Source of the DNA: Pseudomonadota bacterium
GTDB taxonomy: Bacteria; Pseudomonadota; Alphaproteobacteria; JAGOMX01
Direction of reading: 5' to 3'
Length of the DNA: 35,581 nt
NCBI GenBank assembly: GCA_039714795.1
Contig: JBDLIP010000007.1
Span: 1-35,581, forward strand
Shown: positions 1-35,581 of the stretch, in pieces
Layout of the letters: every line of letters begins with the position of its first letter
How positions within the stretch are numbered: position 1 is the first letter of the stretch
Position numbers and translations under genes: made by a program
Notes under the pieces: model-generated
Database searches by the model: none
What the model was told of the DNA's origin: nothing
What the model saw: the letters and a program-made list of their open reading frames with translations, nothing else

Positions 1-1
1 G

Positions 2-67
2 GGACGTTGGCCTCAATTCTGGGAAAGAATCAACACACAAGGATTAGCGGGGATCTTTATGAAATAA
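2..67 (+). CDS. Possible C-terminal end of a gene cut by the window edge
   Basis: A reading frame is open from the left edge and closes at TAA 65-67. Its last 21 residues, GRWPQFWERINTQGLAGIFMK, have a protein-like composition rich in aromatic and basic residues. A second frame (1-87) is also open, so the choice rests only on composition. I do not recognise a family. If real, this gene converges on the B3/B4-domain gene that ends at 92. Confidence 0.2.
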   Translation, partial: GRWPQFWERINTQGLAGIFMK

Positions 68-91
68 CCTTACATTTACATTATTGACCGG

Positions 92-706
92 TCATACCCC
101 TTCAAGTGACAAATGTGTTGGAGTGTCAGCGCTATCAATGAAAAATATAGCTTCTTTAGTGTCTTGATCAAGGCAGGACAATTTAGAATCCTTATGGTTC
201 CAAAGCCAGCACAATAATTTTTCTGCATCAGCGTATACAATGTGATTTGGTAGAATAGGCTGTTTTTGCTTTTCGCCTAAGGGCTCGAATACCTCATTGT
301 GCTCTGCGTATCGAATTGTTATGTCACCTGATATTTTCTTGAGATCGTACCCACCCATAGGTAGTAGCGATAGTACCGAACACACATTATACAAATCAAC
401 GATATTTGAAATTTCCCACATCTTATTTCCGGTTAATATCCTGCGTACCAAGGCATCAATCGAAGACTTGTATTGTTTGGGCTTTACATTAAATTCTTTG
501 GTATATATTTCCCTCCATGATTTTATGCTTGGGTGTTCCGCGTAATTGCATTTTTCTAAACCCAAGCTGTGTAAAAAATCTGGCAGAGATGATTTTAAGT
601 CATCAATATATTGACAACTGGAACTAATTTTTATTGAAGCAGTTACAATGGCTATTCTAGCATTTGGAAACTTCTGCAATACTTGTTTTGATAAAGCTAC
701 TTTCAT
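92..706 (-). CDS. B3/B4 tRNA-binding-domain protein, possibly short at the C-terminus
   Basis: The 204-residue product matches the stand-alone B3/B4 domain family, related to the editing-domain region of phenylalanyl-tRNA synthetase beta chain. Recognisable blocks are the KQYKSSIDALVRRIL segment near residue 80, the VDLYNVCSVLSLLPMGGYDL segment near residues 103-122, an IRYA strand, and a late TKEAIFFIDSAD strand. Members are thought to act on amino acids or mischarged tRNA, but no exact reaction can be assigned here. Family members usually run some 20-35 residues past the IFFID strand with a final helix; this one stops soon after, so a late stop or frameshift is possible. It is divergently transcribed from a LysR regulator 110 bp away, which suggests that the regulator controls it. 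Confidence 0.7.
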   Translation of the reverse strand: MKVALSKQVLQKFPNARIAIVTASIKISSSCQYIDDLKSSLPDFLHSLGLEKCNYAEHPSIKSWREIYTKEFNVKPKQYKSSIDALVRRILTGNKMWEISNIVDLYNVCSVLSLLPMGGYDLKKISGDITIRYAEHNEVFEPLGEKQKQPILPNHIVYADAEKLLCWLWNHKDSKLSCLDQDTKEAIFFIDSADTPTHLSLEGV

Positions 707-726
707 AATTATGTCCTTATAATAAA

Positions 727-745
727 TTGTGATTTATGGACACAA
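727..745. promoter_or_regulatory. Candidate LysR-type operator in the divergent spacer
   Basis: TTGTG at 727-731 and CACAA at 741-745 form a perfect 5-bp inverted repeat with a 9-bp spacer. It contains the T-N11-A arrangement (T730, A742) typical of LysR-family binding sites. It lies between the divergent B3/B4-domain gene and the LysR gene, where autoregulation and target control usually take place. The site is seen; that the neighbouring regulator binds it is inferred. Confidence 0.45.
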
Positions 746-816
746 TAACAAAATTTATGTTATAAGATAAATTAATTATTTTCATAATACATTAGCTAAA
801 CTTATAGAGGGCAAAT

Positions 817-1755
817 ATGATAGATTACCGTGGTATCAAAGCGCTGGCAAAAATAGTTGAAATGGGTAGCTTTGAACGTGCTGCTGAACATTTACGTGTC
901 TCTCAATCAGCCATATCACAAAGATTAAAAAACTTACAAAATTACTATGGCGATCCGCTGTTAATTCGTGATCCGATATATAGCCTTACAAGCTTAGGTG
1001 AAATTTTAATTGGCCATTATAGAAAAGTACAATCATTGGAACGTGATTTAGGGCATACAATCAATAACACAGTCGAATTATCAGAAATTTCTATATCGAT
1101 CAGCAGGGACAGTTTGGAAACCTGGTTCAGCAATATAATTTACAGCAGTTCTATTTTTAATGAATACAAAATTGAAATCATATCAGAGGATCAAGATTTC
1201 ACTATCGAGTATTTGAGAAAAGGAATAGCATCTATTTGTTTTACAACGCTAAAAGATCCAATTGCCAATTGTAAATCCGAATTTCTGGGGTACATGCGTT
1301 ATGTGTTAGTGGCCTCTGAAGGGTTTAAAGAAAAATATTTTGCAAGCGACATTTGTGAAAAAAGCCTATTAACTGCACCTGCATTAGCATATGACAAACA
1401 AGACGATTTACACATTCGCTATTTAGGCAAATTTTTTCATATAGAAAATGCCAAACCTTTGCTGCACACAATTCCTTCAGTCCGCGGATTCAAGGAAATG
1501 GTTTGTAGAGGGTTTGCCTATGCTTTAATTCCAGAATTGGATGTACAAAGAGAGTTAAGGGCAGGAAAATTGGTCAATTTATTCCCAGACAAGGTTTGGC
1601 ATATGCCTGTCTTCATGCATTCCTGGCAGTTTGGTCAAAAGAAGTACAACAACATTGTCAAACTTATTTCAGAAAAAGCTAAGCTGATCCTTGCTGATAC
1701 CAGGGCCGCCCTTTTTTCCCCACTACTTGATGGGGGCTCAAACAAGATCTTTTAA
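817..1755 (+). CDS. LysR-family transcriptional regulator, ArgP-like
   Basis: The 312-residue protein has the family's N-terminal winged helix-turn-helix at residues 1-60, with the segment GSFERAAEHLRVSQSAISQR followed by LKNLQ. The opening pattern (DYRGIKALAKIVEMGSFERAAEHL) and the HYRKVQSLERDL linker resemble ArgP/LysG, regulators of basic amino acid export and arginine/lysine metabolism. The C-terminal effector domain is more divergent. An AGAGGG ribosome site precedes the ATG. No LysE exporter is seen; the divergent partner is a B3/B4-domain protein, so target and ligand may differ from canonical ArgP. The assignment to LysR is firm, the ArgP-like subgroup is moderate. Confidence 0.85.
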   Translation: MIDYRGIKALAKIVEMGSFERAAEHLRVSQSAISQRLKNLQNYYGDPLLIRDPIYSLTSLGEILIGHYRKVQSLERDLGHTINNTVELSEISISISRDSLETWFSNIIYSSSIFNEYKIEIISEDQDFTIEYLRKGIASICFTTLKDPIANCKSEFLGYMRYVLVASEGFKEKYFASDICEKSLLTAPALAYDKQDDLHIRYLGKFFHIENAKPLLHTIPSVRGFKEMVCRGFAYALIPELDVQRELRAGKLVNLFPDKVWHMPVFMHSWQFGQKKYNNIVKLISEKAKLILADTRAALFSPLLDGGSNKIF

Positions 1756-1844
1756 CTGGTACTACCTCACCCATAAATTGGCGGGAAAAAACAGAGGTCG
1801 AGATGACATAAATTGAAAAGCGCAATCTGTGCCCGGGGCGAGTA

Positions 1845-1963
1845 TATACCGAGGTGAAATCAAAACCTTTAGTTTAATGATAGCTCGAAGTGCTCATTTA
1901 CGCTTGTAAACTGCACGCTTCTCGTTATCATTAAACTAAAGGTTTTGATTTCACGAGAGTATA
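1845..1963. repeat. 119-bp palindromic MITE-like element, copy 1
   Basis: Two perfect 29-bp arms, 1854-1882 and 1926-1954, flank a 43-bp centre that contains further complementary pieces (GAAG/CTTC, GTGC/GCAC, TTAC/GTAA). The whole element could fold into one long hairpin. The outer ends read TATAC...GTATA. A second copy of exactly the same length lies at 17195-17313. The right end touches the potG start codon, and the GAGAG in that end is the only ribosome-site-like sequence for potG. No coding capacity is seen. It could be a non-autonomous transposable element or a REP-like repeat; the mobilising enzyme is not in the window. Confidence 0.85.
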
Positions 1964-3109
1964 ATGGCTAGTTCCGGTAAAAAATTTCCAATTCTTGATG
2001 CTTGGCAGGATCCAAGGCAAAAGCCTTATTTGGAAATTGAAAATATTTCAAAGGCCTACGAGGGTGTTCCTGCATTGCAACATGTGTCGTTGTCTATCTA
2101 CCAGGGTGAGTTTTTTTCATTGTTGGGGCCATCTGGTTGTGGCAAGACCACTCTATTGCGCTTGCTGGCGGGGTTTGAAGTGCCTGATTCAGGTCACATT
2201 GCCATTGACAGGATGCGTATGCGGGAATTGCCGCCCTATGAACGGCCAGTCAATATGATGTTTCAATCGTATGCACTTTTTCCGCATATGACAGTTGAGC
2301 AAAATATTGCTTTTGGACTTAAGCAAGAAGCACTACCTCGGGATGAGATCCATGAACGCGTAGAAAAATCCCTGCGATTAGTGCGGATGTCTAAATATGC
2401 CCGGCGCAAACCGCATCAACTTTCTGGAGGACAAAAACAACGTGTGGCTTTAGCGCGCAGTCTCATTAAGCGTCCTAAACTATTGTTGCTGGATGAGCCA
2501 CTGGCAGCACTTGATAAAGCACTTCGAGAAGACACACAATTTGAATTGGTGAACATTCAAGAGGAAGTTGGTATTACATTTGTTATGGTGACCCATGATC
2601 AGGAAGAGGCGATGACGATGTCAACGCGAATTGCCGTAATGGATGAGGGGCGCATTCGTCAGGTGGGAACACCCCAAGAGATATATGAATATCCTAACTC
2701 GCAGTATGTAGCAGATTTTATCGGAACCATGAATCTTTTTGAAGGATTGGTCGTGGGAGAAGAACACGGCAATGTTTTGATTCAGTCTGAAGATCTAGGG
2801 TGTAACCTTGCGATTCAAAATGCTTCCGCAGTTCCTCAAGGAGCTCAAGTTTTCATAGCGATTCGCCCTGAAAAGATCCATATGACAAAACGAACTCCCC
2901 ATACTCGAGATGTGAATTGTGTGCAAGGAATCGTCGAAGAAATTGCCTATTTTGGTGATGTATCGACTTTTCATGTTGTTTTACCCACAGGTAAAAAGTT
3001 GTTGACGACGACACCAAATTTGGTACGTCTTGCTGAACGCCCCATTAATTGGGAAGATGAGGTGTACCTGACGTGGCGTCCTGAAAACGGCGTCATTTTA
3101 TTGGCGTGA
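1964..3109 (+). CDS. potG: Polyamine ABC transporter ATP-binding protein PotG
   Basis: This is the cytoplasmic ATPase of a putrescine/spermidine importer. The 381-residue chain has Walker A GPSGCGKT at 55-62, the Q-loop in MMFQSYALFPHM near 101, the signature LSGGQ at 153-157, Walker B LLLLDEP at 173-179 and the switch histidine H211. The C-terminal regulatory domain (FIGTMNLFEG, then RPEKI and the final WRPENGV) follows the PotG pattern more closely than PotA. The N-terminus WQDPRQKPYLEIE resembles alphaproteobacterial PotG, so the gene seems intact although its start codon abuts the palindromic element. potH begins 12 bp downstream. No potF-like binding-protein gene is next to it, so substrate capture must be encoded elsewhere. 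Confidence 0.95.
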   Translation: MASSGKKFPILDAWQDPRQKPYLEIENISKAYEGVPALQHVSLSIYQGEFFSLLGPSGCGKTTLLRLLAGFEVPDSGHIAIDRMRMRELPPYERPVNMMFQSYALFPHMTVEQNIAFGLKQEALPRDEIHERVEKSLRLVRMSKYARRKPHQLSGGQKQRVALARSLIKRPKLLLLDEPLAALDKALREDTQFELVNIQEEVGITFVMVTHDQEEAMTMSTRIAVMDEGRIRQVGTPQEIYEYPNSQYVADFIGTMNLFEGLVVGEEHGNVLIQSEDLGCNLAIQNASAVPQGAQVFIAIRPEKIHMTKRTPHTRDVNCVQGIVEEIAYFGDVSTFHVVLPTGKKLLTTTPNLVRLAERPINWEDEVYLTWRPENGVILLA

Positions 3110-3121
3110 GGAAAAATAACC

Positions 3122-4051
3122 GTGGTTTTGCACTTAACGAAATTTTTCAGACGCTTGCTACGCCTTCCATTATTTTACGGGGTCCATGGTCGTTGGCTAC
3201 TGCTGTGTCTTCCTATGGGGTGGATTGCCCTTTTTTTTGTGGTTCCCCTGTTGATTGTTTTGAAAATCAGTTTTGCTGAAAGTATCTTTGCTGCTCCTCC
3301 TTACACTCAACTTTTACAATGGGTGGGAGATGCAGCGGTGACAATCCACCTGAATTTGCATAACTATGCTTTGTTGATTCAAGATAACTTATATATTTTT
3401 GCCTACTTTAACTCATTAGGAACTGCCACTGTGGCCACCTTTTTATGCCTATTTTTGGGCTATCCCATGGCCTATGGTATTGCCCGTGCACCTGGTAAAT
3501 GGCAAATATTACTTTTATTGCTCGTGATTTTACCTTTTTGGACTTCATTTTTGATTCGAGTTTATGCCTGGATTGGTCTCTTAAGTCCTTTAGGTGTGTT
3601 CAATAATTTTCTTATTGCGGTTGGTTTCATTCAGGATCCACTGCCCTTGTTAAACAATTATTTTTCGGTTTGCATTGGTATGGTGTATTCCTATATTCCA
3701 TTTATGATTCTGCCTCTTTATGCATCGCTGGAAAAAATGAATCTTCAATTATTGGAAGCAGCATCAGATTTGGGATGCAGGCCATTTTGGGCATTTTTGC
3801 GGATCACTCTTCCTTTATCGTTGAAAGGAATTGTTGCTGGCACAATGTTGGTCTTTATTCCTGCTGTAGGAGAATTCGTCATTCCAGAGCTGTTAGGGGG
3901 GCCAGAGAATCTGATGATCGGTCGTTTGTTATGGATGGAGTTCTTTAATAATCAAGACTGGCCAGTGGCCTCTGCCATTACCATAGCGTTGTTGGGTCTC
4001 TTGGTTGTACCCCTGGTTGCCTTGCAGCGCTTGCAAATGAAGGTTCACTAA
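3122..4051 (+). CDS. potH: Polyamine ABC transporter permease PotH
   Basis: This inner-membrane permease half is close to E. coli PotH along its length. Shared blocks include PPYTQLLQW after the first membrane helix, ILPFWTSFLIRVYAW in the middle, and FIPAVGEFVIPELLGG near the C-terminus. The EAASDLGCRPFWAFLRITLP segment is the EAA loop that docks onto the ATPase. About six transmembrane helices are visible in 309 residues. It starts with GTG at 3122, with TGAGG just upstream overlapping the potG stop, and sits two bases before potI. It forms the heterodimeric channel with PotI. Confidence 0.94.
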   Translation: MVLHLTKFFRRLLRLPLFYGVHGRWLLLCLPMGWIALFFVVPLLIVLKISFAESIFAAPPYTQLLQWVGDAAVTIHLNLHNYALLIQDNLYIFAYFNSLGTATVATFLCLFLGYPMAYGIARAPGKWQILLLLLVILPFWTSFLIRVYAWIGLLSPLGVFNNFLIAVGFIQDPLPLLNNYFSVCIGMVYSYIPFMILPLYASLEKMNLQLLEAASDLGCRPFWAFLRITLPLSLKGIVAGTMLVFIPAVGEFVIPELLGGPENLMIGRLLWMEFFNNQDWPVASAITIALLGLLVVPLVALQRLQMKVH

Positions 4052-4053
4052 GG

Positions 4054-4872
4054 ATGCGACGCAAATACTCCATTTTTGTTTTATCGGTTTTAGTTTTTGG
4101 CTACGCCTTTTTGTATTTACCGATTGTGAGTTTGGTTGTTTTTTCTTTTAATGAATCACGCTTAGTTACCGTTTGGTCGCGGTTTTCTACAAAGTGGTAC
4201 GGCGCGCTGCTTAGTAATGAAACAATTTTGCATGCTGCATGGGTCAGTCTGCGTGTAGCTTTAATGACCGCAACAGGTGCTGTTATTCTAGGAACCTTGG
4301 CTGCTGTGGCCATTGTTCGATTACGTCGTTTTAAGTCGCGGTCTGTATTTAACGGATTGATTACTGCCCCCATGGTGATGCCCGATGTGATTATTGGGGT
4401 TTCGTTGTTATTATTATTTGTGGGGCTTGAACAACTTTTGGGATGGCCGCAAGGTCGGGGTATGGCGACCATAACCATTGCCCATATGACTGTTGCGGTT
4501 GCTTATGTTGTGGTCATTGTGCGTGAGCGCTTGCTGGCGTTTGATTTGTCCCTGGAAGAAGCGGCACTAGATTTAGGCGCACGTCCTGCGGAAGTTTTCT
4601 TGCGCATAACTCTTCCTTTAATTGCGCCTTCACTTATGGCAGGATGGCTGTTATCTTTTACCCTGTCGTTTGATGATGTGGTGATTGCAAGCTTTATGTC
4701 GGGACCAGGGTCGACCACTCTGCCGATGGTGGTTTTTTCAAGCGTTCGTCTGGGGGTAAGCCCTGAGATTAATGCATTGGCAACCATTATTATTGGGTTT
4801 GTGACTTTAGGAGTTATAGGAGCAGGAATATTTCAATGGCGCAGTCGGCGCTATTTAAAGAAAGGTAACTAA
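4054..4872 (+). CDS. potI: Polyamine ABC transporter permease PotI
   Basis: The second permease subunit is 272 residues with about six membrane helices. It opens with a signal-anchor-like helix followed by LPIVSLVVFSFNESRLV. The cytoplasmic coupling loop reads EEAALDLGARPAEVFLRITLP and is followed by SFTLSFDDVVIASFMSGPG, a conserved PotC/PotI block. Only two bases separate it from the potH stop, and its own stop directly precedes mipZ, so potG-potH-potI-mipZ are probably on one transcript. Together with PotG and PotH it should complete a polyamine importer, lacking only the periplasmic binding protein. Confidence 0.94.
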   Translation: MRRKYSIFVLSVLVFGYAFLYLPIVSLVVFSFNESRLVTVWSRFSTKWYGALLSNETILHAAWVSLRVALMTATGAVILGTLAAVAIVRLRRFKSRSVFNGLITAPMVMPDVIIGVSLLLLFVGLEQLLGWPQGRGMATITIAHMTVAVAYVVVIVRERLLAFDLSLEEAALDLGARPAEVFLRITLPLIAPSLMAGWLLSFTLSFDDVVIASFMSGPGSTTLPMVVFSSVRLGVSPEINALATIIIGFVTLGVIGAGIFQWRSRRYLKKGN

Positions 4873-5712
4873 ATGATGAGTGAAACAGCAATGAAAAAAC
4901 CATATTTTGTGGTCTTGGGAAACGAAAAGGGTGGTACTGGTAAATCTACTGTGGCTATGCATTTGATTGTTAATTTACTGCGGCTGGGCTTTAAAGTTGG
5001 TTGTATTGATGTGGATGCTCGCCAGGGCACTCTAACTCGATATTTTGATAATCGCCGGCACTACTGTGAATCTCAAGGCGTTAATCTTGCGCTACCCGAC
5101 TATCAAACCGTGCACAAGAGTAGTGCAGATCGCCGCGCGGAGGCAGAAAAAGAGGAAACAGCATCCTTTAATGAGGTGCAAGCACAGCTTCAGGGGCATG
5201 ATTTTATTGTTGTTGATACTCCTGGAAATGATACTTGTCTCTCTAGGCTAGCGCACGCTCATGCTGATACCTTGATTACCCCCATGAATGATAGCTTTGT
5301 GGATCTGGATGTTTTGGTGACCATTAAGGATCTGCAAAACAAGGAAATAAAACCAAGCATCTATGCAGAAACTGTCTGGCAGCAAAAAAAAGAGCGCCTG
5401 ATGCGTGATAAGGTTTCCATGGATTGGATTGTTTTGCGAAATCGTCTCAGTAATATCCATGCCCGCAACAAAGAGGAAATGTGGGAAACCTTGAAATTGC
5501 TTTCTAATCGTTTGGGTTTTCGTTTGGCGGCGGGTTTTGGTGAGCGTGTCATTTTCAGAGAGTTATTTTTGAAAGGGCTGACCTTGCTGGACTTAAAGGA
5601 TTTGGATCTGCCACTTAGAATGTCGCATATCACTGCACGCCAAGAATTGCGAAGCCTGATGCAGATTATTGATTTACCGCATTTGCGCGAATCCTTGGAC
5701 GAGGCCGCCTAA
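4873..5712 (+). CDS. mipZ: Division-plane positioning ATPase MipZ
   Basis: This ParA/MinD-superfamily ATPase forms a gradient from chromosome-origin ParB complexes and blocks FtsZ assembly away from midcell in alphaproteobacteria. The 279-residue protein has the deviant Walker A GNEKGGTGKS at 16-25, the CIDVDARQGTLTRYFDNRR block, the DTPGNDTCLSRLAHAHAD region, and the MipZ-typical segments PMNDSFVDLDVL, DWIVLRNRLS and RVIFRELFLKGLTLLDL. Length and motif order match Caulobacter MipZ. It starts immediately after the potI stop (ATGATG; the second ATG is an alternative start) and ends one base before the next gene. Being last but one in a polyamine-transporter run is an unusual setting for a cell-cycle gene. 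Confidence 0.93.
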   Translation: MMSETAMKKPYFVVLGNEKGGTGKSTVAMHLIVNLLRLGFKVGCIDVDARQGTLTRYFDNRRHYCESQGVNLALPDYQTVHKSSADRRAEAEKEETASFNEVQAQLQGHDFIVVDTPGNDTCLSRLAHAHADTLITPMNDSFVDLDVLVTIKDLQNKEIKPSIYAETVWQQKKERLMRDKVSMDWIVLRNRLSNIHARNKEEMWETLKLLSNRLGFRLAAGFGERVIFRELFLKGLTLLDLKDLDLPLRMSHITARQELRSLMQIIDLPHLRESLDEAA

Positions 5713-6168
5713 ATGCCTTATGCGGGGATCATTGTTTTTGCCCTGCTGATTTTCTTCCTTGGCGTTCGTTGGTTCGTGCAAGCTGATCCGCAGCAAATTG
5801 CCCGTGTGATCAAACGGTTGTTTTTGTTACTGATCTTATGTGGTGTGCTGGCCCTGGTGCTGACAGGTAAAATTTTACCGGTCATTTCAATGTTTATTGC
5901 CCTACTGCCACTTATTGTTCCCATAATTGTCAAATTAAGGCGCAATACCCATGCGAGTAGTGGTGAGACACACAAAAGCTCTGGTCGCCGCTTTGATAAA
6001 ATGACCCGCGCTGAAGCTTACGAGATTTTAGGGCTTAACTCTAGTGCAAGTCGCAGTGAGATCATTGCAGCTCACCGCCGATTAATGCTACAGATGCACC
6101 CGGATAAGGGAGGATCGACGTATTTGGCGACCAAGCTGAATCAGGCAAGGGATATACTGTTGCAGTGA
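5713..6168 (+). CDS. Membrane-anchored J-domain protein (Pam18/Tim14-like)
   Basis: The 151-residue protein has two to three hydrophobic segments (about 3-21, 36-51 and 53-73) followed by a cytoplasmic C-terminal J domain (about 95-151). The J domain keeps the HPD triad at 129-131 and continues DKGGSTYLATKLNQARDILL, the pattern of mitochondrial Pam18/Tim14 and its alphaproteobacterial relatives. It should stimulate an Hsp70 at the inner membrane; its client is unknown. Its ATG directly follows the mipZ stop, so the two are probably translationally coupled. The gene converges on the small transporter gene that ends at 6183. Confidence 0.85.
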   Translation: MPYAGIIVFALLIFFLGVRWFVQADPQQIARVIKRLFLLLILCGVLALVLTGKILPVISMFIALLPLIVPIIVKLRRNTHASSGETHKSSGRRFDKMTRAEAYEILGLNSSASRSEIIAAHRRLMLQMHPDKGGSTYLATKLNQARDILLQ

Positions 6169-6170
6169 TC

Positions 6171-6210
6171 AGAAGTCAGAGGTCAGCGCAGCACTGCTTT
6201 GCTGACTTCT
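6171..6210. terminator. Hairpin between convergent genes, possible terminator
   Basis: AGAAGTCAG (6171-6179) and CTGACTTCT (6202-6210) are perfect 9-bp arms around a 22-bp loop. An alternative GTCAGC/GCTGAC pairing lies inside it. The hairpin sits exactly at the junction of two convergent genes and overlaps the last codons of the minus-strand gene. No strong T-run follows on either strand, so the terminator role is only plausible. Confidence 0.3.
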
Positions 6211-6560
6211 GGACTGCCGACCACCATAATTCCCAATGCAATCAACACAATTCCAGCGGCTTTTTGCCAGGTAATCGATTCGCCTAACAAAAAATAAGAT
6301 GCTAGGATGACAGCGACAAATTGGCCGGATACAAAGCATTGGGCTACGTAGAGGGGAACCTTCTTTAAGAGCAGACTGTAGGCGATAAAGGAAATTGCAA
6401 AGCAGGCTAGGCCTCCAAGTACAGAGATATTAAGCTGATTGAAAAGGTCCATACTTAGCTGCGGGGTTTTGGCGACACCAATTTTAATAAGTATGTTAGC
6501 TGTGACGTTTAGGATTAATATGCAGCTAACGAGGCCGAAAGTGGTCATAGAGAAAGTCAT
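6183..6560 (-). CDS. Small four-helix transporter, ArnE/ArnF or SMR/EamA-like
   Basis: Starting at the ATG at 6558-6560 gives a 125-residue protein of four membrane helices. This start is preferred because it overlaps the methyltransferase stop as ATGA and has an AAGGA site upstream. The C-terminal half, with LLLKKVPLYVAQCF and the LLGESITWQKAAGIVLIALGIMVVGS end, matches the SMR/EamA fold. Helix 1 reads LNVTANILIK, so the glutamate essential to drug-exporting SMR proteins is absent, as in ArnE/ArnF flippase subunits. In a glycosyltransferase run, flipping of a lipid-linked sugar is the likeliest role, but this is inferred from context. Confidence 0.7.
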   Translation of the reverse strand: MTFSMTTFGLVSCILILNVTANILIKIGVAKTPQLSMDLFNQLNISVLGGLACFAISFIAYSLLLKKVPLYVAQCFVSGQFVAVILASYFLLGESITWQKAAGIVLIALGIMVVGSPEVSKAVLR

Positions 6561-7300
6561 TTTTCGGGTTCCTTTGACAAGAGCGTAAAAATCGACACGC
6601 CAAATGGTGGCCTCAATAAGGGGGCACTCCATGTGTCTAGCTTAAAAATTCTTTTAAGGATTGCATTGATCCAAGGTGCATTGATTTCGTTTTCGCTTTT
6701 GAGGTTGTTAGGTTGACCTATCTTAATTATTTGACGCATCAGCCATATGGGAATAAACAGCAAATAATTAAAATGGTAAAGGGTTCTTGGGTGTAAATTG
6801 GCTGCCTTGAACTTTGCTATTAACTGTGCTTTACGATAGCGTCGTTTGTGATGTGAGACAATATCTTGCAGACCCCAGAGCGATGGAAAAGCGGGAACGG
6901 TTAAGAGTATAGTGCCATTCGATTTGAGAACGCGTTGCAGCTCTTGTAGTGCCAAGAGATCATCATCGACGTGCTCAATAATATCGGTTGCAAGAATGAG
7001 ATCAAAATGGCTTTTTGGGTAGGGAAGTTTACAAATATTACCGATATCGACTTTTCCTAGGCCTTTATCTTTTGCAATTTGTGCGGCAAGTGGGCTGATG
7101 TCTATGCCTTTAAAATGAGTAAAGCCCATGGCTTTTAGCATGCGCAGGTTGGTGCCGGAACTGGTGCCAACGTCGAGAATAGAGGCGTTTTGTTTAAGGT
7201 TAAGTTTTTGAATGTATCGTGTGAACATATCGCGGCGGGTGACAAACCACCAGTGATAAGATTCCAGCTGCGATTCAATTTCATAGGTTCTAGCGTCCAT
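6557..7300 (-). CDS. Class I SAM-dependent methyltransferase
   Basis: The 247-residue protein has the SAM-binding motif ILDVGTSSGTN at about 41-51, an acidic GIDISP at 65-70 and FDLILATDIIEHVDDD around 99-114, followed by LKSNGTILLTVP. The N-terminal ESYHWWFVTRRD is common in methyltransferases encoded in glycan and lipid clusters. I chose the ATG at 7298-7300 because AAAGGA lies 8 bp upstream; an in-frame start at 7327 lies deeper inside the preceding gene. It overlaps the asparagine-synthase gene by 11 bp and the transporter gene by 4 bp. The acceptor is unknown, probably a sugar or lipid-linked intermediate. Confidence 0.85.
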   Translation of the reverse strand: MDARTYEIESQLESYHWWFVTRRDMFTRYIQKLNLKQNASILDVGTSSGTNLRMLKAMGFTHFKGIDISPLAAQIAKDKGLGKVDIGNICKLPYPKSHFDLILATDIIEHVDDDLLALQELQRVLKSNGTILLTVPAFPSLWGLQDIVSHHKRRYRKAQLIAKFKAANLHPRTLYHFNYLLFIPIWLMRQIIKIGQPNNLKSENEINAPWINAILKRIFKLDTWSAPLLRPPFGVSIFTLLSKEPEK

Positions 7301-9164
7301 TTGATGGATCCTTTCCCTCTCCTGCATAATTTAATGCCAACAGATTCCACAAAAACAACCGGTGATCTTGGCTTCCTTGTTGATGTGTCTGAAGACGATT
7401 CTCAATAAATTGCTGATTGCAGAAATTACTATTGTAGCACAAAGATGCCTTAGGGATTTGTCGCAGCCAGTCTCGAACTGGGATGCCAAAGCCCTGCTTT
7501 TTGCGAAACAGAATGTTATGTGGTAGTTCTTTCATTAGTGCCAGCTTGAGCAGGTATTTTTTCTTTTGCCAGCGGTATTTATACTTAAAGGGAAGCCTGC
7601 GAGCAAATTCAGCCAGATCATTGTCTAAAAATGGTGCTCGGCTCTCAAGCGATACCATCATGCTGGCTCGGTCAGTTTTAGTTAGGATGTTGTCTGGGAG
7701 GTAGAGTTTGCTGTAAAACTCAAGGGTTTTATCGCCAATATGAGTTGCCTTTGATTGGTTCCAGATAGTAACGGCTTCGCTATATAGATCTTCAGGAGCT
7801 ACGGGTTGTTGCAGTAAGTCTTGTAGGTCACTTGGTTCAAGTGAGCCAAGCCATACTGGATTCCATAGTTGTCTAGCATAAGATAAGCCAGTAAGAGCAC
7901 GACGCAGTTTGTAATCTAGACTCATGTAGCGGCCTGAGATGGGTAGTAAGTCCACCAGGCGTTTGACTCCTTTGTGCAGGGTAGGAGATATGATTGTTTG
8001 GTATAATCGGGCTATAGAAAGCGCTGAAAAGGGTTCGTATCCAGCAAATAGCTCATCACCACCATCGCCGCTTAGGGCAACTTTTACATGTTTTCGGGTA
8101 AATCGGCACAACAAATAAGTGGGAATTAGGGAAGGGTCACCCAAAGGTTCGCTCAATTTTGAAAGTACTTCAGGCAATAAATTCTGTGCCTTGGTGAGAT
8201 CGAGAGTCTCTTGGTGATGATGTGAACCAATATGGTTTGCAACTTCTTGTGCGTACGTTGACTCATCAAAGCTCTTTTCATTAAAGCCGATGGTAAAGCT
8301 TTGTATCCTAGAGGCAGGGGTATGACGCGCTGCCATAGCCAACATTGCACTGGAATCAATACCGCCACTGAGGAAAACACCAAGGGGAACATCACTCATC
8401 AATCGTCTTTTGACTGATTGACTTAGCAGGTGGCTTAGCTCTCCGGCAAGATCATCTTCGGATCGATTGGCAAAATCTGAATTGGGTTCAATAGCAAAGG
8501 ACCAGTAACAGTCAGTTTTGAAAGATTGCTGAGAAATATCGTAAGTTGCACGATATCCCGCTGGTAGTTTAAAACTATCTTGATAAAAGGCGTGTGGGCT
8601 TGGGATAAAGCCATAAGCAAAATACTTTTGTACAGCTGTAACGTTGATATTTTTGGCAAAACGCGTGTGGGCTGTAATTGCACCCAGTTCAGAGCCAAAA
8701 AAGAAGGTGTCTTTTTGCATGGCGTAGTAGAGCGGCTTTTCACCGAAGCGATCGCGGGCTAGAAACAGTTGTTTATGCCCACGATCATAGATGGCAAAAG
8801 CAAACATGCCATTGAGCTTAAGAGGTAGCTCTTGGCCCCACTGCGAGTACCCGTGCACCAAGACTTCAGTATCGCAGTGATCAGTTTGGAATTTGTACCC
8901 TAGGCTTTGCAGTTCATTTTTGAGTTCCTGATGATTGTAGATTTCGCCATTAAACACGACGCCGATAGATTGTTCTTGGTTCCACATCGGTTGATGTCCA
9001 TGAGCTATATCAATAATGGAAAGCCGGCGATGGCCAAGGTAAACGGGGCTGGCATCATCGATAAAATGCCCCGCGTCATCTGGACCACGGTGTGCAATTG
9101 CTTGGGTCATGCGCTTGAGATCGTCTTGCGTTCCAGAACCTACAAAACCAGCAATCCCACACAT
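7290..9164 (-). CDS. asnB: Asparagine synthase (glutamine-hydrolysing) family protein
   Basis: The 624-residue protein has the N-terminal class II glutamine amidotransferase domain with the catalytic cysteine right after Met (MCGIAGFVG), the AHRGPDD and FNGEIYNH blocks and the acidic DTE at 98-100. The synthetase half carries the PP-loop SGGIDSS at 266-272 and later DGGDELFAGY. It either makes asparagine from aspartate and glutamine, or, as for many homologues inside surface-glycan clusters, amidates another carboxylate. Its position between a glycosyltransferase and a methyltransferase favours the second role, but the sequence alone does not decide. It begins 18 bp after the glycosyltransferase stop. 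Confidence 0.92.
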   Translation of the reverse strand: MCGIAGFVGSGTQDDLKRMTQAIAHRGPDDAGHFIDDASPVYLGHRRLSIIDIAHGHQPMWNQEQSIGVVFNGEIYNHQELKNELQSLGYKFQTDHCDTEVLVHGYSQWGQELPLKLNGMFAFAIYDRGHKQLFLARDRFGEKPLYYAMQKDTFFFGSELGAITAHTRFAKNINVTAVQKYFAYGFIPSPHAFYQDSFKLPAGYRATYDISQQSFKTDCYWSFAIEPNSDFANRSEDDLAGELSHLLSQSVKRRLMSDVPLGVFLSGGIDSSAMLAMAARHTPASRIQSFTIGFNEKSFDESTYAQEVANHIGSHHHQETLDLTKAQNLLPEVLSKLSEPLGDPSLIPTYLLCRFTRKHVKVALSGDGGDELFAGYEPFSALSIARLYQTIISPTLHKGVKRLVDLLPISGRYMSLDYKLRRALTGLSYARQLWNPVWLGSLEPSDLQDLLQQPVAPEDLYSEAVTIWNQSKATHIGDKTLEFYSKLYLPDNILTKTDRASMMVSLESRAPFLDNDLAEFARRLPFKYKYRWQKKKYLLKLALMKELPHNILFRKKQGFGIPVRDWLRQIPKASLCYNSNFCNQQFIENRLQTHQQGSQDHRLFLWNLLALNYAGEGKDPSNGR

Positions 9165-9182
9165 GATTCTTCCTAATTTTTC

Positions 9183-10184
9183 CTAGTTGTTTGCAGCTTG
9201 TGTTGACGTTACTTGGTCGTTGACAGCTTCTTGATTCTGTCCATCAATTAGGTAAATATCTTTATTTTGTGACTCAAAATAGGTGCGTACCACCAACTCA
9301 GCTAACAGGCCCATCAAAATGCTGGTGATGCCGGTCAAAAAGCAAAGTGCAGTCAGCAGTGGTAGAGGAGTTAAGATAAAGGAAGTTCCAACAAAAATTT
9401 TGAGATAAAAAGCGTAGAGGGCAAAAATTGTGCCCAAGAGCATGCTCAAAAAACCAAGGCCACCAAACAGGTGAATTGGCTTGGTTAGGTATCGATCGAG
9501 GAATTTAACCAGAATAAGGTCGAGTACAACTTTGAAGGTGCGATTAAGGCCATATTTGGACTTACCCCGGGTGCGGGCATGATGACGCACGGGGATCTCG
9601 GTGATTTTTCCGCCCATCCAACTAGCGTAGATTGGTACGAATCGGTGCATTTCACCATAAAGCTTAACGCCCTTAATCACATCTTTTTTGTAGGCCTTGA
9701 GACTGCATCCATAGTCACGTAGCTTAACGCCCGAAATATAAGAAATAATTTTGTTAGCGATAATGCTGGGAAGCTTGCGGGTTATGGTTCGATCTTGGCG
9801 GTTTTTGCGCCAACCAGAAACTACATCGTAGCCTTCGGCAATCTTTGCCAGCAGCAGCGGAATATCTTTTGGATCATTCTGACCATCACCATCCATGGGG
9901 ATAATAATCTCGCCGCGGGCATGGTCGATGCCGGCCATCATCGCTGCCGTTTGCCCAGCATTGCGACGTAGATTGATAAGTTTCAGGTGTGAGGAGGGTA
10001 GGCCTTGCATTTTGGCAAATGTTGCATCGGTCGAGCCGTCGTTGACGAAGATAATTTCGAAAGTAGAATCTAACGTGGATAAGGTTTCCATGAGCGATTG
10101 GTATACAGGTTCGACATTTTCTTCTTCATTAAAAAAGGGAACAACGATGGAGAGATTAAGGTTGCTGGTTTTTGAATTAGACAT
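9183..10184 (-). CDS. GtrB/DPM1-like polyprenyl-phosphate glycosyltransferase (GT2)
   Basis: The 333-residue protein begins with a GT-A domain: SIVVPFFNEEENVEP at 12-26, VNDGSTD at 47-53, and the metal-binding PMDGDGQNDP at 96-105. The segment RTRGKSKYGLNRTFKVVLDL precedes two C-terminal membrane helices (about 240-264 and 273-303). This layout is that of GtrB, ArnC and dolichol-phosphate mannose synthases, which charge undecaprenyl phosphate with a sugar on the cytoplasmic face. The ATG directly follows the TAA of the upstream membrane-protein gene. The GT-C-like neighbour and the ArnE/F-like flippase would complete a charge, flip and transfer pathway. Confidence 0.92.
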   Translation of the reverse strand: MSNSKTSNLNLSIVVPFFNEEENVEPVYQSLMETLSTLDSTFEIIFVNDGSTDATFAKMQGLPSSHLKLINLRRNAGQTAAMMAGIDHARGEIIIPMDGDGQNDPKDIPLLLAKIAEGYDVVSGWRKNRQDRTITRKLPSIIANKIISYISGVKLRDYGCSLKAYKKDVIKGVKLYGEMHRFVPIYASWMGGKITEIPVRHHARTRGKSKYGLNRTFKVVLDLILVKFLDRYLTKPIHLFGGLGFLSMLLGTIFALYAFYLKIFVGTSFILTPLPLLTALCFLTGITSILMGLLAELVVRTYFESQNKDIYLIDGQNQEAVNDQVTSTQAANN

Positions 10185-11612
10185 TTACGCTGCTTTCAGT
10201 TTGGGTTTGGTAAAAATTATTTGAGCAGTAGGGGAGTCTGTTTTATTTTTGTGAAGCTTGCGTTGGGCGAGCAAATCTTGGATGACGCCAAAGAGCACAA
10301 CAAAGAAAATTCCAGACACCCCTACTGTATAACGTTGTTCCCAATGTACCAACCAATAAGCTCCATGCATTCCTAAAAAGGTAAACCACAATTGCAGCAA
10401 AGCGATAAAGCGTGGTGTGATCGGTATGCGGGTTACGTAATCACTGAGCAGTTTTGCCGGTATTAGCAAGCAAAACAGAGCAAATAAAATCACAGAGACT
10501 GCGTAGAAGGCTCGATTGGCAATTTTCAATATTGGGTTTACGTGATTAATATCCAGTTGTGCACCACTATGAGGCCGCTCAATCCATTCAGAGGTAAGAA
10601 TGCCAAGCAGGCCATTTGCAGGATTGAAAACAGTAGCGCTCGCATAAATCATTTCAATGAGGATGTATTTGATGTAGACATGTGGGTGGCGTGCTAGAGA
10701 CTGGAAAAATTTATGTTTAACAGCATCACTAATCTCATAAGAGCTGAGAGAGTACTCTTCCCTTATTTTGCTGATCAATGGGAAAACTTCTGACCATTCA
10801 TGTTTTTTGATGAATGAACTGGCAGCCACATCCAAGGGGTGATTGCCATCAAATATATTACGGTCAGTGTAACGTCCTACCTTTACTATAGGTTGCAGGA
10901 GCGCAGATTGGTTGCCTGTTGTAAGAAAGCTGTGTCCGGTTCGATAGTAATTCCAGTTGGTGTAGGTTGTGTATGTAGAGCAGATTGGCAACAAAAATAA
11001 AGCAACCGTACATATTTTTTTGGCTGCTGGTAGTTTGCAAACCAATAGGGTGGTAGTCAGGATGGTCAGGGGGAATAAGCAGAAATACAGTCCAGATTCA
11101 CGGATCAGAATACTGGTGGCAAGGAGGGTACCAAGCCCAAGAGCAGTTAGCATTGAAGGAGTTGTTTTCTTAAACGAATGAGTTGCAAGAATGGTTAGGG
11201 TGATCGAAAACAAGCTGGCATAGAAACTATCCGTTAGCATGCTAAGATCCCATGTTAAACTAGCACTGAAATAAGCAAAACCTACAAAAATAGAGGCTAA
11301 TGTTGAGTTGGTGACCAAGTAGCTAAGCCTAAACAGCAAAAATATAGCAACAAGCGATAAACATGATTGCGCTGTGATGATGATGTAGTCGAAGTATGAC
11401 GAGTTTATGAGTTTAGCAAATGCGATTAGAGCAGGGTAGCCAATGATGCGAAATTCTGTGATGAAATTGGCGTGTGATAACCAAGATGTAGAGGTGAGAA
11501 TCTTAGTAGCGAAACTAAGGTATAATCCAGAGTCAGGAAGGTACAAGGGACCAAACTGCCAAATTAAAAAAATTTTCGTGAGCGCTAGTGCTGCAAACGC
11601 GAATCTTACCAT
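10185..11612 (-). CDS. Polytopic membrane protein, probable GT-C glycosyltransferase
   Basis: The 475-residue protein has about ten hydrophobic segments. The first helix is followed by a periplasmic LPDSGLYLSFA loop whose acidic residue lies where GT-C enzymes place their catalytic carboxylate. A large soluble loop (about 220-310) and a HWEQRYTVGV segment before the last helix also fit this class. Such enzymes transfer sugars from polyprenyl phosphate to lipids or proteins in the periplasm. The ribosome site AAGGAG, 11 bp before the ATG, lies in the last codons of the small upstream gene. It is followed with no gap by the GtrB-like gene, its probable donor-making partner. I cannot name the substrate. 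Confidence 0.65.
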   Translation of the reverse strand: MVRFAFAALALTKIFLIWQFGPLYLPDSGLYLSFATKILTSTSWLSHANFITEFRIIGYPALIAFAKLINSSYFDYIIITAQSCLSLVAIFLLFRLSYLVTNSTLASIFVGFAYFSASLTWDLSMLTDSFYASLFSITLTILATHSFKKTTPSMLTALGLGTLLATSILIRESGLYFCLFPLTILTTTLLVCKLPAAKKICTVALFLLPICSTYTTYTNWNYYRTGHSFLTTGNQSALLQPIVKVGRYTDRNIFDGNHPLDVAASSFIKKHEWSEVFPLISKIREEYSLSSYEISDAVKHKFFQSLARHPHVYIKYILIEMIYASATVFNPANGLLGILTSEWIERPHSGAQLDINHVNPILKIANRAFYAVSVILFALFCLLIPAKLLSDYVTRIPITPRFIALLQLWFTFLGMHGAYWLVHWEQRYTVGVSGIFFVVLFGVIQDLLAQRKLHKNKTDSPTAQIIFTKPKLKAA

Positions 11613-11620
11613 TGAGGTTG

Positions 11621-11773
11621 TTACTCCTTGTTTAAGAAGGGGATCATAAATCTAAACATAATCAACAAACTTTTAGCCTCAAACAGAGCTAAAGTCAAGA
11701 TAATCCCAGATAAACCCAGCGCAAAAAGAAGTGCTATACCGAAGACAAATGAAAAACTTAGTTTCCTGGTCAC
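11621..11773 (-). CDS. Small single-span membrane protein of 50 residues
   Basis: A frame from GTG (11771-11773) to TAA (11621-11623) encodes 50 residues. It begins VTRKLSFSFVFGIALLFALG and has one long hydrophobic span (about 8-30), then a charged break and a short second hydrophobic stretch ending in LNKE. The GTG overlaps the def stop as GTGA, and the ribosome site of the next gene is formed by its last codons, so it fits the operon without gaps. No homologue is recognised. It may be a subunit or regulator of the neighbouring membrane transferase. Without comparison, a chance frame cannot be excluded. Confidence 0.5.
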   Translation of the reverse strand: MTRKLSFSFVFGIALLFALGLSGIILTLALFEAKSLLIMFRFMIPFLNKE

Positions 11774-12327
11774 TGACCCACTGCATGCTTTAAAATCTCG
11801 TCTTGGAAGCCAAACTGGCTCGGATCCGTCATGCGCATAGGGAACAGTATTCCCTCAAGGTGGTCGTATTCGTGCTGCATGGCGCGGGCGTGAAACCCAT
11901 GTGCTGTTCGTTCAATTTGCTTTCCTTCAGGAGTAGTGCCGGAATAGTGCACGCTTTGATGACGAGAGACCTTGGCCATTAAGCCCGGAACTGACAAACA
12001 GCTTTCCCAGGTTTCAATTGTCTCATCTCCAATAAGCGTCAATTTGGGGTTGATTAGAATAGTGAGAGGTACTCCATCGGGGTCGTGCTCTGGGGTCAAA
12101 TGATAGCGGGGGTTATTGGTTTTGCGTGGGATCTTAAATAACAGAATCCGTAGGGGAATATGCACCTGTGGGGCAGCCAGGCCAATATTATTGCCCAGAT
12201 TTTCCATGGTGGCTAACATATCATCCACAACACCTTTGATGTGCAGGCTCGTAGGATCGTCAACTTCTTTAGCACGTTGGGTGAGGATGGGATGTCCCAT
12301 TCGCGCAACTTTTAGTATTTTGCCCAT
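11770..12327 (-). CDS. def: Peptide deformylase, canonical copy
   Basis: Peptide deformylase removes the formyl group from nascent proteins. The 185-residue protein has all three motifs: NIGLAAPQ at 47-54, WESCLSVPG with metal ligand C110, and QHEYDHLEG with H152, E153 and H156. Position 109 is Ser rather than the usual Gly of EGCLS. The ATG is preceded by AGGAG at 9 bp. It is the first gene of the minus-strand run that continues into the envelope-glycan genes and is divergent from a second deformylase. This is the more canonical copy and so probably the housekeeping enzyme. Confidence 0.93.
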   Translation of the reverse strand: MGKILKVARMGHPILTQRAKEVDDPTSLHIKGVVDDMLATMENLGNNIGLAAPQVHIPLRILLFKIPRKTNNPRYHLTPEHDPDGVPLTILINPKLTLIGDETIETWESCLSVPGLMAKVSRHQSVHYSGTTPEGKQIERTAHGFHARAMQHEYDHLEGILFPMRMTDPSQFGFQDEILKHAVGQ

Positions 12328-12430
12328 AAATGTTAACTCCTCAGAGAAATTACTTGTCGTATAATAAAGGTGAATCTCTTGTTTTATTCAAGTAAAAATT
12401 GCAGATTCAATAATTTTTGTTATATTTTTT

Positions 12431-12459
12431 TTGAAAGTGAGCAAGCAGTTTGCTATAGT
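12431..12459 (+). promoter_or_regulatory. Sigma-70-like promoter for the second deformylase gene
   Basis: A -35 box TTGAAA (12431-12436) and a -10 box TATAGT (12454-12459) are separated by exactly 17 bp, about 50 bp before the start codon at 12510. The surrounding spacer is AT-rich. This is one of the clearest vegetative promoters in the window, judged by eye. Confidence 0.6.
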
Positions 12460-12509
12460 CATAATTTGTAAAATGCACGGGATTAGCAACCTTCATCGGA
12501 GTTTTGGCC

Positions 12510-13184
12510 ATGTCTTTATCACCTTCATCTGCTCGGGCTGTTCAGCCTCAGTTGCAAAATTCAGCAAAAATTAAAGCTGCCGACCTTGAACAGCTTGCCA
12601 AAAAGGGGCAGGTTTTGAAAATTGCTAGAATGGGGCACCCTATTTTGGCGCAGAAAGCCGTTAATGTAGCGCCAAGATCCGAAGAAGCAAAACAAATTAT
12701 GGCGGATATCGCAGCAACTGTCTTGGATTTTGGAGCTTTGCAAGGGGTTGCAGTACCTCAATTACATATGAGCAAGCGGGTGGTTTACTATCAGGTTCGG
12801 GAAGCTAAAGTAGATTCTGCAACTTCTGGTGAATTGCCGGGTCGATTCTTGATCAATGCAAAATATGAAAACGTGGGTGATGAAACTTATGAAGATTGGG
12901 AAGCGTGTCTTTCTCTTCCAGATCTGGTTGGCTTGGTTCCACGCCACAAAAAGATACAGCTCAAGGCCATTTGTAGCGATGGGGTGAATTTTGAAGAAGT
13001 GGATGAAATTCTCGAAGGCCATCACGCCCGTGTCTTAGCCCATGAGATTGATCATTTGGATGGAATTTTGTACCCGCAACGTATGCAGGATTTTTCCAAG
13101 TTTGGATATCAGGATGAGATGTTGCGGTACTTTGTGCAACAGCGTGAGAAGAAAGCGGCAGATAAGGCCAGAGCTACTTTATGA
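12510..13184 (+). CDS. Divergent peptide deformylase paralogue with altered motif I
   Basis: The 224-residue protein starts at the ATG at 12510, after CGGAG; an in-frame TTG at 12504 is less likely. It has a 34-residue N-terminal extension, then the deformylase fold: KIARMGHPIL, WEACLSLPDLVG with metal ligand C133, and LAHEIDHLDGILYPQRM with H178, E179 and H182. Motif I reads LQGVAVPQ in place of GIGLAAPQ, so the conserved first Gly and second Ala are replaced, by Leu and Val. Metal binding and the catalytic Glu are kept, so it may be active with a changed substrate pocket. It is head-to-head with the canonical def gene. The C-terminus is rich in Lys and Ala. Confidence 0.88.
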   Translation: MSLSPSSARAVQPQLQNSAKIKAADLEQLAKKGQVLKIARMGHPILAQKAVNVAPRSEEAKQIMADIAATVLDFGALQGVAVPQLHMSKRVVYYQVREAKVDSATSGELPGRFLINAKYENVGDETYEDWEACLSLPDLVGLVPRHKKIQLKAICSDGVNFEEVDEILEGHHARVLAHEIDHLDGILYPQRMQDFSKFGYQDEMLRYFVQQREKKAADKARATL

Positions 13185-13241
13185 AAAAGTGTTGATATAC
13201 TGATGTCGAATTTGCATGGAAATTTTCTCAACCCCACTGTA

Positions 13242-13259
13242 TACTCGTGTCAACGAGTA
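13242..13259. promoter_or_regulatory. Small palindrome upstream of the SNF2 gene
   Basis: TACTCG (13242-13247) and CGAGTA (13254-13259) are perfect 6-bp arms around a 6-bp spacer and overlap a TATACT sequence that could be a -10 box. It lies 25 bp before the SNF2 start codon. It could be an operator or a chance palindrome. No good Shine-Dalgarno sequence is visible in front of the downstream ATG. Confidence 0.25.
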
Positions 13260-13283
13260 GCGAATTTAAATATTAACTAAACT

Positions 13284-16109
13284 ATGCAGTCTACGGTAGT
13301 GTTAGCGCAACAAACACCTCAAACCTTGGAAACCTCCCAAGATACTCCCTTCAGTTTGGCCCTTTCTCCAGCTGGGCATATCTACATCCATAAGGACAGC
13401 GAAACTCAGGAATTTATGCCCCCAGAGCTTGCTGGCAAAGTGCAAGATCTGCTTGAATCGGGTTCTGATATTGGGATTTCAGCGCTTGGATTGTTGAGGT
13501 TTGCCATTACAAATTATAGCGCATCATTGCCATCCAGTTTGGCCTTTTGGCAGCGCTTTGGGCAGTTATTTGTCCACGAAGCCCGCCAGGGGGCCGCACT
13601 CAATGATGGGGTGTTGGTGGATGACGTACAAATTCATGTTCCCGATAACGAATTGCAAGTCTTGCATGAGCAAGCCCCCTTCATGCGTGGGAGTGAATAT
13701 CTCACCGTTGTTTTGCTCACGGATATTTGGCAAGAACTAACCGGCGCCTTAAAGCAAGAGCTTGCTCCGTTCCAGGGCAAGTTGCAGGATTATCTAGCAG
13801 CGCATAATCCCGCCTGGAGCAAGGTGGGACGTGTTTGTTTTCACTTGGCCGAAAATAAATCGAATCCAGCCAAGCCCTTTGCATTCTTAGCGACTTATAC
13901 CGTGCAGTTGTCGGCTGAATCGTCGTTGCAGCATCTGCCCCTGGGGCGCGCTTTAAAAGATTATGCCGGCGAGCAAAAGCGATCGCAATTGTTGTCACTT
14001 TTGTTGCCGGTACAAAAAGCAGCAGAGCAGAGCGATTTCATCAAGAAGTTGGTGAACACCAAGGCCATTTTTCAACCCATTGCTTGGGGTTCTAAACAAG
14101 CACACGCTTTTTTAAAGGCCATCCCGCAGATTGAAGCAGCTGGTGTGATGGTGCGAGTTCCCAATTGGTGGCGTCCAAAGACACCGCCCAGGCCCAAGGT
14201 CGAGATTGAAATTGGCAATGCATCAAGCAGTATGATCGGTTTGGGGGCTTTGCTTGATTTTAGTATGTCGTATTCGTTGCCCAACGGAGATAGTTTAAGT
14301 TATCAGGAAATGCAGGACCTGCTGCGCTCAAGCGAATCGCTGGTGCAAATCCGCGGGCAGTGGGTCGAGGTGGATGCAGAGAAATTGTCAGACGTTCTTT
14401 CGCACTGGAAGCAAGTTGAGGGCCAGGTGCGTCATGAGGGACTCTCGTTTGCTCAAGGTCTGCGAATGCTGGCGTCAGCGCCGGGACAGGCAGAAACGGA
14501 CACACCCACAGAAGACGTTATCGAATGGTCCAGTGTTGTCGAAGGCAAATGGTTGCATGATGCTTTAGACCGTTTACGTAACCCTGAGCATGGTCAGGAC
14601 CAACAGGTGCAAGAGATTTTGCAAACGCACCTTAATGCCACACTGCGTGAGTATCAATCACTGGGAGTACAGTGGTTATGGTGGTTGTATAACCTGCAAT
14701 TAGGTGGTTGTCTGGCTGATGATATGGGCCTGGGGAAAACCATCCAAGTGCTTTCCCTTTTGCTGCTAATTAAGCATCAAAAGATCCAGAATAAAAAGCC
14801 ACATTTGCTGGTGCTACCGGCTTCGCTTATGGGCAACTGGCAAGCAGAGATTAACCGCTTTGCACCTTCATTGAACGTGTGGGTGGCCCACAGCTCGCAA
14901 ACCCGCCAAGAACAGCTGAAACGTTCAGATGCGCCGGATTTATCTCGTGTGGATTTGGTGATCACTACTTATGGTAATGTGCACAGACTTGCGTGGATGA
15001 AGCAGGTGTCCTGGGATTTGGTGGTTCTGGACGAAGCGCAAAGCATCAAGAACCCAACGACCAAGCAAACCCAAGCGGTGAAGGCTTTATCGAGCCAGGT
15101 GCGGTTTATTCTGACTGGTACACCTATTGAAAACCGTCTGCTTGATTTATGGTCGTTGTTTGATTTTGTGGCACCTGGTTTGTTGGGGTCTAGCAAAATT
15201 TTTTCCAATTACGGTAAGAAAATGAGGAAACAGCACGAAGATGGCAGTGGTGAGGGACGTTTTTACTCAGCCATTCGGCACTTGATCACGCCTTATATTT
15301 TGCGGCGGCTCAAAAGTGATAAAAGCATTATCTCAGATCTTCCAGATAAGACTGAGATGGATACGTTTTGTTTTTTGAGCAAACAGCAAGCAGGGCTTTA
15401 TCAAAAATCTGTGCAAGAGTTAGAAGAAAAACTAAAGGAAAATGAATTTAACGATGATATCAAGCGCCGTGGTCTTGTGCTGGCGTACCTAACGCGATTT
15501 AAGCAAATCTGCAATCACCCCAGTCAATGGTTAGGTCATGGTGAGTATGCACCGCAGGCTAGCGGTAAGTTTTTGCGTCTAAAAGAGCTATGCACTAGCA
15601 TTGCTGCCAAGCAGGAAAAGGTGTTGGTATTTACTCAGTACAAGGAAATTATCCCTGCTATTCATGGGGTACTGGAAGAAGTTTTTGGTCGGTCAGGGTT
15701 GACGCTGCATGGGCAAACTCCCGTCAAAGAGCGTCCCAGATTGGTCGATTTATTTCAAAGCGAGCAGGGTCCTCCTTTTTTCGTCTTGTCAATTAAAGCA
15801 GGTGGATCAGGACTCAACTTGACCCGGGCTTCACACGTGATTCATTTTGATCGCTGGTGGAACCCTGCTGTTGAAAATCAAGCCACCGACCGAGCCTACC
15901 GCATCGGGCAAAAGAAAAATGTGTTAGTGCATAAGTTCATTTGCCAAGGCACCATTGAGGAAAAGATTGATCAGTTGATTAACTCGAAAAAGGAATTGGC
16001 AGAGGATATCTTGGCTAAAGGCGGTGGTGCGGCGTTGACGGAGATGAACAATGAAGAGTTGCTTAGTGCTGTATCGCTTGATATACATCGAGCAGTGGGT
16101 GACTCCTGA
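13284..16109 (+). CDS. SNF2-family helicase with SNF2-associated domain, YwqA-like
   Basis: The 941-residue protein is a bacterial SNF2 ATPase, a double-stranded DNA translocase. A middle region (about 310-375) reads SSMIGLGALLDFSMSY and later GQWVEVDAEKL, the DUF3670-type SNF2-associated domain. The motor follows: motif I DDMGLGKT from 479, the DEAQ box from 583, LTGTPIEN in motif III, the GGSGLNLTRASHVIHFDRWW block and the arginine finger in RAYRIGQ. A SWIM-domain gene lies 62 bp downstream, the same pairing as ywqA-ywqB of Bacillus subtilis. The start is uncertain because no ribosome site is seen before the ATG. Role: inferred DNA or nucleoprotein remodelling in repair or transcription. 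Confidence 0.92.
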   Translation: MQSTVVLAQQTPQTLETSQDTPFSLALSPAGHIYIHKDSETQEFMPPELAGKVQDLLESGSDIGISALGLLRFAITNYSASLPSSLAFWQRFGQLFVHEARQGAALNDGVLVDDVQIHVPDNELQVLHEQAPFMRGSEYLTVVLLTDIWQELTGALKQELAPFQGKLQDYLAAHNPAWSKVGRVCFHLAENKSNPAKPFAFLATYTVQLSAESSLQHLPLGRALKDYAGEQKRSQLLSLLLPVQKAAEQSDFIKKLVNTKAIFQPIAWGSKQAHAFLKAIPQIEAAGVMVRVPNWWRPKTPPRPKVEIEIGNASSSMIGLGALLDFSMSYSLPNGDSLSYQEMQDLLRSSESLVQIRGQWVEVDAEKLSDVLSHWKQVEGQVRHEGLSFAQGLRMLASAPGQAETDTPTEDVIEWSSVVEGKWLHDALDRLRNPEHGQDQQVQEILQTHLNATLREYQSLGVQWLWWLYNLQLGGCLADDMGLGKTIQVLSLLLLIKHQKIQNKKPHLLVLPASLMGNWQAEINRFAPSLNVWVAHSSQTRQEQLKRSDAPDLSRVDLVITTYGNVHRLAWMKQVSWDLVVLDEAQSIKNPTTKQTQAVKALSSQVRFILTGTPIENRLLDLWSLFDFVAPGLLGSSKIFSNYGKKMRKQHEDGSGEGRFYSAIRHLITPYILRRLKSDKSIISDLPDKTEMDTFCFLSKQQAGLYQKSVQELEEKLKENEFNDDIKRRGLVLAYLTRFKQICNHPSQWLGHGEYAPQASGKFLRLKELCTSIAAKQEKVLVFTQYKEIIPAIHGVLEEVFGRSGLTLHGQTPVKERPRLVDLFQSEQGPPFFVLSIKAGGSGLNLTRASHVIHFDRWWNPAVENQATDRAYRIGQKKNVLVHKFICQGTIEEKIDQLINSKKELAEDILAKGGGAALTEMNNEELLSAVSLDIHRAVGDS

Positions 16110-16137
16110 GCAACAGGAAAATCGAAAAATGAAGATT

Positions 16138-16161
16138 AAGAGGAAGAGGAAGAGGAAGAGG
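16138..16161 (+). repeat. AAGAGG hexanucleotide repeat, four units, at the ribosome site
   Basis: Four perfect AAGAGG units run from 16138 to 16161 and end 10 bp before the SWIM gene start at 16172. Each unit contains a purine-rich, Shine-Dalgarno-like AGAGGA. Unit gain or loss by slippage would change the number and spacing of potential ribosome sites. This functional idea is inference. Confidence 0.8.
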
Positions 16162-16171
16162 AAGATAAAAA

Positions 16172-17002
16172 ATGGGACGTAGACGACGATATCACAGCTA
16201 TTTTCCTCCCTACGTATCTGTAGCTGAGAGAAAAGAAGAAGCCGTGCAGATGGCGGCAAAGCTGAAGAAAAAAGGCGAAGATATTAATCCTGTTGTGATC
16301 GAAGGACGCAGCATTGCGACAACCTTTTGGGGTAAAGCTTGGTGCAGAAACCTTGAGCAATATAGTGATTTCGAGAATCGTTTGCCGCGGGGGCGATCGT
16401 ACGTGCGCCATGGGTCAGTGATTGATCTAAAAATCGACACAGGTAAGGTTTCAGGGCTCGTCAATGGTTCTTCGCTTTACAAGGTAAAGATCACGATTAA
16501 GGGCGTTGTTGATGATAAATGGAAGCGATTGGTTGATCAGTGTTCCGGGCAAATTGATTCGCTCATTGAGCTGTTGCAAGGTAAGTTCTCAAAAAGTGTA
16601 ATGGAGCTAATCACACAGCCGGAATTGGGGCTATTTCCAAACCCAAAAGAAATCAAACTCAGTTGCTCGTGTCCAGATTATGCTGACATGTGCAAGCATG
16701 TAGCTGCTGTCCTGTATGGGGTAGGGGCCCGGCTTGATTCCCGTCCTGAAGATCTTTTCTTGCTGCGCAAAGTCAACCATATGGATCTGTTTGCCACCGC
16801 TGAAGCCTTGGAGGGCGTACAAGATGGAGCACCTGAGGTGAGCGATGATCTTTCTGAATTGTTTGGCATTGATTTGGCAGAATCAGCAGTGCCAAAAGCA
16901 AAAGCAAAAGCAAAAGAAAAAGTTGAGAAAAAGAAAATCACACGAAGGGCCAAGAAACCGACTCTGGCTGAAAAAAGGAAGGCTAAAAAGCGAACTGCGT
17001 GA
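16172..17002 (+). CDS. SWIM zinc-finger protein, partner of the SNF2 helicase
   Basis: The 276-residue protein carries a SWIM zinc finger of the form CxCx(n)CxH, CSCPDYADMCKH at about 166-177, after a conserved N-terminal region with FWGKAWCRNLEQYSDFENRLPRGRSYVRHG. SWIM domains bind DNA or proteins, and stand-alone copies are often encoded next to SNF2 helicases, as here. The C-terminal 40 residues are very rich in Lys and Ala, and partly encoded by four CAAAAG hexamers at 16893-16916. The ribosome site lies in the AAGAGG repeat. The stop codon is followed in the same frame by a RelE-like sequence described separately. Confidence 0.88.
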   Translation: MGRRRRYHSYFPPYVSVAERKEEAVQMAAKLKKKGEDINPVVIEGRSIATTFWGKAWCRNLEQYSDFENRLPRGRSYVRHGSVIDLKIDTGKVSGLVNGSSLYKVKITIKGVVDDKWKRLVDQCSGQIDSLIELLQGKFSKSVMELITQPELGLFPNPKEIKLSCSCPDYADMCKHVAAVLYGVGARLDSRPEDLFLLRKVNHMDLFATAEALEGVQDGAPEVSDDLSELFGIDLAESAVPKAKAKAKEKVEKKKITRRAKKPTLAEKRKAKKRTA

Positions 17003-17005
17003 TCT

Positions 17006-17131
17006 GAACAGTTACAACAAGGACACCGTCGGTTGCGAGTCGGTTCTTATCGTGTGGTTTATCGAATTGAAAATGACGGGCATCTAGTTTTAATTGTTGC
17101 AATAAACCATCGAAAAGACGTTTATCATTAG
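17006..17131 (+). pseudogene. RelE/ParE-type toxin C-terminal remnant
   Basis: The frame reads EQLQQGHRRLRVGSYRVVY, then RIENDGHLVLIVAINHRKDVYH and a stop at 17129-17131. The block RLRVGSYRVVY, the ND-G turn, the LIVAINHRKDVY strand and the terminal position are the hallmark C-terminal half of RelE/ParE-superfamily toxins. The N-terminal half, a start codon and an antitoxin are missing. The frame is the same as that of the SWIM gene just upstream, separated from it by one TGA. I read it as the remains of a decayed toxin-antitoxin module; read-through fusion is a remote alternative. Confidence 0.75.
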
Positions 17132-17194
17132 ACTCAAATATTAGATGGTGATGTTGCACTTGTATTTGCTTCAGTCTTTGGCTTATTTGTAGGG

Positions 17195-17313
17195 TATACC
17201 GAAGTGAAATCAAAACCTCTGTTTCCTGATACGCTCGAAGTGCTCATTTACCCAAGTAAACTGCAAGCTGGTAGCTATCATTAAACTAGAGGTTTTGATT
17301 TCACGAGAGTATA
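17195..17313. repeat. 119-bp palindromic MITE-like element, copy 2
   Basis: This copy has the same length and order as the element at 1845-1963: TATACC end, arm 17204-17231, centre with GAAGTGCTCATTTAC, arm 17276-17304 and a GAGAGTATA end. The right arm nearly matches copy 1, while the left arm has several changes and lacks one base, so the palindrome is decayed. It lies between the toxin remnant and rplY. The rest of the gene-free stretch 17132-17440 holds only the rplY leader. Confidence 0.85.
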
Positions 17314-17440
17314 TGCTCCCGACATGATGTGTGCCTAGCAAAGCATATCCTCTTCTTTGCAAAAAAAGCTAGCCACAATCCCATAATTTATGCCAATATG
17401 GGGGAAATCTTTAGATTGTGTTGAAAAGGAGTTGAAAAAA

Positions 17441-18097
17441 ATGGCAGAGATTACTGCGCTCAAGGTTGAGCTTCGCGACCGTGTTGGAACGGGGGGCGCC
17501 CGTGCTACAAGGCGAGCTGGGCAAATTCCAGGTATTGTTTATGGTAACAATGAAGATCCTGTGGCGATTGCAATTGAACTACGTGATGCCAACAAAGAAT
17601 TGAATCGTCCCGGATTTATGTCGCACCTTTATGAGTTGCAACTGGATGGGAAAAAGGTACGCGCGCTACCGCGTGACGTGCAATATGACGTTGTTAAAGG
17701 CCAGCCGCTGCACATTGACTTTTTGCGGGTCAGCCGTAAAAGCCAGATTGTAGTTGGTGTGCCGGTAACTTTTATTAATGAGGATGCGTCGCCAGGGCTT
17801 AAGCGCGGTGGCGTGCTGAACGTTTTGATTCACGAGCTTGAGCTTAAATGTCCCGCCGATAGCATCCCTGAAGTACTGGAAATTGACGTTACTGGTCTTG
17901 AAATTGGTGATACCATCCACTTGGTAGATGTTACCTTGGCAAAAGGCATCGAGGCAGCACACCCTGATCGTGATAATACAATCGCTACAATGGTTGCGCC
18001 ATCCAGCGTTAAATCGGAAGCAACAGCTGAGGGTGAAGCAGGTGAAGCAGAAGAAGCCGAATCTGAGACAGAAGGTGGTGGCGAGTCATCTTCTTAA
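17441..18097 (+). CDS. rplY: 50S ribosomal protein L25/Ctc (long form)
   Basis: L25 binds 5S rRNA in the large subunit; the long Ctc/TL5 form has an extra C-terminal domain. The start is the ATG at 17441, supported by AAAGGAG at 17425-17431; an upstream in-frame extension to 17390 lacks a ribosome site and carries no L25-like sequence. The 218-residue product begins AEITALKVELRDRVGTGGAR and contains the IPGIVYG and QPLHIDFLRVS blocks of the 5S-binding domain. The second domain follows, and the last 25 residues are an acidic Glu/Ala/Ser tail. It heads the conserved alphaproteobacterial order rplY-pth-ychF. A weak candidate promoter (TTGCAA at 17357, CATAAT at 17382) precedes it. Confidence 0.95.
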   Translation: MAEITALKVELRDRVGTGGARATRRAGQIPGIVYGNNEDPVAIAIELRDANKELNRPGFMSHLYELQLDGKKVRALPRDVQYDVVKGQPLHIDFLRVSRKSQIVVGVPVTFINEDASPGLKRGGVLNVLIHELELKCPADSIPEVLEIDVTGLEIGDTIHLVDVTLAKGIEAAHPDRDNTIATMVAPSSVKSEATAEGEAGEAEEAESETEGGGESSS

Positions 18098-18128
18098 AGG
18101 GGCTGTGTCAGCGCTTATTTCCGCATCT

Positions 18129-18152
18129 ATTACCCATCATATTACCCATCAT
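18129..18152 (+). repeat. Two tandem copies of ATTACCCATCAT
   Basis: A 12-bp unit occurs twice in direct succession (18129-18140 and 18141-18152), followed by a partial third start ATTA. It lies in the short rplY-pth spacer, before the pth ribosome site. It is probably a local duplication; no function is evident. Confidence 0.7.
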
Positions 18153-18174
18153 ATTATCTAAGGGGGCGGTTGGC

Positions 18175-18798
18175 ATGATTCTTGTTGTTGGACTAGGTAA
18201 TCCCGGTAAGGAATACGTAAAGCATCGCCACAATATTGGTTTTCAAGCGATTGAAGCCGTGGCGGTAGCGCACAATTTTGATTCGTTTAAATTGAAAGAC
18301 GCTGGTTTATTAGCGCAAGGTCAGTTGGCGGGCGAAAAAGTCTTTCTTTTAAAGCCAATGACTTATATGAATCTTTCAGGGCGCTCTGTGGCTCAGATTG
18401 CTAGGTTCTATAAAATTCCTTTGGATAAAATTTATGTCATCCACGATGACATTGATCTGCAACCTGGTCAGGTCCGTGTGAAACAAGGCGGTGGGGCAGG
18501 AGGGCACAATGGCCTGAAAAGTATTGATAGCACGATGGGCAAAGATTATTGGCGCATTCGTATTGGTGTGGGGCACCCAGGACACCGGGATCAGGTCTCT
18601 GGTTATGTGTTGCACAATTTTTCAAAATATGACGAAAAATGGATTGAGGCTTTGCTGCCAGAGATTGCAGCAGCCTTGCCGGATTTACTGCAAGGAGAAA
18701 GGGATAAATTTTTGACCTATTTAGGAATGCAGGCAGCATCCAAAAAGAAAAAATTACAAAAGGATCAAAAACAAAAGGATAAAAAAGATGGGATTTAA
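18175..18798 (+). CDS. pth: Peptidyl-tRNA hydrolase
   Basis: Pth frees peptides from tRNAs dropped by stalled ribosomes. The 207-residue protein begins MILVVGLGNPGKEYVKHRHN, with substrate-binding Asn9 and catalytic His19. It continues with KPMTYMNLSGRSV, HDDIDLQPGQVRVKQGGGAGGHNGLKS (catalytic Asp and the glycine loop) and RIRIGVGHPG. The last 18 residues are almost all Lys, Gln and Asp, an unusual basic tail. An AAGGGGG ribosome site precedes the ATG. Its 3' end overlaps ychF by 11 bp, so the two are translationally coupled. Confidence 0.96.
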   Translation: MILVVGLGNPGKEYVKHRHNIGFQAIEAVAVAHNFDSFKLKDAGLLAQGQLAGEKVFLLKPMTYMNLSGRSVAQIARFYKIPLDKIYVIHDDIDLQPGQVRVKQGGGAGGHNGLKSIDSTMGKDYWRIRIGVGHPGHRDQVSGYVLHNFSKYDEKWIEALLPEIAAALPDLLQGERDKFLTYLGMQAASKKKKLQKDQKQKDKKDGI

Positions 18799-19891
18799 CT
18801 GTGGGATCGTTGGCCTGCCCAATGTGGGAAAATCAACCTTGTTTAATGCGCTTACGGCAACGGCCGCAGCGCAAGCCTCCAACTTTCCATTTTGTACCAT
18901 AGATCCGAATGTGGGACGCGTGGCCGTTCCTGATGCCCGGCTTGATGCTATCGCTAAAATTGCCGGGTCTGCCAAGATCATTCCCACGCAGATTGAATTT
19001 GTTGATATTGCGGGCCTGGTGCGAGGGGCGAGCAAAGGTGAGGGACTGGGTAATCAGTTTTTAAGCCACATTCGCCAAGTGGACGCCATTGTGCATATGG
19101 TACGTTGTTTTGAAAATGACGACATCACTCATGTGGAAGGAAACATTGATCCGCTACGGGATATTGAAACCATCCAAACCGAGCTGATGCTTGCGGATAT
19201 GGAAAGCCTGGAAAAACGCTTGCCGGCTCAAGAAAAGAAAGCCAAAGGTGATAAGGACCCAACGTTGAAGGTCCAGATCAATTTGATGCAGCGCGCGCTG
19301 GCATTATTGCGGGATGGAAAGCCGTCTCGGTTGTTAGATATTGCCCCCGACGAGCTGTCAGCTTTCGAGCAACTGCAACTCTTGACCAGTAAACCAGTGC
19401 TTTATGTTTGCAATGTTAGTGAATCCGACGCGGGTCAACCCACGCCTTTGACTGAAAAGGTGCGAGCGTATGCCGAAAAAGAAGGCAGTATTGTGGCTGT
19501 TATTTCGGCTGAAATTGAAGAAGAAATTGCTCAATTGGGATCGTTAGAAGATCGTGCTGACTTCTTGAATTCACTAGGTCTTGCCGAAACTGGGCTTGCG
19601 CAAGTGATTCGTAAAGGTTACCAGCTTTTAAATTTGATTACCTTCTTTACAGCTGGCCCTAAGGAGGCGCGGGCTTGGACTGTGTACAAAGGCGCAAAAG
19701 CGCCACAAGCAGCTGGGGTGATTCACACAGATTTCGAACGCGGGTTTATTTGCGCTGAAACTATAGCTTATGATGATTATGTTGAACATCGAGGCGAGCA
19801 AGGCGCTAAAGCCGCGGGTAAAATGCGACAAGAAGGAAAAGAGTACATAACCCAAGATGGAGATGTGTTTCACTTTCGTTTTAATGTTTAG
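18788..19891 (+). CDS. ychF: Redox-responsive Obg-family ATPase YchF
   Basis: YchF (Ola1 family) is a ribosome-associated P-loop protein that prefers ATP over GTP. The 367-residue chain starts MGFNCGIVGLPNVGKSTLFN with the G1 loop at 9-16, followed by DIAGLVRGASKGEGLGNQFL (G3 region) and the altered G4 element YVCNVSESD in place of NKxD, which explains ATP use. The C-terminal TGS domain is visible at LNLITFFTAGPKEARAW through DYVEHRGEQGAKAAGKMRQEGKEY. Full length. The AAGGA ribosome site lies inside the end of pth. Confidence 0.96.
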   Translation: MGFNCGIVGLPNVGKSTLFNALTATAAAQASNFPFCTIDPNVGRVAVPDARLDAIAKIAGSAKIIPTQIEFVDIAGLVRGASKGEGLGNQFLSHIRQVDAIVHMVRCFENDDITHVEGNIDPLRDIETIQTELMLADMESLEKRLPAQEKKAKGDKDPTLKVQINLMQRALALLRDGKPSRLLDIAPDELSAFEQLQLLTSKPVLYVCNVSESDAGQPTPLTEKVRAYAEKEGSIVAVISAEIEEEIAQLGSLEDRADFLNSLGLAETGLAQVIRKGYQLLNLITFFTAGPKEARAWTVYKGAKAPQAAGVIHTDFERGFICAETIAYDDYVEHRGEQGAKAAGKMRQEGKEYITQDGDVFHFRFNV

Positions 19892-19908
19892 CGAGGCATA
19901 GCCTCAGA
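19889..19908 (+). repeat. Short dispersed hairpin repeat after ychF
   Basis: TAGCGAGGCATAGCCTCAGA covers the ychF stop and contains the hairpin GAGGC-ATA-GCCTC. The same 20-mer with one change occurs in reverse orientation at 34091-34110 after rpsB. It may act as a weak terminator or be part of a dispersed repeat family. Confidence 0.55.
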
Positions 19909-19985
19909 CTACTCTTCTGCCATCATGCGTGATCAGTGGATTTTGACCAGCTTAGCTTTTCCAAGCTGGAGTGCAAAGTCCTCCC

Positions 19986-20990
19986 TTATCCAAAACTCAG
20001 GTTAAGTATGTTTTCAGGTTTCTTCACAATGGTTGTATCTCCACTGGAAAAAGCTTTATGCTCTGCTGTGGAGGTTTTTAAAATCAGTCGTCCCAAGGAG
20101 TCGATGCCGCAGGCAGTGCCTGTGATATTGCTGCCAGCACACAAAAGGGCAATATTTTTTCCTGCCAGGGCATCTACTGCATCCCAATCGGGAATGAATG
20201 GTTGCAATCCACTCTGTCGGAATTTTGCAATGGTTTCCAGCATTGCATCTATTAAGCTAGCTATTAAGGGGTTGCGATCTAGTTGCTTGTGCAGTAGCAG
20301 GTCGAGTGAAGTCCAGGGTCGATCGATTGCATCGTCAGTTGCAGCATTTAACATATTCACATTCAATCCCACACCGATGATAGCTCGACACCCGCCGTTG
20401 GCTTCAGCCATGACCTCAACCAAAACCCCTGCCAGCTTTTTTGCATCAACTGTAATATCATTTGGCCACTTTAGTTGAAAAGGGATGTTGGCATCTAAAG
20501 ATTGCAGAGCTTTGACAACGCTGATGCCAATGACCAGACTCAGTCCAGACAATTCACTAATGTCTTCGGTAAAGCTATAACTGAGGCTGAAGTACAGGTT
20601 GCAACCAAAGGGGGAAATCCACGAGCGCCCCATGCGACCTCGGCCGTTTGTTTGATATTCTGTAATACAAAAATAAGGATTGGTATTCGTTGCGTTGGTT
20701 TTAAGATAATCATTGGTTGAAGCCAGGGTTTCAAAGACGTCCAATTTGAGATTGGGATGACGGCTGTACTGCTGAATGAGCCTGGGGTCAAGTAGTTTCA
20801 GAGGTGATTTGAGTTGGTAGCCGCCGTGGTGGCCTTCGATCGCTACACCAAAATTTTTAAGACGTTGGACTATCTTCCAGACAGCTGTGCGCGAGACTTC
20901 CATTGAAGTAGCTATTTCAGTGCCGGCATGGAGCTGACCGTCATCGAGAATACGGGTAATATGATACATAGATGGTGAAATTGGGTTCAT
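19986..20990 (-). CDS. birA: Biotin--[acetyl-CoA-carboxylase] ligase with DNA-binding domain
   Basis: BirA activates biotin with ATP and attaches it to the carboxyl carrier protein. The 334-residue protein is the bifunctional type: an N-terminal winged helix at about 10-55, with ATSMEVSRTAVWKIVQRLK as the recognition region, then the catalytic domain with GRGRMGRSW at 116-124, KWPND at 174-178 and KLAGVL soon after. The C-terminal SH3-like domain follows. The helix-turn-helix suggests it also represses biotin genes, although none are in the window. It converges on ychF and is divergent from the DUF6314 gene across 51 bp. A second in-frame ATG at codon 8 is an alternative start. Confidence 0.94.
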   Translation of the reverse strand: MNPISPSMYHITRILDDGQLHAGTEIATSMEVSRTAVWKIVQRLKNFGVAIEGHHGGYQLKSPLKLLDPRLIQQYSRHPNLKLDVFETLASTNDYLKTNATNTNPYFCITEYQTNGRGRMGRSWISPFGCNLYFSLSYSFTEDISELSGLSLVIGISVVKALQSLDANIPFQLKWPNDITVDAKKLAGVLVEVMAEANGGCRAIIGVGLNVNMLNAATDDAIDRPWTSLDLLLHKQLDRNPLIASLIDAMLETIAKFRQSGLQPFIPDWDAVDALAGKNIALLCAGSNITGTACGIDSLGRLILKTSTAEHKAFSSGDTTIVKKPENILNLSFG

Positions 20991-21041
20991 GGGGTATACT
21001 ATTCAGTGGAATGTAGGGGCTGTCAACGGTAATGTGGGATA

Positions 21042-21482
21042 ATGAACCACACTTCCCAAAACCTCAAAGCTTTTTTGCAAGGTGATTGGAGCTTAACTCG
21101 CAAAGTCACAGATATACGCTCCAATAGCGTTGCTCACATGACTGGTACAGCTTTGTTTAAGGAACATCCAAAAGGTCTATGGTATAGAGAACAGGGACAA
21201 TCAGAGATGAGCACCTACCAAGGACCTTTCTTCCAGGACTATTTGTATCGCTTTCCAGCAACCCACAAAGCTGAGGTTTGTTTTACCGATGGGCGGTTAT
21301 TCTACCAATTTGATGTAGGTGAGAATCCATGTGAAGTGGTGCACTACTGCGGGAGAGATCAATATCAGGGCCGGATCTGCATCGAAGAGAATCAATGTTT
21401 GAACATCGAGTGGCTTGTGTTGGGGCCAAGGAAGCACTATAGAGTCATGACTCAGATGCGGAATTGTTCATTTTTTGAGTAA
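21042..21482 (+). CDS. DUF6314-family protein
   Basis: The 146-residue soluble protein matches the DUF6314 family. Key blocks in order are LKAFLQGDWSLTRKV near the start, a GTALF strand, YREQGQ, a FTDGRLFYQFDV strand near residue 90, HYCGRDQYQG and the diagnostic VLGPRKHYRVMTQM near the end. No biochemical function is established for the family; the fold looks like a small beta-barrel. The ATG lies 51 bp from the divergent birA start, so the two may share regulatory DNA. No signal peptide. Confidence 0.8.
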   Translation: MNHTSQNLKAFLQGDWSLTRKVTDIRSNSVAHMTGTALFKEHPKGLWYREQGQSEMSTYQGPFFQDYLYRFPATHKAEVCFTDGRLFYQFDVGENPCEVVHYCGRDQYQGRICIEENQCLNIEWLVLGPRKHYRVMTQMRNCSFFE

Positions 21483-21506
21483 ATGAATTTTAACGAAAAA
21501 TTAAGG

Positions 21507-21512
21507 TATAAT
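21507..21512 (+). promoter_or_regulatory. Candidate -10 box for the secreted-protein gene
   Basis: A consensus TATAAT at 21507-21512 lies about 70 bp before the start codon at 21579. The sequence 17 bp upstream (TGAATT at 21484-21489) is only a weak -35 match and overlaps the end of the preceding gene. Confidence 0.4.
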
Positions 21513-21578
21513 TTGATATAGTGTAAATGTAAGGATGTATATAAAGATCGTTAATAGTTTATGTTAGGAGTAATAGAG

Positions 21579-22481
21579 ATGAAAATTTGGAAAAAAGAAT
21601 TAATTTTTAGGGATTGTTCTTATAGTTTCACAGGTTTTTGTAGGCGTGTAGGAATTTTGTCCGGTTTGATTGTAGTTTTGATTTTATCGACCTCAGAATC
21701 TAGCTATGCAGTAGACAAGTTCTACATAGACTTAGAAAAGGCTGCATTAAAAGGGGGAATTGATGCAGTTTGTGGTAAGGGGAAATATTTTCGTAAACGA
21801 AGTGGCGCTATATGCAAACGACACGATGCAGGTGAGCTTGCAGCTTTTTTATGTGGTGAGTACCGTGGCTTTCTTAAGTCTGATTGTGGCCGAAAGCTCA
21901 TGGGGCATTTGGGTTCAAAAGGGTTGACGGATGCCAAAAAAAATATCATTAAGAATTTGAAGAGTAAAGAAGGTTTTGGAAATTTAAAATGGTTGGCTTG
22001 CAGGTCCAAGGCATGGCAAAAGTTACCTGCTCTTGAGGATCCGGATGTTCAATCGGCTTGTCCCACACCTGCAACGTCAGAAATCACGCGTCAGAAATTA
22101 AAGCAAGCAACTCAGAAAAATTTAGTTTATATCCAAGCATTGAAAAAAGTTCTCAAGGAACCAAAACCACATAGTGCTGCGGGGAAAGTTACAATTGGCG
22201 GTGCGGATACAGGGGTGCCGGCTATTAAAATTCCTGAAGTTAAGACCGAGACCCTGAAGCAAGATCTGTTAAAAACTGCAGAAAAACTGAGTCAGGGGTT
22301 ACACAAGTTCAGGCAAACTCTTGATTCTCCTGCTGCACCTCCTCAAGAGCAATCTGTGCCGGAGCTTTTAAAATTTATTGATGATTTAGAAGTGGCAGAA
22401 GAAGAAGAACAATTACGGAAGGAAATGGAAGAAATAAGACAAGAATTAACAAGAATGGGTGCAATTATAAAGCAAAAATAA
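21579..22481 (+). CDS. Orphan secreted or periplasmic protein, Cys-rich N-half, coiled C-half
   Basis: I do not recognise a family. The start is the ATG at 21579, because the earlier ATG at 21561 lies in the ribosome site TTAGGAG. The 300-residue product has a charged N-terminus, a hydrophobic stretch (GILSGLIVVLILS) and an SSYA cleavage-like site before VDKF, so export by Sec is likely. The mature N-terminal half holds at least six cysteines spaced as for disulfides (CGKGKYF, AICKRHD, FLCGEY, SDCGRK, LACRSK, SACPTP). The C-terminal half is Lys/Glu-rich and ends in a probable coiled coil EEEEQLRKEMEEIRQELTRMG. It has its own -10 box and a strong terminator, so it is a single-gene unit. Confidence 0.75.
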   Translation: MKIWKKELIFRDCSYSFTGFCRRVGILSGLIVVLILSTSESSYAVDKFYIDLEKAALKGGIDAVCGKGKYFRKRSGAICKRHDAGELAAFLCGEYRGFLKSDCGRKLMGHLGSKGLTDAKKNIIKNLKSKEGFGNLKWLACRSKAWQKLPALEDPDVQSACPTPATSEITRQKLKQATQKNLVYIQALKKVLKEPKPHSAAGKVTIGGADTGVPAIKIPEVKTETLKQDLLKTAEKLSQGLHKFRQTLDSPAAPPQEQSVPELLKFIDDLEVAEEEEQLRKEMEEIRQELTRMGAIIKQK

Positions 22482-22510
22482 TAGATGTTATGTAAGTTGG
22501 AAAATGCATT

Positions 22511-22542
22511 ATTGACAGCCCTATAAAGGCTGTCAATTTTTT
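22511..22542 (+). terminator. Rho-independent terminator after the secreted-protein gene
   Basis: A perfect 10-bp stem, ATTGACAGCC (22511-22520) and GGCTGTCAAT (22528-22537), encloses a 7-nt loop and runs into a T-tract to 22542. It lies 30 bp after the stop codon. It is the clearest intrinsic terminator in the window. Confidence 0.85.
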
Positions 22543-22595
22543 AACATACCCACCGTCTTTCAAGCTTTGGGGTTCAGCCAAATTTTTTCCCTCCC

Positions 22596-22624
22596 TTGAC
22601 TCAGGGATCACTTTAGTCTTGTAA
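22596..22624 (+). promoter_or_regulatory. Possible promoter upstream of the glyA fragment
   Basis: TTGACT (22596-22601) and TTGTAA (22619-22624) are spaced by 17 bp and lie about 80 bp before the glyA start. The -10 match is weak. If genuine, it is the surviving glyA promoter and could now drive transcription into the downstream chaperone operon. Confidence 0.35.
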
Positions 22625-22701
22625 AAAATCCTCTAGCCTCCACACTGAGACTTTGCTACCTTTAACAACATAAATGGTTTTTAAAGGGACATCTACATAG
22701 T

Positions 22702-23046
22702 ATGCGAATACACAAATCCCTGCATAACTTTGACCCTGAAATCGCCCAAGCTCTGGGAAACGAACTCAACCGCCAGCAAAATCAGTTGGAAATGATTGCT
22801 AGTGAGAATTTTGTCTCGCCTAATGTTATGGCTGCCACCGGCAGCGTGATGACCAACAAATACGCTGAAGGGTACCCGGGCCGGCGCTATTATGGAGGCT
22901 GTGAGTTTGTGGACGTGGCTGAGCGATTGGCTATCGAGCGCGCATGCCAATTGTTTGGCTGCAAGTTTGCCAATGCGCAGCCGCATTCAGGGGGCCAGGT
23001 CAATGAGGCGGCGGTAGTTGATTTGCAGCAAATTCATGCGTCATGA
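22702..23046 (+). pseudogene. glyA: Serine hydroxymethyltransferase, 5' fragment
   Basis: The first 100 or so residues are unmistakable GlyA: an N-terminal helix, [41 protein letters not shown] and [12 protein letters not shown]. GlyA is normally about 420 residues and makes glycine and one-carbon units from serine. After QVN (about 23005) the similarity stops; a dozen unrelated residues lead to a stop. The PLP-binding lysine region and about three quarters of the enzyme are missing. The start codon and upstream signals are intact, so this is a 3' truncation by rearrangement rather than point decay. A complete glyA would be expected elsewhere. Confidence 0.9.
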
Positions 23047-23081
23047 AATTTTGGTGACGTATCTTGGTCGTTCCATTAATC

Positions 23082-23109
23082 TTGACTTTATAGAAAAAGT
23101 TGTGATATC
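23082..23109 (+). promoter_or_regulatory. Weak candidate promoter of the chaperone-helicase operon
   Basis: TTGACT at 23082-23087 and GATATC at 23104-23109 are 16 bp apart in the 167-bp spacer between the glyA remnant and the first operon gene. The -35 is good and the -10 poor. No operator-like palindrome was noticed here. Transcription could also read in from the glyA promoter. Confidence 0.25.
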
Positions 23110-23213
23110 TCCTAGTAGAGTGAGGGTTGTCTGGAGGGTGATGGAGCGCCAGCTTTGTTCTGTCCGTTGACCTGGGTAGTTTCTGTAAGAATTGTAATTG
23201 GCGGTTGTGATAT

Positions 23214-25496
23214 ATGGGAAAACCTCTAAAAAAAATGATTGTTCCATCTCCTGGAGCTGAGCAGGAAGCGGCTTCTTTGCTGGCTGTAGGGAACTATAAG
23301 AAAGCACTTAATTGCTATAAAGCGCTTTTAAAACAAGAACCTTGTGATAGGTATCGTGATGCCGTGCGGGATTGTTATATTGGCAGAGCCAAACACTTAA
23401 GTAACAAAGGAATGTATCGCGAGGCAGTGGTGTTATGGGAAAATCACTCTCAGTATTGTACTGAGTGCAGTCACGTTTACCTTTATATCAATTTGTTGCT
23501 TGTGTCAGGATTTGAAAGTAAAGCTGCAGATATTTTTCTAAACAATAGGGATTCTATGGTTGAATCACAGATATTGGAAATAGAAGAAATTTTTGCAGCA
23601 CTTCTGTTGACTGGATCTGATGAGCTCGTCAGCATTTTTCCGGAAGACTCCATCCTTAGAATGCATCTCACATTTGCGCAGCAGGCTTTGGTTGCTATGA
23701 TTGAGCGGAACTTTGATCAATTGGAAAACGCACTGGCAGCCATTTCTTTTCGCTCTCCCTATAAGCAACTGAAGTTGATATTAAAAGGTTACCTGCTTCA
23801 GGTGTCTGATAAGAATTCTGATGCTGAGCCATTAGAACATGTTCCAACGACTTCCCCCTTTTATCAATTTGCAAAAGTTGTAAGAACTGCACTGTCGTCC
23901 CCTATTGATATGGCAAAGTCACTGGCGAATTTAGATCGAGTGGGATTTGAGTTATTAAGTGGGTTGCAAGGATGGGAGCCCGGCAGACAAAAGTATTTTG
24001 ATAAATTACGCGATTTAGCCGGCCGATCAGAGCCAAGGGTGTCGTCCAACCTCATTGCAGAAGGTCTGCCCTACATGGATAAATATTCTGCAAAAAGACT
24101 ATTTTATAATTTGCTTCCGTTTTATACGCCCGCTCGCAAAACATTTGAAAAGCTTTTTGAGCCATTGTCTGTTGAGGAAGAAGCACATATCAAGGCACTT
24201 GCATCAATTCACAAAGACGATAAATTTCCTCCCGAGGTTTGGCAGGAATATGAAAATGCGCTGAGCACTCAGCCACAAACGCCAATTCTTGAACTGAAAC
24301 GAGCGCTAACTTTGCGTCATGTAGTTGATTTGATTGATGCAGAACATGGAAAAGATTGCAGGTGCCCGTGGTTTGAAAAAAATTTGCAACTGCTGGAGAC
24401 TAGTCTTGCTCTCGATCCGGAGGATAAAGCGACTTATTTTGAATTAGTCCGTCGCTGTGATCTTCCAGGGGTTGAAAAGAGCGGCAAAGAGTTTATCGAT
24501 AAGGCATTGTTAGTTTTTCCTGAAGATCGTGATGTGTTGGTCATGGCAATCAAATCAGCGCGCCAACATGGGCTATTCAGCAAGGCTCTACAGCTTACAG
24601 AAAAATTGCTAGCCTTGGACCCCATTAATCGATTTGCTCTGCAATACATGACAGATCTTAATTTGCTAAAGGCAAAAAATTTGATTCTAAAAGAGAAGTG
24701 GGGTCAAGCTGAAACTCTCTTGCAAGACCTGGCAACCAGAGTTCCCAACAACCTCAAATGGCTCGTTCAACTGCATCAGGCTTTGTATAAATATCTTCAA
24801 GGAGATTTATCGCAGTTGCAACTTTTGGTGTCTCAAGGTGACGAAACGGATGTCATCCACCGGGTTAAGTTTTTGCTTGAAGCCAATAAGTTACAAATTC
24901 CCTTAGCGAAACTTGAACGGAAGGTTTGGTCCATTGCTACAAGTAAGCTCAGTATAAGAGACAGTGTTCAGTTGTTGCAATTGATTAAGCTCATGGAGCA
25001 ATATAGTACAGATGTAATATGGCAAGAAATCATTGATAGAATAAAAAGTCCTCTTAAAAAAGCGTGTTATCATCGTTTGACATCTTCGGATTTTGCAACT
25101 GTTTGTGAATTTTTTGCTAAAATTGGTCAGTTTAATTTGGTAAAAAACTTTATTAATGGTCAACCTCACCTTAAGGGTGAACCCATTTTTCTGTATTACG
25201 CGGTTTATAATAGGATTAAGGGGGATGCAAAAAATATTAAAAGATCCGATTTTGAATTATTGGAACAAGCTATGAGCATGGCTGAAGTAATCAACGATAG
25301 GCGCACTGGCATCTTAATTGATAAACTATTGGAAGAGTCGCCTAACGTCAGAATTCACAGAGAGGATAGCATGCCTCCTATGCCTTCAGACTTTCGGGAA
25401 ATGAAAGAATTTTTGTCAGGAATGATGGAAGAGGCTGGTTTAGATAGAAAGAAACAACAAGAGTTACGGAAATTGCTAGAAAAGGAGTTTTCTTAG
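23214..25496 (+). CDS. TPR-like helical-repeat protein, first gene of the chaperone-helicase operon
   Basis: The 760-residue protein has no signal peptide or membrane segment and is almost wholly helical. TPR-like units are readable at the N-terminus (ASLLAVGNYKKALNCYKALL, then GRAKHLSNKGMYREAVVLW) and in the middle (LQLLETSLALDPEDKATYFE, DKALLVFPEDRDVLVMAI, LTEKLLALDPINRFALQYM, AETLLQDLATRVPNNLKWL). The C-terminus is charged (LDRKKQQELRKLLEKEF). Such solenoids often bind Hsp70 tails or client proteins, so a scaffold or substrate-recruiting role for the downstream Hsp70 is a reasonable inference. The ribosome site before the ATG is weak; the ATG at 23235 is an alternative. Its last codons (AAAAGGAG) provide the ribosome site of the next gene. 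Confidence 0.72.
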   Translation: MGKPLKKMIVPSPGAEQEAASLLAVGNYKKALNCYKALLKQEPCDRYRDAVRDCYIGRAKHLSNKGMYREAVVLWENHSQYCTECSHVYLYINLLLVSGFESKAADIFLNNRDSMVESQILEIEEIFAALLLTGSDELVSIFPEDSILRMHLTFAQQALVAMIERNFDQLENALAAISFRSPYKQLKLILKGYLLQVSDKNSDAEPLEHVPTTSPFYQFAKVVRTALSSPIDMAKSLANLDRVGFELLSGLQGWEPGRQKYFDKLRDLAGRSEPRVSSNLIAEGLPYMDKYSAKRLFYNLLPFYTPARKTFEKLFEPLSVEEEAHIKALASIHKDDKFPPEVWQEYENALSTQPQTPILELKRALTLRHVVDLIDAEHGKDCRCPWFEKNLQLLETSLALDPEDKATYFELVRRCDLPGVEKSGKEFIDKALLVFPEDRDVLVMAIKSARQHGLFSKALQLTEKLLALDPINRFALQYMTDLNLLKAKNLILKEKWGQAETLLQDLATRVPNNLKWLVQLHQALYKYLQGDLSQLQLLVSQGDETDVIHRVKFLLEANKLQIPLAKLERKVWSIATSKLSIRDSVQLLQLIKLMEQYSTDVIWQEIIDRIKSPLKKACYHRLTSSDFATVCEFFAKIGQFNLVKNFINGQPHLKGEPIFLYYAVYNRIKGDAKNIKRSDFELLEQAMSMAEVINDRRTGILIDKLLEESPNVRIHREDSMPPMPSDFREMKEFLSGMMEEAGLDRKKQQELRKLLEKEFS

Positions 25497-25497
25497 A

Positions 25498-25830
25498 GTG
25501 GATCCTTATATTCTTTTGGACTTGGACGCTGCTGCTGCCGATGATGCAACGGTTAAATCTGCTTATGTGCAAGCTGCGCGAGCGTATCCGCCAGACAAAA
25601 ATCCGGAGATGTTTAAATCAATACGTTCTGCCTTTGAGTCAATTGCAACTGAACGCCAGCGGCTAAAGCAGCAGATGTTTCAATTAACGCCAACGGATCC
25701 GGTTACAATTATCTATTCTTGTTTGCGGGATGGGGAATCAGGAAGGTTATCTAGTACGCCAAATACCCGTGATATTTTTCAAAAAGGTGTTCGTTCTATT
25801 GTAAGGCATAACTTGGAAAACAAATGTTAG
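25498..25830 (+). CDS. J-domain-like cochaperone with PPD in place of HPD
   Basis: The 110-residue protein begins MDPYILLDLDAAAADDATVK and continues SAYVQAARAYPPDKNPEMFK then SIRSAFESI, which aligns with J-domain helices I-III. The essential HPD triad is PPD at 31-33: His is replaced by Pro, while Asp and the following KNP are kept. It starts at GTG 25498, with AAGGAG ten bases upstream in the previous gene, and its end overlaps the GrpE-like gene by 7 bp. Similar short J-like proteins with a PPE/PPD loop occur beside atypical Hsp70s, so this is probably a dedicated variant rather than a decayed gene. Whether it stimulates ATP hydrolysis is unknown. Confidence 0.75.
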   Translation: MDPYILLDLDAAAADDATVKSAYVQAARAYPPDKNPEMFKSIRSAFESIATERQRLKQQMFQLTPTDPVTIIYSCLRDGESGRLSSTPNTRDIFQKGVRSIVRHNLENKC

Positions 25831-26636
25831 GCATAGATACGAAGCGACAAAATACGGTTGATAGTTTTAGCTATTTTGTTGAAGACTCACCGAAATCAGA
25901 ATCAGAACCAGAACCTGAAGATCCAGTTGAAAAGTCATCTGATTTGCCAGAAGTCATACCAATGCCGGGGCCTAAAATTACGGTTGATCCGGAACCAGAA
26001 CCGGAACCGGAAGTTAGTGATGATAAAATTGCCATGTCAGTATTGTATGGGGAGCTAACAGACCTCAACACAGAAATCCAGGAAGAGCTGACAGAACTCA
26101 AAACCGAAATCAAGGGGGAGTCCCGGCAATTTAAAGGTGCCTTGAGAAGTTTCAAAGAAATTTTTGGTACTTTGCAAAAAAGCCATGATGTCTTAACAAA
26201 AGAATTAAATCACAGACGCCAGGAACAAAAAGTTGAAACGGAAATACAAAAACAGGCCATACTTAAGCCGTTTTTGTTAGATATTATCGAGTTGCGTGAT
26301 CGCCTGGAAGCAGGTGTATTACATAGCAAGAATTATCGTTCGGGTTGGTTGGCGCGAATTTTTCAGCGTGAATCTGCATTTGTAGCGAGCCTTAGCCAAG
26401 GGCAAGACATGATGTTACGTCGTGTTGATCAACTTTTGTCATCCCATGATGTGCAGGCTATCAATGCAATTGGAAAGTCTTTTGACCCTAAATTTATGCG
26501 AGCAGTCGCAGTGGAGTATTCACCTGGACTGCCAAATAATGAGGTTATTTTAGAGTTGCGTAAAGGATTCATCTGGAAAGATGAGATTTTGCGTGTAGCA
26601 GAAGTCAAAGTGAATAAAGAAGAGGAATTAAATTAA
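25824..26636 (+). CDS. GrpE-like nucleotide exchange factor with acidic N-terminus
   Basis: The 270-residue protein has three parts. Residues 1-70 are acidic and Pro-rich with repeated EPEPEP runs. Residues 70-140 form a charged coiled coil (GELTDLNTEIQEELTELKTE). The C-terminal half resembles GrpE: LKPFLLDIIELRDRLEAGVL, then NAIGKSFDPKFMRAVAVEYS and NNEVILELRKGFIWKDEILR ending VAEVKV, equivalent to GrpE FDP-HEAV and the QKGY-LRPA-V strand. It is longer than E. coli GrpE (197). It overlaps the J-like gene (ATGTTAG) and the Hsp70 gene (TAATG), so stoichiometric coupled translation is likely. Role: ADP release from the adjacent Hsp70. Confidence 0.78.
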   Translation: MLGIDTKRQNTVDSFSYFVEDSPKSESEPEPEDPVEKSSDLPEVIPMPGPKITVDPEPEPEPEVSDDKIAMSVLYGELTDLNTEIQEELTELKTEIKGESRQFKGALRSFKEIFGTLQKSHDVLTKELNHRRQEQKVETEIQKQAILKPFLLDIIELRDRLEAGVLHSKNYRSGWLARIFQRESAFVASLSQGQDMMLRRVDQLLSSHDVQAINAIGKSFDPKFMRAVAVEYSPGLPNNEVILELRKGFIWKDEILRVAEVKVNKEEELN

Positions 26637-28405
26637 TGAGTGAGGTAATTATTGGTATCGATTTGGGTACAACAAATTCAGAAGTTGCAGTTGTACGAGA
26701 TGGAAAGGTCACGATTATTGATGACAACGGAGATAAGATTTTACCCTCAGTTGTCGGTCTATCAGACAGCGGGACCCTTCTTGTAGGCGAGATTGCCAAA
26801 AATCAATATGTGCTTTGTCCAGAAAAAACGATTCTATCAATCAAACGTAACATGGGAAGCCAGGAAAAGGTTAATCTAGGGGACTCTGCTTACGCACCTC
26901 AGGAAGTGTCAGCTATGATCTTAAAGCAATTAAAGTCTATGGCTGAAGATTATCTGCAATGTTCGGTGTCGAAGGCAGTTATTACGGTTCCTGCCTATTT
27001 TTCTGATGCACAACGCCAAGCAACCAGAGAAGCAGGTGAGCTGGCAGGCCTTGAAGTCGTTCGAATCATCAACGAACCAACGGCGGCAGCCCTTGCCTAT
27101 GGAGCAACAGACCAAGAGAAAAAGAATATTTTGGTTTATGATTTGGGTGGCGGTACATTTGATGTTTCGGTTGTTTGTTTGGAATCGCAAGTTGTGGAGG
27201 TGCTGGCAACTACCGGTAACAATAACCTTGGTGGAGATGACTTTGATACCAAGATTGTCAAGTTTATCGAAGACCATTTACAGGAAAAAGGAATCGATAT
27301 CAGTCAATCTCTACTGGCAAAAGCCCGCATCCAGCGCGCAGCAGAAATTGCAAAAATTAAATTGTCAGATCATCCCTTTGCAATGATTGAAGAAGAGTAC
27401 TTGTTGGATCACGAAGGGAAACCTTATCATTTGTCATTAGAGATTTCACGAAAAGAGTATCAAGAAATGATTATGGCGCATGTTGATGAAACGCTAGATG
27501 CCGTCCATCAAGCGCTTGATGAAGCAAATTTAATGGCATCTCAAATTGACGAAGTTTTACTAGTAGGTGGTAGTACCCGTACCCCTATTATTCCAGAAAA
27601 GTTATCTGAAATATTTGAAAATAGACCACATGCAGAAATTGATCCAGAGTTTTGCGTTGCAATAGGGGCTGCGATTCAAGCAGGAGTTATTGCTGGCGAA
27701 GAATGTGACGCTGTATTGGTAGATATTACACCTTATACTTTTGGTACTTGTTATTTAGGTGTTTTAGATGGATATCCCTATCCTAACGTATACCAACCAC
27801 TCATTCAAAAGAATACTCCTATTCCTGTAACAAAGAGTGACGTGTTTTATACAAACCACGACAATCAGGAAATTGTTGATGTTAGTGTTTATCAAGGGGA
27901 AAATGCTGATGCGTTGCAAAATATCGAAATTGGGAAATTTTTGATAGAAGGCCTGAGCAAAGTTCCTGCAGGAAACCCCATTATCGTTGATTTTAATCTA
28001 GACTCAGATGGCATTTTGCATGTTACTGCTAAAGAAAAACGTAGTGATGTAGAAAAATCATTAACCATAGATAATGCAATTTCGCAGTTTACAGATCAAG
28101 AATTTGATAAGGCAAAACAGCGTATCGACCAGTTATTTGCAGATGATTCAGATGACATATCTTACGATGAAGATGAAACTGATCAAGGTCGTTTGGTTTT
28201 AATAGATAAGCGGACAAATACTCTTGAATTGATAGCAATAGCTGAAGGAATTTTAAATAAGGTATCGAATGAAGACAGAGAAGATTTACAGAGTATTATT
28301 GAAGAAACGAGAGGTGCTTTGGATATAGATGACGAACAGAATTTAGAAAATAAAACCAAGAAACTATCTGATATCGTATCTTATTTAGAGGTTAGTGCAG
28401 CGTGA
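26636..28405 (+). CDS. Divergent Hsp70 (DnaK-like) chaperone
   Basis: The 589-residue protein has a complete Hsp70 nucleotide-binding domain: IGIDLGTTNS at 6-15, IINEPTAAALAYG at 144-156, YDLGGGTFDVS at 168-178 and LLVGGSTRTP at 308-317. The interdomain linker and first strand read AVLVDITPYTFGTCYLG (from 359), unlike the DVLLLDVTPLSLGIE of housekeeping DnaK. A substrate-binding beta domain follows (NTPIPVTKSDVFYT, GENADALQNIEIGKF, VDFNLDSDGILHVTAKEK), then a short acidic helical lid ending without the usual DnaK tail. It is shorter than DnaK (about 638). Flanked by its own J-like and GrpE-like genes, it is best read as a specialised Hsp70 with dedicated cochaperones. Confidence 0.9.
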   Translation: MSEVIIGIDLGTTNSEVAVVRDGKVTIIDDNGDKILPSVVGLSDSGTLLVGEIAKNQYVLCPEKTILSIKRNMGSQEKVNLGDSAYAPQEVSAMILKQLKSMAEDYLQCSVSKAVITVPAYFSDAQRQATREAGELAGLEVVRIINEPTAAALAYGATDQEKKNILVYDLGGGTFDVSVVCLESQVVEVLATTGNNNLGGDDFDTKIVKFIEDHLQEKGIDISQSLLAKARIQRAAEIAKIKLSDHPFAMIEEEYLLDHEGKPYHLSLEISRKEYQEMIMAHVDETLDAVHQALDEANLMASQIDEVLLVGGSTRTPIIPEKLSEIFENRPHAEIDPEFCVAIGAAIQAGVIAGEECDAVLVDITPYTFGTCYLGVLDGYPYPNVYQPLIQKNTPIPVTKSDVFYTNHDNQEIVDVSVYQGENADALQNIEIGKFLIEGLSKVPAGNPIIVDFNLDSDGILHVTAKEKRSDVEKSLTIDNAISQFTDQEFDKAKQRIDQLFADDSDDISYDEDETDQGRLVLIDKRTNTLELIAIAEGILNKVSNEDREDLQSIIEETRGALDIDDEQNLENKTKKLSDIVSYLEVSAA

Positions 28406-31400
28406 ATTTGTTATTGACATGAATCCACATGATCTCTTAAGGGAATATCATAGCCTTCCTACCCTAGAACAAGCCGTCGTACGTTTGGTGTCGCTTGTTT
28501 ATGCGGGTACTGGTGCGAAAAATTTACTTAAATGCTTGCAGAGATCACCTTATCTTTCTCAAGCAGAACGCAATATGGAAATCGGTCAATTGCGTAAGGT
28601 TCTTGCTCTCTTAAAGAGAAAAAGAATGATTGGCCCCAAGCAAGAATGTCCTCCAGATTTGGCTCATGCTATAAGCACTGATGCTTGTGATAGTGGTTAT
28701 ATTAAACAATATATTGCTGCCATTGAATCTGTTTGTAAAGAAACGGGAAGGCGTGTCTTTTACGGATACTCTGTTAATGAGAACATGATTTATCTCAGTG
28801 AATTACGCAGAGCTATCTATGGGGGAGATGAACTCGAAATCATTGAGCAACTCGAGACGATTGTCAATGATATTGATCACCATGGGCTTGACCGACTGTT
28901 CATGTATATCTATGCAGATACACCATTAAATCTAAAGTGGTTGTTGGGGCTTCCATTCGTTGTACAACAACGGATTTTTAGCACCAAGCTAAGATCATTT
29001 TGTCTGACCGGTTGGGACTTTGATCAATTACAACCACTTTTGTCTCATTATGAGTCAAAGCGTGAAGATAAAAATTATCGCTCTTTTGCTACCACTTTTT
29101 TACTGTATGACATTTTATCGGGTCGTACAGATTGCATCGAACAAACTTTGGCAATGAGTGAGTTGCCTGCTGAGATGGAATCTGCTGTTGCAGGAACAGC
29201 AGCATTTTTTTTGCAGAATCAGAAAATGAGTCTTACTCGCTATGCTGAAGGGCTAAAATCTTTGCGCAAACAAACTCATAGCCGTGAGATTTACTTTCGG
29301 ACAATTGACGGTGTATTTTATTTGCTTGCTTTGTTGCAGACAGAAGACAAGAAACACTGGGATAAATTGCAAGCACATTTAAAGGTTGTTTTAGAATACA
29401 ATACGCCCTACTCAACTGCTTACCGAATCATCCAAGACATATTGTGGGTTTTGCGGAATCAAGAAGATTTGATGCAAAAAAACCGTTATTCTCGCGATAT
29501 AGGACGATTAGATTTAGCTGAATTAGACCCCTTATCTGCCGCAATCAGAGTTCTTTATTGTTACTGGTTTGACAAGGACAAACTTGATCTTGAGGTCTGT
29601 CGTGGGCAGTTTATTACTTATAAAAATAGCTTACCGTTAGTGGCTAAAATATTTGTTGATGTTCTTGTGCAAAGTGGTCAAAGTTCTCAAAATTCCCAAG
29701 AGTACGAAATATTCATATCCCAAAATAACTTAGAGAACATAATAGATTTTAGCTCTATCGTTAAAGTGAGTGAAAAATGGGAACGACAATTACAGCAATT
29801 GAATCATTTTTTTGAGTGTATTGGAGGATCCGGTGATTCATCAAAGAAGAAACGTTTGGTATGGCGGCTCAATCCAGAAGATATTCAAAGTTTAACAGCT
29901 ATTGCACAAAGTTTGAAATTGAATGGCACTTGGAGTAAGGGCAAAAAAATATCTCGCAAGCGGCTGTTTGAAAATGGCAGTTCGGCTGCGTTAGATTATT
30001 TGACTCTAGAAGATCACAAACTCATTCGTACCTTGAAGAAAAATCCTTATCGCTACTACGGTTCGGAGGACTACTATTGGGATCAGAATAAAACGTTACA
30101 GGCCCTGATTGGTCATCCTAGGATTTTCTGTGAAACTGCACCCGATGTATTTTCTGAGTTTGTAGAAACTTCCCCAGAACTTATTATCGAGGAAGATGAC
30201 AAAGATTACTTTAAAATCAGTATGTCGCACCTATCGTCAACAGCTGAGGTCCTCATAGAACAAGAAACACCATCACGTTTCAGGGTTGTTGATTTTTCCG
30301 AGCAATTTTTGCCCCTGACGGATATTATCGGAAATCAGGGCTTAAAAGTTTCAGCATCTGCTAAAGAGCATGTTGTCAATATTATCCGCAAGGCGGCTCC
30401 AATTTTACCAATCCAGTCAGAGTTGGAAAGTGATGATCTTCCCACTGTAGAATCAGATCCTACCCCTTGTTTGCAAATGCTACCCATGGGGGAGGGGTTG
30501 CGGGCCAATTTGTTTGTGCGCCCCTTTACTGACAGTGGATGCTATCTACGGCCAGGTCAGGGTAAGCCGCTGGTTTTGTCAGAAATCAAAGGACAACATA
30601 CCAGGGCACGTAGGGATTTAAAGCAGGAAGAGCAGCTGGTAGAGCAATTGCTTGAGAGCAGTTCTTGTCTGCGGCTGCGCAATGATGATAGCAATGAGTG
30701 GATATTTGAAAGGCCTGACGATTGCCTAGAGTTGTTAAGTGAATTGCAAAATTACCAAGGTTCATTGAAAATTGAATGGCCTGAGGGTCAGACCTTTGCG
30801 GTGACCAAGCAAATTTCGTTTAATGATTTCAGCCTCAATATTCGCCAGCAAAATGATTGGTTTGAAGTTCAAGGTGAGCTACATATTGGCGAAGACAAAG
30901 TGCTGGATATGCGCACATTGCTCGATTTACTCGAGTCGTCGCAAGGAAACTTTATACCGCTTGGAGAGCATCAGTTTCTTTCACTGTCCAAACATTTCAA
31001 AAAGAGATTGCAGGACTTGAAGGCCTTTAGTGAATCGACCAAGTCAGGGGCTAAGGTACACGGGCTTGGCAGCTTGACCTTGCAAGAGTTTGCCAGTGAG
31101 GCAGGCAAGGTTAAAAGTGACAAGCACTGGAAGGAAAAGCTCAAGGCATTGGCAGAGGTAGAAAGCTATCAGCCGCAACTGCCAACAACCTTGCAGGCAG
31201 ATTTAAGGGACTATCAAGTCGAAGGTTTTGAATGGCTAGCGCGTTTATCAAAAGCAGGAATGGGAGCGTGTCTTGCTGATGATATGGGATTGGGTAAGAC
31301 TTTGCAGGCTTTAGCCGTCATGCTGCCCCATGCTTCTCAAGGACCTTGTTTGGTGATAGCACCAACCTCCGTGTGTCACAATTGGGAAGATGAGGTTCGG

Positions 31401-32621
31401 AAATTTTCCCCAACGCTCAACACCCATACTATGCCTTTAAAAGGACGCAAAGAACGGGTTGAGTCCTTAGGGCCCAATGATGTGTTGGTTTGTAGCTACG
31501 GGATTATGCAACAGAGCGCAGAGATTCTACAGGAGAAATTCTGGCAGATGGTGGTTTTGGATGAAGCCCAGGCAATTAAAAACCCAGCTACCAAACGTTC
31601 GCAAGTGGTAGGCAAACTTCAGGGTCAATTTAAATTGGCGCTCACCGGTACGCCCATTGAAAATAATTTGGACGAATTGTGGAGTTTATTTCGTTTTGTA
31701 GCCCCAGGTTTGCTTGGGTCTCGGGAGTCATTCCGGTCTCGCTTTAGTATTCCAATCCAAAAGCATGGGAAAAAGCAAGTGCAGAACGCCTTACGTCTTT
31801 TGGTACAAACCTTTATTTTAAGGCGTACTAAGAACAAGGTTCTAACAGAGCTGCCACCGCGCACAGAACAGACTTTAGTTGTAGAGATGACAGAAGAAGA
31901 ACGTTCTTTCTACGAAGCTCTGCGCCGCAAAGCTGTTGAACGCATTCAGGCTTTGGATGAAGACACCCAGGCGGGACAAAAGCGCTTTCACATCTTAGCT
32001 GAAATGACAAGGCTGCGGCAGGCTTGCTGCCATCCACAATTGATCACGGCTGGTGTTGCGGTAAAAAGCAGCAAGATGAAGATGTTACTGCGTCTGATTG
32101 ACGATTTAAAACAGAATAACCACCAAGCTTTGATATTTAGCCAATATGTCAGCTATTTAAAGTTGGTTCGTAAAGAATTAGATGACCAAGGTATTAGCTA
32201 TCGTTATCTAGATGGCAGCACCCCAGCATCAGCGCGCAAGCAAGAGGTCCACGCTTTTCAATCTGGGGAAAGTGATCTCTTTCTGATCAGTCTAAAGGCA
32301 GGAGGTGCAGGGTTGAATTTGACCGCCGCTGATTATGTCATTCACTTAGATCCGTGGTGGAATCCCGCGGTAGAGGACCAAGCTTCAGACCGTGCGCACC
32401 GTATTGGTCAAACTCGTCCAGTAACTGTCTATCGCTTGATTATGCAAAACTCGATTGAGGAAAAGATCATATCGCTGCACCAAACCAAGCGCGACTTAGC
32501 TGATGGATTGCTAAAAGGCAGCGATGTTTGGCAGCGCCTTAGTGAGGATCAATTGATCGAATTGATTCAGGAGACGCAAACCCCAGAGACACAGTTACTT
32601 CCAGACAAACAGGCAGCTTGA
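28395..32621 (+). CDS. 1408-residue SNF2-family ATPase, last gene of the chaperone operon
   Basis: The C-terminal part (about 930-1390) is a full SNF2 motor: LADDMGLGKTLQ with D962-K968, the DEAQ box from 1056, LTGTPIENNL, ILRRTKNKVLTELPPR, the GGAGLNLTAADYVIHLDPWW block and the arginine finger in RAHRIGQ. Residues about 690-930 look like a bacterial SNF2-associated region (GEGLRANLFVRPF). The first 690 residues are helical and charged, and I cannot assign them. The GTG at 28395 is used because AGAGG precedes it and it overlaps the Hsp70 end by 11 bp; ATG 28419 is an alternative. The coupling implies joint work: the Hsp70 set could assemble, load or regulate this DNA translocase, or the motor could strip proteins for the chaperone. 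Confidence 0.9.
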   Translation: MQREFVIDMNPHDLLREYHSLPTLEQAVVRLVSLVYAGTGAKNLLKCLQRSPYLSQAERNMEIGQLRKVLALLKRKRMIGPKQECPPDLAHAISTDACDSGYIKQYIAAIESVCKETGRRVFYGYSVNENMIYLSELRRAIYGGDELEIIEQLETIVNDIDHHGLDRLFMYIYADTPLNLKWLLGLPFVVQQRIFSTKLRSFCLTGWDFDQLQPLLSHYESKREDKNYRSFATTFLLYDILSGRTDCIEQTLAMSELPAEMESAVAGTAAFFLQNQKMSLTRYAEGLKSLRKQTHSREIYFRTIDGVFYLLALLQTEDKKHWDKLQAHLKVVLEYNTPYSTAYRIIQDILWVLRNQEDLMQKNRYSRDIGRLDLAELDPLSAAIRVLYCYWFDKDKLDLEVCRGQFITYKNSLPLVAKIFVDVLVQSGQSSQNSQEYEIFISQNNLENIIDFSSIVKVSEKWERQLQQLNHFFECIGGSGDSSKKKRLVWRLNPEDIQSLTAIAQSLKLNGTWSKGKKISRKRLFENGSSAALDYLTLEDHKLIRTLKKNPYRYYGSEDYYWDQNKTLQALIGHPRIFCETAPDVFSEFVETSPELIIEEDDKDYFKISMSHLSSTAEVLIEQETPSRFRVVDFSEQFLPLTDIIGNQGLKVSASAKEHVVNIIRKAAPILPIQSELESDDLPTVESDPTPCLQMLPMGEGLRANLFVRPFTDSGCYLRPGQGKPLVLSEIKGQHTRARRDLKQEEQLVEQLLESSSCLRLRNDDSNEWIFERPDDCLELLSELQNYQGSLKIEWPEGQTFAVTKQISFNDFSLNIRQQNDWFEVQGELHIGEDKVLDMRTLLDLLESSQGNFIPLGEHQFLSLSKHFKKRLQDLKAFSESTKSGAKVHGLGSLTLQEFASEAGKVKSDKHWKEKLKALAEVESYQPQLPTTLQADLRDYQVEGFEWLARLSKAGMGACLADDMGLGKTLQALAVMLPHASQGPCLVIAPTSVCHNWEDEVRKFSPTLNTHTMPLKGRKERVESLGPNDVLVCSYGIMQQSAEILQEKFWQMVVLDEAQAIKNPATKRSQVVGKLQGQFKLALTGTPIENNLDELWSLFRFVAPGLLGSRESFRSRFSIPIQKHGKKQVQNALRLLVQTFILRRTKNKVLTELPPRTEQTLVVEMTEEERSFYEALRRKAVERIQALDEDTQAGQKRFHILAEMTRLRQACCHPQLITAGVAVKSSKMKMLLRLIDDLKQNNHQALIFSQYVSYLKLVRKELDDQGISYRYLDGSTPASARKQEVHAFQSGESDLFLISLKAGGAGLNLTAADYVIHLDPWWNPAVEDQASDRAHRIGQTRPVTVYRLIMQNSIEEKIISLHQTKRDLADGLLKGSDVWQRLSEDQLIELIQETQTPETQLLPDKQAA

Positions 32622-32654
32622 GATTGGTTGTTGAGCGCCTGCTTCGATAGATTT

Positions 32655-33878
32655 TCAAAGATAGCCAACAGGAATAGCAGTAACTTCTCGGGAAATAGGT
32701 ACATCTTTTTCCACAAAGCAAATAACTGCGCCATGGCCAACCTTTTTCCCTAGTTTTTGCAGCAAATGAAAGTGCTTGGATGCGGTTCTAGATGGCCTTG
32801 CGGTCTTTTTAAATTCTACTGGATAAAAAGTCCCTCCTGTTTCAATGACGAGATCTACCTCCCGTTGATCGAGATCACGATAGTAGTAAAAATGCGGAGT
32901 TACGCCATTATGAAAATAGCTTTTAAGAATTTCGGTAAAGATATAGGTCTCAAGGATGGCACCAGACATTGCCCCCAGTTCTAGTGACTCAGGATTTGGC
33001 CACTTGGTAAGATAGCTACATAAACCGGTATCAAGAAAGTATAGCTTTGGTGTCTTGACAAGACGTTTGGTTACATTGCGATAATATGGTTGTAACAAAT
33101 AAATAATTCCTGATGCTTCAAGGACCGAGAGCCATGCCTTTGCTGTCTTGTGATCGATATCTACATCACGCGCTAGGTTTGAGTAGTTTAAAAGCTGCCC
33201 TGTTCTTGCGGCAACAACACTAAGGAATTTACTAAAAGCTATTTCATCACTAATGTTTAAGATATCTCTAATATCACGTTGGATGTAGGTTTTGATATAT
33301 GAGTTATAAAAAATATTTGAGGAAATTTTAGGATCTTGGGTTAATTTAGGAAAGGCGCCAAGCCAAATGCGTTCATAAACATCTATCAACGGTTTTGGCT
33401 TTGTCATGTTTTTTTTTGCGCTATTGATCCAATCAAGGGTTGGCAGAAAAGGCTCTGTTTTGTCATGACGCCCATCAATTTCTGCCTGGGAAAGTCCAAG
33501 CAGATCTATGATAGCCACACGGCCTGCAAGGCTTTCGGTTATTCCTTTCATTAAATGGAATTTCTGAGATCCTGTAAGCCAAAAAAGCCCCGACTTTTGT
33601 TCGCGATCGGCAATGATTTTAATGGCACTGAACAACTGTGGGGCGTATTGGACTTCGTCAATCAGTAAAGGTGGTTTGTGTGCTTGTAAAAAGAGAACTG
33701 GATCATTCTGCGCGATTTCTCTTTCCTGTAGGTCATCCAAGGTAACGTAATTACGATTTTGTTCTGCACACATTTTAAGTAGTGTGGTTTTTCCAACCTG
33801 ACGCGGTCCTGTCACAAGCAAAACAGGAAAGGTCGCATCAACTTCTCTGACTGTTTTAGTAAGGCTGCGTTGTAACAT
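32655..33878 (-). CDS. AAA ATPase with C-terminal DUF4143 domain
   Basis: The 407-residue protein has Walker A GPRQVGKTT at 24-32, Walker B LLIDEVQ at 71-77, and the sensor-like WLTGSQKF near 100. A winged-helix-like middle (about 200-260) precedes the DUF4143 region with TPKLYFLDTGLCSYLTKW and YYYRDLDQREVDLVIETGG followed by YPVEFKKTA. The last part has the D...ExK arrangement of a restriction-endonuclease-like fold. These ATPases are common, often multicopy and associated with genome plasticity; their cellular job is unsettled. It converges on the SNF2 gene with a 33-bp gap, so it is not part of the chaperone operon. Two palindromes lie just before its start. Confidence 0.9.
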   Translation of the reverse strand: MLQRSLTKTVREVDATFPVLLVTGPRQVGKTTLLKMCAEQNRNYVTLDDLQEREIAQNDPVLFLQAHKPPLLIDEVQYAPQLFSAIKIIADREQKSGLFWLTGSQKFHLMKGITESLAGRVAIIDLLGLSQAEIDGRHDKTEPFLPTLDWINSAKKNMTKPKPLIDVYERIWLGAFPKLTQDPKISSNIFYNSYIKTYIQRDIRDILNISDEIAFSKFLSVVAARTGQLLNYSNLARDVDIDHKTAKAWLSVLEASGIIYLLQPYYRNVTKRLVKTPKLYFLDTGLCSYLTKWPNPESLELGAMSGAILETYIFTEILKSYFHNGVTPHFYYYRDLDQREVDLVIETGGTFYPVEFKKTARPSRTASKHFHLLQKLGKKVGHGAVICFVEKDVPISREVTAIPVGYL

Positions 33879-33890
33879 TCTCTTAAGCCT

Positions 33891-33923
33891 CGTTTAATTG
33901 GGAATTCTATACCAAATTAAACG
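33891..33923. promoter_or_regulatory. Operator-like palindrome 1 before the DUF4143 ATPase gene
   Basis: CGTTTAATTGG (33891-33901) pairs with CCAAATTAAACG (33912-33923), with one extra base in the second arm and a 10-bp spacer. It begins 13 bp from the ATPase start codon on the opposite strand, so it would overlap promoter or leader. The same arm sequence recurs in palindrome 2. Confidence 0.6.
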
Positions 33924-33950
33924 AAAAAAAACTATTTGGCAAACAAAAAC

Positions 33951-33985
33951 TCGTTTAATTGGCAATGGCATCACCAATTAAACGA
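33951..33985. promoter_or_regulatory. Operator-like palindrome 2 before the DUF4143 ATPase gene
   Basis: TCGTTTAATTGG (33951-33962) and CCAATTAAACGA (33974-33985) are perfect 12-bp arms with an 11-bp spacer. With palindrome 1, this gives four copies of one CGTTTAATTGG half-site in 95 bp. The arrangement suggests cooperative protein binding for regulation, or recognition sites for a recombinase. No regulator gene is adjacent. Confidence 0.65.
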
Positions 33986-34004
33986 AGTTTGGGTGGTTTT
34001 ATCT

Positions 34005-34028
34005 CAAGTTCGTGGGGTCACGAACTTG
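34005..34028. repeat. Perfect 10-bp hairpin in the ATPase-rpsB spacer
   Basis: CAAGTTCGTG (34005-34014) and CACGAACTTG (34019-34028) form a perfect stem with a 4-nt loop. GTTTGG (33987-33992) and CCAAAC (34031-34036) could extend it. No T-run follows on either strand, so a classical terminator is not supported. The spacer 33879-34137 holds this, the two operator-like palindromes and a hairpin repeat, but no gene that I can support. Confidence 0.6.
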
Positions 34029-34090
34029 CACCAAACAAGTTTGATTCAGCTTTTGTATTCAACGTCCATATATGACGGCCGGGGTGGTGG

Positions 34091-34110
34091 TCTGAGGCTT
34101 TGCCTCGCTA
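34091..34110 (-). repeat. Short dispersed hairpin repeat after rpsB
   Basis: On the minus strand this reads TAGCGAGGCAAAGCCTCAGA, identical but for one base to 19889-19908 after ychF. It lies 27 bp past the rpsB stop and contains the hairpin GAGGC-AAA-GCCTC. In both places it sits at a gene end, in the direction of transcription, so it may help end transcripts. The sequence beyond it (CGGCCGTCAT on the minus strand, 34072-34081) recurs at 35507-35516. Confidence 0.55.
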
Positions 34111-34137
34111 GAGGATTGTAGCCCTAAACTGAAGTCG

Positions 34138-35313
34138 TCAATCAGATTTTTTATCCGTAGCTTTTGCTTTGGTAGCAGTTGCCTTTTTGGCAGCAGCTTT
34201 TTTCTCTACTGTCTTCTTTTCTGCTGGTTTAGCTTTAGTGGTAGCAGCCTTTTTAGGAGCAGCAGTAGCCTTCTTTGCCGGCGCCTTTTTTGGAGCGTCG
34301 GTTTCTTTTTTTGCAGCAATCACCTTTTTAGCTGGGGCTTTGGGCTTAGTTGTTGTCTTTGTTGCAGCCTTCTTTTCTACTGCTTTTTTGTCTTCAGGCT
34401 TTTTAGCTTCAGGTTTGGCTTTTACCGTTACCTTTTCTTCTTTGGCAGCGGTTTTCTTTGCTACACCCTTTTCTGCTACAGGTTTTTCGTCTTTTTTAAC
34501 CTCAACTTTAGGCTTCTTTGCAGTCGCTTTCTTTGGCTTTTCTGTGGGTTTTTTCTCAACAGGCAGCATTGCGGCTTCAGCTGGTAGCTCAGCTGAGGCA
34601 CCAATGTCAACACCAGCAGCAGTCATTTGTTCCTGCAGGCCATCTAGAATTGCTTGTGAGAACAGATCGCAATACTTGGTAATGGAGCGAATCGCATCAT
34701 CATTTCCGGGGATGGGATAGTCAATGACAGTTGGATCACTATTGCTGTCCACAATACCAACGATTGGTACACCCAGTTTGCAAGCTTCTTTTACGGCTGT
34801 GTCTTCTTTGTTGGTATCAATGACGATTAACAAGTCAGGCGTTCCGCCCATTTCGCGGATTCCACCTAAAGCACGCTCCAGCTTGTTGTATGCACGCTGT
34901 AATTTTAAGCGTTCCTTCTTGGTTATGCCAGTCGTTTCATCAGCCAGTTGTTTTTCATATGAAGTTAAACGCTTGATTGATTGTGAAACGGTATTCCAGT
35001 TGGTCATCATTCCGCCGAGCCAGCGGTGATTTACATAATACTGCCCGCATTGCTGGGCCGCATTAGCAACAACATCTGAAGCCTGAGATTTTGTGCCTAC
35101 AAACAAAACGCGTCCGCCATCTTTAACGACGTCTTGGGTTTTTTGCAAAGCCGTCTGTAGCATAGGGAACGTTTGCGCCAAGTCAATAATATGAATTTTG
35201 TTACGCACTCCAAACAAGTAAGGAGCCATCTTTGGGTTCCAACGACGAGGGTGGTGGCCGTAGTGAATTCCTGCTTCCAGCAGCTCACGCATAGTAAATG
35301 TGGGTAGTGACAT
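34138..35313 (-). CDS. rpsB: 30S ribosomal protein S2 with long Lys/Ala-rich C-terminal tail
   Basis: S2 is a late-assembling small-subunit protein. Residues 1-235 are canonical: [41 protein letters not shown], then [15 protein letters not shown] and [22 protein letters not shown]. From about 253 to 391 the chain becomes a low-complexity run of Lys, Ala, Pro, Thr and Glu (repeats such as [15 protein letters not shown]), resembling histone H1. The family is usually 230-300 residues. An AAAGGA site precedes the ATG and a good promoter lies further upstream. The tsf gene, which normally follows rpsB, is absent; the downstream 260 bp are palindrome-rich spacer. Confidence 0.95.
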
Positions 35314-35371
35314 ATGTCTATCCTTTCTTTTCCGGTTATGCCTCCACAGGGGTGGTTGAGCAACATATATA

Positions 35372-35406
35372 GCCGCTTCAACACCGGAGCGAAGCCGTCA
35401 AGCGGC
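35372..35406 (-). promoter_or_regulatory. Hairpin in the rpsB leader
   Basis: GCCGCTT (35372-35378) and AAGCGGC (35400-35406) are perfect 7-bp arms, with a possible inner CGG/CCG pairing. The hairpin lies in the 5' leader between the rpsB promoter and start codon. S2 controls its own synthesis through its leader in other bacteria, so this is a candidate control element; I cannot match it to a named leader family. Confidence 0.4.
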
Positions 35407-35435
35407 CCCGAAACCCTGTGTGCGATTTCTCCTTA

Positions 35436-35464
35436 TGTATAGCGAATTTGAAGGGTGAATGCAA
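35436..35464 (-). promoter_or_regulatory. Sigma-70-like promoter of rpsB
   Basis: On the minus strand a -35 box TTGCAT (35459-35464) is followed after exactly 17 bp by a -10 box TATACA (35436-35441). The start codon lies about 120 bp downstream, giving a leader of about 115 nt that includes the hairpin at 35372-35406. Confidence 0.55.
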
Positions 35465-35466
35465 GG

Positions 35467-35581
35467 TATATTGAAGTGAAACCAGGGCTGTTCAGTGAAA
35501 CCAACACGGCCGTCATCCTGAACGCTGATTTTCCGAACGTGCGACTGTAAGTCGCACGAATTGGAAAATCTTTGCGATTCA
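35467..35581. repeat. Palindromic dispersed repeat at the window end, probably partial
   Basis: The segment opens with TATATTGAAGTGAAA, which resembles the end of the 119-bp element (TATACCGAAGTGAAATC). GTGAAACCA occurs twice (35476-35484 and 35495-35503). Further on, CGTGCGACT (35538-35546) and AGTCGCACG (35550-35558) form a perfect 9-bp stem with a 3-nt loop, flanked by GATTTTCC (35527-35534) and GGAAAATC (35563-35570), which extend it. The element runs off the window edge. No coding frame is supported. Confidence 0.55.

Follow-up and report, generated by a model that had tools for sequence, protein, structure and literature searches.

A TA-inserting family of palindromic MITEs in an alphaproteobacterial genome and the recurrence of its hairpin tip in other bacterial repeats

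Genes and palindromic elements of the window

The window analysed here is a whole contig (C7, 35,581 nucleotides) of an alphaproteobacterial assembly of 1,857,467 bases in 183 contigs. It includes two adjacent, divergent peptide-deformylase-like genes (11770-12327 on the minus strand, 12504-13184 on the plus strand) and a glyA-like (serine hydroxymethyltransferase) ORF at 22702-23046 that, with 114 aa only, is apparently a 5' gene fragment. Furthermore, two tandem 37-bp hairpins, CTCGTTTAATTGG…ACCAAATTAAACGAA and CTCGTTTAATTGG…CACCAATTAAACGAA, which are 81% alike and 61 bp apart, are located at 33889-33986 upstream of an ATPase gene.

Two copies of a palindromic element lie on the plus strand, at 1845..1963 (copy 1) and 17195..17313 (copy 2); these positions and the common length of 119 bp, first given by a sequence-only reading of the window, were both verified. 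Copy 1 belongs to subfamily A, has converted arms and consists of a 115-bp element with a TA on each side, this TA duplication being assigned by analogy since it was established on other copies of the family. Its left arm (1854..1884) and its right arm (1924..1954) match at 30 of 31 positions, so that the near-perfect arms noticed earlier are real. From about position 1868, the left arm carries right-arm sequence, CTTTAGTTTAATGATAGC replacing the CTCTGTTTCCTGATACGC of the family, and the right arm is the probable template of this conversion. The hairpin tip (GTGCTCATTTAC-GCTT-GTAAACTGCAC, 1890..1916) is common to unrelated palindromic repeats elsewhere. Copy 2 is a typical member of subfamily A with imperfect inner arms and a tip (GTGCTCATTTAC-CCAA-GTAAACTGCAA) at 17240..17266. 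Each copy folds into one long hairpin, with z-scores of -12.2 for copy 1 and -8.1 for copy 2 relative to shuffled sequences. Copy 1 abuts the ATG of a potA-like ABC-transporter ATPase gene (GAGAG-TATA-ATG, 1948-1966) and may provide the ribosome-binding region of this downstream gene together with a TATAAT-like box.

A third piece had been reported near 35467. An element end is indeed present there, but it is only a 17-bp truncated left end (TATATTGAAGTGAAACC, 35467..35483, plus strand) and not a third copy. Another isolated left-end-like sequence (TATACCGAAGACAAATGAAAAACT, 11735..11758, plus strand) is probably a truncated or diverged copy. From 35483 on, the sequence belongs to another repeat family (…CCGTCATCCTGAACGCTGATTTTCCGAACGTGCGACTG…) that is unrelated to the MITE, has 40 scored places in the genome and is often found at contig ends (window 35483-35581 and L034-L062). 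It adjoins a truncated MITE end both at window 35483 and at C94:7050, and is reminiscent of CGTC-tagged REPs.

A TA-targeting MITE family

Over the whole assembly, a covariance model identified 122 places of the family after merging of the strands, 97 of them 113-124 bp long. Forty places were scored by BLAST, with identities from 86%, and a 30-base right-arm pattern matched 70 sites while the reversed pattern, used as a control, matched none. The copies have sharp common boundaries, TATACYGAAG...GAGAGTATA in subfamily A and TATACTGAAGCTGAATC...GATTCAGCACGGGTATA in subfamily B. Their terminal inverted repeats are imperfect (TATAC[Y]GAAG / TATACTCTCG) and are followed by the paired arms. As is typical of MITEs, the elements are short, multi-copy and devoid of coding content, and have uniform boundaries. 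The finding that would have spoken against a genome-wide family, namely two copies only and no common boundary, is thus contradicted by 122 places with shared ends. The two window copies belong to this MITE family, which is in itself ordinary.

Empty sites were found in paralogous sequences. For instance, when the flanks of a subfamily A copy (C126:1125) are rejoined, they align with many B-type elements over the junction and leave one TA at the point of insertion. Those of the copy at C8:19864 match other copies of a different dispersed repeat, revealing a net insertion at TA. The copies at C92:4131, C75:1858 and C26:1694 are also net insertions at TA relative to paralogous sequence, although the paralogue of C92:4131 has CA in place of the expected TA in an ungapped alignment. 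In all, five paralogous comparisons give a net insertion at TA. Furthermore, a B copy is nested within an A copy in C2 (7693/7805; CACGA-TA-[TACCCG...CAGTA]-TA-GTATA), and the uninterrupted counterpart of this site, CACGATAGTATA, occurs at C31:11747 and C75:8714. The empty sites and the nested insertion therefore indicate that TA is duplicated and that the element is a TA-targeting MITE of 115 bp plus a TA on each side. Its terminal inverted repeats are imperfect and begin with TACYGAAG / TACTCTCG. Of the two forms proposed by the sequence-only reading, the MITE is hence supported by copy number, common boundary, terminal inverted repeats and TA duplications at empty sites, and the REP/BIME is at odds with the 119-bp length, the TA duplication and the lack of a GTAG or CGTC end tag.

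No transposase with matching terminal repeats was found in the 183-contig assembly, a degree of fragmentation in which a multi-copy IS may be missing. The sole DDE_3 gene, located at a contig end in C39, encodes a predicted protein that scores just below the Pfam cut-offs for DDE_3 and HTH_32, and it has no terminal repeat matching the element. The ends of DDE_3 relatives were considered as a source of the element ends and none match. For instance, an IS630-type relative in Rhabdochromatium (L095) has TATACTGAAAAGTT as ends and shares only TATACTGAA with the element, and no IS630-type ends matching the element were detected in the genome of the window. The left-end pattern has 265 matches in this genome against 14 for the control. 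Isolated left ends were also rejected as marks of an autonomous partner, the 19 examined being truncated or decayed elements. The elements were probably spread by a transposase acting in trans, presumably of the TA-targeting IS630/Tc1-mariner kind. Such an origin is plausible and agrees with the TA duplications deduced from sequence comparison.

By BLAST, no family copies were found in 95 other genomes of the class, apart from two weak core-only matches in one of them (G012). The covariance model detected none in 384 other genomes, and the exact family core was not found on plasmids or phages.

Rickettsia palindromic elements (RPE) insert in frame in genes. Like them, the family is palindromic, falls in the range of 100-150 bp, has several subdivisions and resides in an intracellular-type genome. 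It differs from RPE by its 119-bp length, its demonstrated TA duplication and the avoidance of rejoined ORFs by its full-length copies: only 19 of 85 are inside rejoined ORFs (at least 100 aa), versus 81% of random points. An RPE was therefore rejected. The neighbouring genes of the elements are convergent in 14 cases, in tandem in 33 and divergent in 18, and both element orientations occur. Other counterparts are the TA-flanked bacterial MITEs, i.e. RUP of pneumococcus, which has been linked to an IS630 transposase, Correia/NEMIS and ERIC (PMC2229807). These share with the present family a length of about 100-200 bp, the absence of coding content, one long stem-loop, TA-terminal repeats and many intergenic copies. 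The likeness described here is one of form, and the family stands apart by its concerted arms, its constant tip and the lack of a partner IS with matching ends.

Origin of the matching arms

The sequence-only reading took the perfect arms of copy 1 as a sign of recent spread or of selection for the hairpin, and those of copy 2 as decayed. However, the family consensus is not perfectly palindromic, its inner left arm being CTCTGTTTCCTGATACGC and the reverse complement of its right arm CTCTAGTTTAATGATAGC, and the arms of copy 2 are normal for the family. The left arm of copy 1 agrees with the reverse-complemented right arm of the same copy at 30 of 31 positions, and with the family left arm at only 20 of 31 (ungapped). 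Its CTTTAGTTTAATGATAGC reproduces the right-arm sequence including the indel pattern, plus a private T that is also on its right arm. This private C-to-T change affects both arms in copy 1 and only the right arm in its sister copy in C126. The simplest history is that the C-to-T change arose in the right arm, which was then copied onto the left arm by template switching on the hairpin.

An interpretation of copy 1 as young and intact and of copy 2 as decayed is very improbable. The hairpin of copy 1 is certainly the more perfect, but copy 2 is nearer to the family, scoring 146.6 bits against the covariance model versus 131.9 bits for copy 1. In addition, no other aligned copy has the left arm of copy 1, and no basal group carrying it was seen. 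Furthermore, the copies in C72, C75 and C92 are probably the youngest because they are identical to each other, and their inner arms are imperfect. Judged from these alignments, the proposed polarity is reversed and copy 1 is the exception.

Template switching is an established maker and mender of hairpins (PMC8794818), and bacterial quasipalindromes also mutate in this way (PMC7202029). As a sequence signature, the arm pattern of copy 1 is that of template switching during replication, and corresponds to the classic product, an imperfect hairpin one arm of which has been replaced by its partner in reverse complement (PMC8794818, PMC7202029). Unlike the classic cases, copy 1 lies in a natural multi-copy mobile repeat whose sister copies show the earlier state. 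When single-stranded, for example at replication forks, the element would fold into one long hairpin, and occasional template switching between its arms would overwrite one with the other, as probably happened in copy 1. A second candidate conversion, with a different tract, is found at C63:5354, where the left arm GATAGCGAGAAG reads as the family right arm in reverse complement. Arm overwriting can hence be followed in a natural mobile hairpin with sister copies that keep the earlier state, and the perfection of a hairpin need not signal youth or selection.

The arms also change in concert between subfamilies. They differ and remain self-complementary, 92.7% of the arm cells being paired and 12 of the 17 arm pairs showing two-sided Watson-Crick changes, each seen in at least two copies. 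In controls, pairing was at most 84.3% when right halves were re-dealt among copies and 31-51% when the partner was slid by 1-3 columns. Six complementary two-sided changes were counted inside subfamilies A and B, versus about 0.4 expected by our own estimate, which assumes independent changes; as the copies are related, the counts of arm changes are not independent events. Template switching probably contributes to this concerted change. Selection on matching ends is an alternative, and shared ancestry or recombination between copies can also produce covariation. Such recombination is supported by chimaeric copies, in which one side has an A, B or C arm and the opposite side an arm of another type.

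A hairpin tip shared with other bacterial repeats

The tip comprises a 5-bp TTTAC/GTAAA stem, a variable loop of 3-7 nt and a fixed internal mismatch, TCA/CTSC. Within the family, the mean column identity reaches 0.97 for its left side and 0.92 for its right side, versus 0.81-0.82 for the arms and 0.62 for the loop. From one subfamily to another, the arms change and the tip is constant.

Among 399 sampled Pseudomonadota genomes, which represent 213 genera, 30 genomes from 15 genera contain the exact pattern RTGCTCATTTAC-N3..7-GTAAACTSCG, one of them in as many as 167 copies; the reversed-pattern control gave no match. Within the class, a stricter form is present only in G000 and G012 among 385 genomes. 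In G012, which belongs to another family, the BLAST match corresponds to a tip whose surrounding element has ends (CAGGACTTACGCAG) quite unlike those of the window copies. Named records with the tip include Pseudomonas, Halomonas and Ca. Fukatsuia; a variant is found on one plasmid of Haliscomenobacter (Bacteroidota), and the tip is also in one record labelled Staphylococcus aureus, a label on which we do not rely. It was not found in E. coli (5,426 genomes) or in phage records. Its stem shows compensatory changes, i.e. TTTAT/ATAAA, CTTAC/GTAAG and TTTAG/CTAAA, the last one in Haliscomenobacter.

The tip is roughly central in a palindrome at most of the sites inspected, with weak symmetry at a few of them by a simple ungapped score. 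The stems and ends of these repeats differ by lineage, even inside one genome (G550 and G704), and several lineages share an extended similarity around the tip (GGCGTT..., ...CGCCTTG). For instance, the elements of G483 and G627 end in GTAA...TTAC and are flanked by 8-bp duplications (ACATCAAG and AATTTTGC, exact), versus TA in the window family. GTAA ends with an 8-bp duplication are a hallmark of IS66-type transposition. An IS66-type MITE was rejected for the window family, which has TA. As far as sequences tell, palindromic repeats of other bacteria thus carry the same tip at their apex, although their stems are unrelated and their target duplications differ.

In one genus (g360), tips are few per genome and their arms are site-specific (L242, L243, L245, L246, L289-L302). 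They are mostly located no more than about 35-50 bp past stop codons (of glyA in several species and of secA) or between purH and purD. Exceptions are found past a terminator-like hairpin (L301, L302) or in antisense orientation relative to the two flanking genes (L295, L300), which favours DNA over RNA. No Rfam family was matched at gathering score, and the weak microRNA scores of sub-threshold scans reflect merely a long hairpin. Among the open-access texts listed, none with the motif strings was relevant, and the tip may already be part of a named Pseudomonas repeat.

Several explanations of these features can be weighed. The hairpin could act as RNA in untranslated regions, its fold being selected for stability, RNase III processing or as a protein site and its tip being an RNA motif. 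The strong folds of both window copies, the arm covariation, the conserved internal mismatches, the intergenic bias of full-length copies and the g360 tips just past glyA and secA would all fit. However, the family is found in both orientations and in every gene arrangement, the g360 exceptions and the absence of an Rfam match are unfavourable, and the precise TA duplications denote mobility as DNA; we consider an RNA function rather improbable. REP/BIME-type repeats moved by a RAYT (Y1) transposase would likewise be palindromic, intergenic and numerous, and Y1_Tnp proteins are present in the genome of the window. However, the 115-bp length, the terminal repeats and above all the TA duplications contradict this assignment, which is hardly credible. 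Furthermore, no clean association between tip and Y1 transposase was observed, Y1_Tnp being absent from half of the genomes searched, including the tip-rich G734 and G663.

A single ancient mobile palindrome, transferred between bacteria, could also be the ancestor of all tip repeats, in which case the tip would be a functionless part that diverges slowly. The similarity that reaches beyond the tip in several lineages points to such descent, and the multi-copy, mobile nature of the repeats makes transfer plausible. However, stems, ends and target duplications are wholly different even inside G550 and G704, about 22 tip positions are identical while the loop that they enclose varies freely, and the compensatory changes in the tip stem indicate constraint. 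Common descent alone is thus unlikely. The explanation that we favour, and regard as probable, combines a TA-inserting MITE, a transposase acting in trans, template-switched arms and a tip that is a separable module.

This module would be kept through recognition by a shared partner, for which a host protein that acts on an extruded or single-stranded DNA hairpin is the most likely candidate. A broader proposal, which we put forward tentatively and which may well prove wrong, is that the tip joins GTAG and CGTC as a third widespread tag. Palindromic mobile repeats of different transposase classes, in many genera of proteobacteria and also outside this group, would have acquired or retained it owing to a conserved host factor, or one enzyme, that binds its mismatched hairpin, and the arms and ends would be exchangeable and kept complementary by template switching. 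The closest concept is that of the REP super-families, repeats of 20-40 bp tagged at one end by GTAG or CGTC, in which a small tag is common to the palindromic repeats of many genera (PMC3733652). However, REP tags are unpaired end tetranucleotides, whereas the common part here is the mismatched apical hairpin of long elements. A palindromic tip has also been discussed for the Coxiella MITEs QMITE1 and QMITE2, the latter having direct repeats of 7-11 nt (PMC5896051); QMITE2 has a conserved stem and a divergent tip, the opposite of the window family. The 101-bp MITE-like repeat R178 of P. fluorescens, which has an internal 11-bp inverted repeat (PMC2718517), could include the tip. Palindromic repeats from more than a dozen genera of proteobacteria have one mismatched tip at their centre, with neither ends nor target duplications in common. 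Such sharing predicts that a whole class of small bacterial repeats is recognised by a common partner, which binding and transposition assays could test.

Two further variations were observed in copies of the window family. The stretch CTGACACGATCATAGGGAACTCGAAGTGC is inserted or substituted in the left core of five of them (C16:14129, C39:11575, C98:5282, C2:13444 and C56:11248), which suggests recombination with yet another repeat. In three others (C40:4340, C1:2043 and C34:2132), the loop-side CTGTAAA shows a tandem expansion (CTGTAAACTGTAAACTG) of the kind that replication slippage at a hairpin is expected to produce.

Follow-up and report, generated by a model that had tools for sequence, protein, structure and literature searches.

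The window, by which is meant the whole analyzed stretch of 35,581 nucleotides, derives from a 1.86-Mb draft genome. Between positions 23214 and 32621 it carries five real open reading frames, all on the plus strand (Table 1). The first four are referred to here as the chaperone cassette. Successive junctions consist of a gap of one base (+1) followed by overlaps of 7, 1 and 11 bases (-7, -1, -11), which agrees with the co-directional arrangement and spacing given in the first-pass annotation of this DNA. The flanks of the window are rplY/pth/ychF/birA and rpsB. The 11-base overlap between the Hsp70 and SNF2 genes hinges on the GTG start at 28395; with the alternative in-frame ATG at 28419 the SNF2 gene would begin 13 bases past the Hsp70 stop. 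An N-terminal "QRE" common to this protein and one homolog mildly favours the GTG. The Hsp70-SNF2 interval was inspected for a terminator-like site and none was present.

Table 1. Features of the five-gene operon and of its SNF2 product (window coordinates)
Feature	Position	Strand	Basis
Cassette gene 1, TPR-type scaffold protein, 760 aa	23214..25496	+	weak Pfam TPR match; homology to proteobacterial cassette gene 1
Cassette gene 2, J-like protein without HPD, 110 aa, GTG start	25498..25830	+	Pfam DnaJ; alignment
PPD at the place of HPD, codons 31-33 of J-like gene	25588..25596	+	alignment
Cassette gene 3, GrpE-type exchange factor, 270 aa, long acidic N-terminus	25824..26636	+	Pfam GrpE
Cassette gene 4, DnaK-like Hsp70, 589 aa	26636..28405	+	Pfam HSP70; residues; tree
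Overlap of Hsp70 stop and SNF2 GTG start	28395..28405	+	sequence
SNF2 ATPase, 1408 aa, GTG start; family widespread and usually solitary	28395..32621	+	Pfam; homologs; tree
SNF2 residues 10-475, predicted alpha-solenoid, TPR-like	28422..29819	+	AlphaFold2, mean pLDDT 79.5
SNF2 residues 487-925, predicted mixed alpha/beta pre-helicase region	29853..31169	+	AlphaFold2 model; invariant columns
SNF2 motor core, residues 940-1338	31212..32408	+	Pfam; closest solved chain is the Snf2/Rad54-family core 1z63

The product of cassette gene 1 gave a weak match to Pfam TPR (3.8e-5) and a profile match of 835 bits, and is 23-26% identical to the first gene product of proteobacterial cassettes, with E values down to 1e-55. 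No link to the TPR protein of cyanobacterial cassettes was found by profile comparison, so that homology of the TPR component across the two phyla is unproven. The J-like protein scored 29.4 bits against Pfam DnaJ (8.8e-7; cutoff 27.8) and was aligned with 24 cassette J proteins and E. coli DnaJ. The histidine of the HPD motif is replaced in the window protein (PPD) and in every other cassette J protein aligned; proteobacterial cassettes have PPD, PPE, SPD or SPE at this site, and cyanobacterial ones a PAH-type sequence. In the same alignment the DnaJ of the window's own genome has an intact HPD. Elsewhere in the window (5713-6168) a membrane protein with a C-terminal J-domain, in which HPD is kept (HPDKGG), is an ordinary J protein. 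The GrpE-type protein matched Pfam GrpE over residues 98-265 (3.3e-26), with 32-42% identity to the GrpE proteins of proteobacterial cassettes. Plasmid searches with the window TPR and GrpE proteins gave no useful relative, and no viral relatives of GrpE, the cyanobacterial TPR protein or the SNF2 N-terminus were found.

The fourth product is an Hsp70 (Pfam HSP70, 5.5e-149) that is 52-57% identical to 15 other cassette Hsp70s. Its catalytic and nucleotide-binding residues are present (equivalents of D8, T11, T12, N13, K70, E171, D194 and T199), and all checked catalytic residues are kept in the cassette Hsp70s, barring two frameshifted Acaryochloris reads. The interdomain linker of the cassette proteins reads VLVD(V/I) where LLLDV is usual; that of the window protein is AVLVDI. 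Since the catalytic residues are intact and the J protein has lost HPD, the ATPase should, judging from these motifs, work and the classical J trigger should not. The protein falls below two DnaK equivalog cutoffs (543.7 vs 822.6 bits and 558.6 vs 648) and below that of HscA (438.8 vs 708.6 bits), and no isc genes were recognized nearby. In a phylogenetic tree, to be read with caution on account of long branches, the cassette Hsp70s form their own clade apart from DnaK and HscA. Housekeeping dnaK, together with dnaJ encoding an intact HPD, was located on another contig of the same genome, in keeping with the earlier statement that the operon is not the housekeeping dnaK locus.

Comparison was made with 26 other cassette loci, from a second class of the same phylum, from cyanobacteria and from cyanobacterial plasmids. 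In a phylum-wide search with the window Hsp70 as sole query and a strict cutoff, 16 other genomes were found (44-57% identity, 488-693 bits); 15 belong to one other class, of which 48 genomes were sampled, and the sixteenth (G605) lies outside it. As a second, independent route, a plasmid search with Hsp70 revealed these four genes in identical order on plasmids of Nostoc and Acaryochloris, and these cassettes led on to others in cyanobacterial chromosomes. The cassette TPR gene was present in 22 of 194 cyanobacteria. The order TPR, J-like, GrpE, Hsp70 was kept in all 26 loci, with Hsp70 missing from two cyanobacterial copies; the TPR gene of one locus (L206) is cut by the end of the stretch and was left unscored by profile. 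The copies concerned, L169 and L171 of Dolichospermum, contain TPR, J-like and GrpE genes followed by no Hsp70. Among the 23 loci having more than 500 bases downstream of Hsp70, a small zinc-ribbon gene (CPxCR..CRRCGxDL) lies directly 3' of Hsp70 in 18. This gene starts at about the place where the Hsp70/SNF2 overlap sits in the window, and the SNF2 gene occupies the fifth slot there instead of the usual, not universal, zinc-ribbon gene. The window locus has the gene order, the J protein without HPD and an Hsp70 within the cassette clade by which an HPD-less Hsp70 cassette is defined. Gene order and domain content, compared over these loci, show the conserved unit to be a chaperone cassette of putative TPR scaffold, HPD-less J-like protein, GrpE, Hsp70 and usually a zinc-ribbon protein. 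This operon, found across distant bacteria, apparently has so far been without description. Cassette TPR genes were observed to be split or broken by stops among several cyanobacteria (G886, G838, G973), and in G886 the SNF2 gene is likewise broken, alongside its broken TPR gene.

The fifth product matched Pfam SNF2-rel_dom (6.8e-70) and Helicase_C. The best-probability fold match of its predicted solenoid was MalT domain III (0.99, E 0.07), followed by TPR subunits of the APC, none of them significant by E-value; for the N-terminal part the top match, also non-significant, was ZorD (8qy7). Based on invariant columns, conservation within the family is, the motor apart, highest in residues 487-925. 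Full-length relatives of about 1400 amino acids, N-terminal half included, are common, and homologs show 38-41% identity. Matches were obtained in 290 genome stretches, of which 80 were kept for analysis. Relatives also occur often on plasmids (cyanobacterial, Legionella, Klebsiella, Serratia), where they adjoin genes for partition, recombinase, ssb/RdgC or transposition, and no match spanning 80% of the query was found in phages. No conserved neighbour was detected beyond clade-specific ones, and the surroundings of a further 20 SNF2 loci, from a related class and its neighbours, were varied. In Nostoc (L103, L079, L111, L120, L137 and L088) a SWIM zinc-finger gene lies directly 5' of SNF2; in L103 some 8 bases separate the two. 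In the tree, a solitary gene of Alphaproteobacteria bacterium 16-39-46 comes closest to the window SNF2. That genome was among those of its class searched with the TPR query, of which the window's own genome gave the only full match.

The first-pass annotation had proposed a private Hsp70 set tied to one DNA motor. The private set stands, its order being fixed in 26 of 26 other loci; the tie to one motor does not, as SNF2 adjoins the cassette in 0 of these 26 and cassette genes occur in the flanks of 0 of the 89 SNF2 loci analyzed. Neighbours of homologs were thus random for the SNF2 half of the operon and not for its chaperone half. The loss of HPD from the J protein and the usual zinc-ribbon gene had gone unmentioned in that annotation. 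The Hsp70-SNF2 junction was seen in a single genome, the alphaproteobacterial one of the window; of three genomes sampled in its taxonomic order, two are without this SNF2. Since the adjacency occurs nowhere else among the loci compared, a machine bound to a single motor does not qualify as a conserved system. The locus is probably a composite of a conserved chaperone operon and a lineage-specific SNF2 addition.

At the level of gene content, a functional tie between cassette and SNF2 is suggested. In the class of 48 genomes this SNF2 was present in 14 of 15 with the cassette vs 18 of 33 without (Fisher p=0.007, with kinship ignored); in cyanobacteria the counts were 10 of 22 vs 51 of 172 (p=0.11, kinship again ignored), leaving 12 of the 22 with the cassette TPR gene but not this SNF2 family. 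On cyanobacterial chromosomes that have both on one contig, the distance between them is about 0.6 Mb or more (e.g. G850, G946, G949). In genome G498 a cassette is followed, 1.8 kb downstream and in the same orientation, by genes for a SWIM protein and a "YYEF" protein (L198:11042-14081); in some cyanobacteria SNF2 is flanked by relatives of these. These neighbours and the co-occurrence give a hint of a cassette-SNF2 link. As a bridge between the two, the SWIM and YYEF genes were set aside, being so placed in one genome and both families being mostly solitary elsewhere, on plasmids. Mere co-transcription of SNF2 with the cassette is considered somewhat the likelier state of affairs, and real functional coupling is put forward tentatively, as somewhat the less likely.

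Among the alternatives, the likeliest is that SNF2 is a passenger: a mobile gene, solitary before, would have inserted after the cassette in place of the zinc-ribbon gene and would simply borrow the cassette promoter. This is quite plausible though short of probable. It accords with relatives that are solitary and plasmid-borne, and with neighbours that vary, as seen in the related class (20 loci) and among the genome loci collected. The cassette, too, seems to have been acquired, as no full match to its TPR protein occurred in any other of the 385 genomes sampled in the window's class. The junction, however, is precise and overlapping rather than a spaced insertion, which suggests selection for co-expression, and the co-occurrence in one class likewise speaks against a passenger. 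Just upstream of the operon (22702-23046) lies a 5' fragment of a serine hydroxymethyltransferase gene (profile positions 1-108), which is possibly a recombination scar at the edge of an acquired segment.

A dedicated five-part machine, in which Hsp70 and SNF2 would jointly remodel protein-DNA complexes as the first-pass annotation envisaged, is unlikely. The tight spacing with its 11-base overlap, the absence of a terminator-like site, the SNF2 excess among cassette genomes of one class and the SWIM and YYEF genes after the L198 cassette would fit such a machine. Against these stand the adjacency seen nowhere else, the 12 of 22 cassette-TPR cyanobacteria missing this SNF2 family, the solitary sister gene, and the SWIM and YYEF relatives that are mostly alone on plasmids. 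It is less likely again that the cassette is an undescribed Hsp70 system, with an exchange factor of its own and a J-like adaptor unable to trigger the ATPase in the usual manner, servicing SNF2-type translocases, mostly in trans and here in one operon with the zinc-ribbon subunit replaced by SNF2.

Identification of the SNF2 protein as DpdE was rejected (52.7 vs 500 bits with NCBIfam; permissive PADLOC DpdE models reached up to 598 bits on the motor domain), and no other dpd genes occur among the annotated window genes; ZorD was likewise rejected (250.1 vs 1500 bits with NCBIfam), with no zorABC seen. Defence against phages or mobile elements with SNF2 as effector, after the manner of Zorya, Dpd or NTP-dependent conflict systems, is very unlikely, for while PADLOC DpdE/ZorD profiles match the motor half, SNF2 relatives are found on plasmids and Hsp70-GrpE-J/TPR themes are known in GAP1-N2 conflict systems (PMC7159879), the nuclease, GTPase or partner genes of those systems were not recognized beside the locus, the curated DpdE and ZorD cutoffs were missed by far, and the flanks are housekeeping genes. 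The defence-island setting raised in the first-pass annotation was not seen in the window, and neither GTPase nor FNIII-type partner genes as in GAP1-N2 were recognized there.

Returning to the composite of chaperone operon and added SNF2, the Hsp70 would go through an ordinary ATP cycle, with GrpE as its dedicated exchange factor, and its clients would reach it via the TPR scaffold and J-like protein. Lacking the HPD trigger, the J-like protein may dock without stimulating the ATPase in the classical way and serve instead as an adaptor or brake, a proposal resting on one motif. Pam16 plays such a role for mitochondrial Hsp70. SNF2 enzymes push proteins along or off double-stranded DNA, and the present one, probably co-translated with Hsp70, would do the same. 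The most economical coupling would be that, in this lineage, the predicted TPR-like solenoid of SNF2 made it a client or partner co-expressed with the chaperone.

No described system of this composition was found in the literature searched, as the earlier reading of the sequence had also held. Dedicated Hsp70 systems are a known kind, and the cassette is set apart from each by its gene content and by the loss of HPD. Like canonical DnaK-DnaJ-GrpE, it has a J-fold protein, an exchange factor of GrpE type and an Hsp70 whose ATPase residues are intact, but its J protein is without HPD, G/F, zinc or C-terminal domains, and its Hsp70 has a clade of its own and fixed TPR and, usually, zinc-ribbon partners. 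The cyanobacterial DnaK1-DnaJ3-GrpE system is a specialized Hsp70 system coupled to the type IV pilus motor (PMC9239167) and has a TPR-containing J protein (PMC12288463); in N. punctiforme it uses the sole GrpE, encoded at a grpE-dnaK1-dnaJ11 locus, and DnaJ3 has a separate gene (PMC9239167). It looked close and was rejected as a match, the locus being different and not TPR, J, GrpE, Hsp70 in order. In AtcJABC of Shewanella a short J protein is likewise encoded in one operon with the partners to which it is dedicated, but AtcJ has a working HPD and uses the general DnaK, and its operon is without Hsp70 or GrpE (PMC6715715). GAP1-N2 conflict systems resemble the cassette in having Hsp70 and GrpE in the same neighbourhood as a partner with J or TPR domains, but are GTPase/FNIII-centred and mostly found in actinobacteria and firmicutes (PMC7159879). 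CoCoNuT Hsp70s were rejected, as their ATPase sites are degenerate and their partners are McrBC. ZorD and DpdE, like the window SNF2, are large proteins with a C-terminal SNF2 motor; the window protein differs in its N-terminal half and has no ZorABC or Dpd genes with it.

A J protein is thought to need HPD for switching Hsp70, and a single H to Q change abolishes the switching (PMC6715715). A conserved operon of Hsp70, GrpE and an HPD-less J protein offers a natural way to test for some other means of driving Hsp70. Should SNF2 motors prove to be its clients, a dedicated chaperone would be linked to DNA translocases in bacteria.

Several other features were observed. A second SNF2 helicase gene, SCO1167-type with DUF3670, is followed by a SWIM zinc-finger gene at 13284-17002, 6 kb upstream of the operon, and a third SNF2 gene lies on contig C122. 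Two peptide deformylase genes adjoin each other divergently at 11770-13184. On the opposite strand, 32655-33878 encodes an AAA_14/DUF4143 ATPase that matches PADLOC candidate PDC-S01 (E 1e-114). Ribosomal protein S2, encoded at 34138-35313, has a long lysine/alanine-rich tail resembling histone H1.
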